Notes under the pieces: model-generated
Seen by the model: only the letters and a program-made list of their open reading frames with translations
Told to the model about the DNA's origin: nothing
The model's database searches: none
Source of the DNA: Geosiphon pyriformis
Taxonomy: Eukaryota > Glomeromycota > Glomeromycetes > Archaeosporales > Geosiphonaceae
Reading direction: 5' to 3'
DNA length: 64,000 nucleotides
NCBI GenBank assembly: GCA_016748015.1
Contig: JAAOMT010000779.1
Location: forward strand, 266,081-330,080
Part shown: positions 1 to 64,000 of the stretch, in pieces
Numbering within the stretch: position 1 is the stretch's first letter
Layout: each line of letters opens with the position of its first letter
Position numbers and translations under genes: made by a program

Positions 1-1490
1 AACGTCATATTTCTTCCAATCTTGCTGATTATTTTCTTGATACTCAACTTGGTATTCTTCTAAGTAGTATCCTCCCATTTGCTCAATTTCTTCATCGTCG
101 ACTTCTTGATCGACATCGGAATGATCAACATCGATTTCTCCACCCCATTCAGTGGAATGAATTGTATGAAGCCATTCATGTTCATCATCGGGGTCGGAAA
201 GGATGAATTCATTTCCATCGAATTCGGTACTTTCCCAATCATATGAGCCATAAATAAAATAACTTAAGGACTCCTCAAATTCTCGATTCTTTTGTCCAAG
301 CGAACTGGAAGGAGGACCAAGAGCACATCGTGTACCATCGGGATTCGCATGTTTAAAGAAACACATATCGCCAAATGGGCAAGTTTTCTTCTTTGCGAAG
401 TATTTGCAAGGAATTTGTCCAACATGTTCCTTATATCCATTTATAATGCTTTCTTTTCCAGAACCAGTGCAAGCATAGCGAGATGATGGAACAACATAGT
501 AAGAGATTTTTCGACACATAGGGCATCCCTTTGTAATTTCCAAACCGCCGTCGGAATCTATCTCAGATTTACGCCATTTACGTATGCATTCTGAAAAATT
601 TGGATAAGAAATAATTCAAAATGTCACAATCAAAGGTTTCCTTTACTTAAAACAAACAAGAAAAGGATAATAAGTGATGAAATACCAAGACAGAAGGTGT
701 GGTCACATGATTCTGTAGAAATTGGAAGTTTAAAAATAAAAATTAATTGTCGAAAATTGGCTGAAAAGATTTTTTATGATTATTACCAAGTAATCCATAA
801 GTAGTAGGGATATCAAAGCAAATGGAGCAGGCATTTTCGGAATTTTCCGCCTCTTTTGCCTTTTCCTTGGAGAAATTTGCTTCTTTCTGAACTGGTGTTT
901 CATGCAAGAACCAGCATTTTTTATCATATCGACAATAGCCTCTTTGGAAAAACTTGCACGGCGCTTTATTCTCTGATAAAAAAGCTCCAGGATTTTCTAT
1001 TTTGATGTGAGCTTCCGTTTTAATAGGTGCCTCTGAAGGCGCCTCGACTTTAATGTGAACGTTGAAGCTACTTGAACTAACACTTGTAGATGAAGCCGTT
1101 TTTGCGAATTTTTGATCGGTAGATTCTATCTTTATGGGGACCGAGAAACTTTCCTCTCTGTGAATATTGAAAGTTTCGATATTTGGGATTTTTATCATTC
1201 ATTTTAGACCTCAAATTTTAAATATTTACAACTTACTGATTGGTTGAGCTTTGATTCGAACGTGATTGGGTATTAATAGAACTTTCGGCGACAACCGACA
1301 TATTGGTTGCGTTGGACCTAGATGTTTGTGGTTTTTGACCTTGCTTTGAGGAAGTTGCGGAATCACGGGTCGCGTGAGATTGGTTAGGAATTGGGTGCAT
1401 AAAATTGCAGTTACGATCCTTATAGCATGTTCCTTGAGCAAAAAATCGACAGTTTTCGCGGCGAGTAGCTGAGGTAGGAAGAAATTCCAT
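1..1490 (-). CDS. MKRN1: Makorin-type E3 ubiquitin ligase (RING plus CCCH zinc fingers), 3' end cut by the window edge
   Basis: Makorins are RNA-binding RING E3 ligases that ubiquitylate target proteins. Model: exons 1490-1237, 1157-787, 712-686 and 590 to beyond position 1; all phases close. The start is the first in-frame ATG (1490). Domains in order: N-terminal CCCH finger (CRFFAQGTC...C...H, spacing 7-5-3), a Ser/Thr/Lys-rich linker, a second CCCH finger (CKFFQRGYC...C...H), a C3HC4 RING starting ACSICFDIP and continuing SCDHTFCLECIRKWR then CPMC, and a third C-terminal CCCH (CKYFAKKKTC...C...H) followed by the makorin ANPDG signature. The C-terminus is acidic and still open at base 1. 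The RING is split by two introns that leave a 27-nt micro-exon. Seen: all zinc ligands. Known: finger-RING-finger order is the makorin hallmark. Orthology to MKRN1 rather than another paralogue is inference. Confidence 0.88.
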
Positions 1491-2412
1491 TCTCGAAGCT
1501 GGTAATTTTCCAAGATCAACCAAGTGAAAAAGCTATTCACAGGAAATCTCTCTCACTTAAACTTAGAAAGAGGCAATTACAGTGAGTTAGAATTGTTGAA
1601 AATGCAGGACTTTGGCTATTTATTTCGAAAATCGATCATAGAATGTCAATTTCCCGGGATCCCGGAGTCAAGCACAGTAATACAAAAATGATCAAGGCTT
1701 TCGGCCTAAAACTATCGGAACTTTGGTGATTTTTAATTGGTGTACCGAGAAACTTGTTCAACCATTTTCAGATCTTTGATATGTTGTGATACAACGTGAC
1801 TTAAATAAAAATTAAATTTATTATAGATAACAAAATTTAATTATATCAATAATCAATAATATTAAAAAATTTTATTTGATTATATTTTTTATTACTTTGT
1901 ATATTATAGTGTGTTTTATTTTTATTTAAAAATAGTAAATATAAATATATTTTTTATAATTTTAAAAATCAAAAAACTTTTTTTTTTCCATATATTTATA
2001 ATTACAATTAGAACAAAAAGTAAAAAATTACAATACTTTTAATATTTGAAGCATTTGATAATATTTTTACCAATAAAATATTTATAACTGTTGAAACTGC
2101 TTAACAGTACTTTATAAAAATAATTTTTTTAAATAAAATAATAATAAATTAGTTTTTTATTAATTTTAAAAATACTTTAATTAAGAGTTTTTCTTTTTCA
2201 AAGTTTTTTTTTAAAAAATCCGTTTGGAATAATTTTTATAGCTAAAATATAAAAAATATAAAAAACAAATAATTATGTTTTAATAATTAAATAAATATAA
2301 ATATAATTTAAAAATTTATTACAAAAAAATCATAATAATTATGATAAATATATTTTTTAATTATTTTAAAAATTAAAAAAAAGTTGAATATATTTTTTAT
2401 ATGTGTTTTTGG

Positions 2413-2420
<8 letters not shown>
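1491..2420. other. AT-rich intergenic spacer
   Basis: Upstream region of the makorin gene, followed from about 1800 by very AT-rich sequence. No coding, RNA gene or element homology is visible here. Confidence 0.6.
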
Positions 2421-2443
<23 letters not shown>

Positions 2444-2448
2444 TAATA
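2421..2448 (+). repeat. (AAT)9 microsatellite
   Basis: Nine uninterrupted AAT units, about 30 bp upstream of a LINE 3'-end fragment. Confidence 0.9.
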
Positions 2449-2476
2449 CATTTGGTTTTATATAATATTGTTTTAA

Positions 2477-2579
2477 TGGCTAGCCACATGTAGAAAGTGC
2501 GTGAGTCGCGTTTAGTTTGAGTTTCTTAGTTTGGTTCTGTGTACTAGATAGCGATTGGGCTACACTCATTAAAAAAAAA
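2477..2579 (+). mobile_element. LINE 3'-terminal fragment (severely 5'-truncated copy)
   Basis: This 94-bp block followed by nine A residues matches, on the plus strand, the reverse complement of the 3' untranslated end of the LINE copy at 54797-54895. A related 3' end lies at 5480-5562. Shared landmarks are TGGCTAGCCAC, CTTTCTACATG (as its reverse complement) and GTGTAG near the tail. The copy carries no coding sequence and begins inside the palindromic GTGGCTAGCCAC element. It fits an aborted target-primed reverse transcription event. Confidence 0.8.
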
Positions 2580-3490
2580 TTGTTTTAATAAAAATTCAAA
2601 TAATTAATTATATGTTTTAAATACATAATTTATGTTATTATTTATAAAAAAAAGAATTAATAATTAATATATAACATAAATTAACTAATTATATATTAAA
2701 AATAAAAAAATAAAATAGTATTAAAAAGTTCAAAAATATTAACAAAAGTACTAAAAATTTTAAAAATACCAAAAATATTAATAATAATTAAAAAAAAGTA
2801 TAAAAATAATTAGAAATACAAAAATATCTTATATTATAAAAGCTATATATATAAAAATTATATTAAAAAAATATTTTAATATTTAAAACACCAGAATAAA
2901 CCAGTTATCATGTTAAAAAAGTAAAACACCAAATGTTGTTAATTATTAAAACTTGAATTTCTGTTTTTTTATACAAAAAACTCAATCATAAAAATCTTTA
3001 AATATATTAGAATCTTCAAATTACATAATTATATTACAATACTAATTTTGGAATTATAAATTAATATATATATCTATAACAATAATTATAATTTTTATAT
3101 GTAGTTAAAATAGATATTAAAAGAATTTTACTTTGTTAAAATATTAAAAAAAATTTTAAAGTTAAATAATTATTACCTTTTTACTTATAATAATTATTTC
3201 AATATTAGATTAAGATAAAAACAATTAATATTATGGAAATGTCTGTAAAAAATTGAAACAAAAAAATAGTTATTTTTATAGATACAATAATTAAAAAACA
3301 GAATCAATATTTCTTAAAAACAACTACTGTTAACAATAAACAGCTGTATTTTGGGAAAGAGGAGAGTTACTAAGTAATGATTGATAGGCAAAAATTTTCA
3401 GCGCCTTATATGATTAAGGTGATTGGTAAACAAAAAAGTTTAAATTTTCCTATAAACTTTTAAGTTTTTGGAATCTTTCACTTAAAAAAG
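2580..3490. other. AT-rich spacer upstream of TAN1
   Basis: Extremely AT-rich sequence with short homopolymers. Only the last 150 bp or so has mixed composition and is the likely promoter/5' UTR of the TAN1 gene. No gene seen. Confidence 0.6.
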
Positions 3491-5074
3491 ATGTCTGCTT
3501 CTCGCAAACGAAAGATTAATACCGAGTCGGAAGCGGATCGGAAGAAGAGAAAAGGTAAATGCATTAAAAATATTCCAAGATCGACAATAGAATATGATAT
3601 ATTCTCTACGTTGATTACAGGTTATTTTAGTAGACAAACTAACAATAGCGTGGCGAATTTGGAGCCAAACATATCTGGTATTTTTATCAGTTGTCCCAAA
3701 CACAAGGAGCGGAATTGTGTTAGAGAATGTTATGATTTGTTCAATGAAGTAAGTCTTCCTTGTTTAATGCAAATATTCCCGTTAATTCAACCTTATGATT
3801 CTCAAAAATCAATCAAAGTATGTTGAAAAGCTTTATGAAGTCGAGAATTCATCTGATCCACCAAATGAAGGTTCCACAGAGGACGTAGAAACAGCCTTTC
3901 TTAAAGAACTTGCATCGATGAAGAAGAAACATGGGGAATATATGTTTTCTTCAATACAAACTGGAACTGATTGCTGTAATTTGTTTTTGCAAGTTTATTT
4001 GGTGGTGCAAATTCTTCATTTTATTAATTTTACTAAATTGAAGTTTCTCAATAATAGCTGTATTTCTTAAAACAAATCCACCGGTTGACCCAGTACAACT
4101 GGTTCATTATATCTTAACCGATATCAATAAGACAAAACAAAAAAAAACCAGGTATTTTTATTCTTTTATGAATCTGATTTATCTTTTCCTAATTGGTGGA
4201 TTAATTATCCCATACATTTGAATCCAATAGATTTACCCAACGGCTAACCCCAATAACAAAAACTTGTTTTGCAAATATCCCTGCTATTGTTGAATTGGCT
4301 AAGGAAGTCCTTGGTCCTCATTTTGGTTGCAAAGGGGAAGTATCCCCAAGAAAAATCGCAGTAAGTGGGACGAAAAGTGGCTTTCTTCGAAAGTTGATTG
4401 ATATTTATCTATTTCTTGATTATTACTGGAGTACTCTGTTATGCCAAGGATTCGTAACAACTCGAAAATTGAAAGATTAGAATTGATTGATACTATAGTT
4501 GGGATTGTTGGGAAACAACATCCTGTCAACCTGGATAACCCGGAGCTTGTAATTATCGTTGAGGTTTTTAAGGTTAGTTTTTTGCGATATGAAACGTCTG
4601 GTGCTCTTTTGAGCCAACTGCCTAACAATAAAGTTACTATAAGTGCATACCATGTGTTTTCTTAAGATGGAAATTGAAATAAAGGGTCGCTGAGAACTAT
4701 ACCTTTTTTTATTATCGTCCACAAATTATCATATTTCAATAAAGCTCAGCATTTGATTATTATATTTTTTTGCTCAACAATTTTACCAGAGCATTTGTGG
4801 AATAAGCGTTGTTCAAGATTATTATAAGCTCAAGAAATATAATCTTGAGACGATAACTGTTGACGAAACAGACGCGAACCAGGAAACCACCAAGGCGCGC
4901 AATCAGAAGGATGAGGAAGTTGGAATCAGGAATATACGGGCTGGAGAACAGAAAAAAGTGGGCGAAAGTCAGGATGAAGAGTCGATTGCTGGTAAGGACA
5001 TTGAGGAAGATAAAGAAGATCCAGAAAATAAAAAGTTCGAGGGTGTGAATCCTATAGAAAATGAAAACGACTAG
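3491..5074 (+). CDS. TAN1: TAN1/THUMPD1 tRNA-acetylation adaptor (THUMP domain)
   Basis: TAN1 delivers tRNA-Ser and tRNA-Leu to the RNA acetyltransferase Kre33/NAT10 for N4-acetylcytidine formation. Exons 3491-3748, 3819-3975, 4058-4151, 4231-4360, 4432-4572 and 4790-5074 give a 354-residue protein with all phases closing. N-terminus is Lys/Arg-rich (SASRKRK); then CPKHKERNCVRECYDL as in the family N-domain; then FSSIQTGTDCSVFLKTNPPVDP, and a THUMP domain (about residues 145-270) with LTPITKTC, PRKIAYSV, RNNSKIER and a closing VFKSICGISVVQDYYKLKKYN. The C-terminal tail of about 75 residues is very acidic and low in complexity. Introns are 70-217 nt with canonical GT-AG ends. Family assignment is secure. 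The exon 5 acceptor was chosen because it keeps the KIAYSVM continuity; a nearby AG is possible. Confidence 0.92.
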
Positions 5075-5461
5075 AATTGAGTTAACATCAAAATGAGAAA
5101 TGGGAGATAATTTTCAGAGCCTGGATTATTTCAGGGATTTCTTTTGTAAATTTTTTGTTTCAATATTTGGATTTTAATTAATTGGTAACAAATATTTTAT
5201 AATTTAATTGTTATTTAGTACATATATTTATATGTAAAATAAATATACAATAATATTTTAATATTTAACATAAGTATATAAAAAGCTTTTAAATAAACAA
5301 ATATTTTAATAATATTTAACAGGTTTGTTCTTATAAGTTGCTTAAATTAAAAAAATTAATGGCTTAATATTTTATATTAATGTATTGTAAATTTAATTTT
5401 TTAATAAAAAAGATAAATTTATTAAAATTTTACATATATTAAAATTTTTTTTTTTTATTTA
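5075..5461. other. AT-rich spacer between TAN1 and the LINE tail
   Basis: TAN1 3' flank followed by AT-rich sequence. It ends in a T-tract and ATTT repeats (5447-5465), which read as the A-rich tail of the minus-strand LINE next door. Confidence 0.6.
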
Positions 5462-5582
5462 TTTATTTAACAAGTGAAGTCCAAACATTGCCTAGTGCAA
5501 TACATTATACAAATAATCTAAATTAGGTGTGAATCATGCACTTTCTACATGTGACCAGTCACTCAGACCAATCAGGACAACA

Positions 5583-8500
5583 CTATACACCTATATAAAC
5601 AGAAACTTCATCACTTATGTCTGAAAAAAATAAACAAGACTTACAAAAACTGAAACCAACACCAATCACCTCAGCAACATCCAGCAATCCAACCACACCC
5701 ACCGACAGCACTGAAGAAAGCCCAGAAATCGAGATAGAAACAGATCTATTACATGAAATAAGTCTATTTTTTTCCATAAAAGCACAGTGCTTGGCACAAA
5801 CCAACCAAATATCTTCCCAAAAAGCATGACTAAACTCATACACAAAGACCACAATGTTCTGACTCGCTACTTTGGAATCCTTAAAAACAGAGACAGACTC
5901 ATGAAACCAATCCTTGAAAACAAAACCCTTGCACAGAGCAGTGCTGACCAAAACATTAGACAAACAAGTAAACAATAGCTGCAAGACAACTGAGAAAGAA
6001 TGACCCAGGCCAGATTGCATTCCCCAAGCTAATGCATAAGAGTCCAACAAACAAACACAATCATCAGCATCAAATGAACAAGAAAAAGCATGATCTAAGA
6101 CTTCAACATCACCACAGAATAAATACACTACACTAGAGTAACTCTTATTATAAAGCCATTTATGCATAGCAACAGGAAGCTGATGGTGCAATGTCTTTAT
6201 AAAATACATCCAGAGACCAGCAGTCTGTATACTAGTAAAGTCAGCAGCCATGTGAGAATCCAGATGCCAAACCAAAAATGATCTAAACCAATCAATATCC
6301 ACATGTAGACTATTTACCACCACCCACAAACCAGAACTGATTTTCCAATGCACACGATAGACTGACTGAAAAACATTCTGAACAAAATGCCTAGAATTAC
6401 CAAAAATAGCAACATTACCAATCCTAAAATATTGTTCATTGATAAAATGGGGCAGAATTCAGCTAGAAAGAGCCGTAACTCTGGCCAATTCATCTGCACA
6501 TTCATTGCCCAAAACACCCAAATGACCTTTGACCTTATACCAATTAACATCCAAATTCTTACAATGAACAACATTTACAATATGACAACATTCAATCCAA
6601 CACCAATTTCTAAAATCTGGGCAAACCAAATCCAACTCTAACTTGCAAACATCCAAAGCTGCTTGACTGTTCGAGAACAAGTTGATCAAGTGAGAAAAAG
6701 GAATACACTCAAGAGCTAGAGCAATGACCTACAACTCCATCAAGGTAGAAAACATCAAACCAGAAACTCCCACTTCCAAACCCATACCAATGTTCTCAAA
6801 GAAAACAGCAGTCCCAGCTTTCATATTAACAGACTTCAAGTCACTCAAAGATCCATCCGTATAGACAGAAAGGCAACCAACATTAGAACACAACAAATTG
6901 GCACTAATAGCATTAAACTCACAAGAACAAAGAATATTTAAAGAGCTGCCATTATTCAAAGGCAGGAAATAGACAGAAAAAGAGAACACACTACCAAGAA
7001 ATCAAACAGAAAGCTCAAACCAGGCAGGAACTGGACCATGCAGGTCCAACCGCTTTCACTGCTTGAAGGTTTTCCAATCAAAAATAGACCTACTTTGGTT
7101 AAGCAGCTGTTTCACAAAGGCAATTCCATAATGCTGAAGTGAAGAGACACACTTAAAATAAGTTGATTCACCAAGAACACAAGACATAGGGGTCCCACTC
7201 CAATGATAAAAAGCATTGGTCAGGAAGCCACCCAAGGACAAATCACTTCCAAAAAAAATGTGCACCATACCAGCCAGAAAATTATTTAGAGAATTGACCT
7301 TGACATAAACCAGGTACTGCAAAGAATGAAGTGGGCACCAGCAGAGGACCTGAAGATCATGTGACCAGTGAGAAAATAGACAACCCAAAATACCAACAGA
7401 GTTTGCAAAAGAAATGACTAAGGCCAATTTATTCTCAGCCTGAATCTGCTCAAAAGTCTTCAAACCATACAGAGAAAGATGATAAATTGCATCACTAGGG
7501 AAGTCACACAGCAGGCCAGACTTAGATTTCAAGCCCTTACAAATCAGAGTGTTCCACTTCTCACAAGTATTAACAGGAACATAACTGAATTGTGTCCTAT
7601 AACCAACTATAGGGAAGAGGACCACCAAAACCAAATACAAAAACTGCTTATCAGATACTGCCTTCTTGAGAACCAGATTAGCAAAAAACCAGACATCAGA
7701 ATGTGCTTTGGACAAGTTAGGTTTGGAAAAACTTTCAGTCAACAGATAGATCCTTAAATAGTGATGCAATTCTCCTTTCTTGGCAATAGAAATAGATGAC
7801 CCACTGATCAACAGGGAAGGATCCGCAACCTTGCAATTGATGAGAATGACCACAGTTTTATCATTATTAATTGAAATATCATTAATATCAAAAAATTCAC
7901 TAGCAATGTTGAGAATGTGCTGTGTAGCACCTTGATTGCTACCAACCCATATAGTATTATCAACAAAAACACTCGCAACAAAAAAAAAGGAGAGACCAGC
8001 CCGAGATTTAGCACGACCACATTCAGAAATAAAGCAAGAATTCAACCTATATCTACACTTATCCACCTGTCTTTTGACTTCATACAGAAGAGGATCATAA
8101 AATATGCCCCAAAGAAGTGACAAGAACACCTCTCCCTGGTCCAAACCATTGTGCATTCTGTATCCATCTGTCAAACCAAAATCTGTTATAACCCTATTAA
8201 CATGATCATTATGAATACTACCAAAAAATCTAATGAATCTGCTACACATCTTAATCCTAACCAAACTGTTCCGAAGATGCTCTTATCCAACAGAATCATA
8301 AGCCTTTTGCATGTCCTACAAGACCAATCAGAGTTCACGGCTCTTCTCCAAAGCATCTTTAACTACTGAACCAATAGCAAAAATGGGTGACTGTGTTGTC
8401 ATACCCTTTAAAACCAAAAAATTGTTTCTACACAAAACATCAAAAGTACTACATGCCAACAAGATTTTATTTGAGAAAATTTTGGAAAGGATCTTGTGAG

Positions 8501-10200
8501 CAGTTTCAATCAAGGCAATAAGTTGGGTGTTCATGAGAACTCCATCCCATTTATATGGCTTAGGAATTATTGATACTCAAGCTTCTTTCCAAGCACCAAG
8601 TACTGACTCACAGATCAAACAAGAGTTTACAAGTACTAAAAGCATATCCAAAATTGGTTTATTACAATGTTTCTAGAATTCATTCAAAATCCCAGAAAGA
8701 CCAGCAGCTTTACTTTCAGGAAGATCAGAAATCACACTGAGCAACTTGTCAATACCAACAGAACACATCATGCCAGAAAAGGCACCATCAAAAACATACT
8801 TTAGAGGCCAGTATTGGCACAACCATTTATCTGAGATGTCAGATGTAACCCTGCACTTTCTGGTCCAACCTTCCATGATCCCATTCACCTTAGATTTAAC
8901 TAGGCTTGGTTCCAATACCAATTTGTTACCTACAACCAGATGATTCAATACTACTTTGCAAAAGGGGTGCTTCAAAACACTCCTGATGGTATGACCCTTA
9001 TCTGATTCAAAACTTTCTATTCTTTTATTAATAGCTGCCTTGATATATGCTTCCTTAGCATGCCTAGATTCCAGCAACTTAGAAGAGGGGTAAGATTTTC
9101 TTATTTTAGTCAGAGCTGAGCAAATCATGTTGAAATTGGAACCTAAAAGAAATAAAGACTTTACCACTGATGCACCATTAGCATTGAGCCCACACCATAT
9201 ATCCAACAATGAAGTAAATTCAACACTAGAGACCAAGCAAAAAGCCTTAACCAGCTTAGACATTAGCAACTTCAGCCTATAAAACCTTGAGGAATCTCTG
9301 GTGAAAACTCCATCAAAATCCCTAAACCATTTCTTTCTAAATATCTCATTTGCTGAAAGAGTTATTATCTTGTGTAAAACATTCCACATAACATCCAAAT
9401 CTGAGAGTTGTACAGCAGCAGCGAACTCATTGGCAAACATTCTAGTATTGGCTGAAGTGGCATCTTTAAAACTTTTCTATTTACTGTTATCAGCATTCTT
9501 GAAATCAAACTTCCAACAATCTCTATTAGCTTGCCTATAAAGGGAGTTTAATTGGGTATCCAGCAGACTGCCCAGGCCCACAGAAACAGAAACTGCCCAA
9601 TGATCAATGTTGAAATGTTTGTTTACATCCACAACATTGTGATCTATAACTGCATTGACCAAATTAGATGAACTAGCACAAAATTAATTGTTTTTTTCAC
9701 ATCCCTCAAATTTTCCCACATAAAACTTTTCACTACTAGGCTACCTGACAAAGAGTTAACCAGCCCCAAGTCTAGACATCTTTTAAAACTCGCACTCTTG
9801 CGCAAACCATTCTCATTGAAATCACCACCCAAAACGACGAAAGAAGATTTATTAACAGTCTTAGCAATGAGAGAATTGACTTCACCAGCCTGAGAAAACT
9901 GAACCAATGAAGAAGTACCAGCATAAAGCCCCAAAATAGACACAGAAAGTTTATTCTTGAAAAACAGCTTAATAGACAGGAGCTGACCAGGCACCTCAGA
10001 AACTTTGCACACATGTCTTGCCAAAGAAATGTCTATAACAATTGCAATGCCAGAGCCCACATGGCCAGAATTCAGACCAGAGGTGAACACCCAGACATCA
10101 TCAAACTTATTCATGATCTATGGATGAATTTTACTCTTTAACTTGGTCTCAGTAACAATAGAAATCAAATTGTTTGTCTCTTTATGCCAATGAATTATAT
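5583..10200 (-). pseudogene. LINE ORF2: endonuclease-reverse transcriptase-RNase H, disrupted
   Basis: Would encode the enzyme that nicks the target and copies the RNA into it. Endonuclease landmarks: IVTETKL (about 10140), LGLYAGTS and GGDFNENG (about 9830). RT: KAAGLSGILNEF, DQGEVFLSLLWGIFYDPLL, and a catalytic box reading FVDN (7956-7967) instead of the usual F/YxDD, so one metal-binding Asp is lost. RNase H: SVYTDGSLSD (about 6860), FSNSQAALDV and VKGHLGVLGNECADELA (about 6500). C-terminal knuckle-like CLFC-type Cys/His region near 6100. Frameshifts and stops separate the blocks; a TAG at 10118-10120 replaces the expected Trp just before the IMNKFD motif. Not functional. Confidence 0.88.
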
Positions 10201-10265
10201 TATCCTGTTTCACAGGATTGTTTATACTCCTTTATTGCACATGGCAATCTTCCAAACCAAAACAC

Positions 10266-12265
10266 TCATTGAGAAATAGAAACAGCTAACAAACCCAAAC
10301 CTGAGCACAAACAATCCAATTTTTCCAAAACAGATTCAACCAAAACTTCCAAAGCCACAATTTTGGATTCTAAACCACCAACTTTAGTAGTCAAAACTTT
10401 AAAACTACTTGGACTTATAATGGAAGATATATCACTAATGACAAGAGGAGAGAGATTGGAAACTGCTGAAGCATCATTCAAAACCATATCTAAATCTAAA
10501 CCTGAAACCACAGACACTAGAACTGTTGGAGGAGAAGCATTAGATGTAGTTGCCAAAGACACCAATTTTATGGAACCCAATTTTACCAAAATACCAGAAA
10601 CCTGGTCTGCCAAAAGTTCTAGAGAACATTCCAAAGAAGCCAAATGCCCAAACACGTCATGTTCACTAAACAAAGCAGAAGCAAAAAGAAAAGTCTCAAC
10701 AACAAGGAACAGACTGGCACCAAGAGAAACCAAAGAAGCCACACGAAAAGAGAAACCACCAGCTACCTGAGCCCAAGTTCTATCACCAAAAAAAACTGGA
10801 TGGGCAATAGGAGCCTGTTTTTTCTTATAAATACCAGCCAAATGGACCCAATTCTGATTAGTCACCACTCGCTTCCCATGAACTTCAGAAATCCCATCAG
10901 ACAAACATGCATCAGAGATGTAACCAAATTGTTTACATTTGGCACAACAAGCCAGAGAAAGACTAGTCCATCACAAATTTACACTCTTAAAAACCAGATC
11001 AGAACTAATTGCAACCAACTTAGATTTCTTATTAGTAAAACAAACCACAGCACATCTGTTGCAGACATAAGAACTAGAATTGCAACCAATAAAACACACT
11101 ATATAAATCAAGTAAACCAGACAAATCATAAGCAGTAGTGCCAACTGGTAAAGTATAAAGCAAAGCTCTATGCTGATCTCTAAACATCCAAGATTGTTTA
11201 TCTTCAACAGCCAATACCACTTACACAAAATCTTTTCTCATGAGAACAGACCATTTAGAAGCAACTGAACTAGCCACCTTTGGTGATTCAAATTCAACCA
11301 AAGCTTTCTGTCACAAACCAATCAATTGTATCTTAATCAACACAATCTTATCAAACTTAGCAAAAACTGATTCTACTGCTGATCTGGGAAGATCTATTGG
11401 AATTTTCTTGATGATTACCTCCTGATTTGACCAGCTGTTTATCTTTCTAAGATCATTATTAAAAAAAATTTTGTTATTAATCACTAGTACTTTAACCTTA
11501 TTCAAACTGAATTTTGATGTAAAAGATGATCTGATAATCTCAAGAAATTTTGAGAGAGTAGAGGCACCTCCAAAACCATCTACTTGATAAAAATTTTTTT
11601 TTATTGAAACCAATTTATCACTAATTAATTTGCCAGGCACTACAGAAAGTTCAACATCAAGCACAAAAGATTTTACTGGCTCGAATTTTCTTTCATCTGA
11701 AACATGTGACTTGGTACTTGGCAGCTGATTGAAACCTTTAAACTTAGGAAGTGAAAGAGCCACCATATCTTCATTACCACTCAAAACATTAAACAAAGGA
11801 GCTTTCGGAGGTTGACTTAATACATATGTACAAGTGCATGTTTTCCTGAGTGTAGTATTGTCCTCCATGCCATTGATTACAGAATTGTTTGAGTTGGCGT
11901 AACTAGTTTTTTTAGTGGCAGTATTCTTCATGTTCTTCAGATCTGACAGGCCACCCATACTGCTCGCTTCACTTTCCATTTTACTGCTCCAAAATTTCGA
12001 AAACTTATCATCAATGTCTCCAATATCGGTCAGGCCCAACAGACCAACAGACAAGTCAACCATACTGACACTGATTTTAGGATTCCTAAGCTTCTTGTAA
12101 GATACACTACGAGTATATACACTATTTATTTATTTTTTTGCATCAAGCCAGTTCTCCAACTCAGCAAAAGTAGATTCAGAGTCACCAGCAACAGAACTTG
12201 CCAGTTCTATGTTTACGAATAAAGGTACATCTGAAGAAATAGTTGAAGTATGGAGTAAGGAAACT
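10266..12265 (-). pseudogene. LINE ORF1: nucleic-acid-binding protein, disrupted
   Basis: ORF1 products package the LINE RNA. Blocks seen: N-terminal SVAGDSEST-FAELENWLDA (about 12200-12140, ended by a stop), then an open block 12063-11311 with KSFVLDVELSVVPGK, QVDGFGGASTLSKF and VIIKKIPIDLPRSAV, then CAVVCF (about 11040), a zinc knuckle (about 10960-10915) read as CAKCKQFGYISDAC, and KRVVTNQNWVHLAGIYKKKQ followed by WAQVAGG (10870-10760). The knuckle has Tyr where CCHC needs His (CAC to TAC is one C-to-T change). The block around 11250-10970 is out of frame with its neighbours. Confidence 0.75.
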
Positions 12266-12290
12266 TTTTTTCGATAATATCTCACTCTCA

Positions 12291-13555
12291 TTGTGACTGA
12301 GTGATCAACAAGAAAAAGTTATTTTCTTTATTACTTTATATTTTATTATAATTAATATTATAATAAATAATTAATAATAATTAATAATAAAAATAATTAA
12401 AGAAAATTTTAATTAAAAAAATAAATCAATTAAATAAATAATTTTACTTATTATAATAGTTATTACAAAAGTATTAATTTTTAATTTTAATTTTTTTTAA
12501 TATTGTTAATTTAAAATTAATTTAATAAGTTATATCTTAACAATAATTAAAATAATTTTTTAATTATAAGTAATAATTATTTGGTATTATTTTTATTAAT
12601 GATATTTGGTATATTTTTTGGGTCATATAAGTATTGTTTGTTTTTTTTAATTTGAGCAGTCAAAATTGGCTTAAGTAGTTAATTATATATAAAAAATACA
12701 TAAATTATATTTGATTTATAATACTTAGTTGTTATATTATATTAGATAGAGATTAAACTTTATTTATAAATACAATAAAAAAAACTTTTTATTAAATTAT
12801 TGTATTAATTTTTTTTTGTTTTAAAAATTTTAAATAATAATTTTAATATTTGTATGATTTATTTCTATTTTTGTTATATAAACAGTATTTTTTTTAATAT
12901 TTTACAATAAATATTTATATATTTTTTAAATTAAAAGCATTATTTTATTAAAGTATATTATAAATATTTGTTTATTATAAATATATTAATGTATTTATTT
13001 TTTATTGTTTTTTTTATAAAAAATATTTTATAATTAATAGCAATTAAAAATTAATTTTTAAAATTTTAAATAGTTAAAAAATAAGTTTTATGTTTATTTT
13101 TAAATTAATTAAACTTTTAAGCAAAATATTAAGTATTTCAAAAATATGTTTAATTTAAATTTTTAAAATATAAAACAGTTTTTAATATTTATAACAAAAT
13201 TTTTAATTATAGATTTTATTAATAATAATACCAAAAAAAAAAACAAAATTATATAATAATAAAAAAATAAAATTTTTGTTATAAAACTTTAAATTAATTT
13301 ATAAAAATTTTAAATATAACAAAAAACTTAGAAAAAAGTTTTAAAATACCAAAAAAAAAAACAGTTTACAATAAAAAATCAAATAATTTATTAATATTTA
13401 AAGGTTTTTATTAATATATATAATATATTAATTTTAATAATATTATTATTAAAAAAAACTTTTTTTTTTCTTTTATCCCAAATTCCCAAAAAAGAGTCAA
13501 AAAAGTTTTTTGAAAGAAGTTTTTTACCATTTAGTATGATAAATTAAAACTGTTT
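12291..13555. other. Very AT-rich tract without recognisable genes
   Basis: Sequence is dominated by A/T homopolymers and TTAAT-like strings. No open frame of useful length and no visible match to the elements elsewhere in the window. Confidence 0.6.
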
Positions 13556-13864
13556 TTGCTTGACTATAAGGCCACTATTGGCTGTAATATTATCATTATA
13601 AAGAAAACTGTTAAAAGCTTTAGTTTTGATGCTAATAACAGAGATGTTGTTTCTAAGAAAAAAAGAAAAAGTGATATATTAAAGAATAGTACTGCTCATG
13701 ATATGGCTTTTATTGAAGAGGTGGTTAGGAGTTTTTAGAGTTTTGAGACTGGAAATACAACCAAATCTAATAGTATTAATATGAAAGGGAAGTTTCTAGT
13801 AAAGAAAACTAGTGTGAATTATAGTGAAAGAAATGTGTTTATTGAAAGTAATTCTGGTCAGATG
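13556..13864 (+). pseudogene. Fragment of a LINE ORF1 of a second family, interrupted by an LTR
   Basis: An open stretch of 60 codons (KATIGCNIIIIKKTVKSF ... VSKKKRKSDIL) continues past one TAG with SFETGNTTKSNSINM and KTSVNYSERN. I recognise this arrangement (basic region, then GNTTxSxSxxM) as the N-terminal part of ORF1 of glomeromycete LINEs. It differs from the ORF1 at 10266-12265 and lies on the opposite strand. It stops exactly where the left LTR of element A1 begins, so the LTR element probably inserted into it; the remainder is not found to the right. Confidence 0.55.
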
Positions 13865-14838
13865 CTGTTATAGATAATTATTTGGGGTCTGAAAACAAAT
13901 AAAAAACCTGTAACTTAGTATTTAATTAATATGTTGGGATTAATATCTGATGATTTTTTTGTTGAGTCTTTTGTATAATGAACAGAAATTCAATAGATAT
14001 ATCTTGGTGTAATATTTCTAGTTTTTTCTTCAATGCTTAAGTTAATATATATTGTTGTTTATTGTTTTCTAGAATACATATATTCTGTTAATTTCTTTCT
14101 TAGCTTGGTGGCTGGTAATCTCCTGGTAAGCTATCCTCAATTTTTGAGTGTTCACTCTTATTTCTGGGTCTTTTACCAGTACTATATTCTGATGTTAATA
14201 CTCTGTATATTAATTTTTTAATCAATTAGTAAATCCACAATAAAACAAAAAGAAAATAAAAAATAAAAAAATAAAAAAATAAAGAAAATAATAAAAAGAA
14301 AAATAAGAAAATAAGCCAAGACAAAAAAGAGTTAGTATTCTGTCAATAGTCATAATCAAGAGTTATTGGTCCAGTATAGTTAAGTATCAGTAACTATCAA
14401 CATGAATTATTGATAGTAGAAAGATAAATTGTAATATTTAATAAGTATTTTATTGAGATTTTTTATGTTTTTACTTCAAGTCATAGAATACTATTATATA
14501 AAAAGATGGATGAGAATTGGAATTGAAAGTTCTAAACTAAGAATTTTTTTTTTCTGCTTTTAATGCTACTGCTATATATATATAAATTTTATTATATAAG
14601 ATTCTTTGAATTTCTTAATTCTCTAGCCAGGAATTTTAAAATTCCTGGAATCTGGTAATTTTTTGAGAGGAATTTTGGAATTCTGGAATCTTATAATTCC
14701 TTACATAAAAATTCTGTAATTTTAGAATTCTGCAATTTTTCTAAAAAAAATTCTGGAATTCCACTTTTACTATGTCTTATTCTGATTGGCTAATTTATGT
14801 ACTAGTATATAATTTCTATATTTTATGAGTAATATTAT
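13865..14838 (-). repeat. LTR1 (3' LTR of copy A1)
   Basis: On the plus strand it begins TGTTATAGATAATTATTTGG and ends near GAGTAATATTA. It parallels the copies at 19730, 26287 and (inverted) 27914. Internal shared landmarks are a run of AATAAAA repeats, GTTAATCTCC-type text and several TTCTGGAATT motifs. The inferred ancestral ends are TGTTA...TAACA. Confidence 0.75.
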
Positions 14839-14839
14839 T

Positions 14840-14850
14840 CCTTTTTTTTA
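14840..14850 (-). other. Polypurine tract of copy A1
   Basis: On the minus strand an AAAAAAAAGG run lies immediately 5' of LTR1, the expected position for the plus-strand primer of an LTR retrotransposon. Confidence 0.5.
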
Positions 14851-15700
14851 ATATTAAGCTCTGTTAAGATTTCTTATATCTCCTAACTTTTTTTTTGATT
14901 AACTCTTGAACTTCTTTTTTAAAAATTACTTGGATTATTTTGATCTGTAATTTTTTAAATTAAGCATTGGTAATTTTTTCCAATTAATTAATGATAACTA
15001 TATCTATTGCTGGATTGAGTAGTATTGTTGATCAATCTTGAAATCCTGCATGTAGCCAATATATAGCTTATGCTTATATAAACAGATTGTTTTTCTTCAC
15101 AAATTGTTCTAATTGTTGTAGTATTGTTGTGTTAAATAACTGTTTTATTTTATTGATATACAAGTTTTGAATATTCAGGTTTTGTTTCAAATAATAATAA
15201 CAAAAATTTCTTGAGAATTGTTGTCTTTACCAATTCCAAGTTTTTTTCATCAATTTTTAGTATGATACTGCTGTTTCTGGTATTTCTTTTGACAATTTTA
15301 CTTTTGCTATTATCTTGTTTATAATGTTTTTTGGTTTTTTATGTGTCTTGTATTGGATTTTCTTTTTATTATCTTTGTACCAAATGGTTTGTTAATTAAT
15401 TGTAATTTTTATGTTTTGTTGTTAAATTAGTTAAAATAGTTGCTGTGTAAGTAAGTAAATATTATCAGTAATTTTCATCTTTATTATTGCTTTTGTTGCA
15501 TATATTATGTCTTTATATATTTCTGTTTAATCAATTTGACATATTTGTATTGATAATTATGATTGGTTTTAGATCTCATGGAATTTCATCTGGTTGGACT
15601 AGTATTTATAGTACTCTCAGTTATGGAATATTATTGGTAGATAATAATACTATATTGTGATATGATTTTAGTTAATTTCTATGTACTGTTTTAGCTAAAA
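14851..15700 (-). other. A1 region between integrase and 3' LTR
   Basis: AT-rich, no recognisable protein. In element B the equivalent position holds an open 239-codon frame; I could not see a convincing counterpart here. Confidence 0.4.
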
Positions 15701-18700
15701 TTTTGTTGTTTTATCTTAATTTATAAGCTTCATTTTCTATGTAAAATGGTTTATTCTATTTGGGGTCAAATTTTTCACTTTATTGTTTTTTTACTTTGTA
15801 CAATGTAAAAGTATTTTGTCTCCAATTCTGAATTTAACTGGTTTATCCAGTAACTAGTTATTATGTTGTTTTTTTTGTTTTTTTTGTAACTTTTGAATGT
15901 TATTAGCTGTTTTTTGTCTTTTTTTTTCTAAAGTTTCTATTAAGTCATATGTTTTTTTTAGCAATGTTTCTTGAAAGTTGTTTTCTATTATTGGTTCAGT
16001 TAGATATGTATTGACTTTTATCTTAACTGGTAATGTTGCTGTTCTACTATAAACAAGTTTAAATGGTGTTGCTTGTATAATATCTTGTTTTATTGTCTAA
16101 TAAGCAAATAGTATTAATGGTATAAACAAATCTCATTCATTCTGGTTTTTTTGACTAATTTTGGCAATTGTTTTACATAATGTTCTATTGAACTTTTCAA
16201 CTAAACCATTTGTTTATAGATAATATAGTGATAATAATGGTCTTTTGATTCCAAATCTTTGGCTTAATTCTATTAATGTTTTGTTTACAAAGTGAGTTCC
16301 TTGATTTGATAATAATTTTTTTGGACATCTGTGTTGACAAATCAAATTTTGATAAACAAATTTGGCTATAGATTCTGTATTTGCTCTTTGAATTGTTTTT
16401 GTCTCTGGCTATTTTGTAAGTTAATTTATGGCTATTGCTATATAATGATTGTTTTTACTGGTTATTGTTAATAGTCCAACTAAGTTAATTCCAATTCTAT
16501 CAAATAGTTGTCCTACTTTAATTGGTTTTAGTGGTTTACTGGATTTTGTTTCTCCTTTCTTTTGACAAGCATTACAATTTTGAACATATTAGATAATGTT
16601 CAGATACATTGATGACTAATAATATCTTTTTCTGGTTCTTTTTATGATTGCTTCTTTATAAAAATATTCTGCTGTTGGATCTAAATGCACATTGTACAAT
16701 ATTGTTTTTTTCTCTGGTTCTGTAATTACTCTGAGTAGTTAATTTGGATCTTTTCTGTTTTTTTAATATAGTATGTTTTGGTAAGTAATAAAATATTTTG
16801 ATTGTTATTTTATGTTGTTTTATTCCATTTAAGATAATTTTTCCTTGAACTGTTAGGTGTTAATATAGTGTTGGAGTTGTTAATATTTTTGTATATTCAT
16901 TTTTTGTTATATTTTTGAATTAAAATGTTCTTAGATTTGTTTTATTTACAACAAACTGTTAGCATTTCCGTTTTTTTTTTTTTTTTTATAATATAATGTA
17001 TATTTGAATAATAAAAGTTCTATTTTTTATCTGACATAGCAGTCATCTCCAAATTTTTGTTTCTAAATTGATGTCAATTTTTTGTGATCAGTGTATACTT
17101 CAAACTTTTGGCTTAAATATTTTTTCTATTTGATAACTGTCCAATAGATAGCTAAGTATTCTATAGTTTTTTCTGCTGAACTTAAGCTTCAGCTGGCATA
17201 TGCTATTAGATGTTTTTGTTCATCTAGTCTTCTCTAAGATAGTACAGCTTTCAATGCTTGACCAAATGCATCTGTAATAATAATAAATAGCTTGCTGTGA
17301 TCTGAATAGATTAATATTAGTGCTTAAATAAGCTTTCTTCATAGAATGTTAAAAGCTTCTTGCTAAGTTTTAATCCATTCATATTTTACATTTTTTGTTT
17401 GAAGCTGATGAAGTGATTGGACCAGTTTGGAAAAATTCTGGATAAATCACTGATAATATTCTATGAATTCCAAAAATGTTCTTAATTCTGTGAGATTTGT
17501 TAATACTGAAAAGTTTTTAATTATCTCAATTTTATCTAAATCTATTTTGATGCTGTTTTTGCTTATAATATGTTCTAAAAATTTCAATTCTGTTTTGTTG
17601 AAAAAGCATTTAGTGGCATTTAACTTTAGTTTTGTTTATCTTAGTCTTTTAAACACTTACTGTAAATGATAAAGATAATCATCAAATGTCTTTGAAAATA
17701 TATTGGTGTTATCTAGATAAATGATTACTGATTTCCATAGTAGTTTTATATAAACAATTTCTATAAGCAATTAGAATATGGCTGGAATATTAGTTAAATC
17801 AAATAACATAACTTCAAACTCAAAATTCTTTTCTCTAATTGTAAAAACAGTCTTTTCTTTATCTTTTAGTTTTATGGCTATTTATCAGTAATTATTATCT
17901 AAATTTAATATTGAAAACCATTTCTTTTTTCCAAAAACATCAAATAATTTCTGAATTCATAAAGTTGAATAACTGTTTCCATGAGTAATATTGTTGAGTT
18001 TTTTGTAATCTACACAAAAGTGAATTTTTTCATTTTTCTTTCAGACCAGTACTATTAATAATGACCATAGACTTATTAATAGTTGAATTAACCCATTGTC
18101 TAACATTTGGTTGATTTCTTATCAGATAATTTCATGACTTGTTAATAGTACTCTGTATGCTCTTTGTTTAATTGGCATAGTATTTTTAGTCTTAATTTGG
18201 TGTTGGATAATGTCAGTTCTGCCAAATTCATTTTTACTGGCAAAAATATTAGTAAAATTGTTAAGTAATATCTTAAATTGCATTTATTGAAGTAGGTCTA
18301 AATTTTCTAAGTTTATTTGTTTCAATTGTTTTGGTTAAAGCAAATAACATTCTTCTTATTTATATATTGTTTGTAATGTAATATCCACATATTCACATAG
18401 TTGTAGAAAATCTGGAATGGTGCTTGGTGGTTAATCTTCAACTTTAGTGTTTAAGTATTCAATAGTGGTTTTCTTTGGTATTTCAATAAAGTCTCCAGTT
18501 GTATTGTGAATGGAAATTTTAATGTGTTTGTGATTTTTAGCCAGTATATAGAGATTAGTAATAGCAATTTCTCCTGATTTACAAATAGTAACTTCCATTT
18601 TAAAAATTTGGATTTGATCTTTTATTTTTCTTTCTATAACTATTAAATACTAATCATATAATAGAATAGAAATTGATTGATGAGTGAAAATAATTTCTTT

Positions 18701-19676
18701 CTTGTTAATAACTTTTTCCTCTATTATATTAACTGATATATCTATCTTATTCATGAATTCAAATCCATTTTTTCTTTTGGCTGTAATTTTTAATTTTTTT
18801 TTGTTCTTACTAATATTAACTGAGCTATTTTTACTAAAGGTAGGAATATTGCCTATGCTATTTTTTTATTTGGTTTAATCACATATTTTTTTTCTGAGTT
18901 ATTTTGTAGCATTGTAATAATATTTTCCACATATTCTGCATCAATTATTCCTCCTCTAATATTGATTCTCTTTTTTGCTAAACTAGATCTAGATGCTAAT
19001 TGAACCATTGTTGTTGTTGAAATTTTCAGTGCTATTTTCAAATCAATACAGATGTGCAAATATGGTTCCAATTTGATGGCATTTTTTCTTAGATATCTCA
19101 GATCAAACTCTGCATCAATATCATATATGTGTTTTGGCATAATATCTTCATCATTATTGCTAAACCATTTAAGTTTTTGCTTCTTTGAAAGATCAGAGAG
19201 CATAATATATTGTTTTGAGTTTAAATTAGAGTTTGAATTATCACTGTTGTCATTATTATTTTGAATAAAGCTGAAACTATTGTTATTATTATCATTGAAG
19301 TCTAAATCAGAATTGAATTTTGATCCTAATTCTGCTATGCATTTACTAATTGGTTTTTCCTCTTTGAACATCGAATAAATCATGTGTAGTAGTAGATTGT
19401 AAATGATGTCACAGTCATTATAATACTAAAAGTTACATGGTATTAAACAGTGATCACATAAATAAGTATTGAGTTGTTCTAAATATTGCTCTTGTTTCTC
19501 TTTAGTTGGTGCTAATTCTTGGTAGTGTTCATGGAATTGTTTAGAGTCTATCACATTAAAGATAATATTGGGATTTAAAACCCAAATAATCTCTTCTGGT
19601 TTTGACAGGTTGTTTTTAATGGTCTTAATTTCTTCTGAAGTTGCTTCTTTGATTTTGGCGATTGCTATTTTCCAAA
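15700..19676 (-). pseudogene. A1 pol remnant: integrase, RNase H, RT and dUTPase
   Basis: Translation blocks collinear with element B. Integrase about 15770-16620 (the region that reads as the Pro-Gln-Thr-Asn...Glu box and the H/C zinc region); RNase H about 17100-17400; RT about 17450-18200 with the catalytic loop around 17700; linker to about 18560; dUTPase 18853-19130; start of the Cys-rich region to 19676. An open block (19383-18853) carries AEFDLRY, SRSSLA and GGIIDAEY of trimeric dUTPases, then stops at KKIA followed by TAG where Gln is expected (CAG to TAG). Otherwise stops and frameshifts are dense. Non-functional. Confidence 0.75.
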
Positions 19677-19729
19677 TTTAAATTCAAAGTTTTTTTCTCT
19701 TGTAGTAAATACTGTCTTTTCTTTATTAG

Positions 19730-20510
19730 TATTACAGATAATTATTTGGAGTGTTGAAACAAATAACAAATTTATAACTTGGTGCTCAATGGTTGGTAAT
19801 ATTGGTAATTTTTAAAAATTTTAGAGTCAGAAGGTTTTTGTTGAGTTTTTTGTATAATAGACAGAAATTTAATTAATGATTTTTTCTGTGAATTTCTTTC
19901 TTCAGCATAATGGCCAGTTTATTCTGGCAGTTATGTTTTTTTGATAAGCTATCCTTAAATTTTTACTCATATTCCCAAACTATTCTTGACATCAAATACT
20001 CAGCACTTAATTCCTTTAATTAATTAGTAAACAACAAAGAAACAAAATAAAAAAAAATAAAAAATTAATATTTTATCAATAACTATAATTAAAAACTGTT
20101 GGTCCAATATGATTAAATATTGAATTTTATTAACATGAAGTGTTGATAGTAAATAAGTGATTAATATTTTTAATCAAGTAATAATAACATGAATTGGAAG
20201 ATAATTATATATTTATTTAATATTAATGTGTTTTTATTTCAAATTATAGAAAACTATCTTTTGAAGGAAAAATAATAGGGGTTCTAAACTTTATCAAATT
20301 TTGAATGCTTTTTTACTTTTAACAATTTCATTATATATATATAATTTGTATTATATGAGATTTTTGGAGAATTCTGCAATTTTTCAAGAGAATTTTGGAA
20401 TTCTGTAATTTTTCAAGAGAATTCTGGAATTTTTTATTTTATTACACCTATTTTTGATTGGCTATTTTTACCTATTTATTATAATTTCCAATTTTTATGA
20501 ATAATATTGA
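19730..20510 (-). repeat. LTR2, solo LTR inserted in the A2 RT region
   Basis: Begins TATTACAGATAATTATTTGG and ends near ATGAATAATATTGA, so it is a full-length LTR. The flanks (..TCTTTATTAG and CTAGATTTATGG..) are contiguous in the intact A1 RT sequence at about 17865, so the LTR sits inside coding sequence. TTAG/CTAG on either side may be an eroded target-site duplication. Confidence 0.7.
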
Positions 20511-23500
20511 CTAGATTTATGGCTACTTGTTAGTAATTTCTATATAAGTTCAATGTTAAAAACTATTTTTTTTTTCTGAAAGCATCAAATAATTCTTAGA
20601 TTTGTGGAGTTAGATAACTATCTTCATAAGTAATACTGTTAAGTTTTTTGTAATTCACACAAAAATGAATCTTTTCATTTTTTTTTAAACAAATATTACT
20701 GGTAATAATCATAGATTTATTAATGGTTGAATTAATTTATTGTCTAACATTCTGTTAATTTTTTGTTAAATGATTTTATGGCTGGTTAATAATACTCTGT
20801 ATACTTTTTGTTTGATTAACATTGCATTTCTAGTTTTGATCTGGTGTTGGATAATGTCAGTTCTGCCAAATTTATTTTTATTGGCAAAGATATTAATAAA
20901 ATTGTTAAGTAGTATCTTGAGTTGTATACTTTGAAGTAGGACTAGATTTTTTAAATTTATTTGTTCTAAATGTTTTGGTTATAGCAAATAACATTTTTTT
21001 ATCTGTATATGGTTTATGATGTAATATTTACATACCCACAAAGTTATAGAAAGTCTAAAATAGTAGTGGGTGCTTGATTTTTAACTTTAGTGCTTAAATA
21101 TCTGATAATAGTTTTATTTGATATTTCTATGGAGTTTTTAGTTGTGTTATGTATTAGAATTTTGATGTGTCTATAGTTCTTGGCTGGTATATAGAAATTG
21201 GTAATGTTAATCTCTTTTAATTCACCAATGTTTGTTTTAGCTTTAAAAATCTGGGTTTGATTTTTTACTTTTCTTTCTATAACTAATATATACTAATTAT
21301 ATAGTGAAATAAAAATTAATTGATAGATAAAAATAATTTCTCTTTTATTAAAGATTTTTTCTTCCATCATATTAATTGATATATCTATTTTACTTATTGA
21401 TCCAAATCTTTTTATTTCTTTTGCTGTAATTTTTAACTTTTTTTTTATTTTTACTAATACTAATTAAGCTATTTTAACCAGAAACAAGAATATTGTCTGT
21501 GCTATCTTTTTATTTGGTTCAATTGTGTATTTTTTTTCTGAGTTATTTTGTAGTATTATAATAATATTTTCTATATATTCTGTATTAATTATTTCTTTTC
21601 TAATATTAATTCCTTTTTTTGTTAAACTAAATCTAAAAACTAATTAGATTATTGTTGTTGCTAGAATTTTCAGTGCTATTTTCAGATTTATACTAATACA
21701 TAAATAAAATTCTAATTGAATAACAGTTTTTTCTAAATATCTAAAATTAAATCTTATATTAATATTATGTATGCATTTTGGCATAATATCTTCACTGTTA
21801 TTGTTAAACTATTTAAGTTTTTGCTCTATTGAAAGGTCTGAGAGCATAATATATTGTTTGGAATTGTACTTGGAATTTGAATTGTTATTGTTGTTATTGT
21901 TATAATGAATAGTATTGAAATCATTATTGTTGTTATTATTGTAGTCTAAATTATGATTAAATTTCAATTTCAATTCCAATGTGCACTTGCTAATTGGTTT
22001 TTTTTTAGGAATCAAATAGATTATATATGATAATAGATTGTAAATAAGATTACAATTGTTACAATATTTGAAATCACTAAAAATAATGCAATATTTATAA
22101 AATTTAGTATTTAATTGTTCTAAAAACTGTTTTTGCTCTTTTTTAATGGGTGTTAAATCTTGATAGTATTTGTGAAATTGTTTTGAATTGTTTAAAATAT
22201 TGATAAATGTGTCTGAGTTAAGAATAAGAACAGTCTCAACAGATTCTGGTGAGTTGTTTTTAATTGTAAGTATTTTATTGAATGAAGTGTTTTTAACTTT
22301 GGCACTTGTTATTCACCAAATTTTATTTTTGTCATGTGAGTAACTATCTAAGCATAAAAGTGCTCAGTTTTATGCAGTATTAAAAGATGTTTTTTGGCTT
22401 ATCCAGTTACTTATAAGAATTGTGTATTAACATAAAATATCACATGTTCCTTCTCAACTAGAAATGTTATTCCATATTTTTTCATCAAGTAATATTTCTT
22501 TACAAGTAAACCATAGTTTATTATCTTATTTTTTTTGTTATTTTAAATACTTAAAATGTTTTCAGTAACACAGTTTGCAGTAGTAATGGGTGCATGTCCA
22601 GTAATTTTTTTAGACAAGATCTAAGCTTTCATAAAAAAAAACTTTTTATTATAGTTAATATATCTAAGTAGAATATATGATAATTTTTTCTTTATGTCTA
22701 TGAAATATAATTTATTCCAGCTATTGGTTATTTTTTCAGTAATTGTAGTGGCTTTTGGTTTATCTTTTTTTTTTTTTTTTTTTATTATTCTAAAAAAGTA
22801 TCAGCAGTAATTTATTGTGTTTGTTTTCAGTCCATAAGACTTGATAGACTTCTCAAGTAGGTTATTTTTTTCCTTCAACTTGATCAATGATTGTTCTCTT
22901 AAAAGAGCTTTAAAATGTCTACAAGTAACAGACACTTAAGTATGCTAATTCTTAAATATTAACTAGAGCTTTTAAGTGTTTTAGTCAAATACAGTATTGG
23001 TTTTAAACAGTTAGTTATTACTAATAAGAGCTTAATATTATGTGGCTTTTATTATCAGAATTTTGATTGACATGATGATACCATTGACTTCAAAAAAAAA
23101 ATTGTTGATTTTACCAATAGAAGTTTTCATTACTCTATTAACAGTAATAATTTTGGTGCTGGTAGTGTGATCAACCTAACAACCTAATTGGTTTATAAAT
23201 TGTTATGTGATGATGCTGTCTGCTAACACATTATTAATAATTAATTTGATAGGTTAGACATCAATTTTGGCATCTGTGTACATAACTGTAATAAGTTTAA
23301 TATTGAAAATGGCTCTGCTAAATAGAGATAGTATTATTAATTTTTTTAGTTTAAAAAAAAATATGGCTGTAAGTAATTTGTTTTCAATAATAGTTACTAA
23401 TAGAATATTGTTGATAAGTAGTGTTTTTGAGCCTTTCAAATTATTGAATAAGTTGGTTTTTGGAGTAATCAGAAGACTTAAATAGTTTTAAGAATTCAGG

Positions 23501-26268
23501 TTTTGGGTGTACCCACTTTTTGAACTCTGTTGACATAATTTTAATAGCTGAGTTGAAAAACTGGGGATTAATTGATATATTATTATCACTAATCTCTAAT
23601 TTTGCTGAGTGTGAGTAATTGTCAGTCTTAGATTTTCAGTAAATACTGGCACAATAATTTGGGATAATACTTGAATTTGTTGTAGTTGATAAATTACTGT
23701 AACTGTTAATAAATTATTAGTGCTGAAGCCTAATAAACTGAAGATATATATATTGATTATTGTATTATTGATACATAATATGATTAGTATTGTTCCTAAT
23801 TCTGGGTATAATTTGGAGTTTGAAACTGGTAATTAGAGTTTTTTGTTGTCATAATTAATTGGCTAATAAGAATAATAAACACAATTGATTTTGAAAACAA
23901 TCAGAGTTTCCTTGATTGTTGTGGTATTGTAAAGACTGATAAATAACTTAATTGTTAGCTAAATATCCTTCAATTTTCTGATTGATGACTTTGCTAAATT
24001 GTTTCAATTTGGTATCTAATTTAAATAATTCATTCATTACTAGATTTACAGCTTGGACATAGTTGGTTTCAAGTTTGGCTGATTCAAAATCTTAGACATG
24101 TATAACTGCATTCTAGAAAGTATTTAGATACATTAGATGTACTTTTTGTAATAAGCTGCTATATAATCTACAAATAAACTGGTTTAAAATCTGTGCTTTT
24201 ATAAAATAATCAGCTTGAATTGCCTGAATTTGGTGCAAATTTCTGTAGAAATGTTCTAAGTAAGTAGTAACTGCTTTGGTATTACCCTATTTGATGATAG
24301 TAAAGCTAGTTAACAAATAATTAATGCTGTTGTAATTGCTAAAATATTGTAAAAATATGGTTTTAAATATATTAAAAGTTTGTGGTTTATTAACTAAGTT
24401 CTAATATTATTAGTTAATAATATTCTATAAAAAATAAAAAATGGCTTGAAAAACTCTGGTGTTATCTTAATTATTGGTTATAATTATTTTGGTTATATTG
24501 TTTAATCATGCTTGGTTATTGTTTTTTTTACTTATAAATTTTTCAAGTTTGACAATAAGTATATATGCTATTGGTGCAAATTGTTGTGATTATAATTGTT
24601 GTTGAGATTGTTGTTAAGGTTATTGTTGTGGTGTGGTAATTGGTGCAACTGGTGGATCAATTATAATTATTAAAAATAAGTTTGGCTGAATAATAAAAGT
24701 GAGATTTAGATTGTTCAGGTTTTATGGAGTTTAAACAATCAGAATTTGTATTTTTGGATTATTTGAAATCAGATTTGGATTATTATTTTCCTAATTACTG
24801 TCTTCTTTTTTTTCAATTTAGTATCTTTTCAATAACTGATAGATTCGAAATTTGGTTGAAGTAACAGTAATCAAAGTTTTAATAGTATTGTTGATTACAA
24901 ATTAAATTTTTCAAAAAAATTGTCATATGTTTCTAATAATTTGACTTTTTCCTGATTATTTTGGAATGAAATCAAAATAATAGTGCTTTTATAGTTAATG
25001 GTAATATGGATTCTAATAATATATAGATAGTACTTTTGAATATATGATAATATAATAAGTTAATAAATAAAACAACTCTTGAATTCTTTTAATTAAACAG
25101 TTGTATTTTTTTTGGTGTTTTTGCTGACATTTGTAATTTTTTTTTGTCTGCAAAAATAATAGAAAATCTTTATTGGATGTATTTTTCAATTTCTTTGTTT
25201 ATTTTTGTAATTAATAGTGCAAACAAATAGTTTGATAAAAGTGTGATATTTTGGAGTAATTACTGTAGAAATTGTTCTGAATCTTATTGATTTTCTAAGT
25301 AGGATTTAATTTTTTTGTTAATATAAAAATTGAAAGCTAATTTTGTTGGCCAATAGTTACTTGTTAATCCAAGGTAAATTTGATAATGTTAAAATAAGAA
25401 TTTTACAAATTCTAAATAATTTTCTCTTATGATTTTTTTATCTGCTATTGTTCCAAATAATTGATATTAATGCTGTTATGGAAGTGTTTTCTTGGTATAT
25501 TTTAATTGTTAATATCTTGTTTTAATTGCAATCAGTTTCTTGTAAGTTTCTTAATTTTATGTGTTAGATATTAATGATAATGTACTGAAGGTTTTCTCTT
25601 GATGTTGTGATATAAGTCTTCTTTTTAATTCTAGTTGTCTTTGTATGTTGTGTACTTCTTCTTAGAGGCTAATCTGAAATTTACCCACTGTCTGGAGTTT
25701 TTTTTGAAGCTATCCTTGCAATTGCCTGATGTGTTTCTCTAATCTAGAAACACAAAATGTTAATGGCCTTTTCATGATTTTTTTAAGTATATAATAAAGC
25801 TTTTTCAATTTAATTAGTAACCACATAAATAATCTTGATCAGGGATTATTCTTCCAAAAAGTTTAAAGATGAAATGATAATTTCATTTACTAGAGAGAGT
25901 ATGTGAATTTTATTATTAATCTTGTAATTGTAATGTTTATTCAATTTATTATTTTTATTAATTCTTTTTGAATAAAATTTTATTTAGATATTTGTTGCTT
26001 CAAGTTGAAGCTGTTTTTTTCTTCATTATTAAAAACTATTGTATATATATATAATTATTGTTTTATAAAATAATGTCTTGTAATACTCTATTTCCGTAAT
26101 TTCTAAATAGTGCTTACTGCTTTTGCATGATAGTGCTTGCTGTTATTTGTAAATTATTTCTTTTTATAAATTGTTGTTGTGCTATTTCATAATTGGCTAA
26201 TTTATATTATTTATAATTCCTATTAAATTCTTGAACTGTAACAATGCTAATTTTTTGTTGGATTATAC

Positions 26269-26284
26269 TTTACAGAGAGCACCA
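26269..26284 (-). other. Primer-binding site of copy A2
   Basis: On the minus strand the 5' LTR ends ..CTTGTAACA, followed after two bases by TGGTGCTCTCTGTAAAG. TGG pairs with the universal tRNA CCA end, and the rest would pair with an acceptor stem ending CAGAGAGCA. Which tRNA this is was not determined. Confidence 0.55.
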
Positions 26285-26286
26285 AA

Positions 26287-27979
26287 TGTTACAAGTGCTT
26301 ATTTAGAGTGTTAGAACAAATAACAAACCTGTAACTTGGTGCTTAATAGCTGGTAATATTGGTAATTTCTAAAGATTTTGGAGTCTAAAAGTTTTGGTTG
26401 AGTTTTTTGTATAATAAACAGAGATATGATTAAGAGTTTTTTTGGTGAATTTTTTTCTTTAGCATAGTGGCCAGTTTATTTTGACAGTTATGCTTTTTTA
26501 GTAAGCTATCCATAAATTTCTACTCTTATTTTTGGGTTTTTTATCAAACTATTCTTGACATTAATTGTTCAGTACTTAATTCTTTTAATCAATTAATAAA
26601 CAACAAAGAAACAAAATAAAAATAAAAAATAAAAAAATAAAAAAAAATAAAAAAAAAAATAAAAAATTAGTATTCTGTCAATAGTTATAATTAAAAGCTA
26701 TTGGTTTAGTGTAATTAAGTATTAAATTTTATTAACATGAAGTGTTAAGAATGACAAAGTAATTGATATTCTTAATCAAGTGATGATAACATAGATTGAA
26801 TAATAAGTAAATATTTTATTAATATTAATAGGTTTTCACTTTAAGTTATAGAAAACTATCTTTTAAATGGAAAGATATTATTGTTTTGAACTCTATCAAA
26901 TTTTAAATATTTTTTTGCTTCTAATACTCTTACTATATATACATAATTTGTATTATACAAAATTTCTGAAAATTTTGCAATTTCTCAAGAAAATTCTGAA
27001 ATTCTGAAATTCTACAATTTTCCAAAGAGAATTCTGGAATTTTCTATTTTATTATACTATTATTCATAGAAATTTAAGAAATCTTAATAAGAATAGAAAG
27101 TAACTAATTAGAAACAGGCATAATAAAAAAGGAATTTCAGAATTTTTTTTAAGGAATTACAAAATTCTAGAAATTTTAGGATTCTTAGTTAAAGGAATTA
27201 AAAAAATCCAAAAAATCTTATATAATATTAATTATGTATATATAGTGAAAGTATTAGAAACAGAAAAGACAAAATTTAGTTTAGAATTAATACCAACAAT
27301 CCATTAATTATCCAATATTCTTTCTTTTAAAAAATAGTTTTCTACATATTGAAATAGAATTAAATCACATATCAATAAAATATCAATTATTATTTGAATC
27401 TATGTTGTTATTACTTGATTAAAAAATATTAATCACTTCCATTTTATTAATACTTAATGTTAATAAAACCTAATATTTAATCATACTGAACCAATAGCTT
27501 TTGATTATGATTATTGACAAAATACTAATTTTTTATTTTCTTTTTATTTTCTTTTATTTCTTTTATTTTCTTTTATTTTTTTTTGTTTTATTTTGTTGTT
27601 TTACCAATTGATTAAAGAGATTAAGCACTGAGTATTTTAACATCAAAAATGGTCTGGTAAAAAACCTGGAAATAAGAGTAGACATTTAAAGATAGCTTAT
27701 TAAAAGAGCACAACTACTAGAATAAACCAGCCATCATGCTAAAGAAAAAAATTCACAGAAGAAACCCTTAATTAAATCTTTGTTTATTATATAAAAGACT
27801 TAACCAAAACCTTCAGATTACCAAAATCTTCAAAAAATACCAACTGTAAAAACTATTGAGCACTAAGTTACAGGTTTGTTATTTGTTTTAACACTTTAAA
27901 TAATTACTTGTAACAATGCCTATTTCTAATTGACTATTTTACCTATTATTATAATTCTTAATTTTTATGAGTAATAACA
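26287..27979 (-). repeat. LTR3 (5' LTR of A2), split by LTR4
   Basis: Left part 26287-27055 starts TGTTACAAGTGC. The missing right end (CTAATTGACTATTTTACC ... GAGTAATAACA) resumes at 27915-27979 after an inverted LTR. The ends TGTTA/TAACA are best preserved in this copy. Confidence 0.7.
27056..27914 (+). repeat. LTR4, inverted solo LTR nested in LTR3
   Basis: Reads as the reverse complement of the other LTRs; its terminal TGTTACAAGTAATTATTT (minus strand) sits at the right end (27914). It interrupts LTR3 near a TTTATTAT/ATGCC junction. Confidence 0.7.
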
Positions 27980-30900
27980 GTTAAAAAATAGGCAGCCACT
28001 TTATTAGTGACTTTAGCAAAACCAGCATATTTTAAAAAACTGTCAATATAAACTTCACTAGAATCAGACCAAATCTCAAGCAAGCTTCTTTGCACATTAA
28101 AAAACTTTTTAGATTTCAAAATATTAAAACAAAATAACCTATTAGCATTTGTAAAATCAACCACTAAAAAATCTTTATCAATCAAAAATTCAGATATTAG
28201 CTTGAACTAATAAAACACAAAGCTATTTGAATCTAATCTCTTTTATTAACAAAACGTTTTTTAACTTATTATATTTCCTTTTTTATTTAGAAGTCTGTTA
28301 CCAAAAGCAACTCCAAATTACATAAAAAAAAACAGAGTTATAATACAAAAATTTTTCAAAATGTCCAATATTAAGAATTTATTAAGACTACAAAATATAT
28401 TGAGCAAATTATTTACTAATAATAAATTATTATTCAAAAAAATTTTTATTACCTTAGCCAAAAAATTGTTTACTAGACTAATATACAATTTAACAAAAAA
28501 TTGCAAAGAGTCTAAAAAAGACCACTCTAGAATCTGCAAATTCAAAAATCTATGTTTAAATAAATACCCAAAAATGCCTAATAAATTAGAAAAAGCAATT
28601 AATAAAGCCATTTTTTTTAGACTGCACTTGCTCAAAAAGCTTCAAATTATACAAAGATGAATAATATAAAATTTTACTAAAAAAATTATGTAACAAACTG
28701 ATTATGATCTTAAAATTTTTTTTAATTATTACATCCTATTTATAATATATACTCAATAAAACAAAACTAAACTGTAATTAGTAGCTAATTATAAACTGCA
28801 AAACAGTTGAAACCAAATAAGAAAATTGGTTATTTGTAATTGTTTTTCTTAACACTATATTAGAAAAAAATTTGATATTAGGATAAGTTTAAACCATATT
28901 AGACTTAAAAAAACTTTTAGTTAACAAAAAAATTCCCAAGTACCTATACAATTTATCTTTTTTAGCAATTAAAATTGGCAAACCATTGATTATTAATGAG
29001 ACATTTTTAATATTCTAATTAATAAGAATAGCCACTGTTTTTTTATTATTAATTAAGATATTATTAACATTAAAAAATTCACTAATAATATTTAAAATAT
29101 ATTGTGTAAAAGTTTGGCTGCTTCTAATTCAAATTGTATTATTAACAAAAATACTAGCAATAAAAAATAAAGTTTTTTCTTCAATAGTCTCAATTTTGCC
29201 AGTTCTGGCCACAAACTTTATATTAATTTGGTATTTACACAAGTGCTTATGTCTCTTAACTTTACATAAAAGTGGATTATAGAAAATTTTTTAAAGGAGA
29301 AGAAAGAAAATCTCACTTTAATTCAACTTATTATGTATCTTATAACTATCTAAAAGTCCAAAATCAACTATTACTCTATTGATTCAATTCTTATGTATAT
29401 TAGCAAAAAACTCAATAAACTAACTGCATATCTTAATGTATTACAAGCTAGCTTTCAAATGATGCTATCTTACTAAATTATAAGTTTTGTGTATATTTTG
29501 TAAAACCAACCAAAATTTTTTATTTTTTTCTAGTGTATTTTTAACAACTAACTTAATAACAAAAATTAGAGACTGAATTAAAGTACTCTTCAATACTGAA
29601 AAGTTATTGTTACAAAAAACATCAAATTTACTACATGATAAAAATATTTGATTAGAGAAAATCTTTAACAGAATTTTGTTAGTTGTTTTAATTAGTACAA
29701 TAGATTAGGTATTTGTTAAAATATTATCCTACTTATAAGATTTAGAGATTATAAAAACTCATGCTTTCTTCCAAGAAACTGAAACCATACTCAAAGTTAA
29801 ACACAAATTCAACAACCTTAAAAGACATTTTAATATCTTATTACTGCAATGTTTTTATAATTTATTTGGAATTTCTAAAAACTTAGCAGATTTATTACCT
29901 AATAAATCATCAACTACCAAAGCTAGCTTTTTCATATTAATCTCTTTTATTATACTAGAAAAGACACCATAATTAACATAATTCAAAGTTCAAGCATTTT
30001 CAAGAATACTGACTATTTTCTCATCTACCTTTTTATAATTTTATTAAATTTAAGTTTTATTTTATTAAGCTTCACAACCAATTTATTCTTAACCACTAGG
30101 TAATCTAAAACAACTTTGCAAAAAAGCCATTTTAAAATATTTTTTATTATCTATTTTTTGTTATAGTAAAAATTTTTCATACATTAGTTAATTGTTTTTT
30201 AAATAGCTATGTTCTTAGACACCTTTAATTTATAATATTTGGATTTTTAATACTTTTTCCTAATTATTAACAAATGTCTAATAATGTTTATTAATTTTAC
30301 ATTATCTTAAATTATATTAACAATTTTAAACACTTCAATATTATTAATTATTAACTAAACTTTAACAAAACAATTAATTTTTAACAAATCTCCAAAATTC
30401 TATTTTTTTACAATCTTATTAATAAGCAGCTTTAGTTTAAAAAATTTTGACAATTGTTTATTCTTTAAGCAATCATATTCACTATATTAATGTCTAAAAA
30501 ACATTACATTAGCAAATTGTACTATAGCTTTTCTTAACATTTCTTACATTGTATTTAAATTATCATAATTTTCTGCTTTTTTAAATACATTTGACATTGC
30601 CAGCAACTTATTAGAAAAGCATTTCTTAAATTGCATTTATTTGGCTTTATTTGTATCTTTTATCTTAAATTTTCATTGATCTTTATTAGTTTGTTTGTGA
30701 ATACTATTAATATAAACATCTAGAAAACCACACAAATCAATTAAAACTAAGACTGTCTTATAATTTATATTAAAAAATTCTAATACAATATTAATCTTAT
30801 GGCTTGTAACTATAGATACCAGATTTTTATTCACAAATATAAAATCTAATACTTTCTTAACATTTTTAAAATTGCTTTAAGTAAAAGCTTTGACTAATAA

Positions 30901-32870
30901 ATGTCTATTAAATATATTAATCAAATTCAGATTTAAACAAAACTTGAAACTTGTATTTTTTTTGATCTATTCTTATTAAAATCCTTATTTAAGATCACAA
31001 AAGTATTAGAAATAACTGCTTTAACAATAAAAAAATTAATTCCTAATGCCTGCTTAAATTTAGTTTTAGCAAAAACACCAGTATACAACTCTAAAATTGT
31101 TACTAAGAGTTTATTTTTAAACAAAAGACAAACTAAAATAATTTTGCTTGAAATTTCATTAATCTTTGAAACATGCTAAGCCAAAAAATTGTTTATAATA
31201 ATAGTTATTTTAACATTGAAAAAATCTTTATTTAAACTAAATATAAAATTTTTTATTCTTTTAAACTTATTTATTATTCAAAGTCTAATATTAGATCTTA
31301 ATTTAATTTTTATAATAATAGAAATCATATTACCTAAATTAACATACCACCAAAAAACATCTATCTGCTTAGCAAAAACATTAATATTCTTAATATTATA
31401 TATAACAATCTTCTATACAAAATTAATTATTAAGAAAAAGAGATGCCCAAACCAAGACTAATATTGTCTATTTTGGCTATAAAGCCCAAAACCATATTTA
31501 AAAGACTTTGTAAACTGTATTTTAACTTAAAAATTACAGACAAATTCAAATATACTGCTTTTATAATAATCTTACTATTAGTAATTGCACTTAAATTCTC
31601 ATTTATTACTATATCTGTCTTTTAATTTTGTAACAAAAAGATTACCAATAGTTGACATTTAGAATTAGACTAAAAAATCATTGATTCAAGTATATTTAAT
31701 CTTTTAGCCAGCTTTTTAACTTGTTTTATAAGACTAGTAAGACTGTGTTCAAAAATAGCAAACCTATTATTTATTTTAATAGATACTAATAGAAAAAATT
31801 TAATATTTAAAAACAAATTGATACCAAAAGAGATCAAAAAAACCATATGAGAAAAAAAATTACCAGTAACTTAAGTTTAAGTTTTTTTATCAAATAAAAC
31901 TGAACAAACAATTGGCATTTGTTTCCTTTTATATATATTTGCCAGATAAAACTGATTCTGAAAATTGATCACCCACTTATTGTAAATATTTAAATTTTTA
32001 CTTATTGAATACACTTTAAAAACATGATTAAATTGTTTGTATTAAGCATAATAGACCAAAAAAAAACCAGTTCAATGTAAATTTACACTCTTAAAAACTG
32101 GAGTAGAACTAATAGCAGTCTTTTTGAATACTTTATTAGCAAAACAAACCACAGCATATTTGTCATATATATAAAAAACTAAATTGAAATTAATAAAGCA
32201 AGTTTTTTCATCATATAATTTTAACAAATTAGTAAGATTATAAACAGTAATGCTAATTAGTAAAATATATAACAAAACTTGATGCTGATTTTTAAATACT
32301 CATGTTTGTTTATTGTTAATAGTTTTAGCCACATAAACAAAATTCTTTTTCATAAAAACTAATTATTTAATTGTAATCAACTTAGCAATATCAGCAGATT
32401 TAAATTCAATCAAAGTCTTTTGCCAAAAACCAATAAGCTGCATCTTGATTGATACAATCTTACCAAATTTGGAAAAAACTGATTTGACAGCTGATTTCGG
32501 AAGATTAACAGAAATTTTTATTATTATTAACCAAGATTTTTTTATTAATAGCCATTTTCTTAGTTTTATTCAAACTAAACTTAGAAGTAAAAGATAATTT
32601 AATAATATCTGAGAATTTTGAGAAAGTTGATGTCCCTCCAAAACCATCAGCAATAAAAAATCTTTTTCACATTCAATAACTTATTACCAGCAGATTTATC
32701 AAGCACAACAGAAAGTTCAATATTTAATGCAAAAAATTTCGCCAAATTAAAACTCCGTTTTTCTGAAACATGTGATCCGACTAATGAAAGCAGCCTGGAA
32801 CCATCAAACTTAGGTGGCAGAAGCATTAAAACGTCATCGTTGTTATTTAAATCACTTTTTTTAATATTTC
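27980..32870 (-). mobile_element. LINE copy 2, heavily AT-eroded
   Basis: Collinear with LINE copy 1 on the same strand. Segments: RNase H start (VYIDSFLK..., about 28060), RT C-terminal part (28635-28318), RT body (28700-29500), upstream RT (29500-30500), endonuclease with LELYTGV and ILNKDFN (31124-30933), zinc-knuckle/basic region (about 31900-32100), ORF1 core (32275-32860). The remainder of RNase H and the 3' end are missing on the left, where LTR3 abuts. On the right it ends where a 20-bp tandem-repeat block starts. Many positions that are G or C in copy 1 are A or T here. Confidence 0.75.
30933..31124 (-). pseudogene. LINE copy 2 endonuclease fragment
   Basis: 63 open codons with LLVTILELYTGV, FIVKAVISNTFVILNKDFN and KKIQVSSF. 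They align with copy 1 at about 9970-9770 (LSVSILGLYAGT, LGGDFNENG, RKSASF). The catalytic GGDFN motif has become NKDFN. Confidence 0.7.
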
Positions 32871-32891
32871 AACAAATTAAATATATATTTT

Positions 32892-32969
32892 GGCAAACTA
32901 CAAGTTATTTTAGTAAATTATTAGTATTTTTGTAAAATATTAAATATTTTGACAAATTTTTAAATATTA
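32892..32969 (+). repeat. Eroded 20-bp tandem repeat (about 4 units)
   Basis: First unit GGCAAACTACAAGTTATTTT is almost identical to the first unit of the array at 56291-56390. Later units have lost their G and C (for example AGTAAATTATTAGTATTTTT). Homology to 56281-56570 continues in the flank to about 33140. Confidence 0.75.
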
Positions 32970-34194
32970 CATAATTTAAAATATTACATAATTTGATTAT
33001 TATATTTAATTATACTTGTATATTATATAAATTATTAATTAAATAATAATATTTAATAATTTGACTAAATAATAAGTAATTAAAATAATATTATATATTA
33101 ATTTATAATAAAAATTATAAAAATAATTTTATGTTAATTAATAACTCAATCTTTAATTAGTAACAATGTATTTTTAAATGTTGTTTTGGCTTTTTGGTTA
33201 ATTTTTATTATAAAACAAATATTAAAATTTTTTTATTTTTAAATTAAAAAAAATTATTATTTTAAAACACAATATTAAGACCAAATTAATAAATTTTTTT
33301 CTAATTATACTGTTTTATTTTTTAGTTTTAAATTTTATTTAACAGTTAAAATATATTATTATTATTTTTAATTTTCAAAATTTTTTAGATTCTGTTATAA
33401 TTAAGACTAAAATACTAAAAAAATCATATTTAATAAAAAATTTTTGGTTGTTAATGTTATTTTAAGTACTAAAATTTGAATTATTTGGTTTTTAAATATA
33501 AAATAATTTTATTTTATTTACCAAAAAAATTGTTTAAGTTTTTAATAATCAGTTTATAAATGCAAAATTATATATTAAAACTACTATTTTTTTGGCTTTT
33601 TTATTATTATTTTTGTTAATTTTATAATTAATTACAAGTTGGTTTTTTTGAAATTAATATTAACCAAGTTGGTTTTGTTAATTACATTTATTATTAAACT
33701 TACTAATTTTTTGGTTGTTATAATAAATTAATAAATGTTTTATTTGTTATAATTTTGATGTAAAAAATAAAATTCTTATAGAAAAACAAATTGGGATTTT
33801 GATAAAAGTTAGTAATTTGAGTAAAAAGATAATTAATTTTAAGATAAAATGTGGTGTTGATAGTTTTCTTAAAATAATGGTTTTTTGATGAGCCGTACTT
33901 ACTTTAAAGTAGTTTATACAGTGTTATAATGAGTAATTAAAACAAAAAAAAAAATAATCAAAAATCAAATATTAAACTAAGAATGTATGCTAAACTAAAA
34001 CAATAGTTGAACAGTTATTTTACGAATGGTAAGAATTTATCGTTTTAATTCAATTGATATTGAGTAGACATTTATTTTCAAACAATATTTACATTTCTGC
34101 TGAATTCTAGACACTACTTACCAATTCGCGAAACTCTAGGATGAATTTTGAATTACTGCATCTGACAATGACTTGGAAATTTCATTAAGCTTTT
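32970..34194. other. AT-rich boundary between transposon graveyard and gene island
   Basis: After the repeat flank (to about 33140) the sequence is long A/T-rich text with no recognisable coding. Composition becomes balanced at about 34000, where the PCH2 gene 3' end begins. Confidence 0.6.
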
Positions 34195-36232
34195 TTAAAG
34201 AGGCATCAATATCGAGGAAGCTTGCTGCACCATTGTCCATCCCGTAGCTTCCTCGGTGGCGGTCGCGTCCAAAGCTTCCAAGAAATCTGCCAACGTTATT
34301 GTTATACATGATTGCAAGAAACATGCATGTGCCAGAAATGGTAATTTACGTAAAGCACGTCCACTCATCCCCTTCACAATGGAGAAGTATTTAAGTTAGA
34401 AAGCTTTTGATATGAATTTTGACTAGCTTACTTGACATTTTTCCGATATCCCAAAGAGTTTCATACTCAGATTGTCATGGCTATTTGTGTCACGATACAT
34501 TTCTACTGCGCGCCAATCAAGAAGAGTTTCCTGAAGGTGGGAATATAAGTTAATTTATATACACTTTCTTATATTGAAACCAAAGCTTTATGAATTATTA
34601 CCTCATCTCTAATAATTCCAACTCTAATCAATTCTTGAATACAGCTAGAAAGAATGGCGTATATTGCTTTTGGCGATGGCAAACCAATATATTGCTTGAT
34701 ATCTGCTCGGTCGATAAAAGCAATATCTGAAAAATCACAAGTTTAAATTATTTTGCTATATCCATAAATAAAATTTGAACAATAGAAGGATTTTACCTAT
34801 AGCTTCTGTAATATTAGATGTGGCCAAGACAAGCACGTTTTTATTGTATTTTAATTTATCGATTTGGGTCAAAAGAGCATTAACAACCTAAAGTAACATA
34901 GCATCAATGACCATGAAAATAATTTAAATGAAACAAAATTACATCTTATTTCACTTTTAACTACCCTCAAAGCGTCCGAAGGCTCTGTACCGGACAATGA
35001 AGATTTTCGTGCAGCTGTCAGACTTTCTACTTCATCTAATTTAAGGCAAAAAGAGACCATTCGTTCCGATGAATGTATTGCAAAATCAAACTCAGAGGCG
35101 ATAAAGAAATAAAACCCACCTATAAGTATACAGACAAAACAATCCTCTTCGTCAACCATATCATTGATTTGCTGAAACAGTTTTTGAACCAACTTCCCCG
35201 ATTCAGAAAACCATTTTGAGAATAGACTATGACTATTTATTTCAAGAAGCTTGCTATGAGCGTATCTGCCCAATGTTTTAAGTAATCGAAGTAAAAGATT
35301 AGCACGAATTCATTTATTAAGTTATAAACGCAAAATCGTAAAATACCTGCTAGTCAGTCTTATAGCCAATTTCTGGGAAAAGGCTCTACATAAACTTGTT
35401 TTTCCGGTTCCTGGAGGACCATGCAACAAGACAACCCTAAGGGATGTAGGTCATCAGAAGGTAAAAACGTTCTTTTAAAGGATATTGATCTTACCTATTC
35501 CATGAAATAATATCGGAGTTTACCCTGCGATCCGAAAAAAAAAAGGCCGTAGAAATATAATCAAGTAATCGTGTTTTTATATTTTTGTCGAATATAAGAC
35601 TTAGTAGTCAAAGTTTCTCGAGATGAGCATGTGGACGAGGTAAGAGACAAATATTATACCGGGAAAGAACGCCTACGTGTCCCATAAGCCTTCCAAAGCA
35701 CGCGATGGTAGTTCCCAGTGGTTGGCGGTCAAAACGTTATCTTCCTCTTGAAACTCATCCACAGCTTCTTCCTCATTGAGTTGATACACGTGAATATTCA
35801 AAGTTACCTCATTAAGAATCTGAATCGCTTCACTATCGCCTAAGACAAAATATAGTTCTTAGTGAAATGACATAAAATTAAAAGATAGTTGGTCAAATAT
35901 ACCTCCGCTAGCATCTGCGACTTTCATGTTTTCTAGATTATCGCGTAATAACGGAATGTCTTGGAAGTCGGTGATTTGAGAGTAGCATAATAGGGAGGTT
36001 TTGAATTCGCGCAAGTATTTTTCCACAGTTTGTCGGATAACTTGGTAACGAGCTGTACTCTCGGTTTTTAAGCAGCATTCGACTAAAGATAGAAATCCAT
36101 GAAAAGTAAGTGAATTGTTGAACATATATTTTTCCCAAATCACATACCATTCAAGACAAGTTTTGAGCGAGAGCGAACTGCTAGCTTTGAAACGGAATTA
36201 ATATGTTGTATTTCCATTTCTGAGCTTTCCAT
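34195..36232 (-). CDS. PCH2: PCH2/TRIP13 AAA+ ATPase (HORMA-domain remodeller)
   Basis: Pch2/TRIP13 remodels HORMA proteins (Hop1, Mad2) in meiotic and spindle checkpoints. Eleven exons: 36232-36148, 36082-35903, 35839-35677, 35599-35495, 35436-35347, 35265-35120, 35035-34965, 34887-34797, 34726-34602, 34530-34432, 34371-34195; 443 residues (human TRIP13 has 432). Walker A is [30 protein letters not shown], Walker [33 protein letters not shown], sensor ATSNITEAI, Arg-finger region [10 protein letters not shown] and [16 protein letters not shown] are all present. The start is the first ATG in frame (36232). The last 25 residues are not conserved; an alternative frame runs to 34136, so the extreme C-terminus is uncertain. 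A divergent small gene begins 265 bp upstream. Confidence 0.93.
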
Positions 36233-36497
36233 CTTTATTGTGATGGAACAATAATAAGGCGTTGCCTATATGTATTTTTTATTAATCTTATTTACTTTTT
36301 TAATTTAATTTAAATTAAAAAAATTTGAAAATCGATTGATTGTCTTCCATTCTGCAAAACTCGTAGTTCTCTTCGAACTTTTATAAGACATTCTTGCCAT
36401 CAACACAGTCTTTATTTGTCGCATGCAGGGAGGGAGCGTCAGAACAGGTGAAAAGTGCAAGGGAAAAGCGACAGCAGCTCGTCACAAACGTTAAAAG

Positions 36498-36956
36498 ATG
36501 GAAGAGAGTTTCAACCATACACTATTGATCAAGGTGTTCAAAACATCCTCAAAAGCAGCTCTTGAAGCAGTGGATGGGGTCGTATCAAATGTATGACACA
36601 TTATCAAGTCTACAAAAAGAATCGGGTTGCAAGTAAATATATTACATATGCTCAGATAGCCGAGAAAGCTGTTCAAGGAATCATATATGGTGGTAAAACT
36701 TAATGGTTTGTTTTCTCCTAAATTTAGAGCATTTCTTATAGTTATTTCCATGATTATTATCCGTTTTGTATGATTATTGAAAGAGGGTTACAATGATCTC
36801 AAAACTATCCAAATTGAAAATAATTCTCGAAGTTTGATTCAACACTCGGTAAACATTTCAACGATTTCAAACAACTTTCCAGGAATGAATTCCGATGTTA
36901 AAATTCTCCGTTATATGACGGTTAGTGGTGGGCCTGATACGTATCTACTTTATTAG
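36498..36956 (+). CDS. Small unknown gene (about 125 residues), three putative exons
   Basis: Not recognised. A model with exons 36498-36590, 36656-36692 and 36784-36956 keeps frame across GT-AG introns of 65 and 91 nt. The product starts MEESFNHTLLIKVFKTSSK and has a hydrophilic, helix-prone character without a signal peptide, membrane segment or known motif. The middle exon is only 37 nt. It starts 265 bp from PCH2 in divergent orientation. Evidence is splice logic and balanced composition only; it could instead be non-coding upstream sequence. Confidence 0.35.
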
Positions 36957-37322
36957 TAGTTGGTGATGCTTCATCAATTCTGGGGTTTTCAAGAATGAGG
37001 AAGCAATTTGGTTTACAATGAAATACACTTCTGGTAAGCCTAGATACTTTGCAGCTTGATTTTGTACCAAAGATTATAAAACACTTGCTGATCCTGTTAA
37101 ATGTGTCGCCTGAGCTATGTGATATATAAATAGCAGATAGTTTTGCTGATAGAATGTCAAAAGTTTGACTTCAGAGTATTATGAATTAATATGTCGAAAT
37201 ATAGACATTCTAGAAACTTTGTATTCAATTAAAGATTTAACATAAATGTAAAATTTTGTTCAAGAATAGAATAATTCACAATATTAAACATCTCTCCCTC
37301 ACAAAAATCAAAATTTCAATAT
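36957..37322. other. Intergenic region between the small gene and the SEC6 3' end
   Basis: No gene seen. It would hold the two facing 3' untranslated regions if the small gene is real. Confidence 0.5.
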
Positions 37323-39804
37323 CTATTCCTGTTTGATTTTGCTGAAAATTGTAGATTCTCCGGTATAATCTGGTGCTTCCTTTTGCTTTGTCCGAATATT
37401 TTCCATAATTTCCTTAACCTGTGATCTTTCTAAATCATCTCGTTTCGATATTATATCCTCGACAAGAGAAATTGGAACGTCACCATAAGCCTTTTTCATG
37501 TTATAGTAATCTAAAAAAATAGATTTACGAGAACTGGCAAGCAATGTGTGAATTCGTTCATATACATCAAAGGTGTTCTCTAGTTCCTGTTGTGGTATGT
37601 GCCCGCGAAAGAATCCAAAAGCGGTACGAACATCATTTGTTATGCGGTCAAGACATTCAGGCATTCGAAATTTTGCACCCTTGTTACGTAGAGCTTCGAT
37701 CCAAGCCACCATAAAACGTGATAAAGTGTTGGTCATTAATTTTTCTAGAAGGTAATCATTTAAATGGGTTTTGAAATCATTTGTATAATCTTTAATGGTT
37801 TCAATGATAAAGGCCATCGGATCTTCTTGATACCAATGTGACGTATATAATTGACTGAATGGTTGTTTTAAATCATTGAACACCACATCCAGGAGAGTAT
37901 CAGTGCACGCCCTTGCTACTTCCAAAAAACCGTTAGTGGCTTGACTGAGATCTTCATTGATTTGATTACGATACTTTTCTGATAACAAAGGCTTAAGTCG
38001 ATTAACAATTTCTTCGGTAAAATCAGCACACCGAATTTGATCGTTCGCCAAAGCAATCACGTATTCAACAAATCCTCCAGGCTTTTCTTCTCTTTTATCT
38101 ATTTGACGTTTGAATTCGGATTTCAATAGCTGCATCCAAGTTTGTTGAGTATTTATCATTACTTCAGTACATTCTTTTACAACATCTGCAAGAATTTTTC
38201 CTTGTCCTGATCCTGCTGCTACGTCTATTTGTTGATTCACCATTTGAAACATTATTACGGCTCCCGAAAGACCATATAACCTATCACCATCCATTTCAAG
38301 TGCTTTGCTACGTTCTGTAAAGTCTTTGGTTTCATCATTCATTAAATTATTCATCCATTCTTCAAGTTTACCACGAATTAGCTTGAGATAATCGTCAATC
38401 AAATCTTGTTCACGCCCATCAAGTAGTGGTGGCTCCAAAATTTCTTCAGATACCCGAATATCCTTTTTCATCGTTTTGTAGTATTCTCGTACCCACCGAA
38501 CTATTCTGAGAATGGTCCCTGCATCTGGATCTGAGTTGGTAATGCGTTGGAGCATATTGTATACATGTCTATGATATTCTAGCAAATAAACTGAAAAGAC
38601 ATTATACTTCTTAGGGAAACGTGGAACAACTTCTTGAATTACCAAGATCAAATCATTAAATATAAAATCAGCATTATCAAACAACTGAATTGGATCATCT
38701 TTGAATTCTGCAAAGAAGCGTTTGAACATATCTGAAATTGAGTCATGAATCTTGTTTTGAAATTTGCTCCGGAAAGACTTGATGACACGTGGACTCGTTT
38801 GTATTGATCTGAATTTATCTGCTAAATCTTGATGAGTGTGCCTTGCTTGTTCTGCCAATTTCGCACGTTCATCTGCTCGTTCTTCACATTCAATGATCTT
38901 TACTAATCGTACGACCACAGATTGTTGACCTTTTCTCACCAAATCAATAATATTTTTAGTTAAAGTCCAAAGATATTCCTCAAATTCTGCAGAAAACTCA
39001 TTCAGACGTTCAAAATATTGCTCAAGAGTTTCAATAACATCTTGTGAAGAGTCTTTTGCTTGATACATTGTATTGTCTTTAAAATCTTCCAACCGAAATA
39101 ATTGATAATGTATAAATAATAAATTTTCGGCGGGACCATGAATATCCTGTCTATCATGATCTAGCATGACTTGAATTTGATCAATGCGTTGGTACATTTC
39201 CTGTAACCGATTAATTGTGTCTTGAGTGGCGACAAAATTTCGATGAATTTGGGATATCTAGAAAGAAAGAAAGAACCAATCAATTGATCAAGAAAACCAA
39301 GAATATATGCGTAGGAAAAATGATTTCTGACCTTGTTGATCCATGGAAAATGGTGAATCATATCTTGAGCATTTGAACATAAGCGATCAATGCTTTGCAT
39401 ATTTTCCTTGATTAACACCATTTGTCTTCTCGAAGATGTCAACGTTTCAAGACCTTCTTGTGTGTTATCCAGTTGTGCTTTAACACCCGTTTTCAATTGG
39501 GCATCAATGGTAGCCTTTTTTTTTCAAAAATTGAGAGAAATCCTAATTAATTGAGCCAAATTTCCCGAGAACACAACCATGTAGGCTCTATGCTAGTCGA
39601 GTAAAGGATAAAACATACGAAACTTCAGTGAAGCTTGCATCCTATTCTTACACTCTTTTACGAAACGCTATTTTTTTAATTGAATACCTTTTCCTTGGCC
39701 AGTCTTTTACGCAGCAATTGAATTTTCACAAGGTCGTCTGGTGAACGTAACAATTCAGCTAAACGCGTTATTCCTGCCTCGATGGCATCACTTGGAGACT
39801 CCAT
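37323..39804 (-). CDS. SEC6: Exocyst complex subunit Sec6 (EXOC3)
   Basis: Sec6 is a core subunit of the exocyst, which tethers secretory vesicles to the plasma membrane at growth sites such as hyphal tips. Exons 39804-39688, 39514-39332 and 39257-37323 give 744 residues, the usual size for the family (mammalian EXOC3 about 745). N-terminus: AELLRSPDDLVKIQLLRKR and KATIDAQLKTGVKAQLD, a coiled-coil segment. Later landmarks: HGPAENLLFIHYQLFRLEDF, LDGREQDLIDDYL, GGFVEYVIALANDQIRC and FFRGHIPQQELENTFDVYER. Most of the protein is one long exon. The start is the first ATG in exon 1. Lies 308 bp from the divergent calcineurin gene, suggesting a shared promoter region. Confidence 0.95.
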
Positions 39805-40112
39805 TTTCCAGCAAATATGTCTTTAGTGCCAAATTATGCGAATGGTGAAAGCTAGTAGTAGAAACTGTAAAGGTTGCAAACGTGTCGAAGTTGATATTTC
39901 AAAGATTCCACAAATTCGATATGGATTTTCACTCTTATGCACGGTTATCACTTTCTCCTTATTATAGTTAGCAGTTGAGATTTTCGGGGAATCCAGGTTT
40001 GCACTACCGAACATTAACTTTTAGCAGCCACCGCTAAAACTGTTTAATATTTCGCAAGAACGGCTCTGTGTTCACCTTCAACGGTCTCTTCGATCCCTAC
40101 TGCTATAATAAA
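39805..40112. promoter_or_regulatory. Shared divergent promoter region of SEC6 and calcineurin A
   Basis: 308 bp between the two start codons, of ordinary composition for the gene island. No individual element (TATA or CCAAT) stands out with confidence. Confidence 0.45.
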
Positions 40113-43074
<2,962 letters not shown>

Positions 43075-43614
43075 TAAATTTATAGGAGCCGACTATTATC
43101 TGGACTAAACAGAATGAAGGGATCTACAAAGGCTAAAACAAAAAGGATGCTTCTAGGTTGTTTTCATTTTCGATTTTTATAATTTGGGAAGCTGTGTGCC
43201 GATCATTATTTTATTCTAAATTATACGAAATTTTATTTATGATAAATGAATCACAGAATATCAGATTTTTATCACGTATAGATGCTTACTCAACTGATCA
43301 AAATCAAGTTAACTAATGTAGCTAGGCGCAAGTTTGCTTTTCCGTTCCCCAATCCATTTTGTTGTCTTCAGCCAAGAGTAACCTAAAGTGCCGTCTCATT
43401 TACCTATCTATTCACCAAAATATCCGCCTCCAAAGAATTGGAGAATAATTATTCTCTGCAGCAAAGGGCGCGAAAACCCGAGGAACTGATCAGATAACTG
43501 CTCCCACGTTACACATATAAACGCATAAATTAGCTTTGATCGATCTATCTGCCTGCTTTCTAACTTTTTGACATAGCTTTAAATTCCTAAGAACCATATA
43601 GCTGATATATCATA
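43075..43614. other. Intergenic region between calcineurin and VAM7
   Basis: Contains the calcineurin 3' flank and the upstream region of VAM7. No gene or repeat seen. Confidence 0.5.
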
Positions 43615-44787
43615 ATGATTGAAAGTATTCTCTCGGTCAAAATACGTGAAACGACAACACGGCAACAACCAAAGCCTCATATTGCTTATGAAGTAGAAGT
43701 CCGTGCGGCTGTTCGTACCTGGGTCGTGTGGAAACGATTTAGCGAATTTGAAGACCTTAACAAGAAATTCTTGCGACTATTTCCTAATCACCCACCACCA
43801 GTTGACATGCCTGCAAAACACTTTTTTCAGTCAACCCTTGGAAACCCAGTATTAGTGGAGGAACGCAAGAGAGGCCTTGAAGAATACTTACAAGCAATAT
43901 TAAATGACCGTGATGATCGGTGGCGAGATACCGACGAGTGGAGAGAATTTCTCGCTATACCGACAGGTCGGCCCTTGGACGCGAGTACAATGTACACTTC
44001 AGAAAGTTGGTTGGATGAATATAATCAGGTACAATCAATCGCCCGGGATATTCGTTCGCTTCTAAATCGTCGGGAGACACATTTTGCCAAAAACGAAGTT
44101 CAAGCTTCCCATAACTGCAGTCTGCAAGCCAAGAAAAGCATGAGTACTCTAAACGCACGTCTTTCACAACTTGATACTGGTTTGCAAGGTTTGGCAAAAG
44201 GATCTGGGCGAGATGGGCTTGTGATGTTAGAAGGTGAATTAAGACGCCGGATGGATATGATAAATGACCTGAAAGATGAAAGGGACACTTTGACAAAACT
44301 GGTATTGGCCAACCGGCCGGACATCGGTAAGGCATCAACCCCAGCGAGCAATATTGATCGCAATTCATTGTTCCGTCAGCCCATCAGACAACGATCCTCC
44401 CCACAATTGACTCGAGGGTCTGGCCTAGGTATGACCGTTACGTATCCTAGCAGTAACCTTAGCGGCAGCTTCACGTCTTCTACTCGGCCCACTGTAGCCT
44501 CGAGACGAGTCTTCGGAAATACCGCAGCTCCCATGCCTGTCGAAACTGAGCAAACGCGTGGCCTTGACAATGATGGGTTGGTAAAGTTACAGCAACAAGC
44601 CATGTCAGATCAAGATCTTCATGTGGAACAGTTTAGCGCATTGTTGCATCGGCAGAAGCACATTGGATTAGCTATTGGGCAAGAACTAGATATTCAAAAT
44701 AATATGCTTGATGACTTGGATAATGATGTTGAAAATATGGCTGGGAAATTGAGATATGCACAACGCAAGATTACAAATATTCATTAA
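43615..44787 (+). CDS. VAM7: Vam7-type PX-domain Qc-SNARE
   Basis: Vam7 is a soluble SNARE recruited to the vacuole by its PX domain through PI3P, and drives homotypic vacuole fusion with the HOPS complex. Intronless, 390 residues. The PX domain (about 1-115) has WVVWKRFSEFEDLNKKF, the PPPVDMPAKHFF proline-loop and EERKRGLEEYLQAI. The middle is Ser/Pro-rich and disordered. A SNARE coiled coil fills the C-terminal 60 residues (QEQ-type heptads from DQDLHVEQFSALLHRQKHI to LRYAQRKI), with Gln in the central IGQELDIQNNMLDDLD. There is no C-terminal membrane anchor, as expected for Vam7. Same strand as calcineurin, 540 bp downstream. Confidence 0.93.
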   Translation: MIESILSVKIRETTTRQQPKPHIAYEVEVRAAVRTWVVWKRFSEFEDLNKKFLRLFPNHPPPVDMPAKHFFQSTLGNPVLVEERKRGLEEYLQAILNDRDDRWRDTDEWREFLAIPTGRPLDASTMYTSESWLDEYNQVQSIARDIRSLLNRRETHFAKNEVQASHNCSLQAKKSMSTLNARLSQLDTGLQGLAKGSGRDGLVMLEGELRRRMDMINDLKDERDTLTKLVLANRPDIGKASTPASNIDRNSLFRQPIRQRSSPQLTRGSGLGMTVTYPSSNLSGSFTSSTRPTVASRRVFGNTAAPMPVETEQTRGLDNDGLVKLQQQAMSDQDLHVEQFSALLHRQKHIGLAIGQELDIQNNMLDDLDNDVENMAGKLRYAQRKITNIH

Positions 44788-45044
44788 GTTTAATTGATAT
44801 AAACATGAACATCAAAGCCAGTTTTCTAAACAAGCTGCTATTAATTCCGACCTTATTTTTTCAACTCTGTAAAAGTATATTGTTTTAGTGAATGATGATT
44901 TTATCCATTTGTAAAATGCCTTTTTTCAAATTACTCTTTGAAATATAGATCTTTGATTTTAAAAAAAATTGGCATTCTCAAATTATCTACCTAGAATTGT
45001 AACACATCAATAATAGGGAATACTAAAAATTGCTATCATTTCCT

Positions 45045-46770
45045 GCATGGTCACTTTAGGACCAAGGCTCATCAATTAATGACCGGAAAAAGATCCCCCG
45101 AACGCCATTTTCATCTTTATCTATCATAATCCCTCCGATTCTTTGGATATTTCCACACCAGCTACAAGTTTTGGAGGTACAGGCCACATTTTAGATGATA
45201 ACTCGGACTCCCAATTCTTCTGCCTTGGTGATCAGACATTGACGAAATCGATAGTGGGCCCAGCATAGCATCTTTCTAATTGTTTTCATGTGAATTTTCT
45301 CGTTTCGATATCTCAAAGCATCAAATTCGGGAGTGAAAAATGTGACAGCCTTTCTGTAAGATCTTTTGATGCATGCACCCAATCGCCTTCTGGTTTTAGC
45401 TTACGTTTTGAGGAGGTATTTAATTTATCTTTCATTGAGCAAAGGTCATCCAGAGACGAACACCTTTTGTTGGGATTATCATGTAAATGAAGTGCGAATG
45501 CTAGGATCTATATAGACTGCATGAATAGATCCATCCACGTGAGTTTCGCACAGCTATTTTTGCGTCTCGTATATCCAGGCAAACCTCAACTCCTTAGTTT
45601 TGTGTGAATTGGACTAATTGCTATTTTTACATTTTTTTTCCGAAATGGAAATGATAATACATGTTTATCCTTAAAAATAAAGAATAAAAAATGACATAAA
45701 TAATGATTCAAAAAATATATATACATAATTTATTATCTTGTGTCGATGTCTATATGAATATATTGCTGGGGTGTGAAGGTAAAATACTCCAAGGTAACTC
45801 GGCAAAATTTTGAGCAAGAATTGTCATGGTGTGATGCCGTACCTTACGAGATTGATAAAAAAAGATGATGTGTTGATGCACCTTGTTGTCGCTGTGCATT
45901 ACGTTTAATAACTTTTTTTCGCGCAACCAATGTTAGATCAATCGCTTAGTCTGTAATGTAACATCTTAAGGGCATGCCAAGACGGATGATAGCTCTGCAA
46001 AATTTTCTTTCAGCCCAGGTACCCGAAACATCATTAAAAAGAAGACGTTTTGTTAAAACGTCATAGCGTTTAACCATCCTTTTTCCATGATACCATGTTG
46101 TTCATAATGATGCTCCATCCCACCACAGTATTAAAGGCAAATCTCGCCAAACCCATCAGTCGCTTCAATGGCTGCTTCTGAGGATGGTTGGGATGCATCT
46201 TGACTAGTAACGTGCCTTCCGTCTTCTGGCGCTTGGCACGGGTTGCTGTTGCCTTTCCCTTGCGCTTTTTTATTCCTGTGTTCTCTTCAGTAGCGAGAAG
46301 CTCTCCTTCCCTGCATGTGGCAGATGAAGACCGTGTTGATGGCAGAATATCCTGGAAGAGTCTGTCCGTCAGAGGTAACATCGTCGAAGAAAGCCACGAG
46401 TTTTACAGAATGGAGGGAGAAGACATATTGAAGAAGGTCAAAGGCAAACAGGGAGAGTCAATCACAGTGGGTAATGGCAACCTCCGAAACAGCACTGTTC
46501 CAGTAGGGTCTTAAGCCCTTAGCGCTTGAAGTTGATCTTAACCCGATATTGCTGAGCTCATATGTCCAGAATCTGGCGAGAAGTTGTTTTTGCCGCTTAA
46601 GGTTCTCTTTTGCTTTGCACTAGAGACATGGGCAGAGGTGGTGGTGGTATCATCATTTCGAGAAGTTAGAGGAAAAAGAAGGTATTTATTTTCATTTTTT
46701 CATAATATCTATACTAATAATAGAAATCAAATAATAATTGAGATCTTCAAATTGACGATTATGAAATGAG
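45045..46770 (-). pseudogene. Fanzor (eukaryotic TnpB-like, RuvC-fold nuclease) relic
   Basis: Fanzors are RNA-guided nucleases carried by mobile elements in fungi and other eukaryotes. Blocks in collinear order on the minus strand: N-terminal region with GLRPYWNSAVSEV (about 46500); TnpB-like N-terminal motif KMHPNHPQKQPLKRLMGLARFAFN (46215-46135, written here as contiguous text split KMHPNHPQKQPL / KRLMGLARFAFN); RuvC-I-like AVYIDPSIRTSFT with Asp codon at 45506-45508; helix KTIRKMLCWAHYRFRQCLI (about 45280-45225); CTSKTCSWCG zinc-ribbon half (45154-45180); and RuvC-III-like DKDENGVRGIFFRSL. Damage: frameshifts, TAA at 45191-45193, the RuvC-II Glu position reads Val (45185-45187), and the second CxxC of the ribbon is missing. 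No transposon ends were identified. Confidence 0.75.
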
Positions 46771-46964
46771 CAAAGGTTCGAAATTAACCTGTAGCTAATT
46801 CTCTTTCAATTGAATGAGTAGAGCAACTTTTTATTGAAGCGGTGATAAGGGCTGAACTATAAGAAATTTAAGAAAATTATCTTTTGAGAAGTGCTACCAA
46901 GAAAACCTCAAAATAATGTTAATCAATACTTTATTGGAAAAAGATTATTAGTCTTAAGGATTCA

Positions 46965-49900
46965 TTATTTGCCGGCGAACAACATAGCACTTTCATCACT
47001 TTCATTAGCCTCTTCGCATTCGTCCCCATATAACACTTTGAGTGCTTCCACATATTTTGGAAGTTTATAGAACTGCCCCAATCGCACCTGCATTAAATCG
47101 AACCCAATTCCTATTCGATCATGGGCGTCGGTGAAGATTGGGACTTTGGGATATCGTTGGCTGAAGTGAGTGAATAATGTCGATTTTGCGTTCATCCTAT
47201 GACATAAATTCGTTTCGATAAAGTTTATTAAGTGAATATAGTATTCACAAAATAATGAAATACCTTTGGCTGATTTGGACAGCTTCTTTTGTGGTACAAT
47301 GGCGTTTCATAATAGCGTCTTCTTGCAAATCGTTTTCAAAAGTTGCCTCATGAATTAATAAAGTGGCGTCTTTTCCTACCCGGACGAGATTATCACATGG
47401 TCGAGTATCACCCGAGTAACTAGATCCCAAAGGAGGCCATTAAGCGAGATGGGAAGAATAGTGCAAGAATCAAAAGTTAATCGCACTTACACGATTTTCC
47501 AGCCATCTTTGTGTTCTAGACTAATACCGAATGCCGAAGGACAATGTATCACCTCAACCGATGTGATTTTTTTGAGCCCGAGCTGGTTTTTGAGACTAGA
47601 TACTCTGAAAATCCGGATTTGTGATTAGATTCCAAAATACCAGGCCATAAAACCGATAGGTAATAGTGAGTTACCTGTCGTTTTTAAAATGTGAATTTTC
47701 TAAAATATCTCTGTTATCAATGAATAACAAATTTGAAATTCCAAAAAACTCGACATCGTTATACTCATCCAGCCAGCGGAAAAAACGTCCTGGTGCAACA
47801 ATAAATAATTTCGATCTATTGTCTTTGTTGAGCTATTTCATATGCAAAAACCAGCTCTTTATTCATCAAGATTTGGCTAAATGTATGATTGTTCAAATCT
47901 TTTAAAAATACCTCGCTCCATTTTCTTAAAATTCGTATTGTACCTAAATGGTGATCTGCATGTAAATGAGAAATGAAGATACATCTTAATCCCTTGATAC
48001 ATTGCCGTAAGTTCATCCCGTTATCTTGCCCCAATCCGTCAATCGGGCCAAATTGTCGAACTAATTGTCCGTATGTCCCTTCCCCAGCATCTAGAAGGAT
48101 CGATCCATAATTTGGTATGGTTATGAGGTTACTACTGACTAAGTTATGAGTAGAGTGGAACACAAGAATCAGCAGATGCAATACTAAGTTTCCATATTAA
48201 AAGAATAATGGTTGCGGGTAATACCATTACGATATTTCGAAGGTTGACCGGATCCCGTGCCAAGTGTGGTAACAATTATATCATGACCAGGAGAGCTTTG
48301 AAGTAATTGTGATGTTTCTTTTAAATTTTCTTTCAGTTGTGTAGCAACTTTCAGATAATCTTGTAACTTATTCAAAGATTTTACAACATATGATTGTGGA
48401 TCACGATGATCAAAGAGCGTCGGCACTTGTGAATCGTCCAATTTTGGTTTAGGTTCCATATGGTAAATGAGAAGTGGTGCAGAAAGGGTCACTTTTTCAG
48501 GGAGATTCTCCACTAAAAATAAATGAGGTTTAATAAATTGTGTAAAATTAGAAAAAGATTTCAAAGGCTAATAATTTAAATGAATGCCTGATTTAAGATT
48601 TTTTAAAGGTTCATTTGAATAAAAAGGAACACGAAACTGTGTTTCATCAAGCTTTGAAAGTTTGAATTGACTTTGACCGGCTTTATTAAATATTAACCTT
48701 TGCAGGCAATATTGTTCATTGGAAATGATGTGCTAAAATCATAGCTTTCTGTTTAATCAAAAAGTACAGGACCAAGAAATATGATTGATCGTGAACTTTG
48801 CAATACCTGAGTATCACTCCCATATTTTCTCATCCAAGTCCGATATCTTTCGTCATCTAACACACCATTACCTAGCATGTGAACGATTAAACCTACCCGG
48901 GAATTCTCATTGTCATTTTGGTATGCGGCAAATTCAGTATTTGAGCAAACAGATTCGATATAATTTACAGAAGGCACATCTATAATGATAAGGATCTAAA
49001 AAAGAAGGTAATATATAAGCAAAGCGACTTTTATGATATTGTTGATATCACATTAAATCTCCTTACAAAACCAGGTCGCGGATCTCCCATAACTTGATGG
49101 GGGTGCACAGTAGTCCCATCAGGACCAGTCACCGATTGACCCTGATGTAATTTTGCTATCCAGAAATTTAATTAGGGGACTATAGCAAGGAGTCAAAGAA
49201 GCCGAATTCAGCTTACATACCGTACAATGGTCCTGGTTGTAGTCCAAGCGCGGTGGCGCGTTCTGGATAAAATTTTCCTTTATAATCTGGCCCTTGACAA
49301 ATATATGTAATAGCGACATTCGAGGGTTCAGATTGGGGCAATCTCTTGGGAAAAAATTCCCGACGTTTATCAGCTATACTACGATTAGACGAGACAGAAG
49401 ATAAAAATATATTGTTTTTTTTATTAGACCCCTCCACGTCATCAACGGGGATTTCAAAAACTGTCTCTTCTTCTCTGTTTCTTCGCTTTGATGGTTTTTG
49501 ATCACTATTTTGTCTTTGACTCTGGTTGAACATTAATCCCAGCAATTTTTTTTTGTACTCTAAATTCGATTGTTGTTCCGCCTGTTGTAGGTCAGAATCA
49601 AACGCTCTTTTGAGTGGTAAGGAAATTTTACCACTATTAAATGATTCAGAAGTGGCATCGATCTGTGATTGTATAATATTACTATTAGGGTGTAGGATGA
49701 CTGTTTTTATTGTCAGATTTTCATCCTGAAATTGTGTCCCATCTTCTGGAAATTCATGAGTTTCCAATGACATTGATGACCTAAAATAATCAAGACATGT
49801 CATTTTTTTACCTTTTACGATAGATTACTTCAAGAATTATAAGCATAGGGGGGTTGGTAAATATTACTTCAATTACCTCACGATAAAACTTCGAGTTGCC

Positions 49901-50823
49901 ACAATAAAATGAGTTAAGTTTTCTCCACCATATACTTTTGCCTTTGCAACCCCTGAATCAGCCATTGATAAGAGAAAGCCTATATTGGAAGAGAATTCAT
50001 TCAATATAAAGATGGAGAATTGACAATAAAACACCTTTGGGTTAAGTCTAAGATCAATTCTTATTTATAAAAAGCATTTGCACGATCTCATATAGAAATA
50101 GCGTAGACAAAAACCATTCACCAAATTCTTAGAAATGTGAATGCTTCAAAAGTGTTTAAAGTTACAGAATCCAATGTGAGAAGTCATCGCTTTTTATGTA
50201 AGGGAAATCTCCAAGATTTTTATTTAAGATAATTGAAGACTAGAATTATGGTTCTCATGAGCCCAAATTACAGGATCAGGCATCTTCTCTAATATATGTC
50301 TGACCTTAGTTCACCTTAGGGTCAGTAAGATGCGTGATCCATTGAAAGAAATTTTCGGAGCAAGGCAAAACCCAGTAAGATGGGCTGTTGAGGACAATAA
50401 TTTATGAATATCAAATAACCAGAAAACATCTTTCTTGATTCAGGCGATAATTATACCTGGAAGACCACCCATAGTTTCCCAGTCAATCCGGGTGGCAAAG
50501 ATGTTTTGTAGTCTGGTCAGCCGTAGGTGATTTTCCAAACAAATTCTCTGAGTAGCTTCACCACAATTGAATAGATATCTTCTGGGAGCTTTTGTATCAA
50601 AATGAAGCAAAACGGAAGGGGTAGTATCGGGTGTTGCACACCCGAGGATTTGTAAAAATGTTTTCATTTGAAGACGACTGCTACATGAGAAATTGCGTAA
50701 ATGCGATTGGGCTTTGCAATGTTGTGGACCGGGTTTTATGGCGAGTTGCCAGAAGAGACTGGATAAAAATGTGGGAAACAGTTCGGAAACAGATGAAAGG
50801 TAATAAAATTGAGAAATTTTCAT
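46965..50823 (-). CDS. TRZ1: Long-form RNase Z (ELAC2/Trz1), tRNA 3' processing endonuclease
   Basis: Cleaves 3' trailers from tRNA precursors in nucleus and mitochondria. Twelve-exon model: 50823-50457, 49979-49877, 49780-49221, 49155-49067, 48995-48807, 48732-48631, 48567-48225, 48138-47912, 47832-47675, 47604-47491, 47419-47264, 47196-46965; 879 residues. N-terminal half: [40 protein letters not shown]-terminal half: [28 protein letters not shown], zinc motif [28 protein letters not shown] and FSQRYP. Exon 1 adds about 50 residues before MKTFLQ that look like a mitochondrial presequence. Between 48631 and 48567 either a 63-nt intron with a weak GTTCCT donor is removed or an in-frame TAG (48568-48570) interrupts the frame. 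The divergent TTL gene starts 99 bp away. Confidence 0.93.
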
Positions 50824-50922
50824 AAAAGCTTTAATTTTTTTTAAATTATAATGGTCTGATATGACTCATAGGCATTGTTTGATCTTGCCCAATTATTTTT
50901 TTTTCTGGGAACAAAAACAAAT
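50824..50922. promoter_or_regulatory. Compact divergent promoter of TRZ1 and the TTL-family gene
   Basis: Only 99 bp separates the two start codons, so 5' UTRs and promoter elements must overlap. It contains A/T-rich stretches but no certain element. Confidence 0.5.
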
Positions 50923-52442
50923 ATGACTGAACCGAACTTACCACGAGCAATTCTTAGCATTCAAGATGTATACACACGTTCCCTAATCATATCAGCATTA
51001 ACCAAGTATCTACCTTCCATAGACATTCTATCTATTAATTCACCCTCAACAGATACCCCAAACATAATTACTTCATCGCGGCCATCATTGACTCTCTACT
51101 GGCAAGAATACGAAGACCTAGACTTTTCGCACCTTCTTGTCAATCCTCAAACAACTCTCGCAAACTCATACTGTATACGAAAAGGTTTAATACGTAAGGC
51201 TCAACTCAGTCAACTCCTCCACAAACACGTCATCAAAAACCCTGAATCAATTTTAACGCGTGCTGTCCCTGAAACATGGCTTTTCGAAGTCCCACATGTG
51301 GAATACCTCGATGAGGCCCTCGAGGATGTTTTTGAAGTTTTAAGGGATTGTGAAGCAAATCAAATCTCGGACTCGGCTGAGAATAATGAGAGGAGAAAAA
51401 AAAACTTCATTTTGAAACCGAACTTGGTAAACAAAGGAGCCGAAGTTGTGATCTTTGAAAGTGTGAACCAATTGAGAGCAATTTTTGAGAGAGATAGTTC
51501 TTCAAGTGGACCATTGGAGCAAACGAACAATGAAGTGGCTGCTGATTCAATGGAAAATTTTAGTGATCAGGTGTCAAATGATGAAATTTCAGACGAAGAT
51601 GAAAGCATGTTCCATATTCGTGAATGGGTTATACAGCGTTATATATCTAATCCGCGTTTAATCAATGATCGCAAATTTCATATACGAGCCTATGTGCTGG
51701 CGATATCAAATATTAAAGTCTATCTACATAAAGATATGCTTGCTTTGTTCGCTCTGAAACCCTATGATCCCGAAAACATCCACAACACTTTATCACACCT
51801 CACCAATACGTGTTTACAAATTAATCAGGCTGAATACGTTGGTAAATTGATAAACAAGCAGGTTTTCCTCGAAAATTTTCTATCTTACATTTACAATAAA
51901 TTTCTCTCGCCGCTTTTGGGTTTAGAATCGGAGCAAGTAAAGCTCTTTTGGGAGTTGAAAGAAAAAGCGAATGGATCCTCTATTATCCCGGTACAAGATT
52001 TAAACTCTATATTTGATCAGATCAAAGATATTTTGCGCGAATGTTTCAAGGCAGTGGTAGGTGAGGTAACTCAGTTTATGCCGTGGGAGAACGCTTTCGA
52101 ATTATTTGGATTTGATTTCATAGTTGACGAAAACAATCAAGTTTATATCCTTGAAGCTAATTCGGTAAATAATTTTTCAAGTTTTACAAGATTTGAGTAA
52201 TTTTATAATTTAAAGGGTTTTCTTCCTTTTAGTTTCCAGACTTTAAACAAACTGGAAGTCGATTGTCATATGTCATTACAAAATTATTTGAGGGGACGGT
52301 CGCTTTAGCTGTTGTCCCCTTTTTTAATCGCAGTTTGGCTATTGCCACTGAAGAAAGGAACCAAGATGTGAATTCTGAAAATAGATTTGTTCTTGTGTTT
52401 GAACGCAATATCCGGATTCCTAATAATGATTCTGTCAAATAA
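50923..52442 (+). CDS. Tubulin-tyrosine-ligase-family (ATP-grasp) protein, Pby1-like
   Basis: TTL-family enzymes add amino acids to tubulin or other proteins by an ATP-grasp mechanism; the yeast single-copy member Pby1 associates with P-bodies. Exons 50923-52164 and 52233-52442 give 483 residues. Motifs in order: NFILKPNLVNKG (ATP-binding Lys), an acidic loop, EWVIQRYISNPRLINDRKF followed by HIRAYVL, YLHKDMLALFA, LSHLTNTCLQ, FELFGFDFIVDENNQVYILEAN (metal-binding Asp/Glu/Asn; written as FELFGFDFIVDE and VYILEAN) and FPDFKQTG. The start is the first ATG, MTEPNLPRAIL; an upstream TTG frame is ignored. Substrate cannot be told from sequence. Confidence 0.9.
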
Positions 52443-54789
52443 GAAATCGACTAGAGAACTTTCACGTTCTTTAAACAAGTGTAATCGGATTTCTTGGGCG
52501 CTCCTATCTCAAGTTCTGTGAACAAAAAGCTTGAACACCAAGTGTTTCCTTGACTTTACTGATCAGTTAGATATTCCAGATGAACAGAAAAATCAGAATA
52601 TCATTATAGAATGATGGCTCCGTCTTAGAGATCTGAGTTAGAAAATGTGAAAACATGGTTAAATAATTGCTTGTTCATTCAACCCATGCTTCGAAAATAT
52701 ATTAGCTAAAGGTCAGCTCAAAGGTTTATTTCCTTAGGAACAAGAAAGATCTCGCACGAATAAATCCTTGCGAGAACCCCACCATAAATCTGTGAACAAG
52801 TTCAAGTTCTCGGCAAAGAAAACCTTTGACCGGGATGATAAACGAGCTCGTAGATTACGTGTTGTTTTTCCCAGTCATCGAATGGATAAACTTCTTGTTT
52901 TTCATCATTCAGCCAATGAAGTTAAAAGGCAAAAAGAGAATTGTTCGTACCTTCAATTGCAGGAGTCTTTGATCTTTCAAAGTATTGGGATTTGTTTTCT
53001 TTCATATATGGCTTGAAACCTGAGGTACAGGATAGAAATCTAGTGTCAGTATTGAATAGGAATCTCAGATAGAATTGAAAACAAATTGAAAATATGTATC
53101 AGGATCAAGAAATAATCACAATGAGATTCAGTTGAAACACGGATGATAATTTAGCATCATTTACTTAATATTGAAAAGCCGTATGCTCAATACTGACCAT
53201 CAAGAAAATGAAGGAACACTACAAAGTGAAAACATAAAGGTAGAGTTAAAATGATATCTTCAAGGATGTTCTTCATGGAACATGGGACTTGTGTCAGAAA
53301 ATGGTTTTGGTATTTAGGTTAGCTTCATTTAATATTTCAGAAGCAGAACTGGTTATATTTTGTTTCATCATTATTAATTATCTTTGAAAGGTCTTTAATA
53401 AGAGCTCAACTACGTACCATTTACTACCCACTAAAGAATGATTCGTTGTGCACCAATCTGGAAGTTAATAATAATAAGATTAGACAAGCCAATGTATTAC
53501 TACTTTTAAGAAATACGATTATAAATATCAGATGGTAGTGCATGTTTTGTTTTTGGCTCATTTGTTTGAATAAATCACCGAAACAAGTGTGGAAACTTAT
53601 CATCCCGTATAAAATGGAAATCAAAAGTCAATAATGAATTGAAAGAATTCAAAAAATTTTTATACTTGCATCAAGTTTATAGAAATGCGGATAAAATCAA
53701 ACATTCCGATTTGATTGAAGGATTCTTGCCATCCTGATAGCCAAAAATGGTTATAACTGAAGCTTGAAGCTTCCTGCTAAGCTTTAATAAATTTTAACCC
53801 GTAAGAGTCACCTCTAACAGTAGGACCAAAAGTTAAAATGCGTGAAATTAATATTATCGATGAAATATAATGACCAAAATCCCCATTAAAACTTTAAAAA
53901 TTACAATATAGGCAAATAATAACCTAAATGATTGTCACAAATAATAGATAAATACCTCAGGGATGACATGAATGAAACCTGCGGGAAATTGTCTTGCTAT
54001 TAAATTTTTAGAGGAACCAAAATAAAATACGAGATATGTCTTCAATAACAGTCATTGAACCAAATTTTCGAATACTGCAAAATTATTAAAAGGATTGTTG
54101 TTCAGAAACGAGGAATCCCTGTAACTTTACGCTTTATCCACATACTCGTAAAACATGTTCAGTGGTATCAAAAGGACACGCAAAATAATCATCAAAACAA
54201 TCAAAATAAAAGGCTATCATTAACAGACAAGAAAATTAAAACACTTGTTGCTTACCAGAACGTAAGGAAAAAAAATCTTTTTTTTTTTGCAATATTTATA
54301 TACCTTTCACGTGATACAAACAGCCAGTAATCGAAAATAAAGATCTTGGATATTTATTATTTTAAATTAAACAATTACAGTAATATTTATTTTGTAAAAA
54401 ATAATTCCAATTTTATAATTATATAATACAATAATAAATGTTCTAAATTAAATAGAACATATGTATTTTTTACATATAACCAATTATCTTATTTAAAAAA
54501 GCCTATTTCTTTGCATATCAAAAACCAAACCAATTATATTAGACTTAATATTAAAAGTTTAAAGCTTTTAAGAATTATTATTTTAACAAAATTTATCTTA
54601 TTAATATGAAAATATAAATTATTATTAAACAGATTATTTATATTATACTTTATTTTAAGATTAATTATCTTTTTGTTTAAATTGGCAACAATTTTTTTAA
54701 ATATATTAATATCTTTTTTAATTTTAAAATTTTTATTTTATTTTAATATTTAAAAAATATATTAACTTTATAATTAAATTTTTTTTTTA
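52443..54789. other. Gene-free region right of the TTL gene
   Basis: Balanced composition up to about 54330, then AT-rich. Short open frames (for example 52768-53016 and 54055-54330) have no recognisable motif and no splice support. I see no gene, RNA gene or element here. Confidence 0.5.
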
Positions 54790-55605
54790 TTAACATGTTT
54801 AACGAGTGTAGTCCAATCACTATCTAGTACATAGAGCCAAACTAAGAGGCTCAAACTAAATGCGACTCATGTACTTTCTACATGTGGCTAGCCACTCAGG
54901 CCAGACAAGGCAACACTACACATCTATAATAATCCGCACACTGCCACCCAGACCAGAAAAGAAACAATAAGGCTTCCAATAACCAAAGCTAACAGCAAAA
55001 AAATTGGCCACACCAAGCAATCTTACAATACCATTAAACAAAACTGAAGACACACTATAAGAGAGCCCAGAAACAACACCACCATCACAAACCAGACCAG
55101 TCTTCTCTATCACCATCTAGTGGCTGGTCCTAGCCAATCACACTTTAGCACGATGTAGCTCAACCATGAACCTGACATAATCAACGATCTGAGTAGTTGC
55201 CACCTTCTTATCCTCAAAAATACTATAAGCTTCCTTATACCACTCCCTCAACACAAACCCTTTGCAAACCAAAGTGTACAACCCAACATCAATGGAACAT
55301 TGAGACAAAACTCACAACACAGCAGAAGCAGAGGAACTGCTAACCAAAGCTGACCAACGGGCAGAAGCCTCAGCCAAAATCTTGCCACGAATACCAGACT
55401 CATAAACACAAGTAAAAGTGTGGTCAGAGAACTCCACCCCACTGCAAAACAAACATAATACACTAGGGTAGCGCTTATTATACAACCTTTTCTTTACCAC
55501 CACTGGCAATCTTCTGTGCACAGCCTTCATAATATAAATGCAAAGCATTGAGGATACCTGGCTAGTGAACCCAGTAAGCATATGAGAATCAGGATGCCAC
55601 ATCTT
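54790..55605 (-). mobile_element. LINE copy 3, 5'-truncated (ORF2 C-terminus and 3' UTR)
   Basis: The minus strand encodes MWHPDSHMLTGFT, RLPVVVKKRLYNKRYPSVLC and the Cys/His motif CLFCSGVEFSDHTFTC (55602-55312). These correspond to the end of ORF2 in copy 1 (6250-6050). Further frames run to about 54916 with disruptions. The 3' UTR (54928-54797) includes GTGGCTAGCCAC and ends in an A-rich tail at 54780-54796. The right end abuts an LTR at 55606, so it may have been cut by that insertion. Confidence 0.8.
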
Positions 55606-56229
55606 TGCCGTTATTACTAGAGGTTTTTGGTCTTTTTTCTTAAATGTTATTGATGTTTGTTTGCTGTGAATTTCATGTTTTCTGAATGTGGTTGAACCTT
55701 CAATAACTAATTTATCTTCAAATTATCTTCTATAATTTGAACTGCTGGGCTTATAAGTGGAATGGCCAATTCCATGCCAGTTGCTTTGTGTAGTTACATT
55801 GTAGTAAACATTAACTCTTTCTCAGGAATTGCTCATCTGAAAGCTTACTAAAATGTGTAGTTACTTTGCTGTGAAAGTCAACTCTTCTACAGGAATCTCG
55901 TTTGTAGGTTACCCTAATAATTATAATAAGAAAATAAAAATAAAAGAAAATAAAAGAAATGTAAAAGAAATAGAATTTTTGTCAAGAGAAACGTTTTCTA
56001 TCCAGGCCTGGAGTTACTAACAGATTATTGAAATTGGTAGCTAATCAATTTCAAAACGTTAGTTGTGTTGAAGAAATTTTAAGTATAATAATTTAAGGAT
56101 TTGGTTTTTTAAATATTTAATTTTTATTTTAATGTGTAAAAAAAAGTGATTTGTTCTAATTAAGATACTTAAAGTAAGATACATTTTCTCAAAAAAAGAA
56201 GCTCTTCTTTTATACAACTTGTCGTAACA
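55606..56229 (-). repeat. Putative 3' LTR of element B
   Basis: Plus strand begins TGCCGTTATTACTAG and ends CTTGTCGTAACA, giving TG...CA ends. It contains an AATAAAAATAAAAGAAAATAA-type run in the position of the AATAAAA repeats of the A LTRs and a few shared short strings. Its left edge coincides with the end of LINE sequence. No clear polypurine tract follows on the right and the other LTR lies outside the window, so limits are tentative. Confidence 0.4.
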
Positions 56230-56290
56230 CTATTCTATGAACTTGAACTTTGCTATTTTCTACAATTTTGCTGAACTAAAGATACATTTT

Positions 56291-56390
56291 GGCAAACTAC
56301 AAGTTATTTCTGCGAACTATTAGATATTTCGGTGAACTATTAATTATTTCGGCGAATTTCTATAAATTTCAGTGAACTTTTGAATATTAC
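56291..56390 (+). repeat. 20-bp tandem repeat, five units
   Basis: Five consecutive 20-bp units of the form GGYGAACTATTAATTATTTC (first GGCAAACTACAAGTTATTTC, second TGCGAACTATTAGATATTTC). The array and its right flank recur in degraded form at 32892-33140. Confidence 0.85.
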
Positions 56391-56562
56391 ATAGTTCGGG
56401 ATATTACATGATTGATCATCGCAATTAGGTTACATTTGTGTTGTGTACAATTTGGGTTATTAATTAAATGATAATTTCGAACATTTTTGCTAATGTAATA
56501 AGTGGTAATTTGAAATGATAATATATGCTAATTAATGATAGGAATTATAAGATAATTTTATG

Positions 56563-57282
56563 TTAAATAATATTTCTAATTTCGTCTGGTAACATAACCT
56601 CCTCCTCAAGACTGAGCTCCGTCGAAATCCAAGTACTGTTTGTCATTTCCAGATAATAATCCAAAATTATTGAAGAAATTTGGTCTGAAAATTGTTGAAA
56701 TTTCAGTTCTGTGAGCTTTCCAATGTATTGAATCTTCAAAGATTGAAAAATTGGGTTTTGTAGTACGTTTTCACAGATGTGGAATAGGTCATAAAGTCTA
56801 AGAGTAGCTCTAAGCCTGTAGCAACTGTTTGTTGATCCAGCTGTTGTCTTGAATTCGTTGTGGAGTTGTTTCTGAATAGCTTTTTTTGTGAGGTTTGCTG
56901 TTGTAAGTTCCAGTTTCCATTCGTAGAGTGTTTTTCCAATGTGAAAATATCTATAGATTGGAGGATATTCAGTGTTTTCCTCATTGAGACACAGTTGAAG
57001 TCTTTGTTGAATTGTAGTATTTGGTGGAATACTAATCAGAGTGAGCATTAAATTTTCTCTTAAAGCAAGTTTTAAAAGTTTTAGCAGGTGAATTCCAGTA
57101 TAACTTCTTGTGTTCTTCTTATACGGATGATATTTTCGTGAATTTGGGGCTAAATTTGTAACTACTTCTGTTTGGGTATAATTAATGTGGTTTCCAGTAA
57201 CAGTAATAGATAATTCAGGTATTGTTTTTAAAGCTAACATTAGTTTTTGGGATAATTGTTGAATGTTTTGAGGAATAGTCAT
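56563..57282 (-). CDS. Intact 239-residue ORF downstream of pol in element B, unknown function
   Basis: Not recognised. It starts MTIPQNIQQLSQKLMLALK at the first ATG (57282) and runs open to 56563, while every other frame of this element is broken. The product is Leu/Thr/Gln-rich with no signal peptide, clear membrane helix or Cys/His cluster. It contains KYHPYKKNTRSYTGIHLLKL and an acidic end (LSLEEEVMLPDE). Its position between integrase and 3' LTR is where extra genes (env-like or accessory) lie in some LTR retroelements. It could also be a passenger host gene or chance. The strand matches the element. Confidence 0.5.
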   Translation of the reverse strand: MTIPQNIQQLSQKLMLALKTIPELSITVTGNHINYTQTEVVTNLAPNSRKYHPYKKNTRSYTGIHLLKLLKLALRENLMLTLISIPPNTTIQQRLQLCLNEENTEYPPIYRYFHIGKTLYEWKLELTTANLTKKAIQKQLHNEFKTTAGSTNSCYRLRATLRLYDLFHICENVLQNPIFQSLKIQYIGKLTELKFQQFSDQISSIILDYYLEMTNSTWISTELSLEEEVMLPDEIRNII

Positions 57283-57403
57283 TATAAGCAATTTGAAATA
57301 AAAGAAAATTATTTTTGGTGCATGGGTTTTTATGTTATTTTTGTTTTGTTTTTGTGAGATTGTTTCTAAATTATAAGAAGATAACTATAATAATAAATTT
57401 AAA

Positions 57404-58730
57404 TTAAGTGTTCAAGTTGTGAGGCTGTTCAATGACAACTATTGGTTCTAAATTTCGGGGAATGTCTTCGGAATTGATTAAAGGGGAATGTGTACCAATT
57501 TGTGGAATTAATGGTTCAGGATTGTTTCTGGAATTATAATGTTTCAAACAATCTCCATGTGCAACTTTTGCTAGAATTTTGTCATCAAGTCTTAACTTGT
57601 ATGATCCATTGCCTAAAACTTTATGGATAAAGAATAGTTCATCCCATTTATTTTCAAATTTTCCATTTCATTGTTTTTCGGCTTTAGTTCTGTGTAAGAG
57701 AACTTTGTTTCCAATTTTAAATTCATTAGTGACTGGAGGCAATTTGTTATCATGCCATTCTTTTTGTTGAGCTTGGGAGTATTCAATATGAGTGGCTGCT
57801 ATTCGTCGTTTTTCTTCCAATGTGCTAAGCAGAGTGTAGGCTCTTTGTTGAAGCATTTCTTGGAAATTGTTTTCATTGATTGGTTGTGCTGGGTATGTTT
57901 CCACTGTGAAACTAATTGGTAATGTTGCTGTCCTTCCGTAAGTTAAATCAAATGGTGTGTGTTTTGTGGTATCTTGTTTTAGTGTCCTATATGCTAGTAA
58001 CACTGATGGAATAAAGAGATCCCATTCTTGCTCAAAATCAGTTGAAACTTTGGCTAATAATTTACACAATGTTCTGTTGAACCATTCTACCAGTCTATTT
58101 GTTTGTGGATGGTAGGGTGAAGATAATGACATTAAATTGTCCACAAATTTCCTGGATTAAATTGTTCACGAAATGTGTTCCTTGATCAGATAAAAGTTCT
58201 ATTGGGCATCCATGTCTACAAATGATGTCTTCATAGATGAAGTTTGCTACTGATTTTGCATCTGCCTGTTGAATGGCTCTGGCTTCAGGCCATTTGGTAA
58301 GATAGTCTACGGCTACTGCAATGTAGTGGTTTCCTTGGTTTGTGATAGGTAGTGGTCCGACTAAATTGATACCAACTTTGTCAAAAGGCTGTCTAACTTT
58401 GATTGGGTTTAAAGGTTCTGTAGGGTGAGTTCCTTCTCTTTTTTGACAACTATTACAAGATTCAACATATTCGTGAATGTCTTTTCTTATTCGAGGCCAA
58501 AAGTAGTATTCTAGTGTTTTTTGGGTAGTGCTGTCTTTTTCGAAGTGGGCTGATAAAGGATCTGAGTCCATGTTGTATAATATAGTCTCTTTTTCCTGTT
58601 CTTGTATTAATCTGAATGGTTTGTCTGGGTTTTTGAAATTTTGGTAATAAATAATGTTGTTGTGTAGAAAATATTGTTTGGCTTGTTGTTATAGTCAATG
58701 TTTTTCATCTGGAGACCAATCTGTTGGGAT
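57404..58730 (-). pseudogene. Element B integrase
   Basis: Inserts element cDNA into the genome. Zinc region with CNSCQKREGTHPTEPL (about 58470-58420). DDE core: AVDYLTKWPEARAI (first Asp, about 58305), ELLSDQGTHFVNN (second Asp, about 58190) and YHPQTNRLVEWFNRTL (Glu, about 58090). The C-terminal tail has KIGNKVLLHRTKAEKQ and, past a disruption, FENKWDELFFIHKVLGNGSYK, then DGDCLKHYN-like text, ending at TAA 57404-57406. A frameshift at about 58145-58095 separates the second Asp from Glu. All three catalytic residues are still present. Confidence 0.85.
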
Positions 58731-58869
58731 TGTTAATGTTTTCAAATATTGTTTAAGATTATTGTAGTTTTCTGAATTCATTGTTTGTTGGCTCTTTTGG
58801 TTGGTTAAGTTGAGTGTTGATTTTTGTGTTTTTCTAATCTTGTTTCATTCTGGAGAGACAGTCAACATT

Positions 58870-59480
58870 GGTGTGGAGTTTTCTTGGTTTATAATGTACT
58901 ATGTATCAATAGTTTGCTAGAAATTCTGTCCATTGGGTTTGGTTTGCATTTAGCTAAGTATTTTTGTTCTGAAGCCCTTTGAGTCCAATATTATCAATGA
59001 TAATATCAAATTTTTTAGGCCTGAGATAAAGATTGAAATGGTGTAGGGCCCAAATTATGGCTGCTGTTTCTAGTTCTATGGCAGGGTAGTTTTTCTCAGC
59101 TGGTTTTAATGTTCTGCTAGCATAAGCAATTACTCGCTTATTTCCGTTGTCATCTAGTTGTGATAAGATAGCACCAAAGGCAGTATATGAAGCATCTGTA
59201 GCTAGTCGAAATCAGTTGCTGAAATCTGAGTAGGCGAGAATTGGAGCTGTTATCAGTTTTTCCTTGAGAATTTCAAAAGCTTTTTGGTGTTCGGTAGTCC
59301 ATTTGTATTCAACGTTTTTGGTGGTGAGCTGGTTGAGGGGTTTTGCAATTTCCGAAAATCTTTTGATAAACTTCCGATAGTAGGATGCTAATCCTATGAA
59401 TCCTCTTAGTTCTGTAGTGTTTCAAAGAGTTTTGAAGTTTTTGACAATGCTGATTTTTCTAGGATCTGGTTTAATTCCAT
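58870..59480 (-). pseudogene. Element B RNase H domain
   Basis: Degrades the RNA strand after reverse transcription. Readable motifs on the minus strand: VIAYASRTLKPAEKNYPAIE followed by LETAAIIWALHHFN, and LRPKKFDIIIDN, the usual Ty3/Gypsy RNase H text. Stops interrupt the frame. Confidence 0.75.
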
Positions 59481-60126
59481 CTTTACTAACAATATGACTA
59501 AGGAAGGCCAGGCTTGTTTTTCCAAAGTAGCATTTTTCGATATTGAGTTTTAGTCCTGCTTTTCATAATCATTGAAAAACTTCTCACAGGTGTTTTAAGT
59601 GTAATTCGAACAATGGAGAATAAATATCAGTATCGTCAAGATAAACGACTACTAATTTCCAAAGAAGTCCTTGATACACAATATCCATTAATCTCTGAAA
59701 TGTTGCTGGTGTATTGCATAATCCAAAAGACATTACATTGAACTCGTAATTTCTGCCTTGGATGGTGAATGCTGTTTTGGGGCAATCTTTGGGATCCATA
59801 GCAACTTGTCAGTAACTACTTTCTAAATCTAGTGTTGAAAAGTATTTGGATTTTCCAAGGGCATCTAACATGTCATCAATCCGGGGAAGGGGGTAGGTGT
59901 CTCCAATTGTAACACTGTTGGGTTGTCAATAGTCAACACAAAATTGGATCTTTCTATTTTTCTTTTTAACTAGCACTACAGGTGAAGCCCAAGGACTCAT
60001 GAAGGGTTGAATGAGCCCATTGTTAAGCATTTGTTGTACTTCTTCTCAGATGAATTGGTGGCTTTCTGGAGCAACTCAATATGCTTGTTGTCTTCTTGGT
60101 TTGGCATCTTCTGTATAAATTTGGTG
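59480..60126 (-). pseudogene. Element B reverse transcriptase
   Basis: Motifs in order on the minus strand: EEVQQMLNNGLIQPFMSPWA, SPVVLVKKKNRKIQFCVDY, DTYPLPRIDDMLDALGKSKY, FSTLDLESSY, then QVAMDPKDCPKTAF, FGLCNTPATFQRLMD, and catalytic VVYLDDTDIYS (YLDD at 59632-59643). Stops at 60076-60078, 60046-60048, 59926-59928, 59809-59811, 59569-59571 and 59563-59565 fall where Trp or Arg is expected. Catalytic residues are kept but the frame is dead. Confidence 0.88.
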
Positions 60127-61080
60127 TTAAACCAAATTGGTTCTTCCTAAGTTATTGTTGTTTTCAGCAAAGATATTGGCAAATTCTGTAATTAGCTCTT
60201 TGAGCTGGGTCTGTTGTTGTGGTTCAAGTTGTCCCATATTGATTCGAGATAGTTTTTCCATGACAACATGGTAGTTTTCAGAGCTGGGGTTTGGGTTGAT
60301 TTTTGGTATTGAATGTCCAATAATTTCAGAAAAATTGGGAACTGTTTGGGATAATTCTTGTTGAAATATATTACTGTGAATAACTCTAATTTCTAAATTA
60401 TTTAATAAAATTATGGGGTAATTATTGGGATTGTAAAAAGTAACTCGGACTTTCTTTGTTTCTTTTGGAATATAAATGTTTGGGATCGAAATATTATGTT
60501 CCAAGCAGACTTGTTCATTGGACTCAAAAATTTGTTGTGTGGTTGTTGGCTTTGGGCAGATGTAGATTTCTGGATGTTCTCCAAAGGATAAGATGGTAAT
60601 TGGTTGTGGAAGTCTGAGAATCTGGTGGGATTCGTTCTGTGTGTTAAGAGCTATGTTAACTGGAACTGTGAATCGTCCAGTTGAACCAAAACCTTGGGTT
60701 CCTCTATCACTTTTTCCTAATTGTTCTCTTTGATTGACTAGTTGCAAACCCGAAATGTTGATTAAGGGTAGGTAAATAGCTTGGGCAATTTTTTCAGCAT
60801 GTTCGATCTTAAATGGTTTGTCAGTTTCATTTTGAAGCATCACTGTAATGTCTCCAGTATATTCAGCATCGATTATTCCTCCTCTGACATTGATTTTTTT
60901 GCTTGCCAGAGAGGACCAGGAGGTAATTTGAACCATTGCTCCTGGCAGGATTTTGAGTGCAATTTTGAGGTTGATTTTTGTGAAAGATTTGGGTTTGAGA
61001 ACAAAAGTATCCTTGCCTGGATATCTTAAGTCATATCTAGCATTAATTTCGTGTGCTTTTTGGGTTTTATTCCTTGTCCG
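60127..61080 (-). pseudogene. Element B trimeric dUTPase domain plus linker to RT
   Basis: dUTPase converts dUTP to dUMP and pyrophosphate and keeps uracil out of DNA. The open frame contains all five motifs of the trimeric family: 1, ARYDLRYPGKD (Ala codon at 61039-61041); 2, TSWSSLASKK (the usual Arg is Trp, a CGG-to-TGG change; copy A1 has SRSSLA); 3, GGIIDAEYTGDITVML with the catalytic Asp; 4, EKIAQAIY; 5, DRGTQGFGSTG (60676-60705). A linker of about 170 residues follows and ends at TAA near 60127, where Gln is expected. Known in some retroviruses and many DNA viruses as an acquired domain. Here it lies between protease/Cys-rich module and RT. Confidence 0.88.
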
Positions 61081-61199
61081 TTGTTGTTGAAGTATTTAAG
61101 TTGTAAGGCAGGCTGATTTTCGATAAGGTAGATAGGTGTTGTTTCAATTTTTTCTGTTGCTTCAGGTTCTCCAAATTCAATTTTGTTCTTATTATTTTT

Positions 61200-61880
61200 G
61201 CTGGGCAAGGGAATACTAAGAGCATAGCATTTAGGACATCACTGTTCATTGCAAGGCATAATGCATTCTTTACATAGCCTAATGTTCATTTGCTCTAATC
61301 ATTGAATTTGAGCTTCTTGAGTTGGGTAGGTGTGACTTGCAATTTGGTGGTAGACTTCTACTTCATTTTCGTAATCAAATCCAGCTAATTCCATGGTGTA
61401 TTCAATGTATTCTGCTTCTTTCATTTGGCGAACATTTTTTTTGGTAGCTCTATTAATTAATGCCATTGCTAGGTCGAAAATCATCTCAGCATCATAGAGG
61501 TAGTGATAAAGTTTGTTGAGAGCACTGTTGTATGCCGCATTAAAGGGTGTTCCTCTTTTTACTTTTTCTGAAATTGATAAAGTATATTGGCAGGTCTGAT
61601 CACAGACTCTTTCTCTTATGGCTACATCAATCCAATTGTATTCTTTTGATAGTATATCTCCACAAGTCAAACAAGGGGTGTTGTCCCATTTTCCACTCCT
61701 TTTTATTAAATGGCCCCATCATTCTCTGTGGCAAGCTTTGCAGTAATAACAAGTATGATTTTCATATTCTTCTTCAGGTGAAATGCAGGCTCCCATTGAC
61801 AATAGTTTTTTGTGGCAGTCTTTACATTTAAGGAGAATATAGGGGCATTGTTTTCTTGGTTCAGGTTTTGAGTAAAGGAT
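61200..61880 (-). pseudogene. Element B Cys-rich module between protease and dUTPase
   Basis: Minus-strand text holds repeated CxxC/CxxH pairs: CKDCHKKLLSMGAC, HTCYYCKACHRE, PCLTCGDIL, then a helical segment (61670-61299 with KRGTPFNAAYNSALNKLYHY and YIEYTMELAGFDYENEV), then LCKECIMPCNEQ and CPKCYAL. Three in-frame TGA codons stand where Trp fits (after HRE, after AQIQ, after CNEQ). It looks like a zinc-binding module; no family name recognised. The order relative to dUTPase is conserved in A1/A2 as far as they can be read. Confidence 0.6.
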
Positions 61881-62111
61881 ATTTCATTCAGAAGTTTTGG
61901 GTTCAGAGTGTGGGGTAAAATGTTCTTGTTCTGTTTCATTGGCCCAGTTGGACGTTGATTTAAAAGCCATGAATGTTTCAATAAGAGGTTTTTTCTCTTC
62001 CGGTTTGAATTCAAAAGCTGGGGCTTTTTCAGAGCGTTTGTTAAATGTACCACAAGTGGCAGGTACCCGGGCATGTTGTCCTTGATAGGAGATTGTTAAC
62101 TCTTGTGTTTC

Positions 62112-62640
62112 TCAATTCAAATTAGCATTGGCTTTCTGAAGCCAATCATTTCTGACAAGAGCTTGGTACTGAGGTGCATTCATTATAAGAACTTTGACTA
62201 AAATGGTGATTCCATCAAGAGTGAATGGAAAATTGTCAATTTCTTCTACTGGGGTCTTTTTCATGTCATCGGCAGTGATGATTACTGTTTGAGCTGGTCG
62301 GTTGACATTTCTCTTCAACTGTTACATTAACTGGTAGGTGATAATGCTTCCGGCGGATCCACTGTCTAGGATCAAGCAAATTGTCTTTCCTTTAACTTCT
62401 GCTTTAGTGTACATAGCCGTGATTGCTTTTTGTTTATTGGCAGCTGCATTACTAAGCAGAGATGGTGATTCATTTGCTTCGAACTCAAAAGGGAATATAT
62501 CTGAAAGGTTAGCATTTTCTGCGATTCTGGCTGGTGGGATTGTGATAAGAGTATAGGAAGAGTTTTGTTGTTGTGCTGCAGCTCTACCTTCCGAGGGTGC
62601 AGTATGATGAAAATCTTGTTCTTCTGGCATTGTTAAATAA
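62112..62640 (-). pseudogene. Element B aspartic protease
   Basis: Processes the Gag-Pol polyprotein. Active-site motif LILDSGSAGSIIT (DSG at 62358-62366; many elements have DTG), preceded by a region with AEVKGKTI; the second block (62318-62112) contains ILVKVLIMNAPQYQALVRND, matching the flap and downstream strand of retropepsins (xxGxDWL-like NDWL). A stop and frame change lie between the blocks at about 62320. Confidence 0.75.
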
Positions 62641-64000
62641 CTGGGTTGAGTGTGGTAGTGGTTGGGTCTTGGTTGAGTGGAATTTTGAGGAATCAATTGG
62701 TTATTCGAACTGATTCTATTGTTGTTTACTTGGTATCAGTTTTGTGGTGTGAATTGATTCTGTGTAAGCAGTCTTCAAGCAGGTACTTGATAATGTTGTG
62801 TGGGCAGTTGTTGGTATTGCTGTTGGATTGGCTGTGGGACAGGCTGATAATAGTTATTTTGATATTGGGGTCTTGGTGGATAGTAAACTGGTAGTGGCAG
62901 TTGATAATAAGATTGCTGTGGTGGAGGGTAATGTTGATTACTTTTATTTTGTTGGTCTCGTTGTAGCTTTCTGCAATCTCTTTTCCAGTGGCCAGAGATT
63001 CCACAGTAATGGCAATTTTGAGGCTGGTTATTGGAAAGTGGTGCAAAGTTATTTTGATTTTGTCTTTGGGGTGGTTGATATCTTTGGGGTTGCTGTTGTT
63101 ATTGATTGGTGAAATAGTTTCAACCTTCTTTGTAAGTTGGTCAATTTTTTCCTCAGCTGCTGAGCTGGTTTCTCCAATTGTCAAATTTACAAGTTTTGTG
63201 TGATTGGCCTCTTTCATGGCCATTTTGTATCTTTTTGCATGCTGTATGGCAGAGTTTAAATCTTCTGGCGCATGTGGATGAATCTTTTTAATTAGTTTAT
63301 CTTTTAGACCAGCAATAAATTGATCCAAGATTTGAGCATCGGAATAATAATTGTTTGTTTCGAGTTGGCAAATTTGTCTGAGAAGTTTGTTGAATTTTTC
63401 AATATAAGTTATAACAGATTCGGAGGGTTCTTGTTTGATATTTTGAAAACAATTACAAAGGGTAATGGAAGTATTATTGTTGGTGAATTGTTCAAGGAAG
63501 GCTGCTTTGAAAGCATTCCAATTATTGAATGGAGTGGCCAAGTTTTCAAACTATTCTCCTGCTGTTCCTTTGAGAAAGTAGGGAATTGTTCTTAACATTC
63601 TGGCAACATTCCATCCATTTGCATCTCCAGCTTTAGTAATTTGGTCGAGCCATTCTTGGGGACTGGTCTCAATATCTTCTCCATTGAATTCAGGGATTTT
63701 TGTGATGTATGTTGTCATTTCGTCTTCTTCGTTTTCACTGTCTATTGATTCTTCTTCAGTTATTTCAGAGTTGTTTTCTTCGTTTGCTGCTGTCTCAGAG
63801 TGTTCACTTTGATTTTCAGCTAGAAAATCAAGGAGATTGGAACTAGTTTGAAGGGGTTTTTGTTGTCTGATGGGACTTCTGAGTGATGTAAAATCTTTTG
63901 GTCTTGCAAATCAATTCAAGAGTGAATTAGGTGTTTGTGCTTGTGCAAGTGAAGCTGGAAAAGGTGTGATAGTAAGTGGAAGTTTTGAACTGGTTCCTTG
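62640..64000 (-). pseudogene. Element B gag with CCHC zinc knuckle, N-terminus outside the window
   Basis: Gag forms the particle and binds element RNA. Readable in one frame from the right edge: acidic segment, EFNGEDIETSPQEWLDQI, FENLATPFNNWNAFKAAFLE (capsid-like Retrotrans_gag text), QFIAGLKDKL and IQHAKRYKMAMKEAN; then after a frame change the knuckle CHYCGISGHWKRDC (62973-63014), then Gln/Pro/Asn-rich sequence. Stops at 63911-63913 (TGA) and 63551-63553 (TAG) replace expected Trp codons. Confidence 0.85.

Follow-up and report, generated by a model that had tools for sequence, protein, structure and literature searches.

A Pol dUTPase between protease and reverse transcriptase in an abundant, largely decayed Ty3/Gypsy family of Geosiphon pyriformis, followed by a putative second dUTPase-fold domain

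dUTPase domains are a known cargo of retroelements. Several Ty3 elements of the fungus Postia placenta carry one, which lies between protease (PR) and reverse transcriptase (RT) in PosPlaTy3-5; the same report cites earlier dUTPase-bearing elements from Phanerochaete and Tuber (Tmt1), notes that the place of the domain varies among Postia families and considers repeated origin likely (PMC2864245, 2010). In the bdelloid rotifer elements Juno, Vesta and TelKA, dut is likewise located between PR and RT (PMC5408684, 2017). PF00692 is enriched among transposable element-related families in Entomophthora muscae (PMC11105155), and a dUTPase has been annotated in one vertebrate metavirus using HMM and structure tools (PMC11011659). 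In beta-retroviruses and non-primate lentiviruses the enzyme forms part of the polyprotein and has been proposed to aid replication in non-dividing cells (PMC4531489), and its placement varies among retroviruses (PMC5408684).

Here, we describe a Ty3/Gypsy family from Geosiphon pyriformis, a member of the Glomeromycotina, that resembles these systems in carrying a dUTPase in its polyprotein. Given that a dUTPase between PR and RT is already published in fungi and rotifers, the family is another case of known cargo, and the suggestion in the preliminary description of the locus that placement upstream of RT is uncommon, and perhaps undescribed, is contradicted by those reports (PMC2864245 and PMC5408684). 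The elements of Postia, Phanerochaete and Tuber are also fungal LTR elements, and PosPlaTy3-5 shares the Geosiphon placement, but their hosts are basidiomycetes or ascomycetes. Compared by description, the Geosiphon family is a variant of the published dUTPase-bearing Gypsy elements, with a Cys-rich module before the dUTPase and a predicted second dUTPase-fold domain after it; the Postia descriptions consulted mention neither. The rotifer elements have the same placement of dut but differ in their animal hosts and in their kinds of ORF3, and Juno has a Zn knuckle after dut where Geosiphon has the Cys-rich module before. Two environmental sequences, P0019 and P0066, also encode PR, dUTPase and RT in one frame. 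P0019 shares the Cys-rich module and the linker that lies between dUTPase and RT in Geosiphon, whereas in P0066 the dUTPase passes into the RT lead-in within ∼12 residues, without a linker. No publication on this family came to light in a search of the open-access literature on dUTPases, fungi, Rhizophagus, arbuscular mycorrhiza and Geosiphon.

The window analysed is a stretch of 64,000 nucleotides, part of contig C117 of the 124.7-Mb G. pyriformis genome, and coordinates given without a locus name refer to it. Profile searching bore out the presence of a dUTPase as first described: the minus-strand translation of 61080-60631 matched PF00692 with an E-value of 3.9e-19 and a score of 69.1 bits, where the curated cut-off is 22, residues 9-135 aligning with profile positions 9-129 of 129. 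At E ≤ 0.001 the same translation matched 57 distinct sequences in the PDB. Almost all of them carry the name dUTPase, and human, yeast, bacterial and lentiviral enzymes are included; the remaining names were pol polyprotein, CG4584-PA, Wsv112, DU and uncharacterised. The domain occupies 60676-61056 in an open frame and, judged by these similarities, is a predicted trimeric-type dUTPase that would form a trimer and hydrolyse dUTP. The claim that all five motifs are complete holds for the family but not for the window copy, in which the Arg of motif II is replaced by Trp. Motif counts were made on 62 annotated Geosiphon rows: of 98 aligned rows, the 71 that filled 60% or more of the columns were kept, and from these the query and 8 environmental sequences were removed. 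The motif II Arg was present in 43 of 60 rows and the motif III Asp in 47 of the 61 rows with a letter there, while the motif III Tyr (61 of 61) and the motif IV Gln (62 of 62) were invariant. Asp was often replaced by Asn, Gly by Glu, Arg or Lys, and Ser by Leu; Thr to Met was likewise among the main departures.

Domains were placed in the window by tblastn with domain pieces from related copies and from the window itself. The result is a decayed minus-strand copy with the order gag, PR, Cys-rich module, dUTPase, linker, RT, RNase H, integrase (IN), an additional 3′ ORF and an LTR; both the Ty3/Gypsy assignment, on the Pol order PR-RT-RNase H-IN and a Ty3-type capsid, and the position of the dUTPase between PR/Cys and RT agree with the original reading, which had the glomeromycete host right as well. 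The gag capsid region (63152-63718) matched PF03732 (1e-11) and PF19259 Ty3_capsid (3.8e-8) and was also placed by tblastn. PR (62049-62462) was found at 54% tblastn identity to the PR of locus L030; the PRs of L030 and L023 match Pfam aspartyl protease families, and the window's own PR pieces matched no Pfam family at E ≤ 0.01. The Cys-rich module (61251-61832; 39% to L023) fills the interval between PR and dUTPase, and the linker (60292-60672, with a tblastn extent of 60130-60672; 22-24% identical to the L023 linker) that between dUTPase and RT. RT with its N-terminal lead-in (59401-60228; RVT_1 for 59587-59799) and RNase H (58858-59340) matched L023 at 60 and 50%, respectively. IN, comprising zinc-binding, core and C-terminal parts, extends over 57671-58571, with matches to Integrase_H2C2 (1.3e-12) and rve (3.4e-10) for 58098-58571 and a downstream piece, 57671-58144, that is matched in related copies.

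Downstream of IN lie the additional 3′ ORF of 242 aa (56566-57291) and a 3′ LTR (55612-56594), which is 88% identical by blastn to the 3′ end of locus L016 and starts with TGTTACC as L016 does; its approximate end at ∼55612 was set by alignment to L016. The element was originally given as 60127-62640, a span that covers only PR to the end of the linker; in the window it can be traced from ∼55612 to 63718 in gag. A second (5′) LTR was not found in the searched interval 54001-64000. Read against relatives, the copy contains 17 in-frame stops: 1 in gag, 2 in PR, 2 in the Cys-rich module, 9 in RT, 3 in RNase H and none in dUTPase or linker, a count that leaves out IN and the 3′ ORF, for which the queries were the window's own open pieces. 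The two further copies reported in the window are real, and they are more decayed. One (15797-19644, minus strand) comprises a Cys remnant, dUTPase (18796-19164), linker, RT, RNase H and IN; the other (20515-24505, minus strand) comprises gag, PR, Cys-rich module, dUTPase (21368-21808), linker and part of RT. Both were placed by tblastn and contain stops, and in each the dUTPase lies between remnants of the Cys-rich module and of linker and RT.

The LTR features of Ty3/Gypsy elements (TG start, purine tract, primer-binding-like site) were seen in related loci; the window does not contain the LTRs as a pair. The LTR of L016 is ∼980 nt long (TGTTACC...GGTAACA) and its 5′ copy is followed by TTTGGTG..., a primer-binding-like site; the LTR pair of L033 (646 nt) is 97.4% identical; and purine-rich stretches precede the 3′ LTR in L028, L019 and L035. 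The Cys-rich module (L023:3696-4280 in that locus) has several CxxC pairs and looks zinc-finger-like by eye. It is common to the Geosiphon elements and P0019, and the stretch at this place in P0050 is Cys-rich but by eye different-looking. It matched no Pfam family, at E ≤ 0.01 for the window pieces or at E ≤ 1 for the L011 copy. The 3′ ORF, whose stop codon lies ∼30 nt inside the 3′ LTR, was found in 8 of 28 larger loci (L010-L016 and L020) and had no Pfam match at E ≤ 0.01. No chromodomain was detected at E ≤ 1 in the single integrase C-terminal frame scanned, that of L011. At L018:6531-8741, a non-LTR (LINE-like) frame with Exo_endo_phos and a weak RVT_1 match shares the locus with a dUTPase element.

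A genome search with the window's dUTPase gave 4,100 first-look candidates, and all 150 that were scored matched at 82 to 100% identity; with PF00692 there were 3,181 candidates, and 150 of 150 scored exceeded the cut-off. These repeat counts are lower bounds, the verified matches being the 150 scored. The order PR-Cys-dUTPase was observed at near-constant spacing in all 28 larger loci, with the linker in 27 and RT downstream in 23; the five loci without RT contain 20 to 4,665 N letters in the examined stretch, and the RT of L034 lies about 2.7 kb off its usual position. Given that these loci were chosen by their dUTPase, they are informative on order only, and copies were therefore also sampled by RT. 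Eight copies were drawn systematically from the 150 best RT hits, a set made up of the closest relatives of L023, and in all 8 the dUTPase was present at the expected place upstream, at 55 to 86% identity to that of L023. Members lacking the domain, the finding that would have spoken against the family trait first proposed, were thus sought, and in this small sample the trait stood. Two subfamilies, L023-like and window-like, both keep the dUTPase even though their domains are only 52% identical. The window feature is best explained as the dUTPase encoded in pol of a Ty3/Gypsy family that is both very abundant and largely decayed, and whose Pol regularly includes the domain.

Protein recruitment yielded 88 proteins, 79 from Geosiphon and 9 from environmental or unnamed records, with no other named organism among the 88. 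Recruitment was restricted in length and required words in common, and repeats are often masked in annotations, so that these numbers describe the recruited set only. The database searched contains host dUTPases of Rhizophagus, Gigaspora, Glomus, Funneliformis and Paraglomus.

The host's own enzyme is encoded elsewhere, by a canonical, intron-split gene with the motif IDADYRG (L037, C262:402283-402983). Its product, as joined from exons and missing the C-terminus, is 74% identical to the Hesseltinella and Absidia (Mucoromycota) enzymes and 30% identical to the window domain over 92 residues. In a genome search with human dUTPase the best match scored 57.7 bits at 36% identity, and none of the 150 matches listed was the host gene. 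The degenerate pattern (I/V/M)DEDYRG had no occurrence in the genome; a wider pattern occurred at 16 places, against 21 for a reversed control, and one of these (IDADYRG) was the host gene.

A tree was built from 52 hand-picked rows: 13 host dUTPases from a list of 120 plus the Geosiphon host gene, 16 stand-alone dUTPases from a second list of 120, 8 environmental elements, 12 Geosiphon elements, the window and L023. The phylogeny suggested at the outset was run with fungal host enzymes and returned a separate retroelement clade, but retroviral dUTPases, like those of rotifers and Postia, were left out. One branch (100/100) had on one side the 14 Geosiphon and 8 environmental retroelement dUTPases, and another (100/99) had on one side the 14 host enzymes. 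The 16 stand-alone environmental dUTPases were dispersed: relative to the midpoint, 7 fell with the hosts and 9 with the retroelements. The window row grouped with P0034 and environmental P0019 (96/93). Since the search that supplied the retroelement rows used similarity to L023, a single origin holds for the sample only. Capture from the present host gene was rejected for the sampled sequences, in which the retroelement dUTPases form a clade of their own; by this sequence comparison, the element dUTPase belongs to a retroelement clade that also includes environmental elements rather than deriving from that gene.

Selective constraint was estimated as pairwise dN/dS over copies, with matches below 70% in identity or length set aside; the values blend neutral decay with the constraint that acts on the lineage while it transposes, and the loci were picked by dUTPase similarity. 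In the L023-like family, dN/dS was 0.40 for the dUTPase (18 copies), 0.44 for GAG, 0.53 for PR, 0.33 for the Cys-rich module, 0.51 for the linker, 0.44 for RT and 0.57 for RNase H. The window-like family gave 0.23 for the dUTPase (19 copies), 0.33 for the linker, 0.30 for both pieces of IN, 0.16 for GAG and 0.40 for the 3′ ORF (6 copies). The constraint on the dUTPase thus resembles that on RT and IN. This equality is difficult to reconcile with the idea that the domain is a neutral passenger hitch-hiking by chance on a successful element, as is its retention in both subfamilies and among environmental relatives such as P0019 and P0066; the decay of many copies is what such a passenger would lead one to expect, and we regard this disfavoured explanation as very improbable.

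The decay has its own signature. Among seven window-subfamily copies (the window, L010-L013, L015 and L016), transitions made up 9,941 of 11,200 counted pairwise differences, and the change rate was 0.58 at CpG compared with 0.14 to 0.19 in other contexts, i.e. 3 to 4 times higher. The copies have probably decayed by deamination of cytosine, in particular methyl-cytosine, which would explain TGA stops and Asp-to-Asn changes. The motif changes Asp to Asn, Gly to Glu or Arg, and Thr to Met are those expected from C-to-T decay on either strand.

The linker that follows the dUTPase may itself have the dUTPase fold. The predicted structure of the L023 linker, modelled with an alignment of 20 rows (A1) that includes the window row, has this fold (five-model means of 43 to 72), and fold searches matched it to dUTPases, with Epstein-Barr virus dUTPase and cytomegalovirus pp71 among the matches. 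Among the BFVD matches of the same model is the polyprotein of a badnavirus, Dioscorea bacilliform virus, which bears the name dUTP diphosphatase, and on the basis of the model, plant pararetroviruses may carry a related domain. At the level of sequence, PF00692 was found in 0 of 20 linker members even at E ≤ 10, and a PDB profile search with the linker gave no dUTPase at E ≤ 10. A first profile comparison of the linker, at 96.7% probability, was discarded because its alignment contained dUTPase rows (P0050 and P0083) and was out of register. The clean set comprised 47 rows, without P0050, P0056, P0062, P0063, P0066, P0069 and P0083, without those dropped by hand (P0008, P0010, P0011, P0018, P0034, P0049, P0070, P0084, P0089 and P0093) and without rows shorter than 100 residues. 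Compared with dUTPases profile to profile, it gave P values of 0.026 and 0.046 with an HH probability of 1-2% in local mode, and in global mode no sensible alignment to either dUTPase set.

Missing residues speak against an active second dUTPase: in the register of the profile comparison the motif III Asp position of the L023 linker is Pro, by eye none of the 20 rows of A1 has Asp there, and motif V (GFGSTG) was not found by eye. The linker is still constrained, with dN/dS of 0.51 and 0.33 in the two subfamilies, and as modelled is most likely a structural pseudo-dUTPase that would pack against the active domain or RT. That it is instead a small beta barrel of independent origin, its likeness to dUTPase being due to chance, we think rather unlikely. 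Two dUTPase-fold domains in one chain are found in herpesvirus dUTPases, in which one active site is spread over fused domains, and degenerate domains are known. In Geosiphon, by contrast, the five motifs are all located in the first domain. More tentatively, and with considerable doubt, the PR-RT stretch of Ty3/Gypsy elements in general might be a degenerate dUTPase-fold domain; the catalytic dUTPases of fungal, rotifer and perhaps retroviral Pol would then have an ancient relative as neighbour or would have taken its place. On this reading, both would occur in tandem in Geosiphon and P0019, the active one only in P0066 and the degenerate one only in P0093-like elements. No description of a dUTPase fold in the Gypsy PR-RT linker, or of tandem dUTPases in retrotransposons, was found in the open-access literature.

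Taken together, we consider it probable that the family encodes a Pol dUTPase acting in the particle, followed by a pseudo-dUTPase. The enzyme, released from Gag-Pol or working within it, would act as a trimer to lower dUTP during reverse transcription, and uracil would thereby be kept out of element cDNA where host dUTPase is scarce; the second domain would serve as a scaffold between dUTPase and RT. This role is proposed by analogy with retroviral dUTPases, and the complete motifs, constancy and constraint support it. In non-dividing cells, cellular dUTPase is low and virus-borne enzyme limits uracil incorporation (PMC4531489). The stops in the window copy and in many others count against this explanation. 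The domain could also have been kept for a non-catalytic reason, such as folding, Gag-Pol assembly or a signalling or chaperone role, with catalysis dispensable. Precedents exist in an inactive dUTPase-related protein of a lentivirus (BIV) that has a role (PMC4261571) and in other such proteins (PMC4531489), and the adjacent dUTPase-fold domain is constrained at the values given above despite having apparently lost its catalytic residues. Against this, the motif residues of the first domain are conserved and their main departures match C-to-T decay, and we judge a purely non-catalytic role to be improbable.

Few accessory enzymes are shared by retroviruses and retrotransposons, and a self-supplied dUTPase is one of them; here its candidate places number in the thousands in a single fungus, which is early-diverging and mycorrhiza-related. 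Since an abundant element dUTPase and a separately derived host gene coexist in one genome, acquisition of the enzyme and dependence on it are open to study. If the linker is a relict of the dUTPase fold, the origin of retroelement dUTPases, whether by late capture or from an ancient module of Pol since lost or inactivated, would become testable across Gypsy linkers.
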